This document shows, piece after piece, positions 1 through 64,000 of a DNA stretch of 64,000 nt. Positions within the stretch are counted from its first letter, which is position 1, and each line of letters begins with the position of its first letter. The notes under the pieces are model-generated. The model worked only from the letters and a program-made list of their open reading frames with translations, was not told the origin of the DNA and ran no database searches. Both the position numbers and the translations under genes were made by a program. The DNA comes from Limonium bicolor (Eukaryota; Streptophyta; Magnoliopsida; Caryophyllales; Plumbaginaceae), in the NCBI GenBank assembly GCA_023374045.1, contig CM041776.1, positions 117,509,000 through 117,572,999 of the forward strand, read 5' to 3'.

Positions 1-955
1 TACCGGAAAGAGTTTCTGGAATGGACCGACCTTGGGGACCGGACTTGCAAGGTCGGTCGGGCTTGTATTTTGTGTACGAATTGAGTCTCTGGAATGGACC
101 GACCTTGGGACCGGACTTGCAAGGTCGGTCATGCCTAAAATTTTGTATGAGAATTAGTCTCTGGAATCGACCGAACTTGGGACCGACCTTGACAAGGTCG
201 GTCGGGCTTAAATTTACAGAGGGGAAAACCCTCGGGAATGGTCCGACCTTGGGGACCGGACTTGCAAGGTCGGTCGGGGTAAAAACTTTCAACGGTAATA
301 AGTACTGGAATGGACCGACCTTGGGTAAGGTCGGTCGGTAAGGTCGGTCGAACCAAAAACATAAAAAAAAAAAAAGAAAAATTTAAGATCAAAAGTTGTT
401 AATTGGTGTTAAGGTACCCCATTAAGAGGGTAATGATGATTAGGAACCTAAGGACCTAAGGAATTAAGTAAAGTTAAGTATAAACTTTAATGTTTAAAAT
501 TAAGTTTATAAGGTTAAGTGGTAAGGACATAAGAGAGTATTGAATGGGAATCTTTAGGGACTAAGTGAGTTAAGTGAGGTGCAAATAACTAATGGCTTAA
601 AAATGAATGAATGTTTTAGGTTTGTGAATTGGGACCCCGGAGAAGGTTAAACAAACGACAGTCGACGGTGAACGGTACAGTCTTTCTTGTGACCTGCTTG
701 CTAACGAGGTGTCCCTCGGCTTGTGTGCTATCTGTTTATTTGCTATGAGTAAGACAAGATAAAGCATGCAACCGGTTATACTTGTTCTCGTTGTGAATGT
801 GTTTTCTTTACACTAACCCGCGAGACTTGAGATTGTTACTAATTAAGTTTAGTACTTGTTGAGTTAAGAAGAGGAGTTAAGTATTGGTATCTGTTGGTTA
901 ATACCCGTTAAGGTTTAACTAACACATGGTTTGTAAGATTTTCACTAACTGGAAC
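1..955 (+). mobile_element. Left part of a plus-strand Tekay-type LTR, interrupted
   Basis: This stretch belongs to an LTR that continues at 5361, after a solo LTR inserted at a GGAAC site. The rejoined sequence ends at 6228 with GGGGTGTTACA, the usual 3' end of the long Tekay-type LTRs in this window. It carries the hairpin array at 16-355 and then, near 630, a segment reading ACCCCGGAGAAGGTT that resembles the reverse complement of about 2690-2710 in the solo LTR (ACCCCGGTGAAAGGT). I see no gene in 356-955. Its left end lies outside the window. Assignment to Tekay is inferred from the ends and overall layout, not from coding sequence. Confidence 0.6.
16..355 (+). repeat. 72-nt tandem hairpin array (about 4.7 copies)
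   Basis: Copies begin at 16, 89, 161, 233 and 305 with CTGGAATGGACCGACC or a variant, so the period is 72-73 nt. Each copy holds an inverted repeat, CCGACCTTG on the left and CAAGGTCGG on the right, which would fold into a GC-rich hairpin. The spacers between hairpins vary more than the stems. The last copy is shortened. It lies within an LTR and is matched in position by a different 72-nt hairpin array at 3018-3209. Confidence 0.9.
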
Positions 956-3900
956 TGTAACACCCCAACCGTTAATCTCGTCATTACCTCTTAAACTGTT
1001 ACTAATTACTCCTACTCACGCAGCGGAACTCTAATTACAGCGAGGGGTGAAACAACGCCGTTAGCCACCCATGTGGCTAACCAGGCCTTTCTTACATACC
1101 GTAACGGTCTGATGAACTGGAACAACCGAGTACTTCATACAAATACAATACTCAATTCATATCTCTACTATACCGAGTCTACAATATACGGATGCCGATG
1201 ACATACTCGGACTTACACCTCATTCAAACGCATAAGTAATTACAATCTAACTATCCATGCTCACAGCAGTCCCCGTCCTACTCTCTCGAACGGTGGTCAG
1301 CTTCAAGTACCTGCACACTAAAAACGTTCCCCCTAGGGGGTCAGCTTACGCTGAATATGAAATTCGCATATACCGCGTGCTAACCGCGGTACGCCGACTA
1401 CTTTGGGTCGGATATACATGGAGTTCATTTTAATCAAACAACATGCATCATGGCAATACAATATATATGTATATCACACAAGGAATCTACATCCAATCAC
1501 GGAACACGATTCCTAACTAACATAACAATGTTGTTAGTGGTAACTGGTTACTCTTAGGCATTGAGGGTTATTCCTCACTATGCCTTGTTTACTTATTCAA
1601 TACCTCACCCGCTCTCTCGGGTTACTTATTCATATACACACCCATTCTCTTGGGCTACTCGTACTATACTCACCCACACTCTCGGGTTACTTATTCTCAT
1701 TATCTCACCCATACTCTTGGGTTAATTATACTCATTATCTCACCCACACTCTTGGGTTATTCATACTCAAGCTCTTGTAGATTCTCGAGACACTACAGGT
1801 CTCCTACGTCACGCTTGTTACTCTTATTACATACTTAAGCCAAAACTCATGGCCCTCGTGCATAGTCTTACTTCCCCGGTTTCGACCCTACTCTGGGTCT
1901 AGCATGGTGGGAAGGTTCAACTAGCTCACGGAACTCTCTCTTAGTTCCTATCTCTTTTACTTAGGTCCGACTACTCTCGGACTACTCTCATTCCCATACA
2001 CTCCTCTCTCGGAGTTATAATAATATCATGTATATTAGTCTAGAAGCATCATTCTCGATGTTTCTAATGACGTTGGGAACTTTACTTAAATTCGGGTAAT
2101 CTTAGGTTTTAAGAGTTACCTTTACAATACATATACTCATACTTTCGGTCATATTCTTATACCGGGTAAAACCCTCTTATAGGAGGTCGACCATGTCTCA
2201 AGGGAGTTACTAATCCCCTAGGTCTCTTTTACCTTCTTTACAAGTTCACATTGTTGGACTAACTTCAATCCTCTCGATGGAGGTTCATTTATCTCTCCAC
2301 TCATATTTATTCCGTGGATTGTTTCAATAAGGTTTTCTAACCGTTATCGGGTATTTACTCAACCCGTACATCTCCTCACGTTCTAGGGAGTTCATATGTT
2401 TGTGTTATCGTTATTCTTTATTCGATAGCTTGTGTGTGTTTGCATATTACCATTGTTCATGAGACTACCCGATCTACGGGTTTTTAGTCAAACACTACTC
2501 TCTATGAGTCGGTCTATGCACTATGTTAGACCACACCGGCATACAAGTATGTTAGTTCATACAACATACAACAAGGCATACATAATCAAACAAGGGATTA
2601 TTTTCATGCTTTAATCTTGATTAAGCCGGCACACAAACACACAAATCAGAGTAACTCGGTTAGCATACGGGGCATGAGAAAATCATACCTTTCACCGGGG
2701 TTTTTACTTTTACCGTGTCATCTCACCAAGCTTGGTTCACACACGATCCACTGGTAACATTCAAATGTTTTATTAACATCAAAGCATTACGGTATGTAAA
2801 GCTAATACTCCCGTACTTAACCCCGTTATGCCGTTTAACTTAGTTTTACTCATGTGTTCTTAAACTCACAACTTCCTCATTCACTTATCAAACTTGTTTA
2901 CACTCCTAATGACCTTTAAATATCATTATTCATGTCCTAATTACCTTATATTATCATTACCATTCAATTCCCCATCATTAGAATGCAAGAAAACACATTC
3001 TGTTACATTTCTGGCCTGGTCCGGGTTTGTGTCCGGGGTTACAAACCCGGACCAAACACTGGAATCACTTTCTGTCGTATTTTTCATGTGTTCCGGGTTT
3101 GTGTCCGGGTTTACAAACCCGGACCATCCCCTGGGATGACCTTCTGCCTTATTTTTGCTATGTTCCGGGTTTGCATTCCGATTGCAAACCCGGACAACCC
3201 CTGGAACTGTCAAAATTTGTAGTTTTTCACCACTTTTAAACCCCTAAATCACCTCTAATCATTTCCTAATCATTCCATAAGTTTTCCACATGTTTAACAC
3301 CCTTAAACATGCTCTAAACCTCTTCAAAACTTAAGTTAAATCCTTACCCAAATTCTTACTCAAATTCACAAGTTTTTTCATTCTCTCTGTTGCCCTTATG
3401 CACACTTGTGCTACAGATTTTTACCCCTTGGCATTTGCATCATTGTTCTCACTCTATTTGACCATTCGACATCTTCCAGAATAATGCACTTCCAAAACCC
3501 AAGTCCACTCCTTGTTTCACAAGTTAAACACTCTTGTTTATTCCTAGCAAAGTCCATGACTCTTCTCCTCATTCATGCTACAGATTTGCACACTCTCTCC
3601 ACAATCTTCCTATCATATTCTAGGGTACTCATTCACCCAAATCAACCTCCATTCATACCTAGTTTCTCTAGGTCATTCCTTGCTCACAACCATACTAAAA
3701 CCACTCAAATTTTCTACACAAATTTTGCCATAACTTGGCTACTTTTCTAACATTACTCAAAGCTCATAACATCACTTATTTCAGCCTAGAACTAGTCAAA
3801 CCCACATGGGTTCTACCAGCACACATATAAAACCATCAATACTCATCAAATCCTCCAAATGCAACACAATACATAATTCATAAAGTGCATAACTCTTAGG

Positions 3901-5355
3901 CTCTTAAATCAACATTAATTTCACAAATGCTATCTCACTTGCATTATTTCTATACAAGCACATTATTACCACACTCATGTGGGGTTCATTTATTTTATTA
4001 ACCCATCCCAAATTCTAATACATATAGAATATACTTAAGGGTTGGTTTCTTACCTTGGATTCTCTCAAGTTTCCTTTTAAATACTCTTCTCTTCTTCTCC
4101 TCTTTTCTTCACCCAAAATCGGTCAAGGCACTCTCTTTGCCCATTTCTCTAGACCAATATACCAATGGGTGTAAGGAGTATTAATTAGTTCTCCTAGTTG
4201 TAAAAATCATTCATGAACTCAAAAGAAGGCTTAAAGCACAAAATGGGGCATTACCTTTGGAAACCCTAGAATTGGTTTGCCATGAATCAAAGGAAGCTCC
4301 AATCCACCATTGGAGGTTTGAATAGATGCTCAACAAAGAAGAAAACAAGGTATTAAGGAGGGCAAAAATCGGCCAACCAAAGAGAATGGAGAAAATGAAC
4401 TTTCTCTTGAAACTTTTACCTTGTTTGAAAGAGGAGACTCCAAGCTCCTAAATGGTGTAGTTTATTCTTCAAATGGGTAAAACCCATGGAGATGGACTTC
4501 TTCCTTTTTGAATTTTGAAAATAGAGGAAGATAGGCCTTGGTGAGAGGAGCAAGAATCTATGCTCGGTTTTTGAATCGGAGCTTTAACGAAGCTTGTACA
4601 AGGTGAGGAAGGTGGGGTAGCCATTGGAGAAGCTCCAAACCGTGGAGGAAGGAGAAGAACCAGAAGAGAGAAAAGAGAGGGGGAGTCTCACGGTGGGGAA
4701 TGGGAAGAATGAGGAGAGAGAGAATAAAGTGGGGTATAAGTCCCCTTTTCACTATTTGCTTTTCTCTTTCTTTTTCTCTTCTTTCTTGATTACTAGCTTA
4801 GAGTGTGTGTGAGTGTGTTGACTCACTAATTAAAACCGGCCCCACTATATTAGTAAGCTGGAGCGTTTTTCGTTTTCTTACAGAAAACGCTTGTATTTTA
4901 CCCGGTTCGGCACTATTCACTCACCGGGCCCGTTTTTCGGATTTTTCTCGTTTCTTTATTTTTAATGGTTATTAACTTCCATTAATACTTGTTACAGTTA
5001 TTTAATCAACTATAATTTTTACGGGTCCGTTTGACCACTTAAAGTCACGTTTTCGGGTTTTCTCGAAAAACGTGTTTTAAACTCCGTTAGCGTTTTAATC
5101 CATTATTGGATCCGTTTTCTTCGGGAATCATTCCCGTATAATTATTAGGCCTAACTAAGCCTTAGGAATCCATTCGACGGACCTGCTCGAGATCATGTAT
5201 CTTATACTCATTTAACGCATTTAGCATTTTTCGCTTTTAAGCGGTTTCTTTTTTCTTTTGGTTTTATTTCCTTTACCAATACTCTATAGGCACCATTAGG
5301 CCTTTATAATCATATTAGAGTAATTAATCGCCATTTTTAGATCCAGGGTATTAAA
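956..5355 (-). mobile_element. Tekay-type solo LTR, 4.4 kb, TSD GGAAC
   Basis: The plus strand begins TGTAACACCCC at 956 and ends GGGTATTAAA at 5355, so on the minus strand it starts near the canonical AATACCC and ends GGGGTGTTACA. A perfect 5-bp duplication GGAAC flanks it (951-955 and 5356-5360). There is no internal region, so it is a solo LTR left by recombination between two LTRs. Its 3.2-5.2 kb part resembles 50.1-51.9 kb of the solo-like LTR 47717-52005 in order and sequence. It contains the hairpin GTTAGCCAC/GTGGCTAAC at 1060-1081 near its 3' end and a 72-nt hairpin array at 3018-3209. Short ORFs here look like chance. Confidence 0.85.
3018..3209 (-). repeat. 72-nt tandem hairpin array (2.7 copies)
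   Basis: Copies start at 3018, 3090 and 3162, exactly 72 nt apart. Each has the arms TCCGGGTTTG and CAAACCCGGA around a short loop, and a CTGG(A/G)A spacer motif after the stem. The array lies about 2.1 kb from the LTR 3' end. The other plus-strand LTR has its own array at a comparable place (16-355), with the same 72-nt period but a different stem sequence. Confidence 0.9.
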
Positions 5356-5360
5356 GGAAC

Positions 5361-6228
5361 TTAAGGGGGGGTGAGGAACCCGGGACTGACTCTGGTCATG
5401 CATGCTAAGGAAAGGGGGTCGGTATCGAATCATGATCCGTCCGTTAAGGACTTGTTCTTCGGACTTGTTGCCTAGGGTTAGTTGCGGCTCAGCTACACTG
5501 GACTCCCTCCAAGGTAGGTGGCATTAAGATGGGTGCGGTAGGATCACCTAATTAAGTATAAGATAAGATATAACCATTTCCATTCTAGAAACGGTTTGTA
5601 TAATGAGATTAAGATAAGGATAAAGCCTGGGTAAGTTAAGGAGAACTGAGGATAAGTCGAATCAGATCTGGAGGAGGTTTTACTAAACCCACTCATTAAG
5701 GGAACGCTTGAGTCGTTCTTTGTGTGGAACTATGTATGTTCCTTTTTGGTGTATGTTGATTTATGCATTTCATATTATGATTGTGATTCTAATCAACTTC
5801 CATGCTATCGACAATTAGTCGTCGTAGCCCCGTTAGCTTGGGGCCACGAGAGGGTCGTACCAGCATTCGTGCTCCTTTGGGGGCTGTTTTTACACTTGCA
5901 GGTAAGCAGCCAGAAGTCACACCATGAGAGTAGGAGCGGTTAGACTTAGGATGGGTTTTATTTTGAGCACGGGTTTGCGCATGTGCGCCGTTGTTTTAAT
6001 ATTTAAATTGATGGAAGTTTATGTTGTCACTTGAGATACTCGAACTCGGTTGGTGGGCATTTTGGACGGTATGTATATTTTGGATAAGTGTTTGTAAATT
6101 AGTCAATTCGATATGTTCTTTGATCAAACCGTGGCAAGGTCCCGGTGCCAGTTTATTCCGCTGCGATCATTGTGATTAAGTTGTTAAGTTCTGCGATAAC
6201 CACGATTGGCTTTGGACGGGGTGTTACA
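5361..6228 (+). mobile_element. Right part of the interrupted plus-strand Tekay-type LTR
   Basis: This continues the LTR of 1-955 after the second copy of the GGAAC target duplication. It ends with ACGGGGTGTTACA at 6228. The segment TGAGGAACCCGGG at 5372 follows a G7 run and could be mistaken for an LTR start after a polypurine tract. A similar TGAGGACCCGGGG lies inside the LTR at 8660, so I take it as internal LTR sequence. No PBS follows position 6228. Nothing gene-like is seen. Confidence 0.6.
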
Positions 6229-6604
6229 ATTAAGTACTTTGAGAGCATGTAGAATTGTGGTGGAGATGTTAGACTCTTGATAAGTATGTGTAGAATTGTG
6301 AGAGTTATTATATTTTGGTTTGTACATTAGTAAACACGGTATATTGGATTGTAAACATTGAGCACTGTAATGAATGGAGAATGATGTATACTTGGTTTGG
6401 AATTGGAGTTTGGATTGTAATTGTTTGTACTCGGGTATTCCGGTCCATCAGACCGATGCTGTAGTGGAAGTAGCCCTGGTTAGTCACGTGGGTGGCTAAC
6501 GGCATTGTACCACCCGTCGTTGTGTAAGGAAGTATCTGTTGTGTAAGTATAGAAGTACGAGGTGATTGGACGGTAGTGACGGGATTAGCGGTAGGGGTGT
6601 TACA
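6229..6604 (+). mobile_element. 3' end fragment of a second plus-strand Tekay-type LTR
   Basis: The fragment ends GGTAGGGGTGTTACA at 6604. Read as reverse complement it resembles the first 350 bp of the solo LTR at 956 (same order: TGTAACACCCC, CAGCGGAA-like segment, hairpin, CTAATGGACCGG-like segment). The hairpin GTTAGTCAC/GTGGCTAAC lies at 6479-6500. The upstream part of this LTR has been replaced by the LTR ending at 6228. Confidence 0.65.
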
Positions 6605-9331
6605 ATATATTATAATGTTAAATGTGATATAAAAATATCATATTATATGGTATAAGATATAAGTGTAACATTGTATGATTTTATGTGGTCAAAACATAGT
6701 TTATTAAACTATATACTAAAACCGTATGTATAAACATTCAAGAATGAATTTATAAACTATGGTTACAATGATATAATTACTATAGATATCATATACTATT
6801 AATGTGATTAAATGAAATAATTATCATTAATAATATTCACATGAAATAATTTGACGATTAATGGGAAAATGGAATTTATAAACTAAGGGTAGTATTAAAA
6901 TAAACCTTAGGATATTATAATACATGTCATGAAATGTTACATAATATTAAGATAATGTCCCTAATATAAATTGCATAATATAGTGCAACAAATGAAAATA
7001 ATCATCTTACATAAGATGATAATAATGTGACATATAATATAAGTGTACATATGTGTAATGCGCATGCATGAATAAAATAAATACATATTAAGTATATGAT
7101 ATAGTTGGAACTATATAATATAGTGCATGTATTCATGCAACTATATATTATATGACTAAATCAAATAAAAACAACATATGTATATACATATGTAAAAACC
7201 GAGAGTACATATATAAGTATATACAATATGGTTTTTAATGCCATGTAATAATAAATGACAAGTGTTATGACATTAGCATAACTATATACTATAAGTCATA
7301 CAATTACAAACTAGAGTATAGTTTATTAACATGAATAATGAGATGTATAGCATATGGTACAATAATAAATGGTTAAATAATAATGCCATATAACATTAGT
7401 GCATGAGCATAATATGCGATGCGAATTAACGTTGCATGTATACATGAAACTATATATTATAAATGTATACTCGTATACCTAACCGAAATGGTTAAATTAA
7501 TACCTAAGTGTAAACGTGAATGTATATTCGTATACGCGTAAATACTATGTAATATAATGGAATAATATAACTCCAATGTTCGAAAACACTAACGGAAACG
7601 TTTTACAAAATACCGACCTCTTTTGTTAAAGTCGCATAACAACACGTACTACGACAGACGAGTTCGTATAACGATTCTTTAACAAATAACTGTTGAAATC
7701 TGGGGATGTAATGTCGGGATTACTTGTATTGTTCAGATTTACCAAGCTTAAGTAAGTCATGCGGATTGACTTATATTGTATTTGATGTTTAGACCGTATC
7801 ACTGACGGAGGCGCTCAACGAGCTTAGTGGTCTACTGCGCAACCTAGGTCTTTGGTGAACGGTATGTAAAGGGGTCTGATCTGAGATGTCCTGAGGGCTT
7901 CCTTGGGCTCAGATATCTTTGTTGTATAACGTGTGTGATGTATGTATGTATGTGTGTGTATGTATTTGTAATCATGTGTGTGATGTTTAATCGTTTAAAT
8001 TTCCCACATCATTTAATTGTTCGCGAACGTCCTTCGGGACTAATACTACGTCGACTATAGATCGACTTATATAAAACACATATACGTTTAATATGACGTG
8101 ATTGATGTTATTTAATGTAATACACTTAGTACTATAATTATGTACATAATAACCTAAGTAAACTACTTAGGTATGAGACGACATTGTCGGTCTCTAGAGC
8201 ACAACTCTCAACATGTATATGACCTAGATTACTTCTAGGCATGCGTAAGACCTTTCCGGCAGCTAAGTGATAAATGAATTCTCGATAACCTAAAATTATA
8301 CCGTAGGTTTCGACTAACTAATTAAACATATAATGGAATATTGTTGTGAGGAGAATGAGACCAGGTAGTCTCGGACTACTAGCTGCGCACGGAGATCTGT
8401 TGAGTGTTTTCCCGGATCGGGATTCTGCTCTAGTTAAGCCCACACGAGCCTACATAGATCGTTGGCCAGATTGTAACGCTGCTGGTACTCGGCTTTTGCC
8501 ACAAACTAAACGACGCCTTTTAGGAAAAGAGGAAATCCCGAGATCTTATATCTCTGGCAGAGTTCACTGCTGTTGGTGCCACCAGGACGACTGTCCATAA
8601 TTAAATACAAATACGGGTTGTCCTAACTTGACACCCACTAACGATGTGTTGTGATGTAATGAGGACCCGGGGGGTCGTGTGATTAAATGAATAACCAGTC
8701 CGTTACTAACGGCTTCACGTATTATTGTTATTATTGATCGTGTTGTGTGTTGTTGTGTGTGATTTGTAGTGACTTCCTTGTCTGTTTATATTACCGCCAT
8801 TCATGTGTTTACTGCTTTAATATACCTGTACACCGGTAAAAGCATGTAACGAACCTAATAATGGTGACCATGACTATTAAGTGATCACTAGGGTCCAGAC
8901 CTGGCATACTCAGCGTTTATCGTTGAGCCTTTACGGCATATGTGCAGGTGATGATTATCGTTGGAGCCGAAGAGCGGGACCCGGGTAGTTAGGGTTTATT
9001 TACCGCACGAGATCTCACATTATATTAGGATGGCTATTAGTTTAATGTGTTAATAATGTTGTATACAGTCGGGAATACATAGACGCTCACTTGTCCTTAA
9101 AATCATCTTTCTTTTAGATTGATGTATAGGTTAGGATCTCATTATCACTGCGGTCATGTATATATTACCAGTGTTATTCTTATTTAATTTATTTCTGCTT
9201 CTTTACTCGTGTGGGCGAGTAATGGCATGTGACACCCGAGTGAGATTTGTTACTGTGTGACTTCTGCTTTGAGACGTTATTAATTAATGCTACGTGAGAG
9301 ATTATTACGTGATTACGAATGGGGTGTTACA
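6605..9331 (+). mobile_element. 5' LTR (left-truncated) of a decayed plus-strand Tekay element
   Basis: It ends GGGGTGTTACA at 9331 and is followed at once by a PBS, so it is a 5' LTR. Reverse-complemented, it matches the solo-like LTR 47717-52005: for example 6850-6900 corresponds to about 49890-49960, and the last 60 bp correspond to 47717-47780. The full LTR in this family is about 4.3 kb, so roughly 1.6 kb is missing at the left. The 6605-8300 part is very AT-rich. The stem TTACTCG/CGAGTAA lies at 9203-9222. The ORF at 8346-8600 has no recognisable homology. Confidence 0.75.
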
Positions 9332-9337
9332 AAAAAG

Positions 9338-9349
9338 TGGTATCATAGC
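9338..9349 (+). other. Primer binding site, initiator tRNA-Met type
   Basis: TGGTATCATAGC starts 6 nt after the LTR end and differs at one base from the usual plant PBS TGGTATCAGAGC, complementary to initiator tRNA-Met. It fixes the polarity of the element as plus strand. Confidence 0.75.
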
Positions 9350-9871
9350 GGAGTACCGCTCTGATGACGAGATAATAGGATTTAAGATAGTGAGCCTACG
9401 ATTGGGTAATACAGAAAACTTTTGTGAGGTACGAAACGTCTTCGCTTTAATGCATTTATGTGTTAGGAACGCCTTTGGCTTGCAAGTGTTAGCCCTTGAG
9501 GTGCACAAATGTGTTTGACTGTAATGTGGTAACCTATCGAGTATTGATGAGACGAACTGTAATACAGATGTCTGGTGGTGATGGCCAAGAAGCTGGTCAG
9601 GGGGCATGAAGGCCCGGGAATACCTAGTATCCCCGAGGTCATCACTACCGTCATGGACCAGGTGAGAGTTCAGTAAGGAGGAGACATACCGAACGTCGCG
9701 AGTACGTTGGTGACAGTCCACTTTCACGTGGAGATCCAGCTTGGACTACCGCCGACGGTACCCCTCCCGCCACAACCCAGTGATTCTAAAGTGACTGAAA
9801 AACGCAAATCCTGGGATAAAAAAAGGGGGCTAGCAAGCCCAACAAACCGCCTAAACGTCCTCGCCCTGGAG

Positions 9872-9949
9872 GTATAAATTCCTACTCCTTTAATGTTTAC
9901 AAAATCCAATATCATACCTTTCTTTAATATCCAAGAGTCGTACCAATAG
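9872..9949 (+). other. Putative GT-AG intron before zinc-knuckle exon 1
   Basis: The donor is GGAG|GTATAAATT and the acceptor ACCAATAG|G. It is 78 nt, AT-rich, and contains an in-frame stop if unspliced. Removing it joins the proline/lysine-rich gag linker in frame to the knuckle exon. The homologous intron in the other Tekay element is 76 nt and ends ACAATAG|G. Confidence 0.6.
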
Positions 9950-10177
9950 GTACCGCCAAGGGCGAGCGCCACTACTATTGTAAACGGTGTAGAAAGGATC
10001 ACTCTGGAGTCGATTGTGGCGGTCGGAAGGTGGTGTGCCGATTCTGTGAGAAGAAGGGCCACCGAGATTACGAATGCTACGACAACCCAGAGGGTAGATC
10101 CTATGCTCCCCCTAGAGTCAACCGAGCCACTCCATCTGTTGGCCCGAAAGCGCCACAGAGATCCATACCCCCTAAGA

Positions 10178-10258
10178 GTAAGAATTTTGTTCCTTTTTTA
10201 TTTATTAATTACTACCTTACCATTTCCCTATATCGAATCAAAGAAGTGTTGTACTCAG
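10178..10258 (+). other. Putative GT-AG intron before zinc-knuckle exon 2
   Basis: The donor is CTAAGA|GTAAGAATT and the acceptor TGTACTCAG|G; 81 nt, T-rich. The segment is open when read through, but splicing also keeps frame into the second knuckle module. The donor side resembles the CCTAAGG|GTAAGG donor at 36440. Confidence 0.5.
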
Positions 10259-11340
10259 GCACTAGGCAGCCCGAACGCCACCACTACTGCAAGCATTATG
10301 GTAGGGACCATCCAGGGGTCGACTGTAGTGGGTGCAAGGTCGAGTGTCGGTACTGTAAGAAAAAGGGACACTGAGACTTTGAGTGCAAGAGTAACCCGGA
10401 GGGCCGGAACTACAGGCCACCGCGGACCACCCAGAGCACCCCGACAAGTGGATCGGGAGCACCCTAAGCTCCTCGAGACCTTCACCACCTGTTGAAAACT
10501 TTTTCCTACTGTTATACGGTGTTTTTAGAACCGAACTTAGAGTGAAACTATGTTGTACTTTGTAAATATCTTGTCATTAGTTCACTCACTTTTGCTGTAA
10601 TCGAATTCCAGGCCCGATTATGTGTACACACTACTGTAACACTAAAACCTTGATATGGCCATATGTATGAACACACGTGTTTTAGACGTTTACATTACCA
10701 CGAACCGTGTATGAGTTAGAACGTAGACATCCCGATAAAAGCGTTGCCAAAGAGACCTTTCAATCTTCTCAAATCCCAAATAATCAAATAACTAACTTCT
10801 ATCATCAGATTTGTCTAAACCACGCTTGAGTAATCAAGCGCTGGTAAACAAACAGTTCCTAAAACCGGAAACTCAACCTGCATGGCGCACTTACCACAAC
10901 AAGCAATATAATAGGCAACGTACTACCAATTTCGTCTACCCCGCGCACTTGCTATAGCAAGTGCTGCTAACGCTTATGACTGTAACTACAATTACTGATA
11001 TCGTTGCAAACGAATCCTGTAAACTCTGTAGACCAGTGGTACAACACTACGGCTACAGTAACCGCCCAACATTCGTACGACTTTATTACAACAACATAAC
11101 TAACAATTTACAACCTCAGAAGGACCCGATGAGTCCGACCAATACGATAAAAAGGGCACACACCAGCCCATAATGAACTACATCCATTAAACCAGAATAA
11201 ATTAACTGATACCGGGTTATGAGCAAAAAAAAAATGTAATTTATTTGTTAAACTATTTAATGGCTGAAGTGAACGTGGGAGGTGAAAATTCATTCCCGGG
11301 GATCAAGGGAAACCAACCACAAATTACGGTGGAGGGATAG

Positions 11341-11361
11341 TTCGACACTGGTGCTGATTCC
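11341..11361 (+). pseudogene. Possible aspartic protease remnant
   Basis: The plus strand reads FDTGADS, the D-T/S-G-A signature of a retroviral-type protease, followed by a stop. The surrounding 100 bp show only weak resemblance to the Tekay protease region. The position, about 900 bp after the zinc knuckles, is what one expects. The motif is short, so this is tentative. Confidence 0.3.
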
Positions 11362-14300
11362 TGAGACTCTTCACAAGTTGCCACAATTAATTACATTGAA
11401 AATAAATAAGAACCGAAGTATACTAGCTACAAACAGCTAGAACACACACAATCTGATAAATAAGACATCAGATAAACATACTCGTGAGTAACAGCTCACT
11501 ACTGAATATACTAAATTATATATGTAGGATTGTGGTGGAAATATGATCCTTTGACGATCAAGTCCAATACTACACCTATAACGGCTTATGTCAATATAAA
11601 ATGAATACGAATAATTACCACCCCAGGGCACTACCTTTACCAAGGAGTGCAATGAACGATTTTGAACGAACAGACGTCAAGATTAAGTTATGTGTATATT
11701 ATTGTTGATCATACCGATCATTGAACAAGTTCTAAGTGAAAGAATGACTACCACCATTGGCGTTGTGCCTAGTAAAAATGATAAATATTAATGAGTGTTA
11801 AAGACATGTCGTCTACTACAATGACGACTGTCTGTGATGATGGTTATGTGAGTTAAACAATGGCAGACAGCTTAATCAGTGATACAAGACGCCCAAACTA
11901 GACGCTAATAACACAAGTTAAAGTAAGTACCTAATGTACTAATAAAAAGGGCATGAGCCCAGGAGAACAGGATCACCGCCTCCGATTACCTTTAGAGGTA
12001 TATCACTAAGATGACAATGTCTAAATTAATGTAACAACTAACAAGAGACGTTTAGAACCAGATTACCATAAGGACTCCCATAAAGGAAGGATCACATATC
12101 CTCGCCATGGATTCCGCTACAACGCTAAAGCATATGACCCAGAAAATATAATGAAGTAAGGGAGCTACGGTACATACCGTAAGCAACATAAATTAAATGC
12201 TCATTAATCAACAGGTGCCAAACCGCGCACACAAAATCTAATAACAACAGTTGCACCTAGTATAGGAGTAACTCCAATAAAGGAATTACTAAACAATAAA
12301 TAATAGCGAACTTACCAACACAAGAAGTCTTGGACTCTCTTATATATATATCAACGAACCGTTATCAGCAATATACTCAACACAAAAAAGGAGAAAAACA
12401 ATCTCCTATTACTACAGTGCGAACCTTATCACTACGATAAATTATAACAAACACCCGCTAAAATCAAATGCATTAACCCATGTCCATTGGGCAGGAAACC
12501 CAGGGAACCAACATTCTCTCGGGACACCCCCATTACTAATAAGAAAGGAGTTTGACAACAGAATACTTCACGAACGTGTGACGGACACTACGAGTCTATA
12601 AACGAGTTATGGGACGACCACACACTATGTGAGCTTGTGGGCTCGACAGACTTATTCATGAGTTAGTCGAGTAAGTAGTAAAGTATCAGTACGGTACCCC
12701 ATACACGTAGACAAGTGGTGGAAGGAACACAAGAGGTAGTCAACTCCACACGAAGGTTAGAGATGTAAACCCAGATGAGTACAAATAACCACCTAGAATA
12801 AATTAATGAGTAAAACCATTTAACTAACAAAATTAATGGAACCAACAACTTAAAATATAATTTAGCCAAGCCATAACTCTGCAAGGAGTGGCTAAAACAT
12901 AGTAACTCTAAAAGGAAAACTCCCGAAAGTGGAGCCGGTTGATAGTCAACTTAATCATAACTAAGAAAACCCAACAAATGGGTGAATAAGATATGATACC
13001 CTGACAGACTCAATAGCTGTTTATGCTAACAATTCGAAATACTCAAAAGAAACCACTTAATGATTATAATCATTACCCGTAAATGGGGCAAAGAGAACTA
13101 CTCTCCAAATATTAAATATGTGTACAACAATACTAAATGGTACGTTCTTAACCGACAAGAGGTTGAACACAAGTACATAATTATCAAACATTCAATAAAG
13201 GCGAAGCTAGTACACTAGCGAATGCCCTAAATTTTAAGGCAAATACCACAACAAATATACAACCGTCGAATCGACTAAAGAATGGTATGCACGGAAGCGA
13301 CCATTATAAACAAACATTAGAACGAATACATTCGTTAACTTAGGCGAGTAAAACTCACATAAAACACAATGACGAGAAATAAAATGGATTGGGGCTACAC
13401 AACAGCCTAGACCGTTAAAGGACACGTTCCTAAATAAATGCTGAATTCAAACTATAAACGCACACGGGAACTCATAAAATATAAAATTACCACAACTGCC
13501 AACAACATACCCGTGTGGGATGTCATACAGTGTAGAACACAACATGACTATAATAATGGTTTTCCGAATAAACGGGACGAACCATACAAAAAATGTTGCG
13601 AAACCAACACACGAAAAGCACAATATATATCAATGAGGAGAACAAAACAGATATTACAAATAAATACCATACTCCGGAACAAAACAACTGGGAGATACGG
13701 GATTACAGAAATTATCCTCGTGCAGTTATAACCATATGTCTTAAAGAAACAATAGAAACTAGTGCAAAACGGCACTGTGTACAAATGACAATTAATATCA
13801 CCCCTCATCTCAACAGCATATCAACGAGTGAAGATAGTAACGTCGCAAACAGTTATTGATCTAAAACATCGATATACGATTTCGATCCAGTCATGTGCAC
13901 ATACAACTAATGTTACCGCACCGACTAGGATACCTCTGTTTCCAGTCGTGAATGACACCGTCATAATGGAACGACGTCAGCAATAAACTGCTACCAATAA
14001 ATCATCTAAGATAGCAATAGAGCGAAGGGCGTATTAGCCCCATATCCGTGGGTCTGCACCTCAATACGGAGCGAGTGGGCCCAATAGAGCGCACCAAGTA
14101 CTCCACGTCTTTGGCTGGAAATGTACGCACCTCACCTTTCTCATAACCTCTTTTAGAATTGAATGGCTAAAATCAACCCGCCTCTCAATATGTGAAGACT
14201 CCACTTCGAAGTCAAATACAGGAACGAGGGAGAATTCCATGAGAGCCAAGTATCTAGTGCTCTTCAAGTAGCGTCTGTGTATACTTGTGGGGTACGGGGG

Positions 14301-14864
14301 CATAACCCTTTTAAGAGGGGTGGAGCCTCTTGGCTGTGCACTAGTTTTTGTGTTTTTGTATGCGGCGCATACGTTGTTTGTCGGTTGTTTGTATGCGCAT
14401 TGCGCACCTGTGTACGTTTGTGTGCTTGTGTGCTTGAATGTAGGTATCCTATGAGATACTCAGTTGTGTCTGTATGTATGAACTTGTTGGATGATATATA
14501 TGTATATATTCTCTTATGAATTCAGTTCATGTTGCATCATTTAGATACCGAACATAGTATCGCTTAGATACTGATTGAATCAGAGAGATGGAATGTGGAA
14601 TGTTGAATGTTATGGACAGCTCGGGGAGGTTGTCAAGATGGTTAGAACTTATAGGAAATGATGGTGCTGATGGATCACCTATATCTATATATTTGAATTA
14701 ACGCCACACTTGAGGGCTATGTGCAATATGACCACAATACATTATGCGTGAATGCTACATCACATAGATGTACATTATGGGAATCATGTGTTGATATATA
14801 TATATATATATAGTATACCTATTAGAGAAAGGAAGACTTCGGGACGAAGTCTTTTTAAGGGGGG

Positions 14865-14957
14865 TAGACTAAAATACCCATAACCAATTAAACATTGATT
14901 AAACATTTAATCAATTAAATTAAGGCCTAAAAATGCCTTAAAACCTGTGTTGAAGTA
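14865..14957 (+). mobile_element. Start of the 3' LTR of the decayed Tekay element, cut by SIRE
   Basis: Directly after TTTTTAAGGGGGG the sequence reads TAGACTAAAATACCC, close to the family LTR start TGAAATACCC (compare the reverse complement of 51995-52005 and 5346-5355). Only about 90 bp remain before the SIRE LTR begins at 14958. Confidence 0.5.
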
Positions 14958-16184
14958 TGAAGGTGTTACTGAGATAGTCAACCAGATCAAACGAGTCAAT
15001 CACACTTCTCAAAACAAGACAGAGTCTGTCAACCTTGAAAGATCGAATGAGTCTCTGTCCTTACCGAAAGAGCGAGAGAGTCCATCCATGTGAATTCATC
15101 AATCAGTAACGAAATTCAAGGAGCAACGTCCACTAAACCATAACAGTCATCAACTATCATCCTTGGGCCGAAATTCATGCAAAATGTGAGCAAAATCCAA
15201 AGCCTGACTTTCTGGAATTCGAGGAGCGTCGCGTCAGTTGCGAAAATTAAGGAGCAAGTACAACAACTACATTGACTTACAACGGTCATCAACGTTCAGA
15301 CTTGGACCAAAATTCTCTCAACATGGCACTAATCAGAAGACTTGGCTTTAGCTTCCAAAATATGGCTCCAACTTCCGAAATTCAAGGAAAGAGTCATTGG
15401 TTCCTGAAATTTCGGAACTGACAGAGTCAGTCTACTACATCAGACGTGAAAGTCATAATTGAACGTTGCCAAGTCGTCCAATGGATTGGTAATTGTCCGA
15501 AAATTAAGGGCCAAGGCTTAGCAACGTTCATAAAGAAGTTAGGACCGAATTTTAAGCAACTACAACGTTCAGATGGCAGAAATTTTGGAAGCAGACTCCC
15601 TCACCGGCTCCACTATATAAGAGAGTTGTCATTCCGTTTCTCATTGCAGCTTTCCAAAGAGAATCATTCAGAGCATTTGTTTAGAGAAAGCTTTGCCTAT
15701 TTTAGAGGAGAGAAAAGAGAGAGAGAGAAGTACTAGATTCGTTTGTGCATATCGATAGAGTCTTTCAAGGTAGGACATAGTTTTCACTACACTTATCATT
15801 GAGCTGATCAGAGATTGTATTGGGTGAGTGAGTGAAAACCACGAAGTAGATCTCATCTACTGAGTGGGCATTATAAGTTGTTTTGTTTTGACCAGGAAAT
15901 AAAATAAACTTATATTGTGTATCCTGCTGAGTTCGATAGAGTCCTCCACCTTTCGAGTGTTAACCATTTAGCTCCGCTAAGTCTATCTTACTTTACTACT
16001 TGAGCAACTGCTTCCGCGCACTTAGTTCGACTAAGTGTTTCTACGTCTCAAGTGTTCTCACATACGAAGTTCGATTGAGTGCCTCTACATCACAGAGTGT
16101 TTCTTACTTTCAAAGACCGATTGAGTCAAACCAACTCTTAGACTCACACCTTGGGCTGGTTTGAGTCAGCCACCCGATCCTACA
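14958..16184 (+). repeat. SIRE 5' LTR
   Basis: Starts TGAAGGTGTTACTGAG and ends CCCGATCCTACA; 1227 bp, aligned end to end with 29754-30981. A TATA box, TATATAA, lies at 15614-15620; in the 3' copy this box is shortened to TATAAG, so only the 5' copy keeps the full motif. Confidence 0.9.
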
Positions 16185-16186
16185 TG

Positions 16187-16198
16187 TGGTATCAGAGC
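16187..16198 (+). other. SIRE primer binding site
   Basis: TGGTATCAGAGC, two bases after the LTR, is a perfect match to the plant initiator tRNA-Met PBS. Confidence 0.9.
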
Positions 16199-16503
16199 CT
16201 TGCTTAGGCTGACAGTCAATCAACGAGAAATGGCAGCCGTCGGTTGGGGTGACTCAGACTCCGATGATCAAGACACAGAGTCCAGCGGCCTAGTATGTCT
16301 CATGGCACATGATGCGACTGAGTCCATGATCCCCGACAATGAGGTAACTCGCTCTCATCTTGAGACAGATCTTTATCGTATATCTCCTATGGGTTTTATG
16401 ACTTTGATTGCTAAAATGGCTTCAGAAACTAACTCTCTTAAAGCTGATCTTAACAGAAAAATTTCCGAGTTAAGTGAGGAACTTGAGATCTCAAAAAAGT
16501 CTT

Positions 16504-16969
16504 TGAAGTGGAGTTCCACGCACGGAGTAATCAAATGGCTGAGCAAAGAGTATATGCTGCCTACGGAGACAACAGATGGATCTCTCTCTGACCAAACCCC
16601 CTTCCGACTCCAACGAACGGACTCTTACGACAAGGAAGCTATACCACAGACAGACTGCGGAGGAGTAGTCGCCTCCAACGCAAAGCAAAGATCCTCTCCG
16701 AAGAGCTAAAAGTCATTCGCCTCCGAAGCGAAGCAAAACCCCTCCGAAGGGTTGGGAGTAATTATTCAAAAAGAAGGGTGAAGTTACACAAAAAGCCTTG
16801 TATAACTAAGAATATTCTAGAATAATGTAGGCCTACAGAAACGGTTATACACTGTAGAAGAGCCTATAAATAAGAACCATAAGTTATGTAATAAGGTACG
16901 CTTTCATCAATACAATACTTGGAGCTCTCTTTGCAATCTGAGTCTGAGTGCGAGTTCGATACGATCTCA
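16504..16969 (+). repeat. Tat 5' LTR
   Basis: 466 bp. A TATA box, TATAAATA, lies at 16865-16872, so transcription should start near 16900. The 3' copy has the same box at 27004-27011. Confidence 0.95.
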
Positions 16970-16971
16970 TT

Positions 16972-16989
16972 TGGCGCCGTCTGTGGGAA
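16972..16989 (+). other. Tat primer binding site
   Basis: TGGCGCCGTCTGTGGGAA begins two bases after the LTR. This PBS type is usual in Tat-lineage elements and differs from the TGGCGCCGTTGCCGGGGA PBS of the Athila element at 61694. Confidence 0.85.
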
Positions 16990-17048
16990 ACGAACGATAA
17001 CCACGATTCAATCCACAAGAGTCACGGTTCTTGTCTTTTGTTCAAACA

Positions 17049-18354
17049 TGGCACCACGATCAAGCAAAGGGAAGGGGAAGATGGCGCGACCGGGGAGAGC
17101 TCATTCTCGAAGGAAGACCTCACTGATCTGATGAGGAGTTTTGCGCAAGAAGTCAATGAGAAGATGGCTGAAAGCAATGAGCGGTTTCAGCAGGAACTGG
17201 CGGATAGAGATCTGGAGCACCAGAAGAAGATCGATGAGATGGCGAATGTAATCGAGGATCTAAAAGCGAAAAGCGGATCAAAAAGCGACGAAAGCCGGAA
17301 AGAGAAGTCACCACCGAAAGGTGCAGAGGAAGACCTCGTCGACATGTCGCTGTATCCCTTCACCGAAAACATTCGGAAGGCGAAGCTTCCACCGTTCTTT
17401 GTCGCTCCAGCAATAGAGAAGTACGACGGAACTGGAGATCCCGCTCAACATATCAAGAAGTTCATCTTTGCGATGAACACTCAGGGGATCAGTTCCCAGG
17501 CACTCTGCAATCTGTTTCCGGGAACACTTACCAAAAGAGCTCTAAATTGGATCTCTTCTCGGAAACCTCAATCCATCTCAAGTTTCAAACAACTTACAGA
17601 GGAATTCCAACTTTACTTCGCAGCAAGTAAAAAGATCCAGAGGGATACGATTGAGTTGATGGATGTTAGGCAAAGAAGGGGAGAGACGGTGAAGGAATAC
17701 AGCGAACGCTTCCATAAACAGGTGGCTGAAATAGACGATGTGGATGAGAAGATACTGGTGAAAGCTTTCGGAAATGGATTGGCGAATCCAAGGCTGGCAG
17801 GGAAAATTGCTACCAAAGCACCGCAAACTCACGGAGAGTTAGCGGAAATGCTGCACGATTTCTTGAAATCGGAGATTGCGGAGAATAAGGCGAAAGAACT
17901 GGCTAATAGCTTCAGGCCGCCTAATGAGAAGAGACAGGGAGGAGCGTCGTCTGTCGGCGCGAATTATGGGGAGACATCCGCTCCGAAACCTTGGGGAGCT
18001 AGGTACAAGCCCTATGGGAAGGATCTGGTCGCACCTACCCATTCTGGGGGTAGGACGACGTACGGAGCAAAGGTGATTACTATCGCTCCAGGAAGGTACG
18101 CAGCTGCGGTAAGGGAAGGCTATCTTCCGCCTCCGAAGAAGCCTACCTCAGGCGAGAGCACATTGGCGTTTTGTGAATTCCACGGGCACTACAGCCACAG
18201 AACGACCAATTGTGTAACATTATCAAGAGAACTGAACAAAATCGATGAGCAGAGAAAGAAACAAGAAAAGCAGAAACAGGAAGCTCCCAAACAGCAAAGA
18301 ATAACAGCGACTATCAAAACCGATCTCGTTACGGGCATAACGGGGGTGGCATGA
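17049..18354 (+). CDS. Tat gag
   Basis: The Gag structural protein packages element RNA. The likely original start is ATG 17049 (MAPRSSKGKGK), which leads after a frameshift near 17100 into the main frame; the first ATG in the main frame is 17131. The order is a charged coiled coil (residues NEKMAESNERFQQELADRD), then the retrotransposon gag core beginning LPPFFVAPAIEKYDGTGDP with FPGTLTKRALNW and the VRQRRGETVKEYSERF segment, then a basic/proline linker. The end holds the Tat-type knuckle FCEFHGHYSHRTTNC. The stop at 18354 overlaps the next frame. Confidence 0.85.
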
Positions 18355-19210
18355 GGAATGAAGATCACCCTGAGCTAGACCATAGCAAATCTTTCGATTT
18401 TGGGGTCATAACTGGTTTATTCTCAGAAAAGGGGCCGTTCACGGCAAAAGAAAAGAAAAGGCACGTACACGAAGTCCATGAGAAGCTACCAGAGAAGAAA
18501 GTTCAAGAAGAGAGCCTTTACCACCTATCTACTTCACGGAAGAAGATGAAGAGGGAGTCTACTACCCCCACAATGACCCCCTCGTCATTCGAGCTCAAAT
18601 CAATGATAGGATGGTGGGAAACATCCTTGTCGACAGCGGAGCGGGAGCAAACGTGATTTCCCTAGCGGCGTTCCGGAAGCTGGAAATCCCGGATGAAAAG
18701 GTCAAGCCGTTTACTGCTACTTTCGGAGGATTCATTGGGGGAATCACGGCTCAGGCCAGCGGCAGCGTCGATGTCACAATGACGTTAGGCCAAAAGGAAG
18801 ATCGGAGAACAGAAAGGATAACCTTATATATCATGCGAGATCTGTCCGGATACAACGTCTATTTGGGGCGACCTGGGATCAATGCTTTCGGAGCTGTCTG
18901 TAGCACCTATTACCTCAAGCTCAAATACTTGACAAGGGGCGGAAAGCTGGTGTCCATTCCTGGAAGCCAGAAAACAGCAAGGGTGTGCGAAGTCCGGATT
19001 ACTGAGGATTTTCCGGAGGAAGACGTAGTCAAAGAGGTCGGCTCCAGTCGAGAGTACGAAGAAGGAGAAGCCAGGACAAGGATGTCTGGAGAAACCTCCG
19101 AAAAGGTGGTGGTACCGGCGGAACGGCCAAGAGAGGTACCCCTGAACTCCGATCCTTCTAAATTTTTTAAAATTGGAAATGCTTTTCTCCAGATGAGCAG
19201 ATTCGCTTAA
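18351..19210 (+). CDS. Tat protease region (frameshifted)
   Basis: A linker frame (18351-18656) is followed in another frame by ILVDSGAGANVISLAAF (from about 18620), the aspartic protease active site with DSG in the catalytic position. The conserved LGRPGINAFGAVCSTYYLKLKY segment near 18865-18920 marks the C-terminal end of the fold. A one-base change near 18530 separates the linker from the protease frame. The protease would cut Gag-Pol within particles. Confidence 0.8.
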
Positions 19211-20432
19211 TGAGATTTTTGGAAAAAAGAAGAAAAACATTCGCCTGGAGCCCAAAGGACATGCCCGGAGTGGACGCCAGCGTTATCCAGCATAACTTGA
19301 ACGTCGATCCGAAGTTTCCCGCCATCCGGCAGAGGAAGAGGATTATAGGAAGGGAAAGGGACGGCTGCGGACGGAGGTCGAAAGGTTGCTGGAGGCCGGC
19401 TTTATTAGGAAAGTCTTTTATCCAAAATGGCTATCAAATGTAGTTTTGGTTAAAAAAGCAAACGGAAAATGGAGGATGTGCGTGGATTTCACGGATTTGA
19501 ATAAAGCTTGTCCGAAAGATTTTTATCCTTTACCTTCCATAGATAAGCTTGTAGCGGCAACGGCGCAGAGTAGTGTGATGAGTTTTTTGGATGCGTTTTC
19601 TGGGTATAACCAAATAATGATGAACAAAAATGACCAAGAGAAAACATCTTTTGTCACCTCAACTGGTATTTTTTGTTACAAGGTTATGCCGTTTGGACTG
19701 AAAAATGCAGGAGCGACCTTCCAGCGAATGATTGACGAGGTATTTCGGGGGCAGTTGTCTCGAAATGTGGAGGCATATGTGGATGATATAGTAGTGAGAA
19801 GCGATTCTATAGCTCAGCACATGGAAGACCTTGAGGAAACCTTCAATACCCTGGATAAATACAAAATCAAGTTAAATCCTGAAAAATGTGTCTTCGGAGT
19901 CACCCGAGGGAAGTTTTTGGGGTTTATAGTCGGACAGAGAGGAATTGAAGTTGATCCGGAGAAAACCCAAGCAGTCCTCAACCTTCCTCAACCGAGAAAC
20001 ATTAAAGACGTACAAGCCTTGAATGGGAGACTCACTGCCTTAAGCAGATTTTGCTCCAAACTCCAGGAAAAGTCTATTCCATTTTTTAATACCCTCCGCA
20101 AAAATAAAAAATTCCAGTGGGATACGGAGTGTATGGATGCCTTTGAGCAAATCAAGAAAATGCTTCAAGAACTTCCCAAACTCGGCGTTCCGACACCAGG
20201 CCAGGATCTATTCTTATACCTATCGGTCTCAGAGTGGGCAGTAGCGGCGGTATTAATCATGGAAGAGGAAAAGAAAGAAATCCCAGTCTATTTTACTGGA
20301 AAGATCTTAACTGCAGCGGAGACAAGATATTCCAATATTGAGAAGGTTTTGTTCGCCCTTGTGATTGCATCCAGGAAACTGAGACCGTATTTCCAGTCGC
20401 ACCGAATCACCGTCCGAACAATTGGCCCTTAA
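19210..20432 (+). CDS. Tat reverse transcriptase and first RNase H
   Basis: The RT thumb-proximal segment FAWSPKDMPGVDASVIQHNL lies at 19240-19300, then after a frameshift FIRKVFYPKWLSNVVLVKKANGKWRMCVDF (19400-19490), the SFLDAFSGYNQI and MPFGLKNAGATFQRM blocks, and the catalytic AYVDDIVV at about 19770. The RNase H segment follows (FLYLSVSEWAVAAVL, 20205-20250; ETRYSNIEKVLFAL). The frame breaks at 20432, near the end of the first RNase H. Confidence 0.9.
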
Positions 20433-20467
20433 AGCAAATCGCCAATAACCCAAACGCCTCCGGAAGA

Positions 20468-21060
20468 ATGATTACTTGGACGGTGGAGCTGACTCAATTT
20501 GAAATTCATTATGTTCCCCGGACAGCAATAAGAGCCCAAGCCCTGGTTGATTTTATACCGAGGCAAGTTTTTTCCGTCAAGAAGAGCGAGAAGTCCCGTA
20601 TAAGATGTGGGTGGATGGAGCTAGGTGTAAAACTGGTGCGGGGGTTGGAATCGTGATCCAGACTCCTGATGGAAGGAAAATGAATCATTCAATAAGGTTG
20701 GAATTCGAAATAACGAACAATGAAGCGGAATATGAGGCATTAGTGCACGGGCTGGAAATAGCCTGTGCCCTGGGGGTGACGGAGCTGGAAGTGCAATCTG
20801 ATTCCTTGCTTGTAGCAAGGCAAAGTGAGAATATCTTTGAAACAAAGGAGGAAAAACTAAAACTTTACTTGATAAAGGTACAGGATCTAAGGGCAAGATT
20901 TACGAAGTGCAATCTCCGACACGTATCCAGAGACCAAAACTCAGAGGCCGATGTACTGGCTAAATTGGCAAGTATAGCGGAGGGAATACCGGAAGAAGTT
21001 CAGCTACAACTAAGGAAGCTCCCAAGTATAGAAGAAACGGAGACAATGGTAGTTGAATGA
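20468..21060 (+). CDS. Tat second (archaeal-type) RNase H, aRH
   Basis: Tat elements acquired an extra RNase H, called aRH, between the original one and integrase. Here a spacer (20468-20600) leads to WVDGARCKTGAGVGIV (first Asp), FEITNNEAEYEALVHGL (Glu), LEVQSDSLLVARQ (second Asp) and NSEADVLAKLAS (last Asp), which is the full set of catalytic acidic positions. The frame stays open from 20605 to the stop at 21060, so this domain is intact apart from the frameshift before it. Confidence 0.85.
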
Positions 21061-21216
21061 CTAATTTGGGCGAATCATGGATGACTCCCATTGTCCGGTA
21101 TATCCAAGAGGGGACACTACCAGAGGACGAAAAAGAGGCCAAAACGATAAAAAGAAGGGCAGCGTCGTTTTTTCGAAAACGGCCAACTCTATAAGCGATC
21201 TTTCGGTAGACCATCA

Positions 21217-22294
21217 TTGAAGTGTTTGACGGAAAGTCAAGGGCTAGAGCTTGTCACCGAAGTCCATAATGGGGTATGCGGCAACCACCAAGGAGGAAGG
21301 GCAGTAATGCATAAAATACTAAGGATGGGCTACTTCTGGCCGGCGATCCAGAAGATGTGCGGAGACTATGTCAAAAAATGCATGCAATGCCAGTTACATG
21401 GTCCAAGGGTTGGAAACCCACCTGCGGAAATGAAATCTATTACCTCTCCGATCCCCTTTGCGAAGTGGGGATTAGATATTGTCGGACCATTTCCAGAGGC
21501 TTCCCCCGGAAGGTATAAGTACTTGTATGTGGCGGTAGATTACTTCACCAAGTGGGTAGAAGCTCTTCCGGTGGTAAACATAACTGCACGAAAAACAGAG
21601 GAGTTTGTTTGGAAGAACGTCGTATGTCGGTTTGGTATACCGAGGGTAATCATAACGGACAACGGTGCGCAGTTCAATTGCAAGAGCTTTAGAGATTTCT
21701 GCGAAGAGTGGAAGATTGGCCTGAGATTTGCCTCTGTAGCTCATCCACAAGCAAATGGCCAGGTAGAAAATAAATGGGCAAATCGTGAAAGCTCTAAGAA
21801 GAAAGTTGGAAGGAAAAAGAGGAAGGTGGGCGGAGGTTCTACCACAGGTTCTATGGTCTAATAGGACGACTGTCAAGGGACCAACCGGAGAAACCCCTTA
21901 CAGATTGACATATGGTCTGGAAGCGGTAGTACCTGCGGAAATCATGATACCATCAAAAAGAGTTGAGGGGTACAAGGAAGAAGAAAACGATGAGGGCATC
22001 CGAGATGAGTTGGACGTCTTGGATGAAAGGCGGATGATCGCTGACTTAAGAAATCAAAGAGACAAATTGAGAATCGAACGACATTTCAATAAAAAGGTAA
22101 GGGAACGGTCCTTCTCCGCAGGTGACTTGGTGCTCCGAGAAGTGAAACAACCGGCAAAGCTGCAACCGCAGTGGGAGGGCCCATATGTTGTTCAGGCTAA
22201 AACTGACCGAGCATCTTATAGGCTCCGAAATGTGGACGGAGACGATCTGCCACATTCCTGGCATGCGGAGTGTCTCAAGAAATTCTATGTTTAA
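21217..22294 (+). CDS. Tat integrase (frameshifted)
   Basis: The HHCC zinc-binding region is visible as HNGVCGNH followed by CMQC. The core has GLDIVGPFPEA (first Asp), IITDNGAQF (second Asp) and HPQANGQVE (Glu). The frame shifts after VEN at about 21770, and the C-terminal part is read in the frame ending at 22294, with GPYVVQAKTDRASYRL and a final HAECLKKFYV, the usual end of Tat integrase. The enzyme would insert element cDNA into the genome. Confidence 0.85.
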
Positions 22295-22516
22295 TATCTT
22301 CTTTCAACTGCAGGTTAAAGAGTCGCTTGGTAAAAAACGCGCAAAGAGTGGCAATAAAGCATTTTGCTTCATGATCTCAGTTATCTTGTTTTCAAAGCAT
22401 GTTATCCGCCGATGATAATATATAAAGTTTCCAGACAAAACAAAAAGCATCGCAATTTCTCTCCGTCACAAAACAAGAAACAAAGGGTTTTTTCAAAAAA
22501 GAAAGACAAAGAATGT

Positions 22517-22715
22517 ATCCGACGATCTCACCATTGGCCATGGTAGAGTGATTTGTATCCGACGATCTACCATCAACGATGGTAGTGTAATTCATTCGAC
22601 GATCTCACTGTCAGCGTCCTGGCAGTAGAGTGTTAATCCGACGATCTCACCGGCTCAAAGTCGGTAGAGTGTTAAATCGACGATCTCACCATGTGTACAG
22701 TGGTAGAGTGTGAAA
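22517..22715 (+). repeat. Array of five ~40-nt hairpins after integrase
   Basis: Copies begin with CGACGATCT at 22520, 22560, 22597, 22639 and 22678 (spacing 37-42 nt). Each has a small stem between GATCT and AG(A/T)GTG: ACCAT/ATGGT, ACCAT/ATGGT, ACTG/CAGT, ACCG/CGGT, ACCA/TGGT. The arms change together and the pairing is kept. It lies in the 3' untranslated part of the pol transcript, about 220 bp after the integrase stop. Confidence 0.9.
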
Positions 22716-22797
22716 GTGGAAAAGTGTAACTAAAAGGTTACTGAAACAAGAGACCCTCTACAAAAATGAAAGGCAACTTAAAAATTCTACATTAATG

Positions 22798-22860
22798 AAA
22801 GTCTCCAACTTTCGGGAGACCGGTCGCTCCGGTCATACCCGAAAGGTCTGGTTGGTATGA
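22798..22860. other. Compact inverted-repeat segment
   Basis: Several short pairs lie in 60 bp: GTCTCC/GGAGAC around AACTTTCG (22801-22820), and CCGGTC/GACCGG-type and CTTTCGGG/CCCGAAAG pairs around it. It is between the hairpin array and the end of the antisense gene, where the two transcripts would converge; a role in 3' end formation is possible but unproven. Confidence 0.4.
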
Positions 22861-22941
22861 TAAAAGGAAAAATTAATTACAAATATAGAATACTCCGCAG
22901 CAAATAGTTATAACAAAGCTTTAAAGCAAAAAGGAAAAAGT

Positions 22942-25900
22942 TTATGTTGCAGGCTCTGAAGGGTCTTCCGCAAGCTTTTCGGACTCATGTGTTCGCTTCT
23001 GGAGGGTCGAGGTGCTTCCTTCGGAGTCTTCCTTCTCGCCTACCGGAGAAAGGGCGGCGTCACTCCGAGCCCGCGCGGCAACCGATCCCATAAAGGATGG
23101 GGCAAAACATGTATTCCCCGCAGGGCGTGAAAACCTTGCTAATTCCACATGATATCCGGTAGCACGGGCAAGCGCTTCAAACTCCAGGCTTTCATAAAGA
23201 GCTTCATCAACAGATTGCTGTCTCTCAGAGAAGAACTCCGACACGATCCGTTGGCTCTCTCCAGCAAACTTGCGACATTGAGAAGAGAGCGCCTCTTTAA
23301 GGCCTGAAACAGAGCGGTCCTCCGCTTGAAGTTCCGATCGTGTCTCCTTGAGGGCCCCCTTCAGCTTTGCAACCTGGTTCTCGTAGGAATGAGTAAGGCT
23401 CCGGTATCGATCTCTCTCCGACTCCGAAGTAATTAGCGACGCTTTAAGTACAGACACCTTTTTAAACCAAAAGTCGGAGCCTCGAGCAGCCTCCGACGAA
23501 GGACTTGGATTTTCTGCGAAAAAATACAACGGGTTAGCAAGAAAAAAAAAAAAAAAGAAAACAAGAGGCTTTCGAAGATATAAAAGTTACCGGAAGCCTT
23601 TTTCTTCTGAGCTCCACCTCCGCCTCAAGCTCTTCAATCCGAAGAGCGGCTTCCGCAAGCTTCTGCCTCTCCGATTCAAGACTAGCTTGCGCCTCCGCCA
23701 GGTTCTTCCTCTCCGATTCAAGATCGGCTTGGAGACCATTTTGTTTGGCCTCAGCTGCTTCCAGAAGCTGGTTCTTTCTTTCCAGCTCAGATTCAAAAGA
23801 AGATCGAAGATCCTCGGTGGACTTCTGGATCTCTTCAGCGACCCTCCGAAGGTCTTCAGCTTCCTCTTCCAGCACTCGCTTCTGATCTTCAAAAGAAGCC
23901 TGCAGCTTATTAACAGTATCCTCCTGATCGACGGAGGCAAGTTCTTGAATCTCCTCCCGGAGAGCGGTCTTTTCGGCTTCAAATCGAGCCTCTGCTCGCG
24001 CCAAAGCCTCTTGAGTCTTAGCCTTCTCTTCATCCGCAACCTTCTTATATCTCTCCGCACGGGCCCCATGGTAACGGAGAGCTTCGGAGGAGTATTGAGA
24101 CTGGGTCTCCACGCATTGGGCCATCGCCATGGCCTAAAAGACAAGAGTATCAGAATAAAGCTGAAGGTTTTACAAGGGATATGCAAAGGAAACAAACCTG
24201 AGTTAAAGCGCTCCAGAGGCGATCAAAAGCCACGTTCTCCGGAAGAGAATGGCGGACAATGGCGTCAGAACTACCCTCCCCAACCCGAAGTCTTTGCTTT
24301 AAGGGAGTCGGATGGGAGCCTGGGGCGAAAATGCCATTTTCATTGTTAGCTGCCTCCGCAGCAGTAGACCAAAAGGTCTTGTACCTCATTCCCCGGACGA
24401 AGGGAATGCGAGGAACCGGATTTCCTCGGTGATACCCCAGTCCAATTTCGGAGAAGGACCGTAGACCGACGGATCGGCCCGCGGTGGAGGAGAAGATCTG
24501 TCCTCCGCATGCTTGCTCCTGGCTCTGGACGGAGGAGCCCCCAGAGAAGGGCCGTCGGATGAATCCGAGGAAGACTTTTCCTCCGCACCAACCTCGGCAA
24601 TACCCTTGCCTTTACCGGGGAGCTTCGCGAGTCTTTTTTGCCTTTGGGGCTCCACCTTCTCTTATTGTAACACCGCGCACGGGTCGGCGCTCCCTTTCGG
24701 GCTCAGGATCTGCGGAGGGCGGAGCAGGAGCTGCAAAAAACAAAGTCATAAGTAATCAAACGGAAAACAAGAAATAAGCGAAGGGAAGGACAAAAGAGGC
24801 TGTGGAAAGGTATACCGGTGGAAAAAATGGAATCGGTATTTTGAGTTAAAGCTTCGTCTACGCAAAAAAAGCCATGCAGGTCAGGAAAGAGGGACGATAT
24901 GGGAGTTAAATCCACATCTTTCTTAACTCTGCCCGGACTACAGGAAGGAGTAGATACGGAAGTACCTGTTTCCGAAGGAACAGTAGCAGGGGGGTCGGTT
25001 GAACCCGTTTCGGTAACATGCTTTTCCTTTCGTACTAATTTAATTTTACGCTGATCAACTTTTTTGGGCCCCTCGGGGGCTTTCCTCTTAGTGCCAGCAG
25101 TCTTGCTACCAGTGGGACTCCTACCAGAAGGAGCAGGTGGGGCTCCTTTTTCTCTTCGGTAGCTCTATAATCAACAAGCTCCCAGTTGTAGCGGAGGGAA
25201 AATTTCCCCCCCATTTGAGCAAAAGCTGTGGTAAAAAAGAAGTAAGAAAACTAGCCGGAAACTAGTAAAGGAAAGAGAAACACAAGGAGAATACGTACGA
25301 TCGATCTTCGCCCGAGTTTTGTTCAATTCTCTTCGGAGAGAAAGAAGGTGATGGGGTGGAGCGCGAAGAGCTCAACTTCTTGAGTATCTCCCCAAGGAGA
25401 GTGCGGAAGGGTAGCGGAGCGGCAAGCTGCCCCTTAGCTACGTCTCCGATGTGGGAGACTCCGATAAAAGTACCCCTCGGAGGGTAGAAAACAAACCAAT
25501 TGGAGGACCAGCCACTCTCCGGGCTCACGCGTTTAAAAAAGGAGTACCCGGAAACAGCCAAGACAGAGATGTCCTCCTCCGTAGCAGTAGTGTTCACCCT
25601 GGTGGTGAAGAAGTTAACAAACTCCCCGCGCATCAGGAGTAATATCGTTCTCTGCGCAAACAGAGAGGAAGGCGTGCAAGCAACCCAGAGCATTAGGGTT
25701 CAGGTGGGCAAGAGTGCACTGCCGACGGGAGAGGAAACCAGGACAAAGGGGTGCGGGGGAAAGCGCAGACCGCGGTGAAGATGCTCCCGATACACCACGA
25801 AACCATCTCCAAAGTAGTTGAAAGGGTGCGCCGTCGGCTCCGGCACACGAATCTTCGACCCCAGTGGGACTTGTATGCCTTTCATGAGCTTCTTTAAGTC

Positions 25901-26059
25901 TGTCACGGTGAGGCTGGAGCCGGTTCCCTGGCGAGGGTAGTCCCCACAGATATCTTCAGAAGGAACGGCAGGATCTTCGACGACGCACTTTTCCCCGTCG
26001 GTGAAAAGTGTCGACCCCGCCGGTGCTGGGACAGAGGAGCTTGGGTTTGACAGAGCCAT
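22942..26059 (-). CDS. Spliced antisense gene of the Tat element
   Basis: Antisense ORFs between integrase and the 3' LTR are known in Tat elements; this one resembles the plant family annotated as 'putative gypsy type transposon'. ATG at 26059 (MALSNPSSSVPAP) leads to FNYFGDGFVVYREHLHRGLR and LNPNALGCLHAFLSVC, then SGWSSNWFVFYPPRG. Four canonical GT-AG introns can be placed at 25226-25298, 24731-24815, 24134-24197 and 23514-23590, with T-rich acceptors. The last two exons (24133-23591, 23513-22942) encode a long coiled coil and a Ser/Glu-rich tail. Two frame changes in exon 1 (near 25720 and 25630) disable it as assembled. Its function is unknown. Confidence 0.7.
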
Positions 26060-26316
26060 TACAAGCAAGAGAGGTTGACAGAATATGGACGATCGAGTAG
26101 AGGGGAAAAGTGCGAAGGGAAAAGGAGCGCAAAAACGAGTCGGGAAGTTAAAGGGCAGGGAAGACGAAGGAGGACGGTTGCTGTGTAGAGAAAACGCAAG
26201 AGGATAAAACACGAAGCAAGGAACGAGACAGGGAAGTTCAAAAGTTTGAGAGGATCAAAGCAGAGAAGTTCGAAAGTTTGAAAGAATAAGAAAAAGGGGA
26301 GAGGGAAGAGAATGAG

Positions 26317-26324
26317 TTTAAATA
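26317..26324 (-). promoter_or_regulatory. TATA box of the antisense gene
   Basis: The minus strand reads CTATTTAAACTC here, 258 bp upstream of the ATG at 26059. A TATA-type box at this distance would give a 5' leader of about 230 nt. The position is inside the element, so the antisense gene has a promoter separate from the LTRs. Confidence 0.45.
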
Positions 26325-26642
26325 GCGGAAATTGGGCGCGCTCTACCCAAAGTAATCATGGCCTACTCCTGCAAATGTGTCAGGAAAATAGTTACAGAAG
26401 ACGAGGAGGCGGCGGTTGCAGCGAGGCACGTTGCTAGGCCTCCGCAAAGTCTCAAACGGTAGGAAATCTACAAAAGCAAAAGCACAACTCCGAAGACCCC
26501 TTCCCTTTTTTCCGAAAAGAAAAGAGGTCTTGTGGGACTAGGGGGAACGGAGCGGAGCGGGCCACCAAAATTTAAAAACAAAGAAAGAGCAACAACGAAA
26601 AGATCTTTCCTTGCAGAACAAGAAAAGATCTTGTGGGACTGA

Positions 26643-27109
26643 TGAAGTGGAGTTCCACCGCACGGAGTAATCAAATGGCTGAGCAAAGAGTATATGCTGC
26701 CTACGGAGACAACAGATGGATCTCTCTGACCAAACCCCCTTCCGACTCCAACGAACGGACTCTTACGACAAGGAAGCTATACCACAGACAGACTGCGGAG
26801 GAGTAGTCGCCTCCAACGCAAAGCAAAGATCCTCTCCGAAGAGCTAAAAGTCATTCGCCTCTGAAGCAAAGCAAAATCCCCTCCGAAGGGTTGGGAGTAA
26901 TTATTCAAAAAGAAGGGTGAAGTTACACAAAAAGCCTTGTATAACTAAGAATACTCTAGAATAATGTAGGCCTACAGAAACGGTTATACACTGTAGAAGA
27001 GCCTATAAATAAGAACCATAAGTTATGTAACAAGGCACGCTTTTCATCAATACAATACTTGGAGATCTCTTTGCAATCTGAGTCTGAGTGCGAGTTCGAT
27101 ACGATCTCA
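26643..27109 (+). repeat. Tat 3' LTR
   Basis: 467 bp, same ends as the 5' LTR, TATA at 27004-27011. The stretch 26340-26642 before it holds no ORF; purine-rich GGGACTAGGGGGAACGGAGCGGAGCGGG-type sequence in it, or AGATCTTGTGGGACTGA just before 26643, may include the polypurine tract. Confidence 0.9.
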
Positions 27110-27939
27110 GTCTTATGTATGCTCTAAGAGATGAAGCTGAGGAGCATAAGACTATTTCTTGCTCACTTAGATTGGATCTGCAAGACTCTCGGCGTCATGT
27201 TGACTCCCTTAAAAAGGAACTCAACAACACCAAGAGTCTTACTGAATCCAACCAAAGGGAACAAGAGGAGTCACTCACTCAGATTGACTCTCTCAAAATG
27301 GATCTAACTATTTTCGCTAACAAGTGTTGTTCTTTGCAGAATGAGTTAAATAGTTCAGAATCTCAAGTTATGTCTCTAACCTCTTCTGTTGAGCAACTCT
27401 CTCGAAAATTGAAAGAAAAGGAACATGCACTCTCTCTCAAACCAGTCAATTTCATCAAACAGGTCACTCCATCAGAATTGCCCGAGTGGGCCAACTCCAA
27501 GATCAAGGAAGTTAGTCAAGATCGTGATAATCTTCGAAAGGAAGTTGAAAAACTCTCCCAGGAGATAGTCAATATACGATTTGGAGTTGGATCCACTCAA
27601 TCGAAGCCCAAGTGGCATAAAGGTAAATTCGATATCCCTAAAAATATGTCCAAATCCAACAACAAAACCCAAGCGCCAACAACAAAAGAAAATTTTGATT
27701 CTTGGTGGAAAGGACAGCAAAAATACGTCAATCTTCCTCCCACTAAGATTTGTGGTTATTGCGGGAGTCTTGGACTAGAGATAGTGCTGTGAAAAGCTTC
27801 ACAAGGATGTGTCATTTAGTATCAGCGGACTCAATCTTATCCTTGAGGCACGAGAAAAGCTGAAAAAATCTGGTCAAAAAGGGACCCAAGTATATTTGGG
27901 TTCCCAAACTACCAAGTGATTTTTTTGCAGGTGGAAGCG

Positions 27940-28282
27940 AGCGTGGAGATGACTATGTGTACTTGGACAGCGGGTGCTCCAGACTGGAAATCCCCACAAA
28001 TTCAGCTCGCTTTCAACCTACAAAGGAGGTAAGGTTACCTTTAGTAACAACAACCAAGGTGAAATCGTGGAAGTTGGCTCTGTAGGTAACCCCTCCAAGT
28101 TTAAGGTAGATGGAGTCCATCTGGTCACTGGACTTCAACCTAGTCTGTTAAGCATTTTTCAAATTTGTGAAAGATTCAATTTAGTACTTCTCTCATATGT
28201 CGTTTGCAAAGTTTTTGATGAACGTACAGGATCTCTAGAACCACGGGACGTAAAGAAGGAAATAAGTACAAGAAGTGTCTAA
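27940..28282 (+). pseudogene. SIRE aspartic protease remnant
   Basis: YLDSGCSR at about 27960 is the active-site motif, though the DSGCSRH context is broken by a frameshift right after it. The following frame reads YKGGKVTFSNN and VHLVTGLQPSLLSIFQIC, which match the usual copia protease order (GG.V.FG..., L..NLLSISQLC). The element jumps from here directly to the end of RT. Confidence 0.65.
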
Positions 28283-28315
28283 ATGCCACACATTATGACG
28301 TAAAAGTCTGTCTAT

Positions 28316-28795
28316 GTACTCGCTTTCAAGCAGCACCCAAACAGTCCCATCTCAAGGCGGTCAAGCGAATCTTTCGATACTTAAAAGGAACCAGTCAACT
28401 TCATCTATGGTACATTCGTTCCCCTATATTATTTTATCTGGCTTTAGTGATTCTGATTGGACAAATTCCCTCTATGATCGAAAGAGTGCATCTAGCAATG
28501 CACAATTCCTTGGCCCATGCTTAGTCTCTTGGCCCTCTACAAAGCAAAATTTTGCTGAGATCAAATTGGTATTTTTTGTGAAAACAATTGCACATGTTAA
28601 AATCTCTGGAAACCCAATCCAATATCGAGACCCAGACACATTGAAATATGTTTCCATTTGAAGGACTGTGTCGAGGAAAAGGCTAATTCAACTTGACTTT
28701 GTTCCAATAGAGGATCAGCTAGCAGAATCTTTGCCAAGCCTCTTCCTACCACCAGATTCGAGGCACTCCGTTCACAGCAATTGGAATGACTCAAT
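28316..28795 (+). pseudogene. SIRE RT end and RNase H remnant
   Basis: The text AVKRIFRYLKGTSQLHLWY marks the RT-RNase H connection of copia pol. DSDWT..DRKSAS and SWPSTKQN follow, then NPIQYRDPDTLKYV and FVPIEDQLAESLP, corresponding to the C-terminal RNase H motifs NP..H.RTKHI and DQLAD. Frames change several times. Integrase and the catalytic RT core are absent, so a deletion of several kilobases lies at about 28283-28315. Confidence 0.65.
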
Positions 28796-28799
28796 CAAC

Positions 28800-29753
28800 G
28801 TAAGACGGTAGTCTCTCTCCTTCTTTGGCTGTATAATTAGTAGGTGTGTTTGCGTACTGTTTGAGTCAATCCGTTTCTCATATTGATAGACTGTGTCTGG
28901 TCTTTGTGACCCTTTGTGATTTTCTCCTAAAAAAAAAAGGGGAGGGACAAAGGCAAGGACTCCGCTAACTTGTTTCTCCTGAACCAAAACGGACCTCGTC
29001 CACTCGGTTATTAAGCCTTTAAGGGTGCTTTATCACCTAACTTCCTAAGGATGTGAAACCTGGGAAAGTTGGCCCAAAGCTGTTACATGGGTGGAGAGAA
29101 AAGTGGGGGATGGAGACAGTCCCTGTGTGCTCAAACTTTAAATATCTATGCATGCAAATAGAGCTATAAAGTCTTCAAAAATACAATGCAATGCAACAGG
29201 GATCATTACAAGTTATGAGTATTGCAATGAAAGGTTTTGTGGAATATGACAATACTTCTTGCCCTTTGTCGTCCATGAGTATGTTTGCGTTATGGATACA
29301 GTCTATTGTTTTTAATGTACGGATTGACTAGACTCTGTTGCAAACTTCTCTTACTGATGACAGCAAAAAGGGGGAAGTAGTGAATCCCGTCTCTCACGAA
29401 CGAGTCACTCTGGCTATGTTCTGGATTGACTCTGTATCTAGTGACTAGGTCTTAGGTGAAGTTTGGATATTCTTTCGTTTTTACTCTGTTGGTACTAGAT
29501 CATGTTGGTTGCAGTTTTCTTAACTTAGTCATATATTCCCCTATTCAATCTCTCTTAGTAAGCCAAATTGTGCTCATCGATTCAGGGGGAACTCTAACAG
29601 AGTTACTCAATCTATGTTGTGATTAAGGGGGAACTTGGACAGGGTCGGTTCCCCAAAATTCTTTTTTTTTCTCTTGTCTTGTTTTGCAGATTGACTCATT
29701 CGGGATTCACAAAAGAGTTTTGCTATCATCAGCAACAAGGGGGAAACTGGGTA
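28800..29753 (+). other. SIRE post-pol region with polypurine tracts
   Basis: No ORF of note. An A9GGGGAGGGA run lies at about 28929-28946, and AGGGGGAAACTGGG directly precedes the 3' LTR at 29740-29751 and is the likely polypurine tract. I see no env-like reading frame. Confidence 0.5.
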
Positions 29754-30981
29754 TGAAGGTGTTACTGAGATAGTCAACCAGATCAAACAGTCAATCACAC
29801 TTCTCAAAACAAGACAGAGTCTGTCAACCTTGAAAGATCGAAGAGTCTCTATCTTACCGAAAGAGCGAGAGAGTCCATCCATGTGAATTCATCAATCAGT
29901 AACGAAATTCACAGGAGCAACGTCCACTAAACAATAACAGTCATCAATCTATCATCCTTGGGCCGAAATTCAAGCAAAATGTGAGCAAAATCCAAAGCCT
30001 TGACTTTCTGGTAATTCGAGGAGTCTGTCGGTCAGTTGCGAAAATTAAGGAGCAAGTACAACAACTACATTGACTTACAACGGTCATCAACGTTCAGACT
30101 TGGACCAAAATTCTCTCAACATGGCACTAATCAGAAGACTTGGCTTTAGCTTCCGAAATATGGCTCCAGCTTCCGAAATTCAAGGAAAGAGTCATTGGTT
30201 CCTGAAATTTCGGAACTGACAGAGTCAGTCTATACATCAGACGTGAAGTCCATAATGAACTTGCCAAGTCGTCCAAATGGATTGGTAATTGTCCGAAAAT
30301 TAAGGGCCCAAAGGCCTTAGCAACGTTCATAAAGAAGTTAGGACCGAATTTTAAGCACTACAACGTTCAGATGGCAGAAATTTCGGAAGAGACTCCCTCA
30401 CCGGCTCCCACTATAAGAGAGTTGTCATTCCGTTTCTCATTGCAGCTTTCCAAAGAGAATCATTCAGAGCATTTGTTTAGAGAAAGCTTTGCCTATTTTA
30501 GAGAGAGAAAAAGAGAGAGAGAGAAGTACTAGATTCGTTTGTGCATATCGATAGAGTCTTTCAAGGTAGGACATAGTTTTCACTACACTTATCATTGAGC
30601 TGATCAGAGATTGTATTGGGTGAGTGAGTGAAAACCACGAAGTAGATCTCATCTACTGAGTGGGCATTATAAGTTGTTTTGTTTTGACCAGGAAATAAAA
30701 TAACTTATATTGTGTATCCTGCTGAGTTCGATAGAGTCCTCCACCTTTCGAGTGTTAATCCATTTAGCTCCGCTAAGTCTATCTTACTTTACTACCTTGA
30801 GCAACTGCTTCCGCGCACTTAGTTCGACTAAGTGTTTCTACGTCTCAAGTGTTCTCACATACGAAGTTCGATTGAGTGCCTCTACATCACAGAGTGTTTC
30901 TTACTTTCAAAGACCGATTGAGTCAAACCAACTCTTAGACTCACACCTTGGGCTGGTTTGAGTCAGCCACCCGATCCTACA
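29754..30981 (+). repeat. SIRE 3' LTR
   Basis: 1228 bp, same ends as the 5' copy. By eye it differs at scattered positions, mostly one-base insertions or deletions. The next element starts only 3 bp after its end. Confidence 0.9.
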
Positions 30982-30984
30982 ACC

Positions 30985-32006
30985 TGCAACACCCCTAATC
31001 CTAAACCTGTAATAATGTCACAAGTCATAGCATAACAAAATATAATTCGCAGCGGAAAATAAAACTATCTAACGTTGGTGTTACACACCGTTGCCCACCC
31101 ACGTGAGTAACAAGGCAACCTTACTCCATCCATCAACTTCAACTCCTCACCGCTGTGATGAACAAGATACTGAGCATACTTAAACTTACAAACCAAATCC
31201 AAACTGAGCAACTAAACCAAATACAACATCCTCCAAAATACAGTACATAAATAAACTTAAAAGTGTTTATTGAAACACATCAGCTACCCTGTATCCCGCA
31301 CTCCGGCTTGTATCTTCAATCAGTAACCTGAAATGTTTTGCCCATTGAAGGGCTTAGCAAACGATATGCTGATATGCTAAATGTAGTCCTAAATCATTTG
31401 GATTCCTTAAGTCGTTTTAGCCATCTTGATATTAGGTTCATTACATGCTATACCGGTTTACAACAATAATAATAATGATAATAATAATAACTGTAAATGT
31501 TGAATAAACACACAACAGTTCACAACAATATCATCACACCATCGATAACCAATAATCAATATCAGTAACCAAACAAGATACGCGTATTAATTAACTGTAC
31601 TTGTTAGTTGGCCACATGGCCCTTATCCTTTAAACCAATCACTTAACCTTCCAATTAATTTCCACCTCAGGCATCATGTTAGGACAACCCTTAATAACTT
31701 ATTAATGGACAGTAGTCCCCTGGGTTCCAAAGGAACCGTTGCCAGCTGACCTTATGGCCCTGGATAATTTATATGCCTGAAAGGCGACCGATCCGGTCAT
31801 AACCTGTGCACCAACAGTAGTGCCCTCTGCCATCGTCGAATGTGGCAATGGATTCCCTTGAGTGACTCTTGATACAGTCCCTCATAGTGATCACGATGAG
31901 CAACCAGAAAGTCGAAACAGTCTGGATTCCTCTCTTTATAAGTTAGCTCTTTAGTCAGTGATACAATATCCAATCCTTGAGTTAAGACTATAACAGTTGA
32001 CCATCA
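30985..32006 (-). repeat. 3' LTR (truncated) of the AlkB-Tekay element
   Basis: It aligns with 37572-38577 with few differences, including a longer AATAATAATGATAAT run near 31470. The hairpin GTTGCCCAC/GTGAGTAAC is at 31090-31111. The end toward integrase is a deletion joint with about 7 bp of shared sequence (TTAGGTT) rather than a true LTR start. Confidence 0.85.
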
Positions 32007-33301
32007 ATTAGGTTGCCCTTCTTCCCAAATCTGAAAACTCCCTTCATTGGTGAAACTCTGAGGAAGACTCGATCGCCTACTGCGAACTCGAGGTCTCTCC
32101 TTCGGACATCAGCATATGACTTCTGTCTGTCCTGGGCTATCTTCATGTTCTTGCGTATTTGCACAATATCCACTTTCATCTGGTCTAGGTACTCTGGCCC
32201 TAAGATGATATTCTCACTGGCCTCGTCCCAACAAAGAGGTGTCCTGCATGGCCTGCCGTACAATGCCTGGAATGGTGGCATCTGAATGGATGCATGATAA
32301 CTATTGTTGTACACAAACTCGATCAGATGTAGTCAATCTATCCAGCTTTCCTGGAAGTCTAAGGGACAAGCTCTAATCATGTCCTCTAATGTTTGGATTG
32401 TTCGTTCACTCTGACCATCTGTCTGTGGGTGAAAGGCGGTACTTAGCTTCAGCTTCATACCCAATGCCTCCTGAACTTGCTGCCAAAATCTACAAACAAA
32501 TCTAGAATCTCTATCTGACACAATCGACTTAGGTACACCGTGGTGTCTAATGATCTCTCTCTGGAAGAGGTCCGCCAGCTTGGGGACTTTCGAGGTGTCC
32601 TTGATAGTAATTAACTTTGCTACCTTCGTCAGTCTGTCGACGATGACCCATATCATGTTAGCACCTCCTCTAGTCGGTGGAAGACCGACTACGAAATCCA
32701 TGGATATATCCTTGAACTTCCAATAAGGAATGGGCATCGGCTGTACTAAACCGCCCGGTCTCCGGTGCTCGAACTTCACCTTCTGACACGTCATACATCT
32801 TGCCACAAACTTTGCAACATCTTTCTTCATACCACTCCACCAGAAATGTAATTTCAGATCCTTATACATTTTGGATGATCCTGGATGTAGTGATAAGGAA
32901 GAGCAATGAGCTTCCTGTAGTATCTTTTCCTTTAAGTCGGGGTTGGACTCTGGTATGCACAAACGACCATTTAGTCTGATTAACCCGTCTTCACTGAGTA
33001 CAAAGTCATACTTCTGCCTCTCAAAGATACCGTCAGTCAACTGCTGTCTGATAGTCTTCATGTATTGGTCGTTATCTTGAGCACAACGTACCTCCTCGAT
33101 GTGGCCGTTGTCTCCTGTCATGGCAAATAAGGAATGAGCTCTACGGCTCAGGGCGTCAGCAACAACATTTGCCTTGCCGTCCTTGTACCTGAGGTCAATG
33201 TCGTAGTCCTTCGGAAATTCGACCCATCGCCTCTGTCTCGTGTTAAGCTCCTTCTGAGTGAATAAATGCGGAACACTCTTATGGTCTGAGTAGACTATCA
33301 C
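31988..33301 (-). CDS. Tekay RNase H end and integrase, C-terminus lost
   Basis: [14 protein letters not shown] and RQRRWVEF belong to the RNase H/connection. Integrase follows with an HHCC region ([10 protein letters not shown], then CMTC), the [12 protein letters not shown] and IVSDRDSRF segments giving the two Asp residues, and [12 protein letters not shown] with the Glu. A TGA at 32333-32335 interrupts the frame but reading continues in the same frame to [22 protein letters not shown]. There the sequence passes into the LTR; the GPY motif and chromodomain expected in Tekay are absent. This copy could not integrate without help. Confidence 0.9.
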
Positions 33302-33325
33302 TGTAACTCCGTATAAGTAGTGGCG

Positions 33326-33853
33326 TCAGATCTTCAGTGCAAACACAACTGCTCCCAATTCTAAATCATGAGTCGGGTAGTTCTCTTCATGTTTCTTTAG
33401 CTGTCGTGATTCATAAGCAACAACCTTTCCATTCTGCATAAGTACACACCCTATCCCTGTGCCTGAGGCATCGCAATACACTTCAAATCTGTCGGTCCCC
33501 TCTGGAATGGTGAGTGTGGGTGCCGACGTCAGTAGGTCCTTCAGTGTCTGAAAGGATCGCTTGCAATCCTCGGTCCATACAAATGGAGAGTCTTTCTTCA
33601 TCACGCTAGTCATTGGTTTCGCCAGTTTGGAGAAGTCTTGAACAAATCTACGATAGTAACCAGCTAATCCAAAGAAACTACGGATATTTGTCACTGTCTT
33701 CGGTCTTGGCCAAGTCTTAACTGCCTCAATATTCGCAGGGTCTACAGATATACCGATGGCTGATATTACATGCCCTAGAAAAGATACACTGTCTAGCCAG
33801 AAATCACACTTTGAAAGCTTGGCATACAATTGGTTCTCTCTCATGGTCTGCAA
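33326..33853 (-). CDS. Tekay RT C-terminal part and RNase H
   Basis: It reads [18 protein letters not shown] and [16 protein letters not shown] (RT thumb), then [19 protein letters not shown] (RNase H first Asp) and [18 protein letters not shown]. It is in another frame than the upstream RT, with a small deletion at about 33855-33862 after VYSKT. It ends at TGA 33326-33328, which replaces the usual Trp codon of ALKIW, and the same frame continues into the next segment. Confidence 0.9.
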
Positions 33854-33861
33854 AACTTGCC

Positions 33862-35021
33862 TCAGTCCTTAGTCTTAGAATAAACTAGAATGTCGTCGAT
33901 GAACACAACCACTGATGAGTCTAACTGCTCTCTGAACAATCGGTAAATAAGATCCATGAATATAGCTGGGGCGTTCGATATGCCAAATGGCATCACTGTG
34001 AATTCGTAGTGCCCATAGCGCGTTCGAAAAGCTGTCTTCCCTATATCCCCATCTGCTATACGTATCTGGTGGTATCCTGATCTCAGATAAATCTTCGAGA
34101 AAACTATGGCACCTCTTAATTGGTCAAACAGATCGTCAATCCGTGATAACGGGTACTTGTTCTTTATTGTGACTGCGTTAAGCTCCTTGTAGTCAATGTA
34201 TAGTCGCATGCTATAGTCCTTCTTCTTTACAAACAAAACTGGTGCTCCCCATGGTGATGCACTCGGTCTGATGAAACCTTTGTCAAGTAGATCATCTAAC
34301 TAAATCTTTAGTTCTTTCATCTCCGCTGGTGCCATCCTGTAGGGTGCTTTAGCAATAGGCCCCGTGCCTGGTATTAAGTTGATGGAGAACTCAACATCCC
34401 TCTTGGGTGGCATCCCTGGTAAATCTTCAGGAAATAAATTAGAAAAGTCTGAAACAACTAGTTTGTCTGACCGTGTCTGCTCATCCTGCCTCATGTCCTG
34501 GACATAGCATAAATAGACTAGCTGTCCCTTCTTCATCTTCTTCATCAAAGCTATAACAGATACTATCTTGAAAGTCGGTTCTCTTGGAGTACTGCGATAT
34601 GAAACGGTCTTGCCCTTCGGGCTCTTCAGTAGCAATCTATGCTCTGCGCAATGTAGTCGTCCCTTGTACTTTTGAAGCCAATCCATGCCCATGATGATGT
34701 CAAAACCCAAGTTATCCAACTCAATCAAGTCCGCGTGAAAATCTTCATTCATGATATTAATCTTAACTCCCTTGTGGAGTTTCGTGCACCTCACTCTCTC
34801 CTTCGTCGGTAGTGTGACTAAAAAATCTGAGAGAGGCTCAGGGGTTGTCTCTAACTTCCTTACTAATGTAGAGGATATAAAGGAATGAGACGCTCCTGAA
34901 TCGAACAGTATCGATACACTCACGCCATTTACTATGAAGGTTCCCATGATGACATTCCCCTTATCCTTAGCCTCGGTCTTGTCCAACACATTCAGTACTG
35001 CTCCTCCATTAGACTTGTGGC
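33862..35021 (-). CDS. Tekay protease and reverse transcriptase core
   Basis: From the predicted splice acceptor at 35022 the frame reads [13 protein letters not shown], then [15 protein letters not shown], the aspartic protease active site (about 34890-34930), and [14 protein letters not shown] begins near 34400 with [16 protein letters not shown]; a TAG at 34300-34302 replaces what is probably a Gln codon. RT motifs [49 protein letters not shown] and the catalytic FIDDILVYS follow. The ORF ends at 33862 by a frame change. Confidence 0.9.
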
Positions 35022-35127
35022 CTGGGGTTAACAATTCGTAAGATAGTGAGGTTGGGGTGTATGTCTCAAGGAATTAAAATGCCATTCATTAATCCAATGA
35101 TTCTTACATTCAAGCCTTATAATTACA

Positions 35128-35866
35128 TCAATATTTCCTAAACGACAAATTTAACCGTCCGGGTTTTAAATGGGTAGTGTTTACTAAGGTTGATGGGGTT
35201 GTATTCAACTTAGTGCTCTTAATCCCATGGTATACTAATATGGATTCTCCACCAAATATCAATACATTTCCTGACTTCAAGATAATCTTGCTCGCCTTGT
35301 CCATCCTCTTCTGATCACCGTATAGAAACTCAGCATCATCTCCAATGGAGAATGATACAACTGGTATCCCTTTGGTAATTGACTCAGATGTCTCATCTCG
35401 GTCTTGGTGTAATCCAATTTTTCCCTTTTCTCATAGAAGTTCGCAATACATACGTCGGCTTTCATGTCTGGAATGGGGTTGGTTTCTAGCTGCTGTGCAA
35501 TCTTGACTGCTTCTGTCACCAAGGTTTGAAAAACATTGGGTATCCTAGGAACTAGTGCTCCATTTACCTTTCTTACTTCCTGATATAACCTAGTTTGTGG
35601 ATCCCAATCCTTACCCATACACATCATATACAATTTAAGTTTTGATCCACTCCCATATCCTGGAGTGTAAAATCCTCCTAGACCTATCCCCAAAGTTCTA
35701 CATTCATTTACAATAGCTATTTGTTCATCTAGGGTTAAGTATTGCTTGAGTAGGATCATGCCGGGTCGAAGTACTTGGCATTCTTCCTCTGGATATTCCC
35801 GACCTTTGCTCATAGGCTCAGGTGATCTCGGTCTCATAGGTAAGGGGTAACCAATGTCCAAGTGTC
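35128..35866 (-). CDS. AlkB/ALKBH1-type 2OG-Fe(II) dioxygenase exon in a retrotransposon
   Basis: The translation follows plant ALKBH1-type proteins from the N-terminal block LRPGMILLKQYLTLDEQ, through GGFYTPGYGSGSKLKL, MMCMGKDWDPQTRLY and DVCIANFYE, to the C-terminus. The catalytic set is present in the DNA: HQD (HxD iron ligands) at 35401-35409, the distal His of YHG at 35227-35229, and RLNLSFR (2-oxoglutarate-binding Arg) at 35137-35157. A one-base loss at about 35410-35416, just before HQD, splits the frame; otherwise it is open from the acceptor at 35867 to TGA 35128-35130. AlkB enzymes remove methyl groups from nucleic-acid bases. The exon has no introns of its own, unlike a nuclear gene, so it looks like a captured cDNA. 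The substrate here is unknown. Confidence 0.88.
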
Positions 35867-35998
35867 CTATTCAGGTGAGAGGTTTCCTAAGTTCGGTCTC
35901 TCTAGATTTTATTCGCACTTACCACATACAAGTTTCATCGCTGATAACTGTAAACACACAATCATGCTTCATGCTTTTGGTTTTGGTCTTAGGCTTAC
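35867..35998 (-). other. Putative short intron joining gag to AlkB
   Basis: It uses the same donor at 35998 with acceptor CACCTGAATAG|G at 35867; 132 nt. The joint is in frame with AlkB (HLDIGYPLP). A TGA stands just upstream of the AlkB frame inside the intron, so AlkB needs this splice, or an internal start, to be made. Confidence 0.6.
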
Positions 35999-37353
35999 CG
36001 GTTTCGCGCTGAGCGCTAGCCTCAGCGCCAGAAGTTCCCACTGAGTACAGGGTGTTTCTGTCTGGAACAATCTCTTTTCCGTTCTGACTCACGAATGAGG
36101 ATGGGTGTCCGGCCGGTCCTCTAGTGTAGGTGTTGTTCTGCGGCGCCTGACCTCCTCTTGGTCCGCCCGCCTTAGTAGCTGGGGTCCTCTATGAATCCCT
36201 AGATCCCTTATACACTCGGCTTGCTGGGTTGGAAAAGCATTCATACTCTCGGTGGCCTTCCTTTTTGCAATAGCGGCACTCCACCTTCCTACCTGAACAA
36301 TCTACGCCTGGGTGATCATTTCCACAGCGCTTATAGTAGTAGTGGCGCTGGGGTGGCTTATTGCCTATTGTTTATACAACATGGTTTAGTAAAGGCACAA
36401 CTAATAAATATTTGGTTAAGTGAGAGGTGGGTATCCTTACCCTTAGGTGGTGCCGATCTAAGTGGCTGAGCATTTATAGCTGGGCCTGTCATACGAGGGA
36501 CCTGCTCCTTCGTCTTCTGACTCTGGAAGTCCTTCCGCCCCTTCTTCTTATCAAAGAATTTCCTGCTAAGGTTTTAGGATTAATGACCAATTTCAAGTAT
36601 AGGTAATAAATGGGCAACTCATTCTCAATCAAAGGTTCCTTACTTTCCCTTCTTGTAGTAACCGCCAGAGGTTGCTCCCCTATCTTCTCCTTCAGAATTC
36701 TTCCTCTTCTTTCCTTGGGCCTCTTCCCTGGACTGAAGCATTAACTCGGTTGCTGATGCGGCGTCATAGCATTCTTGTATAGTAGTAAAACGTATTGCTC
36801 CCATGGCGCCCTGGATACGATATTGCAAACCTCCTACAAACTTTTGAATCTTCACGGTGTCGGAGTAGTCGACCCCTGAGATGTAGTCTAGTAGACTGAT
36901 GAATCATGTGTAGTACTGATCAACCGTCTGACTCTCCTGGATCAGGGTCTCGAATTCTTGCCTCTTCCTCTGCTTCAGGTGTTCGGGGTAGTACTTCTCC
37001 CGCAACACTTCCACAAATGCTGTCCAAGCAAAGTTTGGTGTAGCTCTGTGGTGGCCCTCGATAGACCGCCACCAAATGTTTGCTGCGTCCTTCAAGTTAT
37101 ACGCTGCTATGTCGACCTTCTGGTCTTCTGGAACTCCAACAGCCTTGAATGCCTTCTGGTGTTCCACAACGCTATTCAACCAGTTGGTTTCTCTGGGCTG
37201 CGGCGGGTGGGGTATGGCTCCTGCAAATTGAGCTCCTAGTTGTTGGGCGAAGGCTGCCATGTCCTCTGCTAGGCCTGGTATCTCTGGGACATCTGCTGGT
37301 GTCTCGTTACCGCGTCCACTGCTGCCTCCACGTGGTCTTCCAGCTCTTGACAT
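35999..37353 (-). CDS. Tekay gag with two small introns and zinc knuckles
   Basis: ATG 37353 starts MSRAGRPRGGSSGRG. The gag core has FKAVGVPEDQKVDIAAYNL and AANIWWRSIEGHH, then LREKYYPEHLKQRKRQEF. A TGA at 36904-36906 interrupts the same frame (YYT-stop-FISLLDY). The exon ends at 36644; exons 36441-36562 and 35999-36364 follow after introns of 81 and 76 nt, each restoring frame. The last exon holds the knuckles YKRCGNDHPGVDC (first Cys replaced by Tyr) and CRYCKKEGHREYEC, then a TAG at 36189-36191. All joints are phase-compatible. Gag is the RNA-binding particle protein. Confidence 0.85.
36365..36440 (-). other. Putative gag intron 2 (76 nt)
   Basis: Donor CTAAGG|GTAAGGATA, acceptor AAACAATAG|G. 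AT-rich with in-frame stops when retained. It directly precedes the zinc-knuckle exon, exactly as intron 9872-9949 does in the other Tekay element. Confidence 0.7.
36563..36643 (-). other. Putative gag intron 1 (81 nt)
   Basis: Donor GGGAAA|GTAAGGAACC, acceptor AAACCTTAGCAG|G. Unspliced, the frame stops at once (GK-stop); spliced, the lysine-rich gag tail continues (KKFFDKKKGRKDF). AT content is clearly higher than in the flanking exons. Confidence 0.7.
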
Positions 37354-37571
37354 CTATAGTATAGTATACTATTATTACTACTCGGTGTTACACCGTTTTA
37401 CATACACAATCATAAATATGTAAGGAAGCTAACTACTAGCAATAAAGATATCCCTAGAACTTTTTCCTTTCTAGGTCACGAATCCTCACAGGTGTTTCCC
37501 CGTACCCCAAAATTCCTATGCTCACTGTTCTTGACTCAGTATCTTCTCATCAGAGCGGAGATACCACTTTT

Positions 37572-38577
37572 TGTAACACCCCTAATCCTAAACCTGTAAT
37601 AATGTCGCAAGTCGTAGCATAACAAAATATAATGCGCAGCGGAAAATAAAACTATCTAACGTTGGTGTTACACGCCGTTGCCCATCCATGTGAGTAACAA
37701 GGCAACCTTACTCCATCCATCAACTTCAACTCCTCACCGCTGTGATGAACAAAATACTGAGCATACTTAAACTTACAAACCAAATCCAAACTGAGCAACT
37801 AAACCAAATACAACATCCTCCAAAATACAGTACATAAATAAACTTAAAAGTGTATTGAAACACATCAGCTACCCTGTATCCCGCACTCCGGCTTGTATCT
37901 TCAATCAGTAACCTGAAATGTTTTGCCCATTGAAGGGCTCAGCAAACGATATGCTGGTATGCTAAATGTAGTCCTAAATCATTTGGATTCCTTAAGTCGT
38001 TTTAGCCATCTTGATATTAGTTTCATTACATGCTATACCGGTTTACAACAATAATAATAACTGTAAATGTTAAATAAACACACAACAGTTCACAACAACA
38101 TCATCACACCATCGATAACCAATAATCAATATCAGTAACCAAACAAGATACGCGTATTAATTAATTGTACTTGTTAGTTGGCCACATGGCCCTTATCCTT
38201 TAAACCAATCACTTAACCTTCCAATTAGTTTCCACCTCAGGCGTCATGTTAGGACAACCCTTAATAACTTATTAATGGACAATAGTCCCCTAGGTTCCAA
38301 AGGAACCATTGGCAGCTGACCTTATGGCCCTGGATAATTTATATGCCTGAAAGGCGACCGATCCGGTCATAACCTGTGCACCAACAGCAGTGCCCTCTCC
38401 CATCGTTGAATGTGGACAATGGATTCCCTTGAGTGACTCTTGATACAGTCCCTCGTAGTGATCACGATGCACAACCAGAAAGTCGGAACAGTCTGGATTC
38501 CTCTTGTTATAAGTTAGCTCTTTAGTCAGTGATACAATATCCAATCCTTGAGTTAAGACTATAACAGTTGACCATCA
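37572..38577 (-). repeat. 5' LTR (3' portion) of the AlkB-Tekay element
   Basis: Begins TGTAACACCCC on the plus strand. The hairpin GTTGCCCAT/GTGAGTAAC is at 37677-37698. 38577 is where similarity to the truncated 3' LTR stops, not a demonstrated LTR start; the LTR probably reaches further right. Confidence 0.85.
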
Positions 38578-39371
38578 GTTAGGTTCACATAATACCTAAA
38601 GGTCACTTAGTTTTGTTTGAGTTTAGATGTATAAACTTCCAGTCATAAGACGTTCGCGTAAAAATAAAACACAGTGGTGTTGTGATAACCCGTAAATATC
38701 GTGTAACTCCTACCGATATAACAATTGTCCTTGTCATCCTAATCATATATAATATTTACTTTTGATCCAGATGTATGGTCATATGCCGGTAACATCCAGC
38801 AAGTGAGGAAATGTACCGGTACATCAACGAGGTATAATTTCTCTTGTTTAATGTGATCAGTGCTGATCAATAAGATAGCGAAATGATAAAATATTTTGAC
38901 ATACTCCAGCATGCTATTAAAAAATGGGTGATCATCATACTGATTTCACCATGTGAAGGAATATGAGAACGGCAACTTGAAAACGTATAATTATTGGACC
39001 TATACATCTGGGACGCTGCAGGTGCTTACCCATCAATACATGCTAATTAAATACTTGATTAAGGGACGGTTAGCATGCTTAGGAGATTGCTGTTCGGTCA
39101 CCGCTAGAGACTTCTAACTCAGATAAATATATATATATATATGATAGCATGTTTTTAGCACCGGAAGGATTCATCACGAAAACAGTATTACAAATACAGA
39201 GAGTATCCAAGTTTTCCCAAATCCATGCGAAGTTATTAAGCGCAGGTTATGACGGTGGAAGACTGCACTTAGGTTTGGGTTTGAGCAGAGCAAGTTCTTG
39301 TTGGTTAGCGATATCAGGTAAGTAATAGATCAGTAGTTCTCTTCAACTACATAAATGTGGTCCCCGTGTAT
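38578..39371. other. Unassigned, probably remaining Tekay LTR
   Basis: About 38586-38610 (TCACATAATACCTAAAGG) resembles the matching place in the LTR at 48832 (TCACGCATACCTAGAAG). Further right the similarity fades. The copia element inserted at 39372 within this sequence. No ORF or RNA gene is seen. Confidence 0.4.
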
Positions 39372-39652
39372 TGTTAGAGGAGTTGTTATTTTGTACCGTT
39401 GCTGGGTTATGTCTTTGTACATGTTTGGGTCTTATGTCAGTAGACCGTTGGGCTTTACCGTTGCTGGGCTTCGGTTCTTGTTATATTAAGGGTTTAGTCT
39501 AGCTTTGTGTAGTAGTTGAATGTACTGTAGATAGCTCGTGTTTCTCTGTTTTCTTCCTCTGTACAACCCTTCCACGATGGGTAAGGGTTTGAGTCTGTAC
39601 ATTCTTCTTGGTCTTGAGCCTCTTGAATACGAGAGTTTGGTCAATTCTTTCA
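39372..39652 (+). repeat. copia 5' LTR
   Basis: Starts TGTTAGAGGAGTTG and ends CAATTCTTTCA. Contains the repeated phrase TACCGTTGCTGGG. The probable TATA element is TTATATTAAGG near 39480. Confidence 0.97.
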
Positions 39653-39937
39653 TGGTATCAGAGCAACGATCATGGGATCATGCTCCTAGTTCCGCTTCCA
39701 GTCTCCGCTCCTTCTCCGTTCCCTTTTTTTTTTCATCGCCGCCTTCAACCTTGGTTCGCAGGAACCCTAAATTTTCGATGTTCGCTTCCATCCCTATTTT
39801 CTTCTAGCTTTTACCGTCGTTGCGAAAGAACCCCTTCTTTTCTCCTGTTACTATCCCATTCGAATCTTCCCACAAATTTGTTTTCCCCAAACCGTACCTA
39901 ACCCTAATACTTTCGATTCCCCCCATTTTCTTGATCC

Positions 39938-41040
39938 ATGGCTGATAAGGGAATCACAGATGAAAATCTGAAGAATGGGGACAAGGGAAAAGAGATTCTC
40001 GATGTTGAGACCGAAACTAGTGGGAGTTCTTCGATTGAAGTTGGTTCGCAGCTGTACCTGTCAAGCTCTGAGAGTCCAGGCCACTCCCTTGCAACCAAAT
40101 ATGATGGCAGACCCGGTTTTTCGAAATGGAGACATCAAGTGGAGATCGCCTTGGGCTCCAAAAACAAATTATGCTTCGTCGACGGATCTTTGCCAAAACC
40201 CACTGATAACGATGCGCGTGCGGAGGCCTGGCGACGGTGCGACAGCATGGTTCGCAGTTGGATCTTGATGAGCCTTGAAAAACGTATCTCAGACTCCGTT
40301 TTGTTCCTCCCATCCGCTGCTAAAATCTGGGAAGACCTACGGACTCGCTACGACCAAGTTGATGCAACTCGCCTGTATGAATTGGAGAGAAGACAAGTAA
40401 ACACGGTACAGGGCGGTGACAGTATCGGGGAGTACTTCACAAAACTTAGAGGTTTGTGGGATGAATTCGACACTGCGGCTTACCCACCTGTGGTTGCATT
40501 ACTGAGGGAGCCCTAAAGAATTTTATCCAAAGTCAGAGGCTTATAAGATTTCTGATGGGATTGAATGACAAGTATAATGCTGCTCGAGAAAGTATTCTCA
40601 TGATCAACCCACTTCCCACCATGGAACAAGCGTTCTCCATCTTGATACAACAAGAGAGGCAGAAAAACATCTCAACTGTGGCTGTTACAGATACTGATGC
40701 TCCGGTGGCCTTTTCTGCTACACAAGGGAGGAAAACTTTCTTCCGCGGTCAAAACAACAATAATGGCAGCAGGCGCACAGCACCCCAGTGCACATATTAC
40801 CACAAGATTGGGCACACAGAAGAAAGATGTTACCAAAAGAACGGATTTCCAAGCGGTTGGCGAGCTCCAAAGGAGAGAAAACCTCAAGCTAACAGCACCA
40901 CTGACCAGAAGGCAGATAGCCCAAAGGATCCCTTCAACGGAAATCTGACAGCAGAACAAGTAACTCAATTGTTGGAGTACATCAGTAGGTCACAGCCCAG
41001 CAACAAGGAAACAAAGAACGGCTCCGAATCCAATTGTGGA
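39938..41040 (+). CDS. copia gag (frameshifted)
   Basis: ATG 39938 starts MADKGITDENLK. The gag core shows WRHQVEIALGSKNKLCFVDG and MVRSWILMSLEKRISDSVLF, then ARLYELERRQVNTVQGG-like and FTKLRGLWDEFD. A one-base change near 40480 ends the first frame at 40516; the second frame resumes with a CGC-containing segment and FLMGLNDKYNAARE. The zinc knuckle near 40790 reads CTYYHKIGHTEERC, with the second Cys replaced by Tyr. Confidence 0.85.
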
Positions 41041-42141
41041 TTCGTTGGTAAGCGTCTCTCACATAGTTCTGTCTGTTGGACTCTCAGTATTTACAAACTA
41101 TTTAATGCCTCTGACCATGGCTGTTATCATGATAATGACTGGATAATTGATAGTGGCGCATCCGACCACATGTGTGGCAATCTTTCCTTGTTTAATGAGT
41201 TTTCTTTTCTTGATAAGCCCCACAGCGTTGGAATGCCTGACGGACATCCACAAACTGTTAGAATTATGGGAAATGTTAGAATAAATAACCTTATAATACT
41301 TAAAAACGTTTTGTATGTCCCTAGTTTTAAGTTTGGACTGATCTCTGTTAGTAAACTGTCTGCTGATTTAAGTGCTAAGTTGAGTTTTGATTCAACCTCT
41401 TGTGATTATCAGGATTATGAGAACAAGCAACAAGTGAAGATTGGTCAAGTCATTGGGGGGCTTTATGTTCTAGACAGTCAATGTGACAAGGAAGTTAGGA
41501 AATCTGTTAGCTTTCAGGTTGATAAAGAGGTCACCCATAGGTTAGTAAACAATAATGATAGTTCTGTTGATCTGTGGCATAATAGACTTGGGCATATCCC
41601 AAGAGAGAAATTAGTCACATTGGGTTTAATTGAAGCAAAACTTCTGCATAAAAACTTTCTCTGTGAACCTTGTAATAGAGCCAAGAGTCACAGATTGGCT
41701 TTTCCTTCTAGTTCAATAAAGAGCAAAGATTTGTTTGAATTGATTCATGTCGACCTCTGGGGGCCTTATAACCTGAAAACTCATGATGGCTTTTCTTATT
41801 TCTTGACTATTGTGGAAGATAAAAGTCGTGTTACTTGGACGCATCTTTGTGATCTCAAGTCTGATTCTTTTGCTTTGCTTGTCAGTTTTATCAGCATGGT
41901 TGAAACACAATTTGATAAAAAGGTTAGATGTGTTAGGACCGACAATGCATATGAGCTGGGATGTAGTAAATTAGGAACAGAATACTTCAAGATCAAAGGA
42001 ATTAGGCATCAGACAACCTGCCCACATACCCCTCAACAGAATGGGGTCACAGAGCGAAAACACAGACATATTTTAGATACAGCTAGGGCTCTTATGTTCA
42101 TTCATCTCTCCCCAAGAAGTTTTGGGGAGAAAGCATTCTGA
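41041..42141 (+). CDS. copia protease and integrase
   Basis: Protease active site WIIDSGASDHMCG at about 41140. Integrase zinc region LWHNRLGHIPREKL with CEPC, core segments IHVDLWGPYN (first Asp), CVRTDNAYE (second Asp) and HTPQQNGVTERKHR (Glu). The frame breaks at 42141 after FGEKAF. This part is in one frame with the second half of gag, as expected for a copia polyprotein. Confidence 0.9.
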   Translation, partial: FVGKRLSHSSVCWTLSIYKLFNASDHGCYHDNDWIIDSGASDHMCGNLSLFNEFSFLDKPHSVGMPDGHPQTVRIMGNVRINNLIILKNVLYVPSFKFGLISVSKLSADLSAKLSFDSTSCDYQDYENKQQVKIGQVIGGLYVLDSQCDKEVRKSVSFQVDKEVTHRLVNNNDSSVDLWHNRLGHIPREKLVTLGLIEAKLLHKNFLCEPCNRAKSHRLAFPSSSIKSKDLFELIHVDLWGPYNLKTHDGFSYFLTIVEDKSRVTWTHLCDLKSDSFALLVSFISMVETQFDKKVRCVRTDNAYELGCSKLGTEYFKIKGIRHQTTCPHTPQQNGVTERKHRHILDTARALMFIHLSPRSFGEKAF

Positions 42142-42164
42142 CAGCAACTTACCTCATCAATAGG

Positions 42165-43139
42165 ATGCCCCTGTCTAGCATAGAGAACAAAACCCCTTTT
42201 GAGATTATTTACAATACAAAGGCTGATTACTCAACTTTAAGGACTTTTGGATGTTTATGTTTTGCGAATATTAATAAGAATCAGCATGACAAGTTTCTGT
42301 CAAGATCTTTGAAGTGTGTTTTTCTTGGATATGGGCACAACAAAAAGGGCTACAAACTTTATGACATGGATAATGGGAAAATAATCTGGAATAGGGATGT
42401 TGTTTTTCATGAACAGATATTCCCTTTTAAGGCTAATTTAAACAGTTCAATAGAATGTGGTCCTGATGATACTCACAAGGAAACAGAATCCCTTGAGGAT
42501 GTTTTTTTCCCTACTATTGATGCTAATGAAACAATTGAGGAAAGACAGAAACACGTCAGAACACATCATAACAGACAAGCCACTGAAGAAGAAGATGATG
42601 GAGAAGAAACAAGGACCCAAGCATTTGGAGAAGAACAACCAAGAGAAGAAGCTGTCTTACAAGAAACAGAAGGGGAGCCGACCATTGTGGGAGGCACAGA
42701 AGATGGAGGGAATGGCCTGAGGAGATCTGAAAGAACCAGAAGCAAACCCACTTATCTGAAGGACTATGTTGTTGGATCATCAAGCTCTAAAAAAGATAAG
42801 TCTTCAGTTTATCCTCCCTCTGATTCTCTAAGTACTTACCCAGACTATTTCTCAAAGATTCTGAGTGACAGAGTTGCTTTTGCTAATCTTGCTGATCATA
42901 CTGATTATTATTGTGATTCTGATTCTGTTAGCACACGTGAGATTAATAGCATTATTGATAGTGGAAAGATGTCACAGACCTTAGGTCTCCTCCTTGTTGA
43001 TCACCACTGCTGTTTAGTCAACTCTGGCAATAATACAGAACCTGATAGCTATGAGGAAGCCTCTAGGGATGAGAGATGGCAAAAGGCCATGAATGATGAG
43101 TTTCTGGCCTTAGAAACAACACACTTGGGATTTGGTTGA
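42165..43139 (+). CDS. copia integrase C-terminus and RT start
   Basis: The frame starts with MPLSSIENKTPFEI and LRTFGCLCFANI, the GKGY-type integrase tail (KCVFLGYGHNKKGYKLYD). A long acidic, low-complexity linker follows, then DERWQKAMNDEFLALE, the start of RT. A frame change at about 43125 separates this from the next RT segment. Confidence 0.9.
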   Translation: MPLSSIENKTPFEIIYNTKADYSTLRTFGCLCFANINKNQHDKFLSRSLKCVFLGYGHNKKGYKLYDMDNGKIIWNRDVVFHEQIFPFKANLNSSIECGPDDTHKETESLEDVFFPTIDANETIEERQKHVRTHHNRQATEEEDDGEETRTQAFGEEQPREEAVLQETEGEPTIVGGTEDGGNGLRRSERTRSKPTYLKDYVVGSSSSKKDKSSVYPPSDSLSTYPDYFSKILSDRVAFANLADHTDYYCDSDSVSTREINSIIDSGKMSQTLGLLLVDHHCCLVNSGNNTEPDSYEEASRDERWQKAMNDEFLALETTHLGFG

Positions 43140-43850
43140 ACCACCACATGGAGAAAACCAGTGAAGTGCAGATGGGTATATAAAGTTAAGTATAGGGCTG
43201 ATGGCAGTGTAGAGAGATTTAAAGCTAGGCTAGTAGCTAAGGGCTTCACTCAAGGTATGGGGTGGATTATTTAGAAACTTTTTCACCGGTAGTCAAGTTT
43301 ACAACTATTAAGGCCTTAATCATTATTGCTGTCAAGAAAAATTGGACAATAAGCCAGCTAGATATTAACAATGCCTTCCTCCATGGGGATTTGGAGGAAG
43401 ATGTTTATATGCAGATCCGCAAGGTCATAAACAGGAAACTTCTGGTAAGATTTGTAAGTTAAGAAAATCCCTCTATGGTCTTAAGCAAGCGTCTAGACAG
43501 TGGCATAAGCTAAGTGTGTTTCTCAAGTCTTTGGGTTTTACTCAGTCTCTTAATGATTATTCCTTATTCATCAGTTTAAAGAATAACAAGGTCTGTTTCC
43601 TTGTTGTATATGTGGATGATATTTTGATAACTGGCAATGATTTGGCTCTGATAAGTTCTGTTAAGAGAGGTCTGGACAGGCAGTTTAGAATTAAGGATTT
43701 GGGTAGTCTGAACTTTTTCTTAGGTATGCAGTTCTTGCATACTACCGAAGGAATAATCTTGACCCAAAGGAAATATTGTGAAGATCTTCTAAAGGAATTT
43801 GATTGTCTGAATTGCAAAAGTGTGTTGCCCTCTTGATTTAGTGTGAAACT
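43140..43850 (+). CDS. copia reverse transcriptase (fragmented)
   Basis: [26 protein letters not shown] is readable at 43160-43245, then [15 protein letters not shown] (43262 on), [20 protein letters not shown], the catalytic [11 protein letters not shown] at about 43600, and [12 protein letters not shown]. At least three frame changes (near 43250, 43420-43450 and 43836) interrupt it. Confidence 0.85.
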
Positions 43851-44547
43851 GTTGCGTAATGAAGGAAAACCATTGGGTGATCCTACCATGTATAGGAGAC
43901 TTGTGGGGAAAATAAGTTACTTGGCTCATAGTCGTCCTGATCTTAGTTTTACCATTCAAGTGTTAAGTCAGTTCTCAGTTTTCCTACTGAAATACATTAT
44001 AAAGCTGCTGTTCACACCTTGAGTTACATCAAGGGCACTCTGAATTATGGTTGTTTTTCAATAACAGAAAGGACTTTACACTAACTGCTTTTTGGACTCG
44101 GATTGGGCAGGTTGTCCAAACACCAGAAGGTCAATCAGTGGGTATTTTATTCAATTGGAGGATGCCCCTTATCTTGGAAGTGTAAGAAGCAAACCACCGT
44201 GGCTTTATCATCTGCAGGCGGAGTATCGAGCCATGAGAAACGTTACTGCGGAACTTAGCTGGGTCACACGGCTGTTACATGAGCTGGGGGTGCAGGACAT
44301 TCTCCTGTTCCACTTAAGTCTGATAGCCAGGCTGGTATTTATAGCCAGGAACCCAGTACTGCACGAACGCACCAAGCACATAGAGCTTGATGTACACTTT
44401 GTGAGGCAGAAGTTGCAGGAAGGCTTGATGGTAGTAGAGTTTGTGACATCTGAGAACCAGTTGGCTGACGTCTTGACCAAGCTTCTGCCTGGTCGAGCTT
44501 ATCCTCTTCAGATGAGAAGGCTGGGCCTGAAGTTAGATGTGGATTAG
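43851..44547 (+). CDS. copia RNase H (fragmented)
   Basis: RRLVGKISYLAHSRPDLSF at about 43890 ends RT. DSDWAGCPNTRRSISGYF (44092) gives the first Asp, AEYRAM the Glu, and ARNPVLHERTKHIELDVHFVR and ENQLADVLTKLLP the C-terminal motifs. The stop at 44547 lies 64 bp before the polypurine tract. A small deletion or frameshift separates the part before 44090. Confidence 0.85.
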
Positions 44548-44622
44548 TGTTTGGTTGAAGCCAGCTGCGGTTCTGTTCTTCAAATCTCAGAAGACTGACG
44601 CCTCCTAAGATTTGAGGGGGGG

Positions 44623-44903
44623 TGTTAGAGGAGTTGTTATTTTGTACCGTTGCTGGGTTATGTCTTTGTACATGTTTGGGTCTTATGTCAGTAGACCGTT
44701 GGGCTTTACCGTTGCTGGGCTTCGGTTCTTGTTATATTAAGGGTTTAGTCTAGCTTTGTGTAGTAGTTGAATGTACTGTAGATAGCTCGTGTTTCTCTGT
44801 TTTCTTCCTCTGTACAACCCTTCCACGTTGGGTAAGGGTTTGAGTCTGTACATTCTTCTTGGTCTTGAGCCTCTTGAATACGAGAGTTTGGTCAATTCTT
44901 TCA
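44623..44903 (+). repeat. copia 3' LTR
   Basis: Identical to the 5' LTR except T at 44828. It follows the polypurine tract TTTGAGGGGGGG directly and is followed by the TSD TGTAT. Confidence 0.97.
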
Positions 44904-45029
44904 TGTATATCACAAACTTTCGACCCACGCATCATTCTTTTTTTTCTAAACGTTGGTTATTTCCATGTAATCGGTATATATGTGTTGAAACTAAAATGAT
45001 CATATAACAATATGTTATTAATTAAGGCA

Positions 45030-46150
45030 AATTCGATTGTGCAAGCGTCCCGCACAAGAGGTAGGAGAGGGACACTGAGTTGGCAGTCCCAGTTAGCAGC
45101 TGACTGGACTGTCTTGCTGACTGGACTGTCTTTTACTATATTAACTTAAATGGTTGTAATTTTTAATATATAAGTCCAAATGAAAAAAAATTATACCACT
45201 GTTCATCTAAATTCAAGCTCTTCAAAACAAGACCAATCATGGATATGTTTTGATAACTTTGAAAAAAAATATTTTTACATGTGTATATGATATACTAAAA
45301 TGATAATATGATTCATTAATTTTGATATTATGATTCATTAAATTGATATTATGATTCATTAACTAATAAGTGGTGAATTAGATAATAAACTTTGGAACCG
45401 ATAAAATCATTATTGTTTTGTAGTGTATTATTATTGTTGTATGGTGTATTAAAACTTATATGACGAATCACGTATTTTTCATACATAACAAATATTATTT
45501 GGGTTGTATTATTGTGTAAAATTTGTTATTCTTATATTTGTGATGATACACTAAAATGAAGATATGATTCATTAATTTTGATATTATGATTCATTAAAAT
45601 TGATATTATGATTCATAACTAATAAGTGGTGAATTAGATAACAAACTTCGCCGATAAAAATTATTATTGTTTGTAGTGTATTATTGTTGTATGGTATATT
45701 TTAAACCTTATATGGTGAATCGCATAATTTTCATACATATCAAATATTGTTTATGTTGTATATTGTGTAAAATTTGTTATTCTTATATGTTTGTGATGAT
45801 ACACTAAAATGAAGATATGGTTCATTAATTTTGATATTATGATTCATTAAAAGTGATATTATGATACACTAAAATAATGTTATGAATCATAAGTCTCATT
45901 GATATATGGATATATATATAATTAATATAAATTTTTAAAGTTCTCAAAATATCTCTGTTTGGTTGTTTTGAAGAGCTTGAATTTAGATGAACAATGGTAT
46001 AATTTTTTTACATTTAGACTTATATTTTAAAAAATATAATAATTTAAGTTAATATAAAAAAACAACCCAGTCAGTAACTGACTGGACTGCTGACTGGGTG
46101 TCAACTCATACTGCCGCACCCAAATTGTATGCGGACGGCTGCACCATCGC
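45030..46150. mobile_element. Long-TIR non-autonomous DNA element (MITE-like)
   Basis: About 200 bp at the left end (CAGTCCCAGTTAGCAG, CTGACTGGACTGTC, then CATCTAAATTCAAGCTCTTC at about 45205-45224) recur inverted at the right end (GAAGAGCTTGAATTTAGATG at 45971, then CAGTCAGTAACTGACTGGAC). Outer ends are GTGCAAGCGTCC and, inverted, GTGCAGCCGTCC. No transposase ORF. The long terminal inverted repeats recall Mutator-like MITEs, but I could not fix the target duplication, so ends are approximate. Confidence 0.7.
45290..45890 (+). repeat. Internal tandem repeats of about 250 bp
   Basis: Units with ATGATTCATTAATTTTGATATTATG, GTGGTGAATTAGATAA and GTAAAATTTGTTATTCTTATAT recur at about 45290-45545, 45545-45790 and, partly, 45790-45890. 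Very AT-rich. They fill the interior of the long-TIR element. Confidence 0.75.
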
Positions 46151-46859
46151 ATGCTTCATTAATTAAATAGCTTTAGCCGTACATTCGTATTCAGGACAAT
46201 GTTCGCATCATCAAGTTTTATATGATATTGCATCTTTCATGAAATAGTTATTTTGATACTCGGTTTCCGTACTTGTAAGTTCACGGTATCTTTCAAGCTC
46301 AATACTAACTGGTTTCATGATTAGTTTCATAATTAAATATTTTTATACATGACTATACGTTCATGGCATACCTTGTACAAACTTTTTTTATACATGACTA
46401 TACGTTCATGGCATACGTGTTTCGTGAGCATAAATTATATATACATATATGTATAGGATTAGTTTACACGTTGGTTATGTGTATATATATGCTTAATTAG
46501 TTTTGGAACCATAGTGAAATGCTTTCTGAATATGAACCGTGGGTAACCGGGTAAGTTATCCCGTAACACGCTATGATTAGTTAAATAAACTTCGGATTGT
46601 TTAGGTTAGTCTACGGACTAACACCTGCAGGTTTTAGTATTCGACATCCTTCGTGGAGATGTCACTTTAGTCTTCGGGCACCTCGGTTCGAGGTACCAAT
46701 TAGTTAGTGGGGTATGAACGTCTTTGGCATTATATCCCTTGTAGGTTAGCCTTGAGCTATGATTCCCCTTGATAAATTTTAAGATCGATTCTTATGACAG
46801 TCTGATATAAATATTTAGTTTCTGTCCACGGGACTTTTGACTTAACAATTTATATATTA
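46151..46859. other. Unassigned intergenic or LTR-like sequence
   Basis: No ORF over 60 codons, no RNA gene. The text CACCTCGGTTCGAGGTACC at about 46680 is a near-perfect inverted repeat. It may belong to the same plus-strand LTR as 47098-47588. Confidence 0.3.
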
Positions 46860-47097
46860 CTCCCTCCGTCCCGTATTGACCTTCTGGTTTACTATTTAAA
46901 CATGTCGTTTGACTTCAATATTTAACCTATAAGATGACATAATTTTACAAATCTAAGTTTTGCAACAGAATCCTTATATGAAAAACTATATGTTGTAGAA
47001 ATTTGTTTTATAAAATTATTTTATCTTATATATTTAAAATTGAAGTGGAAAAACGTGCCAAAAAGCAAACAAGAAGGTCAAAGTGGGACGGAGGTAG
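46860..47097. mobile_element. Stowaway-type MITE, TSD TA
   Basis: Ends CTCCCTCCGTCCC and GGGACGGAGGTAG are the Stowaway (Tc1/mariner) terminal repeats with one mismatch. The 238-bp element is flanked by TA at 46858-46859 and 47098-47099. AT-rich interior, no coding capacity. Confidence 0.92.
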
Positions 47098-47716
47098 TAT
47101 TAGTATTCTTGCTCATCCTTATGTGCGCAATGTTATACTATATATATGTGTAACTATTTACATTTTTGTGCTCAATACATACTGTTAAATATATACGTGT
47201 TTTAACTATTGCTTTGTTTATGGGGTTTATTGCTTATTGAGTGTGTGGTTTGCTCATCCCCTAATTTATCCCATCTTGCAGACTAGAGATTTTGGCGGAG
47301 CCTCGTTGCTGTTTGGAGTTGTTAGCTTCCCTGTGAAGCCTTACTATTTTGTCAATTTTATTTTGACTTGATATAAAATGTACGGATAATGAACTTGATG
47401 TTTTCCTTCTTCCTTCTTAAGATGGATAGTATACATCTCTTTTATTTGATGCGTATTTGATAAGGACATTATACTTTCAAGTTAATAGAACACATTTTGT
47501 TAGTAGCCTTGCGTGTGACTTAGTGAGTCCGGGGCACGCGACGTGTCGACGACCCTTTTCCAACTAGGGTAGTTTTCGGGTCGTGACAGGTGTCGAGCAA
47601 TACAGTATACAATATCATATACATAAATCACAGATATCGCTCTTAACAATTAAACACACAACGTCTGGACCTTAGGAAAATCCTTAGGACATTCAGACAA
47701 CACAATTAACATACCG
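47098..47716 (+). other. Possible plus-strand chromoviral LTR end, then unassigned
   Basis: The stretch 47220-47588 has the look of an R-U5 region: a GTTTGCTCATCCC segment, CTTGCAGACTAGAG, then CGGGTCGTGACA at 47577-47588, a frequent LTR end in chromoviruses. No PBS follows. 47589-47716 is unrecognised and abuts the next LTR. Confidence 0.35.
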
Positions 47717-50700
47717 TGTAACACCCCTCTCCATAATCACGTAATAATCTCTCACGTAGCAATAAATAAAACGTCTTACAGCGGAAGAATTAATAACAAT
47801 AACAATACTCACTCGGGTGTCACCGGCCATTACTCGCCCATGCAAGTAACGAAGCCAAACTACATCCAACTTCCAACATAAACAAACAACTAACCGCCGT
47901 GATAACAAGAAAACTCCTATACATCATACTAAGTCCATAAACCATAAATGTCGACAAGTGAGCATCTACCCAAATCTCAAATATACATAACCGTACCATA
48001 ATACAATTCACCATCTTCTTTGTTATACAAACAAACTCCCTGTGCGGTAATCAAAAAAACTCTAATTACCCTGTTCCTGCACTTCGGCTTCGGCGATAAT
48101 CAACAACCTGCATAATGGTGTAGTATCAGCGATAGACGCTGAGTATGCCGGGCCTGGACCCTAATGGTCACTTAGTCATTTTAACCATCTTATTATTAGA
48201 TTGGTTTCATGCTTTTCCATTTTACAGTTATAATCAATACTGTAATATACATGTATAATATACATAATCATCCATCCAAGCATTCATAAACACTTAACCA
48301 TCCATCAAACTCAAACAGTCATAAAATATCACAAACAACATTTGTATATCGACGTATCGAAATAATAATAACAGTATAATGTACAATGTACAATCGCCGT
48401 AGCGTACAGTTTCCTTAGTTATTTTAATTTGGCCTTTAAGGCCCCATCCATCCAAACCATGTTTAATTAATACCAGTTGGGCGTCATGTTAAGACAACCC
48501 GATAACCTCACCATGGACAGTAGTCCTCCCATACACACAAAGGTGCTCATTTCGCCAGAGGTCCGGAGGCCCCTGACTATTCACTTTTGTCTCGTAAGAC
48601 GTCCATATAAAAGGTCGTAGCCACCTGACCCACGATCCAAATAGGGCTCGTTGGGTATAAACCTGGAGCGGAACCCGATCGGGAACCCCTCAGTGATCAC
48701 AAATGCGCAACCAAGTAGTTCGTAAACTACCGGGATTCCTCACCTCAACTCATACCATCTCTCTCTCATAATGTTTAAGATATGCTCTTAGTCTTATGGA
48801 GAATATAATTATTAATTAGCTGCCCAATGGGTCTCACGCATACCTAGAAGTAATCTAGGTCATATTCATGTTCGAGATCCATGCTCTCGAGACCGACAAT
48901 GTCGTGACTCGTCGCTAAGTATTTTACTTAGGTTACCATATACTTAATATTAATACTATGGTATTATATAAAGTAACCGTCATGTCATCACAATAACGTA
49001 TATGTATGTTTATATAAGTCGATCTATAGCCGACGTAGTGTTAGTCCCGTAGGATGCTCATGCATAAATAATAATGCAGCAACACTTAAACACATACATG
49101 TATCCACACACATAACACACAAGTTATATCAACCAAATCCGAGCCCAAGGAGTTCCTTAGGAAAACCCGGATCAAACCCCTTTACATACCGTTCACCAAG
49201 ACCTAGGATGCGCAGTGTAGACCACTAGCTCGTCAAGCGTCCTCGTCTGAAGTATGATCTAAATGGTAATAAAACTATAAGTCAGTCTCCATGACTAACT
49301 ACATCCGGTATTTCCGAATAACAAGTAGCCCCGACAGTTCATCCCGGATTTCTACAGTTATTTGTTACGGGTTTCTCTAAACCAGTCGGCTTTGTTACTA
49401 AAACTCGTATGTCGAAATATTTCGACTGTTAAGTTTAATTCCTTATATTTTTTTAATCTTATCCACCATTAAATTTAGGTATATAACCTATAGTTGCATG
49501 TATGCATGCATGACTTATTATATTATTGTTTTCCCACCATCCATTATAATACATTGTATTATATTATCCATTGTCTTAGCAAATTATATTTGCATTCAAA
49601 AACTCATAACTTATAGTTTGTAACTATTTTTTTGTAATAACCACCACCATTATATTATATGGTTTCCAACCATAATATACATCCATCCTTATATACATTA
49701 TTCTTGTATATGTATATATTTACCAATATAGGTAAGTTTCATGAGTTATAAAACTCTTATATTATATGTTACATTTTATCATCTTGTATTAGATGATTAT
49801 TCCCATTAGTTGTATTTTGTTATACAACTTATATTAAGATTATTATCCTAATATTATGTAACAATTTATGTTGTATAATTACAACTCCTAAGGTTTATTC
49901 AATAAATACCTTAGTTTATAAATCCCATTTATATATAGTTTGTCACATTATTTAATGTGAATATCCTTACTTATTAATTCCATCTAAACCACCTTAATAC
50001 CATATAATTGTTATAACATTTATAACATAGTAGACCATAGTCTAAAATTCATATTCCAAATTTGGTATGTTTAATACACCCAGCTAACCTCTAATTCCTC
50101 CTAGACAACTCTAGGTCATTCTAATCCTCAAGAACACCTTTGTTAACTCATTTCCACATAAATTCCTTTTAAGGATTCCTAGTAAACCTTTGGTCACTTT
50201 AATTCACAACAACCACTTAAACACTTTGTTTTCTACTCAAATTTCGCCATTGCTCCTTTAGTATATTATCATGCCCAAATGCATAGTTTTTCCCCACTAA
50301 TCAACACACACATATTAAATCTTTTTCTCATCATATTTCTCACCCAATTCCAACCATTCATAACAAACTCAATATAGTGCAATAATCTTAAATTGCATAG
50401 CACTAAGGCTCTTAAATGACATGGCTCTTAGGCCCTTGAATGACTTAAACTTAAACACTGATTTTCCCACATATAAAAGCTTTCAACCTGCAAATACACA
50501 CAACAATGCTCCCATAGCAATATAAGTGTTCTCATAACTCACCTTATACTTATCTTACTAACTCATTTCCATTGGCTCCTTAATCACAAGTTCACAAGCT
50601 TGTTCAAATCCTTTTTCCTAGGTTATATAATGTAAGCTTTAAGCTACATTTAGTACTTATCTAAATACCACCCCTTAAAACCATAAAACACCTTAAGGTA

Positions 50701-52005
50701 AGTTATTTACCTTGTTTTTCTTAAGATTCTCTAACTTTCCTCCTTTGGTTTTCTTGATTGAATTTCGGCAAGGACCTTTAGTTCCCTTGAAAATATTCTA
50801 ATCAACATTCAAATAAGATAATGAGTGCTAAGGAATATACCTAGACTCATGGAATTTACTCTTAGGTTAAAAAAAGTGCTTTAAGCCTTAAAAATGTATG
50901 ATTACCTTTAGAATCTTGGAATGAGTTTGGTAAGGAATCAAAGCATGGCTTCAACTAAGCTCTTGAATATTGAATCAAGGCTAATACAAGGAATAAAATA
51001 AGCCATCTTGGTAAGGCAATTTCGGCCATATATGAAAAATGGAGGAAAGTTGATTTTTCTTTCACTTTCCTTACCTTGAATGAATGAAGAAGCAAAGGAG
51101 CTCTTCAAACTTGATTTTCCCCCTTTAATGGAGTTTCTCCATGGCACCGAACTTGATCTTTGATGGATTTTAAAAGATAGAAATGAAGGGCTTGCTCCAA
51201 CTAAGAGAAATCTATGCTTTGTTTTTTATTTGGAGCAAAAATGAACATTTGGTGAGCAAGACAAGGTGGAGATAGAATGGGGGTGGCACTCACAGTTTTC
51301 CACTGGGAGAATGAAGAAGAATTCAGTGGGGAAGAAAGGAAATGAAGAAGAGAGGAGAGAGAAAGGCTTAAAGAAGATATTTGCTTAATAAAGGTAAATA
51401 GTCTTTTTCCACTAACTTTCTCTTCTTTTCTTATTTTGTTGAAGCCTATGGTGACTCATCTCCTTAAACCGTCCCCCTCTCATTTACTTAGATATTTAGG
51501 TGTTTTTGGACCATTGACCACTTAAGAAAGTCAATTGACTTATTTTGGGCACTATTTGGGTACTATTCATAATCAGTGCACTTGTGAAATTTTTGGTTTC
51601 TCATTGATTTAGGCTTCCTAATGTGATACTAATTAGTACACATGTTTATTAAGGTGTAATCATGGGCAGTTAGCCACTCAAAACCCATTTCTAAGACAAT
51701 TTTTTAAAAATGTGCTTTAAGAGTCCTTAAAGCACAATTTGTGTTTAAGCTTGTTTTTGAGCTTAATTTTCTTTGGTAATTGATTTAACATGTCCATTAG
51801 CATGTTAATAAGGTCTTAGAATAATATTTGGGTGCTAATCAAAGTCACTCCAAGCTTAGAGCACATTTTTGCTTAAATTGCCCTTTTGACGTTTTCTTGT
51901 GTTTTCTTTGGTTTAGATTGTCTACCAATCTTCCTAAGGCATGTTTTAGCCTTATTACATCATATGTTGATGTTTACTTATCATACTTAGGTTTGGGGTA
52001 TTTCA
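47717..52005 (-). mobile_element. Tekay-type LTR, 4.3 kb, probably solo
   Basis: The plus strand starts TGTAACACCCC at 47717 and ends GGGGTATTTCA at 52005, so the LTR reads TGAAATACCCC...GGGGTGTTACA on the minus strand. The left two fifths match the 5' LTR 6605-9331 of the decayed plus-strand Tekay element; the right part resembles 3.2-5.3 kb of the solo LTR. No PBS lies left of it and no polypurine tract right of it. Flanks are TACCG and GGTAA, so no simple duplication is seen. The hairpin ATTACTCGC/GCAAGTAAC is at 47829-47850. No gene inside. Confidence 0.75.
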
Positions 52006-52320
52006 GGTAATGTGTATGTAGGTAGACAATTGTTTTTTTTTTGTCATTTGAAACATAGGCACATGCTTAGTTAGGTGGCTGTTTTATTTGACTATCATTC
52101 AGCAATCAAACTTTCCCTTTTATTCACATTTTCAGCAGTCACTTATGCTAGAGAACAAGTTGATTTATCTTGTTTATTTGCACATGTATAAAGCTAGATC
52201 TAGGTGTATTTAATTCATTACTTTTCAAAGATTGATTTCTTCTCATTTTCTTGTAGGTCTTCGGTAATGAGAAGCTTCATTTGGCTGAGTTTCTTTTGAC
52301 ATATTATCACATGGCATGTG
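52006..52320. other. Unassigned spacer between two LTRs
   Basis: T-rich sequence without ORF or recognisable repeat. It separates two minus-strand Tekay-type LTRs. Confidence 0.3.
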
Positions 52321-52727
52321 TGTAACACCCCAACTACAAACACCATACTTAACAACATTTAGCAGCGGAATTACAACTCAACACTTAACTTAATCCATGG
52401 GTGTTACACGCCGTTAGCCACCCACGTGGCTAACAAGGCTAATACATACATAGTGTACCGGTCTAATGGACAAGGTTACCGAGCGCTACACTTTACATTA
52501 CCAACCGTTTCCAAACTGAAATACATACATTTACATTACAACTGTACCGAGTCTACACTTTCAGCTACCGATTATCAAACTTCGGTTTTACATCCCTTAC
52601 AACTACATAACAACTAAATAACTAACCAAGTATAAACATCTACCCCGTCCTACTCTCGAATGGCTGCCAGCTCCATTGTACCTGAAAAGTATGGGGGCCC
52701 CCCAAAGGGGGTCAGCACCTTTGCTGG
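52321..52727 (-). mobile_element. 3' end of a Tekay-type LTR split by Athila
   Basis: Starts TGTAACACCCC and resembles the first 400 bp of the solo LTR at 956 (same hairpin, GTTAGCCAC/GTGGCTAAC at 52413-52434, then ACCGGTCTAATGG, and GGGGGTCAGC near the end). The Athila element inserted at TATGG (52728-52732). The rest continues from 63664. Confidence 0.8.
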
Positions 52728-52732
52728 TATGG

Positions 52733-54666
52733 TGATGGAGAAATATGTGACTACTTCTACCACATAGGCAGTGTACCTATCGTTTTGCGGGTATAGTGAT
52801 TAAATGGGGTTGTCGATCTCAGGGACCTCGTATAATTAATTGACAAATATTTGATTAACTGGGAAATTAAGTTAAACTAAAGAAAACAGGAAATATCACT
52901 TTTTCGGTTTTGATTAATTAATTAAAAAGAAACTAAACTACAAGGACAATTAAGACAACTTAAATAAACACAGAGGGATTTAAAGAGTGGTGAATGTGAT
53001 AAATAGAAAAACGCATCCCGGGTTGTTTGCTTACCTATTCCTTTTATATCTGTTAGTAAATTCTTCCTTTAATTTTACTGCAATAACTCAGAAACTTTAA
53101 TTAATTCATTTACGACTAAGTATAATGAATCCTAACCAATTGTTAGACCTAGCAGCAGGCTAATGCTCTAGACCGGACACAATTAATCGCATAAAGAGCA
53201 GTTTCTATTGGAGTCTAATTAACCTATAGGCCGGATCAGGCTTCTAGCTGTTAATTAGGTTCAACTTCCTCGTCTAGTTATTTATCTCAGCTCTCGCATT
53301 TTAATAAAATAACTACAAGGGTTGTTTTAACTACCGGCCAAATAATTAAAACACTTGAAGGACAGGAATTGAACTGTTGCAGTTAACTAAATTTATTTAA
53401 AGAAATACATAACAGAATTTAGGAAATAGGTTCGCTTCCCAACCCGGGAAGCTAAAATACTTACTCGCTCATCGTTACAGAAACAACGATAACAGAAAAG
53501 GAATGCATTAAATAAATTAAAGTAAGGGTAAGAGATAACTCCAGTTTAGAAGTTCACTCCGGTTCCTCGCTTCAACTTCGTCTTGCGTGCCCCCTCTGCT
53601 AATTTATTTCTGTAGAGCTGGTGCGTAATAGTGGAAATAAAATAAAGTGGGTGTGTGTTTACGTGGGAATTTAATGGAGTGGATGGGTGATTTTTGATGA
53701 AGTGAATGGAGTGCGATCGTGGGAGAATGCGTGGGTGAATGGATTAATTTGTGGACTGATAAATGAATGGATGACTGGATGGATGGATTGTGGATGGATC
53801 GTGTGTGTTTTAGCTTCCAGTAGTGTGGGTTTATATAGGCGGAGGACATGGGAAACAGACAAAGGAGAAGTGACAGGGTGAATCAAGATAGTCGGAGGAG
53901 TTGGTGCAGATCCGTGAAGATTGAGATTTCATCGGGCAGTGAAATTGATTTATTGATGATCTGCAGCAGCCATTGATTGAAGAGCCGGCATCACGCTCGC
54001 GCAAATTAAGGTGGGCGATCGCAATTAATGAAGTAGTTCGACTGCGGCGCCTGAAGAAGGAAGAAGAAAACTCTGTTCGAAATTCTGTTCCGTGCGCTGA
54101 AATGCTCTTGTCCGCCTCGCGGTCGTCTCTACCTTGTCCGCGCGTTTTGTCCCGTCCGCCTCGCAGTCATATGTGTGCTGTCCGCCTGATAAGAGGCGGT
54201 AGTCTCTGTTGTGTCCGCGACCAAACCAGGCGGTCGTCTATGTCCTGTCCGCGACCAAACCAGGCGGACCTCTCATCCGCGTCCGCGAGGCGGTTGTTTC
54301 TCTCTTGTCCGCGACTTATGAGGCGGACGCCTCTAACTTGACCGCGAGATAAGAGGCGGACGCCTCTGTTGTGTCTGCGCCTCTCCTGTCCGCCAGTTAT
54401 ATATATATATATTGTAGTCCAATCTTGAATCGGCTCCAGATTATTCGTTATAAGTCCGTTTGACTCGCCGTTTGTTGCGTTGGAAAGCTTGTGAAGTAAA
54501 CTACTTGATTCCAACACTTTTTCCTACATTTAACACATAAAATATATCAATTCATATCAAAACATAAACCTAGGAAAATCGTCAGATAAGTGAGAAATAT
54601 TACTTAAAATACTGCAAATTATAAGGTAATTAAACCCTTAAAAGTCTATATATTTCGCACTTATCA
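52733..54666 (-). repeat. Athila 3' LTR
   Basis: 1934 bp. Minus-strand TATA box CCTATATAA at 53831-53839; the same box is at 62822-62830 in the 5' LTR. A GC-rich hairpin array lies at 54108-54394, upstream of the TATA box in element orientation, so it sits in U3. Confidence 0.95.
54108..54394 (-). repeat. 33-34-nt GC-rich palindromic repeats in Athila U3
   Basis: Units begin TGTCCGCGAC or TGTCCGCCTG and contain AGGCGGAC or AGGCGGT, so each can pair GTCCGC with GCGGAC. About seven units, one shortened. The same array is at 63098-63383 in the other LTR. Confidence 0.85.
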
Positions 54667-56091
54667 AACTTCCTCACACTTATCTTTTGCTTGTCCTCAA
54701 GCAAATAAAGAACAAACTTTCTCTAAGGTTACAGTATCAAACTCCGGGATTCAACAATCGTGGAAGGAAATCAAGCTAAATGGCAATCAAAAGAATAATC
54801 CTGCTCTTAGATGTAGGTTTTTGTAAACAGTGAAACAGAAAATTTTTAATAAGAGCATGGATAAGTCAGATTGTAAAAATTGAACATAGATTAGCTTGGA
54901 ACCTTCCACCAATTTCTTTTCTCTAACCTTTGGATGACAAGGGGTGTGAAGTAACACCTTATTCCGTGATACCTTTCAACACCACATACTCATGATCGAA
55001 ATATGAAAAATTGTGACAATTATTCAGCATTAAGAGTTTTGCATGTTATTTTTTTTTTTCTCTTCTCTTTTGTTTTTTTTTCATTGTTTGCACAATTGTT
55101 TTCATCCCCCAGACTTTTCTCTTCACCCATGTAGCGGTTTTGGGCCTTCTATCCCAGATCACAAGACCTTAGGTAGATGGGTGATAAGGCACCCCAAGGA
55201 CTTAATAACCGAATGAACGAGGCCTGTTTTGGTTCAGAAAACTTCATTATATGATCAGAGGAGTACCTTGCCTTATCCTTTCCATACCAAACTCTCACTT
55301 AGTCCCATGATTGCCAAGCTAAGGTAACTCAATTTCCACAATCAGCTTATCCACCAGATTTCAGTGAAAATAGATTAAATTTTGAAGAAAGAAATTGATA
55401 CATACAAACAACGTCAAGCAGAACGATTCTTGAGGTTGTCATCAGGCTCGATTTCAAAAACTTCCACAAAAATTTTAGCCCGAAAATTCAACATGTATTG
55501 GCCTTTAGAGAAGCTGACTATCATAATAAAACAAGTGTGGCATTAGGTACTACTGGCATATTTTCAGGGAAAGGTCTAAACTTCCTCACACTTAAGAGGA
55601 GCAATGTCCTCATTGTTCATAAAATAATCAAGAAAAGACCTTTCAAAATATGCCAGACTCATGAATCAACAGTTAAAGCTCGAGTGGCTGAACATAAATA
55701 TTAAAAATAAAGGAACTGAGACTCCCCTGATATCGTGAGATTGAGGAAGGTGCCCTTCCTCACACTTAAAGCATTGGCGGTGGGGTCGATGTTCCTCACA
55801 CTTGAGTCTAAGCAAGGGTTCAGCTTGGAGTGATTGCAACAAACGGTTTACCTACACACACTGTCAAATACCAAAATAACGCTAGGAAGCGTTGCGTTAA
55901 TAGCACAGGTACTAATTATCTCCTTCCTCTTCTTTCTTCCTCGCCCTTTTTTTTTTTTTTTTATATATATATCACAAATATTAGAGAGAAATAGATGCGT
56001 AGCTTATAAAACATGAATTTGAAAATTACCCCTGGGTTGCCTCCCAGTCAGCTGCCCTCTTTATAGTCATTGGCTGGACTTTGTGAAGTAG
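54667..56091 (-). other. Athila post-pol region with repeated polypurine motifs
   Basis: No env-like frame. TAAGTGTGAGGAAG (minus strand) occurs next to the LTR at 54667-54682, the functional polypurine tract position, and again at 55581-55594, 55755-55768 and, with a change, 55792-55805. T- and CT-runs lie near 55050 and 55950. Confidence 0.7.
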
Positions 56092-57332
56092 CTAACCTGC
56101 AGTTGGATCTTTAAGAGATATTTCATATGTAGCAGCTTGATCCAGTGTAGTACCCAGAAATTTCTTGACTCTTGACCCATTGACTTTAAATGTTTCCCCC
56201 TTTGCATTGGCGAGTTCAATCGCACCGAATGGGGAAATGCTAATAATAGGGTAAGGTCCTGACCAGTATGATTTCAGCTTACCTGGGAAGAATCTGAGCC
56301 TGGAGTTGAAAAGTAAAACTTGGTCCCCCACCTTGAGTTCCCGATTGGCAATCATCTTGTCATGCCAGCGCTTGGTACGTTCCTTATATATTACAGCATT
56401 CTCATAAGATTCGTTCCTGAGTTCCTCCAACTCTGTCAGCTGGAACTTACGTTTATCACCGGCTTGCTGTAGGTCAAAATTAAGAGCTTTCAGGGCCCAA
56501 TATGACTTGTATTCTAATTCCACAGGCAAGTGGCATGCCTTCCCAAAAACCAACTTGTAGGGAGACATGCCAATTGGTGTCTTGAAAGCAGTGCGGTAGG
56601 CCCAGAGTGCTTCATCTAATCGAAGTGACCAATCCTTTCGAGAAGAGTTCACCGTCTTTTGCAAGATCCACTTGAGCTCTCGGTTCGTCACTTCGGCCTG
56701 CCCATTTGTTTGAGGATGGTAGGGTAAGGAAACCTTATGTCGAACCCCATATTTCTTTAATAGTGCTTCAAACTGGCGGTTACAGAAATGGGAGCCACCG
56801 TCACTGATTATGGCTCGAGGAACGCCGAATCGAGTGAAAATATTTTTCTTCAGGAACTTCACAACAATTTTAGCATCATTAGTAGAACAGGCAAGGGCTT
56901 CCGCCCATTTTGAAACATAATCAACAGCTACTAAGATGTAAAGATTACCGAAAGAGTTTGGGAAGGGACCCATAAAATCAATACCCCAGACGTCAAATAG
57001 CTCAACTTCTAACATGTTATTCAGTGGTAGCTCATTCCGACGAGATAGATTACCCTTGCCTTTGACACCGATCACATGTCGAAACAAACATATGACAATC
57101 CTTGTGAAGGGTGTTCCAGAAAAAACCTGATTCTAGTATTTTTGCAGCGGTTCGAGTGGCGCCATGATGTCCACCGGCTTCTCTGGAATGCAATGGAGGA
57201 GAATATTTCTGACTCTGACTTCTGGACACATCTCCTAATGATACCATCTGCACAGACTTTAAACAGATAAGGGTCATCCCAAAAATAATGTTTGACAATG
57301 GAAAAGAACCTCTTTCTCTGCTGATAAGTCAT
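56092..57332 (-). CDS. Athila integrase
   Basis: The zinc-binding part is split over two frames (57050-57332, with THKDCH-like and CDRCQRQG text near 57090). The core from 57087 is open to the stop at 56092: [14 protein letters not shown] (first Asp), [12 protein letters not shown] (second Asp), [15 protein letters not shown] (Glu), [15 protein letters not shown] and the C-terminal [16 protein letters not shown]. Catalytic residues are intact. Confidence 0.93.
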
Positions 57333-58305
57333 ATCAGCTGGAACATCTTCCTAACAAGGTAGTTAGCGATATCAGCAAACCATGGATCCTCAACATCTTC
57401 AGCTGCAAATGCTGACTCATCGGGGAATGACTCGTTGATGGGAGTCCCGTCATCAGATGCTTCCATTCTGGACAGATGATCAGCTACCACATTTTGTGTT
57501 CCCTTTTTGTCCCTGATCTCAATATCAAATTCTTGCAATAGGAGAATCCACCTAACCTGGGTTTAGACTCTGCCTTAGCAAACAAATACTTAAGAGCAGA
57601 GTGGTCAGTATGCACAATAATTTTGCCACCCAGTAAATAAGATCGAAACTTATCTAGAGCAAAAACTACAGCTAGTAATTCTTTTTCTGTGGTCGCATAA
57701 TTTTTCTGGGCATCATTTAAAGTTCGACTTGCATAATATACTACCCGAAGAATTTTATCAACCTTCTGACATAACACGGCTCCCACAGCGTAATCACTAG
57801 CGTCACACATTATCTCAAAAGGGAGTGACCAATCAGGAGACACAACGACAGGTGCAGAAATTAGCTTTTCTTTTAATGAATTAAAAGCTGTCAGACATTC
57901 TTCAGAAAAATGGAACTTACATCCTTCGCAATAGATCACACAGAGGTTTAGAGATTTTGGAAAAATCTTTGATGAATCTTCTATAAAAACCTGCGTGTCC
58001 AAGAAAACTACGAATATCTCTAACAGAAGATGGTGGTGGGAGCTTTTCAATTACCTCGACTTTAGCCCGATCTACCTCAATACCTTTTGAAGAAATTTTG
58101 TGGCCCAGGACGATTCCTTCTCGAACCATGAAGTGGCATTTTTCCCAATTTAATACCAGATTGGTTTCTTCACACCTGGACAACACAAGATCAAGGTTTT
58201 CTAGACAGGATTCAAATGTTAGACCATAAACAGAAAAATCGTCCATAAAAACCTCAATGCATTTCTCAATATATTCAGCAAAGATGGCCATCATACAGGA
58301 GAACA
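57333..58305 (-). CDS. Athila RT end and RNase H (frameshifted)
   Basis: From the G tract, [24 protein letters not shown] carries the RT catalytic MDD motif (about 58230). RT thumb text [19 protein letters not shown] follows, then RNase H with [18 protein letters not shown] (first Asp), [15 protein letters not shown] (Glu) and [27 protein letters not shown] (57480) is the connection before integrase. Frame changes near 57920 and 57540. Confidence 0.9.
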
Positions 58306-58327
58306 GGGGGTTGGGGGGGGGGGGGAA

Positions 58328-58359
<32 letters not shown>

Positions 58360-58385
58360 GGGGGGGGGGGGGGGGTGGGGGGGGG
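58306..58385. repeat. 80-nt G-rich tract interrupting Athila RT
   Basis: Nearly pure G on the plus strand with a few T and A. On the coding strand it turns the RT frame into a Pro-rich run right after RMPFGLC, where Athila RT normally continues to the MDD block. Likely an assembly artefact or a gap filled with G. Confidence 0.9.
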
Positions 58386-59943
58386 TACCACGTGAAGTAG
58401 CAGGGAGCTTACATAATCCAAATGGCATTCTTTTATAACTATAGGTTCCATACGGACAGGTAAAAGTTGTCTTATCCTGATCCTCAGGAGCTATAGGGAT
58501 TTGAAAATAACCTGAAAAGCCATCCAGAAAGCAGTAGTAGTCATGTCCAGCTAGTCTTTCCAACATTTGATCAATGAAAGGTAATGGAAAATGGTCCTTA
58601 CGAGTGGCATCATTTAACTTTCTATAATCAATACAAACCCGCCAACCTGTAGTGGGACGCTGGGTAATCAGCTCACCCTTTTCATTAGGAACCACAGTGA
58701 TTCCTCCTTTCTTTGGTACTACCTGAACTGGACTTACCCATTTACTGTCTGAAATAGGGTAAATAATGCCTGCATCGAGTAGTTTGATTACCTCTTTCTT
58801 AACTACCTCTTTTAGGACTGGGTTAAGACGTCGCTGAGGCTGAGCCAATGGTCGGTAGTTATCTTCCATATAGATTCGGTGAGAACACAACTGAGGGCTG
58901 ATTCCTTTAATATCTGCTATCGACCAACCAATAGCTGATGTGTGATTGCGCAACACCTCCAGTAGTTGCTTCTCTTGAGTTCCTGTCAAGTCAGAAGAGA
59001 TTATAACAGGTAATTCCGATGGTTCATTAAGAAAAGAATATTTCAAATGAGAGGGAAGAGGTTTCATCTCCACTGTAGGAGGTTTTTCAATAGATGGTCT
59101 TGGCCGGTCAGCACTTCGCTCAACTTTCTCAAATTGCTGCTGGTACTTGTGGAAGTGTGGCCGCCTTTTGTTTAACTCCTCAGCCATGAGGGCCATATCT
59201 GGATCCTCATCATCAGCTTCACAAGATGCCATAAGACATCTTTCCAGGACTTCCTCTTCTTCTCTGCTTAAAATAGTTTCCTGCACTAAAGAGTCAATAA
59301 TATCTATAGCAAAGCAGGATTGAACAGTGGCAGGACGCTTCATGTTGCGTGTCATGTCGAAAACAACCTGCTCATCATGAAATCTTAGAATAATCTTCCC
59401 TCCTTCCACATCAATGAGAGTGCGGGCAGTTCTCATAAACGGTCTGCCCAAAATTAGTGGTACATCTGTATCTTCCTCCATATCAATGATGATAAAATCA
59501 GCAGGGAAGATAAATTTATCAATAGAAACTACCAGGTCCTCAACTTTTCCTTTAGGATAAATTATGGAACGGTCTGCTAGTTGTAACTGAACAGAAGTGG
59601 GAGCACATTGACCTACACCTAATTTCTTGAAAATAGATAAAGGCATCAAATTAATACTTGCTCCTAAATCACATAAACCGTTACCGCAATCAACCTTCTC
59701 GATAGCGCATGGAATGATGGGAAGACCCGGATCTCCTAACTTGGGTGGCAGTTTCTTCAGGAGAACTGCAGATACTCTTTCTGTCAACTTGACTGTGTCA
59801 GACTCTAGCAAAGAACGCCTGTTAGACAAAATATCCTTCATAAATTTAGCATACATAGGCATTTGAGACAAAGCATCAGAAAAAGGGATATTAATAGTTA
59901 ATTTCTTAAAGATATTAAGAAATTTCCCATATTGCTCGTCCAT
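58386..59943 (-). CDS. Athila protease and RT N-terminal half
   Basis: Starts MDEQYGKFLNIFKKLTINIP, the conserved Athila segment before protease. Protease active site LCDLGASINLMPLSIF at about 59660, with VPLILGRPFMRTA later. RT blocks WVSPVQVVPKKGG, RVCIDYRKLNDATRKDHFPL, CFLDGFSGYFQI and YKRMPFGLC end at the G tract. Open over its whole length. Confidence 0.95.
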
Positions 59944-59954
59944 GTTCTTTTTCT

Positions 59955-60503
59955 TTAGTCTGTTAGGGAATGGAATAGGAGGATTATAAGAGAGTTGAGA
60001 AGGTTTAATAGTGAGAGATTCAGGAGACTCCTTCTCCTTGTTTGTTTTTCCTCCACTTCAGGTTGAGATTCAGCTGGCTTATTAAAATCTTCTTCAACTT
60101 CTGGAACATCAGAAACTAGTTCCTTGCCGCTTCTCAGAGTTACTGCTTTTGCATGCTGCCTTGGGTTAGGGTCAGGCTGACTGGGAAGTGACCCCGTCGT
60201 TCGCTGTGCCAGCTGTTGTGAAATTTGACTCATTTGCCTCTCTAGGCTCAGGTTGATAGAAGCTTGATCAGCGTTTTTAGCGGCTTGTTCAGAAAGTTTA
60301 GCTTCTATTTCGGCAATCCTGGAGTTTGTAGTTTGGCCTTGTTTGAGGATTTCTGCCAGCATATTCTCAATTTTACCACTGCCTCCTTGAGAATTTTGGG
60401 ATTGCTCCTGCTGTCTAAAGTAAGGTGGTCTATTTTGATTGAACCCAAAATTACCTAAAGACTGATCATTACCCCTCCATGGAGGTTGTTGTTGTTCCTC
60501 CAA
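59955..60503 (-). CDS. Athila gag C-terminal linker
   Basis: Gln-rich coiled-coil sequence (IAEIEAKLSEQAAKNA) followed by KAVTLRSGKEL, a short motif conserved at the gag-pro junction of Athila. Acidic tail. It is in a different frame from both neighbours, separated by single-base changes near 60490 and 59960. Confidence 0.85.
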   Translation of the reverse strand: MEEQQQPPWRGNDQSLGNFGFNQNRPPYFRQQEQSQNSQGGSGKIENMLAEILKQGQTTNSRIAEIEAKLSEQAAKNADQASINLSLERQMSQISQQLAQRTTGSLPSQPDPNPRQHAKAVTLRSGKELVSDVPEVEEDFNKPAESQPEVEEKQTRRRSLLNLSLLNLLNSLIILLFHSLTD

Positions 60504-61374
60504 TTATTCTGATTGAAATTGTTAGGATAGGGGTTACCTGGTCTGTTGTTGATCGATTTTAGCTCTTCGGGGTTACCTGCAAAGCTAGGACCTTCACAGT
60601 TGAACGTTTCGTGGGCTCCTCCACAATTCTCACAGCAAGGATTCAGGAAAGGCGAAGAAGTAGCTGCCTTCGCGGTTTGCTGTTGCGTCTGGTTTACAGC
60701 TAACTTTTCCACAACTTTAGTAAGAGCTGTTAGTTGAGCGGATAAATGATCCTGTGGGGGAATATTATACATACCTGCTTTTGGCTCACCTCTCCCCTTG
60801 TTCTTGCACCACTGTCTGGTACTAGCGGTCATGGTGTCCAAAAGCTCCATCGCTTCATCCCCAGTTCTTGCCATAAAGTTTCCTCCAGATGAGGAACTTA
60901 GTACCATCTTGTTTGAATCATTTAATCCCTTAAAGAAACAGTACTAGTTCTTCGCTACTCATACCATGGTGTGGGCATTGAATTGCAGCTCCTTGAATCT
61001 ATCCCAAGAATCATACAGGGACTCACCTGGTTCTTGACAAAAGTTTGTGATTTCAGCGATCTTTCCCTTGTCTTTGACGGTGGATAGTACTTCGCCAGGA
61101 ACTTGTTTGCCAAGTCAGCCCAAGTGTGGATGCTACCCGGTTGCAGACTCCTTAGCCACCTGGACGCTCCGTCTTTCAGAGAATAGGGGAACAGCTGTAG
61201 ACGAATGCGCTCGTTCAGGTTCCCCGTCTTGTTGAATGTATTGCAGAAGTCCAGGAATGCAGAGATGTGGTGTGGGGCATCATCTGAGTCAAGTCCGCTG
61301 AATTGTCCCTGGTGGTACAACGTGGTGATGAAGCTCGTCTTGAATTGCCAGGCGTCGAGCTCAGTTTGCGTCAC
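60455..61374 (-). CDS. Athila gag (frameshifted)
   Basis: The gag core reads DAPHHISAFLDFCNTFN, RLQLFPYSLKDGASRWL and WADLANKFLAKYYPPSKT, then changes frame near 61070. The second frame (to 60907 and on) contains DTMTASTRQWCKNKG and the zinc knuckle CENCGGAHETFNC, followed by an Asn-rich stretch. A stop or frame change near 60920-60955 separates the two. Confidence 0.9.
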
Positions 61375-61693
61375 TGAGGGAGGACGATAGCAGAGGATCG
61401 TCCTTCTACTGATGGTTGCTGGTACTCCCCCAGAGTTTGTCTGGTCGTCATGGCAAACTGTAGTTGTCGCCTGCTGTGGAGAACTCTTTCGATCTCTGGC
61501 TGAAATTCAGCTATAGGTTCTCCTGCAGATCGGGTCCGACGCATAAGAGACGAGTTGGTATGAATATGGAAAAACTAGATTAACTATATACGTGGCAAAA
61601 ATAAAGAGAAAATATTAAGCAAAATAAAAATAAAAGAATGAAAATTTAACTTATCCCAATTAAATAATAATTGTCAATTAACCGTGCCGGAGG

Positions 61694-61711
61694 TCCCCGG
61701 CAACGGCGCCA
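61694..61711 (-). other. Athila primer binding site
   Basis: The minus strand reads TGGCGCCGTTGCCGGGGA, the tRNA-Asp-type PBS of Athila elements, 6 nt from the 5' LTR end at 61718. Confidence 0.95.
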
Positions 61712-61717
61712 AAAACT

Positions 61718-63658
61718 TGATGGAGAAATATGTGACTACTTCTACCACATAGGCAGTGTACCTATCGTTTTGCGGGTATAGTGATTAAATGGGGTTGTCG
61801 ATCTCAGGGACCTCGTATAATTAATTGACAAATATTTGATTAACTGGGAAATTAAGTTAAACTAAAGAAAACAGGAAATATCACTTTTTCGGTTTTGATT
61901 AATTAATTAAAAAGAAACTAAACTACAAGGACAATTAAGACAACTTAAATAAACACAAGGGATTTAAAGAGTGGTGAATGTGATAAATAGAAAACGCATC
62001 CCGGGTTGTTTGCTTACCTATTCCTTTTATATCTGTTAGTAAATTCTTCCTTTAATTTTACTGCAATAACTCAGAAACTTTAATTAATTCATTTACGACT
62101 AAGTATAATGAATCCTAACCAATTGTTAGACCTAGCAGCAGGCTAATGCTCTAGACCGGACACAATTAATTGCATAAAGAGCAGTTTCTATTGGAGTCTA
62201 ATTAACCTATAGGCCGGATCAGGCTTCTAGCTGTTAATTAGGTTCAACTTCCTCGTCTAGTTATTTATCTCAGCTCTCGCATTTTAATAAAATAACTACA
62301 AGGGTTGTTTTAACTACCGGCCAAATAATTAAAACACTTGAAGGACAGGAATTGAACTGTTGCAGTTAACTAAATTTATTTAAAGAAATACATAACAGAA
62401 TTTAGGAAATAGGTTCGCTTCCCAACCCGGGAAGCTAAAATACTTACTCGCTCATCGTTACAGAAACAACGATAACAGAAAAGGAATGCATTAAATAAAT
62501 TAAAGTAAGGGTAAGAGATAACTCCAGTTTAGAAGTTCACTCCGGTTCCTCGCTTCAACTTCGTCTTGCGCTGCCCCTGACTGCTAATTTATTTCTGTAG
62601 AGCTGGTGCGTAATAGTGAAAATAAAATAAAAGTGGGATATGTGTGTTTACGTGGGAATTTAATGGAGTGGATGGTGATGAATTTTGATGAAGTGAATGG
62701 AGTGCGATTGTGGGAGACTGCGTGGGTGAATGGATTAATTTGTGGACTGATAAATGAATGGATGACTGGATGGATGGATTGTGGATGGATCGTGTGTGTT
62801 TTAGCTTCCAGTAGTGTGGGTTTATATAGGCGGAGGACATGGGAAACAGACAAAGGAGAAGTGACAGGGTGAATCAAGATAGTCGGAGGAGTTGGTGCAG
62901 ATCCGTGAAGATTGAGATTTCATCGGGCAGTGAAATTGATTTATTGATGATCTGCAGCAGCCATTGATTGAAGAGCCGGCATCACGCTCGCGCAAATTAA
63001 GGTGGGCGATCGCAATTAATGAAGTAGTTCGACTGCGGCGCCTGAAGAAGGAAGAAGAAAACTCTGTTCGAAATTCTTCCGTGCGCTGAAATGCTCTTGT
63101 CCGCCTCGCGGTCGTCTCTACCTTGTCCGCGCGTTTGTCCCGTCCGCCTCGCAGTCATATGTGTGCTGTCCGCCTGATAAGAGGCGGTAGTCTCTGTTGC
63201 GTCCGCGACCAAACCAGGCGGTCGCCTATGTCCTGTCCGCGACCAAACCAGGCGGACCTCTCATCCGCGTCCGCGAGGCGGTTGTTTCTCTCTCTGTCCG
63301 CGACTTATGAGGCGGACGCCTCTGACTTGACCGCGAGATAAGAGGCGGACGCCTCTGTTGTGTCTGCGCCTCTCCTGTCCGCCGGTTTATATATATATGT
63401 ATATTGTAGTCCAATCTTGAATCGGCTCCAGATTATTCGTTATAAGTCCGTTTGACTCGCCGTTTGTTGCGTTGGAAAGCTTGTGAAGTAAACTACTTGA
63501 TTCCAACACTTTTTCCTACATTTAACACATAAAATATATCAATTCATATCAAAACATAAACCTAGGAAAATCGTCAGATAAGTGAGAAATATTACTTAAA
63601 ATACTGCAAATTATAAGGTAATTAAACCCTTAAAAGTCTATATATTTCGCACTTATCA
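61718..63658 (-). repeat. Athila 5' LTR
   Basis: 1941 bp; small indels relative to the 3' LTR (for example near 62570-62690). TATA box at 62822-62830 and the GC-rich repeat array at 63098-63383. Confidence 0.95.
63098..63383 (-). repeat. 33-34-nt GC-rich palindromic repeats, 5' LTR copy
   Basis: Same units and order as 54108-54394, with a few base differences. Confidence 0.85.
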
Positions 63659-63663
63659 TATGG

Positions 63664-64000
63664 TAATCGAGCAGCCCGCATACAACTGGGCCACGCACAA
63701 CTATTTATCATCTGAGCATGCGGTTAATTATATTTAAAACATGCATGAAACTATACACACATATCATGCTTATAAATCACACATCCAATGAATAGGATGC
63801 AAACATAAGATTAACACACCACATTGGTTAGATCACATTATTGTGTTCTTTGGCCCTTGAGGGTTCTACCCTAATGGAGCTATTCTTTGTTAGACGACAC
63901 ATACACATTTAATCGGGTTATACTTAATTACCCCCTTATATTTGTACGGGTTGATTTCGGAGATCAACGTACACAACACAACAACATACTTCACACAATA
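63664..64000 (-). mobile_element. Continuation of the Tekay-type LTR split by Athila
   Basis: It follows the second TATGG and continues the LTR of 52321-52727; the first bases (TAATCGAGCAGCCCGCATAC) correspond roughly to about 1350-1385 of the solo LTR. It runs off the window. No gene is seen. Confidence 0.6.

What the first reader, a model, noticed from the sequence alone, without database searches (positions are those of the whole stretch)
35128..35866. AlkB/ALKBH1-type dioxygenase captured by a Tekay retrotransposon
Seen: a reading frame matching plant ALKBH1-type proteins over the whole catalytic domain, with HQD, YHG and RLNLSFR in the right order, lies between gag and protease of a Ty3/gypsy element on the same strand. 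Known: AlkB enzymes demethylate nucleic-acid bases, and AlkB domains occur in some plant RNA viruses (flexivirus replicases). Inferred: the element took up a processed host mRNA and may use it to remove methyl marks from its RNA or cDNA. I know of no Tekay element with this domain. The copy is disabled by one missing base before HQD, which may be an assembly error.
Basis: partly seen in the sequence, partly recalled or inferred. Interest (0 to 1): 0.95.

Follow-up and report, generated by a model that had tools for sequence, protein, structure and literature searches.

The report
Retrotransposon with spliced-in AlkB demethylase exon
A large group of plant jumping genes carries a conserved gene for a DNA/RNA-demethylase-type enzyme as an optional exon between its shell gene and its copying genes, and copies of spliced transcripts in the genome show that exon either joined to the shell gene or skipped.

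Summary
Window 35128-35866 (-) encodes an AlkB dioxygenase (PF13532; nearest solved structure rice ALKBH1) between gag and protease of a Ty3/gypsy element. It is not a lone pseudogene: family A (the window's) has 1,865 places with its gag donor site, and families A, B and C (56-70% AlkB identity between them) keep the order and catalytic residues, with dN/dS 0.17-0.18 within families (best-scoring copies, biased).

New: AlkB lies inside a gag-pol intron as an alternative exon. One phase-1 donor at the end of gag fits two phase-1 acceptors, at AlkB (own stop) and at protease. The predicted spliced junctions occur in the genome: gag|protease at 5 (A), 12 (B), 2 (C) places; gag|AlkB at 0 (A), 12 (B), 11 (C). 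So Gag, Gag-AlkB and Gag-Pol can be made.

Prior art: orchid Ogre/Tat-like elements carry an ALKBH5-like ORF (PMC9289625). Here enzyme clade (ALKBH1D), element lineage (chromovirus-like) and expression mode differ. Activity, substrate and benefit are inferred. The window copy is decayed; 'Tekay' was not tested.

The parts
37572..38680 (-). 5' LTR
   Evidence: paired with 30985-32014 over 37572-38585; homology to L061, L062, L065 runs on to 38680-38682
36644..37353 (-). gag exon 1
   Evidence: PF03732 in 36904-37353; exon border from spliced copies L062, L066-L070
36563..36643 (-). gag intron 1 (GT..AG)
   Evidence: missing in L062 and in L066-L070; sites read
36441..36562 (-). gag exon 2
36365..36440 (-). 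gag intron 2 (GT..AG)
   Evidence: missing in L062 and in L066-L070; homologous intron seen in family B
35999..36364 (-). gag exon 3 (zinc knuckle); ends in the phase-1 donor
   Evidence: three gag exons add up to 1198 bases, remainder 1; donor GT in 32 of 33 A, 26 of 26 B, 4 of 4 C copies
35867..35998 (-). gag-AlkB intron
   Evidence: GT..AG read; AlkB acceptor AG in 30 of 33 A, 26 of 26 B, 4 of 4 C copies; the spliced junction was found in B and C, not in A
35128..35866 (-). AlkB exon with its own stop codon; frame broken in this copy
   Evidence: PF13532, frame break, stop read
35022..35998 (-). gag-protease intron, which holds the AlkB exon
   Evidence: the whole stretch is missing in L066-L070; protease acceptor AG in 30 of 33 A, 25 of 26 B, 4 of 4 C copies
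32015..35021 (-). pol: protease, RT, RNase H, integrase; frames broken; integrase end and chromodomain missing
30985..32014 (-). 3' LTR, its beginning lost in a deletion

Best explanation
A chromovirus-like Ty3/gypsy lineage in this plant took up an ALKBH1D-type AlkB gene, probably once, and keeps it as an alternative exon between gag and pol. One donor at the end of gag can stay unspliced (Gag alone, stopping in the intron), join the AlkB exon (Gag-AlkB, ending at the AlkB stop) or join protease (Gag-Pol, AlkB skipped). Shown in DNA: shared phase, site conservation, selection on the AlkB frame, genomic copies with both spliced junctions. Inferred: the Gag part carries AlkB into virus-like particles as it carries Pol, and there the Fe(II)/2-oxoglutarate enzyme removes base methylation (6mA or repair-type methyl adducts on single-stranded DNA, or m6A on RNA) from the element's RNA or new cDNA, which favours copying or escape from methylation-based control.
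For: Catalytic residues kept: H 27, D 28, H 28, R 27 of 28 frames, last R 27 with one frame cut short by me. dN/dS 0.17-0.18 within families, 0.12 between B and C; 0.16 against 1.28 and 1.36 in the wrong frames; protease-RT of the same 26 B copies 0.25. Structure model nearest to rice ALKBH1, E 2e-28. L062 lacks gag introns 1 and 2 exactly. Predicted junctions found: gag|protease at 5, 12 and 2 places in A, B and C; gag|AlkB at 12 and 11 in B and C; backward controls 0, but 3 reverse. L066-L070 confirmed by alignment. Family C has no Met before residues 81-93 of the AlkB frame (4 of 4), so a complete enzyme there needs an upstream fusion.
Against: No gag|AlkB copy in family A, the window's own. 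The junctions in B and C were counted by pattern only, none of the 12 gag|protease places in B is exact (7 have 3 mismatches), and some places lie about 10 kb apart, so they are not independent. The AlkB-less spliced lineage L066-L069 multiplied, so AlkB is not needed in cis for every round. The copies in the dN/dS counts were best-scoring ones, which lowers dN. Site conservation in B hardly exceeds its background (0.89 mean; 30% of intron dinucleotides fully conserved). No RNA, protein or enzyme data.
Confidence: 0.75

Rival explanations
1. AlkB is kept and made as above, but Gag-AlkB acts on host targets (host mRNA, R-loops or chromatin that silences elements) and not on the element's own RNA or cDNA.
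For: Rice ALKBH1 acts on R-loops and affects histone marks (PMC10469495, passages); the orchid paper raises action on host RNA as an option.
Against: A Gag fusion suggests delivery to particles; not tested.
Confidence: 0.25
2. AlkB is made from its own start codon on unspliced RNA, and the AlkB acceptor is rarely used.
For: Families A and B have a Met before the catalytic core; no gag|AlkB copy in family A.
Against: Family C has no such Met (4 of 4 copies) and B copy L029 lacks the first one; gag|AlkB junctions occur in B and C.
Confidence: 0.1
3. The AlkB insert is passive cargo, a processed pseudogene spread by the element without function.
For: The window copy is broken, and AlkB-less copies multiplied.
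Against: Low dN/dS against wrong-frame controls, catalytic residues and splice phase kept across three old families.
Confidence: 0.04

Closest known systems
Phalaenopsis Ogre/Tat-like Gypsy elements with paALKBH5-like ORF2 (PMC9289625; abstract, methods, discussion and two of three parts of the results read)
   Same: Plant Ty3/gypsy element with a conserved AlkB/2OG dioxygenase of host origin and intact cofactor residues
   Different: There ALKBH5/9B/10B clade, separate ORF2, 25 kb element, Tat lineage, dual RNase H; here ALKBH1D clade, alternative exon fused to gag, chromodomain in related copies
Rice ALKBH1 (5xeg/5xoi) and plant ALKBH1D proteins
   Same: Best structure match (53% identity, TM 0.91-0.93 by target); best named sequence relatives
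   Different: Host proteins are standalone; element AlkBs form their own clade, 100/100 against 41 other rows
Ogre and BARE/copia elements that splice gag-pol RNA (PMC3735527, abstract and passages)
   Same: Splicing in or after gag sets which proteins are made
   Different: There no accessory enzyme exon is described in the passages seen; here two alternative acceptors, one for an enzyme
AlkB domains of plant RNA viruses (named)
   Same: AlkB enzyme carried by a plant genetic parasite
   Different: RNA virus replicases; not compared by sequence here; a scan of IMG/VR with the element AlkB found no relative

Membership tests
AlkB-family dioxygenase, ALKBH1D type | PF13532 over cut-off | tested here: met
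   both window halves and 150 of 150 scored places
AlkB-family dioxygenase, ALKBH1D type | HxD..H iron and R..R 2OG residues | tested here: met
   27-28 of 28 frames per residue; in 33 A copies the first H reads H in 30
AlkB-family dioxygenase, ALKBH1D type | nearest to plant ALKBH1/1D and not to ALKBH5 | tested here: met
   ALKBH5 structures far behind (6e-8)
AlkB-family dioxygenase, ALKBH1D type | demethylase activity | not testable with these tools
   no bench data
Ty3/gypsy chromovirus | PR-RT-RH-INT order with chromodomain | tested here: met
   order; PF00385 in L064 (25.6 bits, cut-off 25.1) and just below the cut-off in L063 (24.7); absent in the decayed window copy
Tekay lineage | RT placement with reference Tekay/Del elements | not tested
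   no named reference RTs at hand
Orchid AlkB-Gypsy family (PMC9289625) | ALKBH5-like domain in a separate ORF of a Tat element | tested here: not met
   ALKBH1D-type, chromodomain, gag-fused exon
Elements with a spliced gag-pol intron (Ogre-like mode) | intron between gag and pol, removed by splicing | tested here: met
   gag|protease copies in A, B, C; works like it, membership in Ogre/Tat not claimed

The most novel reading that the evidence does not exclude
A retrotransposon makes a third gag-derived product, Gag-AlkB, by alternative splicing, and so packs an ALKBH1-type demethylase into its particles to strip methyl groups from its genome RNA, its cDNA or its primer tRNA during reverse transcription: a particle-borne eraser, acquired independently of the orchid ALKBH5-like case.
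Probability: 0.4. Interest if true: 0.92.

Novelty: new variant of a known kind. Interest (0 to 1): 0.82.

Why it matters
If AlkB domains were taken up separately by two unrelated plant retrotransposon lineages from two ALKBH clades, base methylation is probably a general front in the conflict between host and element. The arrangement makes that testable: one locus makes RNAs with and without the eraser, at copy numbers high enough for RNA and methylation assays. It also shows how an element can add an accessory enzyme without disturbing Gag-Pol: as a cassette exon in a gag-pol intron.

Tried and rejected
Rejected: a lone pseudogene (many copies with the same order); an inherited frame-broken subfamily (breaks scattered on the tree); AlkB fused in frame to Pol as the general state (of the 15 rows aligned only L065 lacks the stretch with the AlkB stop; its AlkB-PR-RT frame is open over 644 aa).

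In one search the rows of families B and C fell out for lack of sequence, so that tree is midpoint-rooted. A count of family-B donor sites did not complete. Prior reports were sought (one search found 0 papers, its term may be unusable); in the listings seen only PMC9289625 reports AlkB in an LTR retrotransposon. Subscription papers and preprints are not covered.

Full report
WHAT IS THERE. On the minus strand, between LTR repeats (30985-32014 and 37572-38585, K80 0.030; about 1-2 million years at rates I recall), lie gag, an AlkB frame, protease, RT, RNase H and integrase. The AlkB halves match PF13532 at 3e-11 and 3e-23. The copy is decayed: gag, AlkB and pol frames are broken, and the integrase end with part of the 3' LTR is gone.

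MANY COPIES, THREE FAMILIES. A PF13532 search of the genome scored 150 of 38,325 first-look candidates, and all 150 passed the cut-off over the full profile. In 28 of the 30 of these that were fetched, the element's RT lies downstream in the same orientation. Their AlkB is only 64-73% identical in DNA to the window's: they fall in two further families (B, 26 loci; C, 4 loci). A search with the window's own frame scored 150 of 46,251 candidates (overlap not checked). The gag donor site of family A occurs at 1,865 places with up to one mismatch, against 0 for the backward pattern. AlkB protein identity is 56-60% between A and B or C, and 68-70% between B and C.

WHICH ENZYME. The best solved relative is 5xeg, which is rice ALKBH1 by PMC8118384 (passages). 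An AlphaFold model of the L061 domain (pLDDT 86) matches 5xoi and 5xeg at E 2-3e-28 with 53% identity, ahead of E. coli AlkB (2e-16), human ALKBH1 (3e-10) and ALKBH5 (6e-8). Plant proteins, many named ALKBH1D or DNA N(6)-methyladenine demethylase, follow at 44-54% identity. In a tree of 53 rows the 8 element AlkBs and four unnamed database proteins (P0001-P0004) form one clade (100/100) apart from 41 other rows, 36 of them named plants (100/100), which fits one uptake (midpoint root, long stem, so its date is open). None of the best 120 of 7,978 pol relatives lists PF13532 in the same protein.

SELECTION. dN/dS is 0.17 (A, 3 pairs), 0.18 (B, 210 pairs), 0.17 (C, 6 pairs) and 0.12 between B and C (83 of 84 pairs usable); A-B and A-C are saturated. 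For 26 B copies AlkB gives 0.16, the two wrong frames 1.28 and 1.36, the short tail before the core 0.34, protease-RT 0.25. The copies were the best-scoring ones, so dN is biased down. In 30 frame-broken A copies, the window included, the part before the break gives 0.26 and the part beyond it 0.15. The break is scattered on the tree (13 changes in 48 copies, at least 7 forced), so it arose many times or is a systematic homopolymer error.

INTRONS AND ALTERNATIVE SPLICING. Copy L062 lacks two stretches of gag exactly at GT..AG borders, so they are introns and L062 descends from a spliced RNA. The last gag exon ends at a phase-1 donor. In all three families the AlkB acceptor and the protease acceptor are phase 1 as well (read). 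The site dinucleotides are kept in 91-100% of copies, against mean backgrounds of 0.82 (A) and 0.89 (B). This predicts two exact junctions per family. Genome searches found gag|protease at 5 places in A (4 exact), 12 in B (1-3 mismatches) and 2 in C (1 and 2 mismatches), and gag|AlkB at 12 in B (3 exact), 11 in C (4 exact) and 0 in A. Backward controls were 0, except 3 reverse hits. Alignment shows that L066-L070 lack intron 1, intron 2 and the whole stretch with AlkB. They fall in two places among intron-bearing A copies (L066-L069 together at 100/99, L070 apart), which together with the homologous introns of B fits later loss. Some lie about 10 kb apart and may be tandem duplicates, so places are not independent events.

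MECHANISM. Shown in DNA: the exon layout, and that RNAs of both spliced kinds were copied back into the genome. Inferred: unspliced RNA gives Gag; gag|AlkB gives Gag-AlkB, ending at the AlkB stop; gag|protease gives Gag-Pol. Family C has no Met before residues 81-93 of its AlkB frame (4 of 4), so a complete enzyme there needs the fusion. As a Gag fusion AlkB would enter particles. Rice ALKBH1 acts on 6mA in single-stranded DNA and R-loops (PMC10469495, passages), forms that arise in reverse transcription; removal of m6A from RNA, as by the orchid enzyme in vitro, is the other option. That human ALKBH1 acts on m1A of tRNA, and so perhaps primer tRNA, is recalled and was not looked up.

KNOWN AND NEW. 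AlkB in a plant Ty3/gypsy element was published for Phalaenopsis (PMC9289625): a Tat/Ogre relative with an ALKBH5-like ORF2 active on m6A in vitro, not detected there in other plants of a 121-genome screen. Splicing between ORFs is known for Ogre, and splicing for Gag in BARE and copia (PMC3735527, passages). I found no report of an ALKBH1-type capture, of AlkB in a chromovirus, or of an accessory enzyme as an alternative exon after gag (open-access papers, listings and the passages named).

Noticed in passing
39372-44905 (+): A Ty1/copia-like element beside the finding, with 283-nt repeats at its ends that are 100% identical, so probably a very recent insertion.
   Followed up: no
15233-30981 and 52733-63658: Two more retroelement blocks with end repeats of 98-100% identity and gag, protease, RT or integrase frames inside; the window is a nest of LTR retrotransposons.
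   Followed up: partly
G000:C1:497439466-497470353: Four AlkB copies of equal score about 10 kb apart in the same orientation, a tandem array of elements; gag|AlkB spliced copies likewise about 11 kb apart at C1:98426690-98448759.
   Followed up: no
L065:3980-5911: AlkB, protease and the start of RT in one open frame of 644 aa, after loss of the stretch with the AlkB stop.
   Followed up: partly
L065:7237-8579: A second, different gag lies downstream in the same locus, with parts repeated at 65-70% identity.
   Followed up: no
P0241, P0242: Smallanthus sonchifolius has annotated proteins with what read as two or more AlkB units in a row, one together with an RRM domain (PF00076).
   Followed up: no
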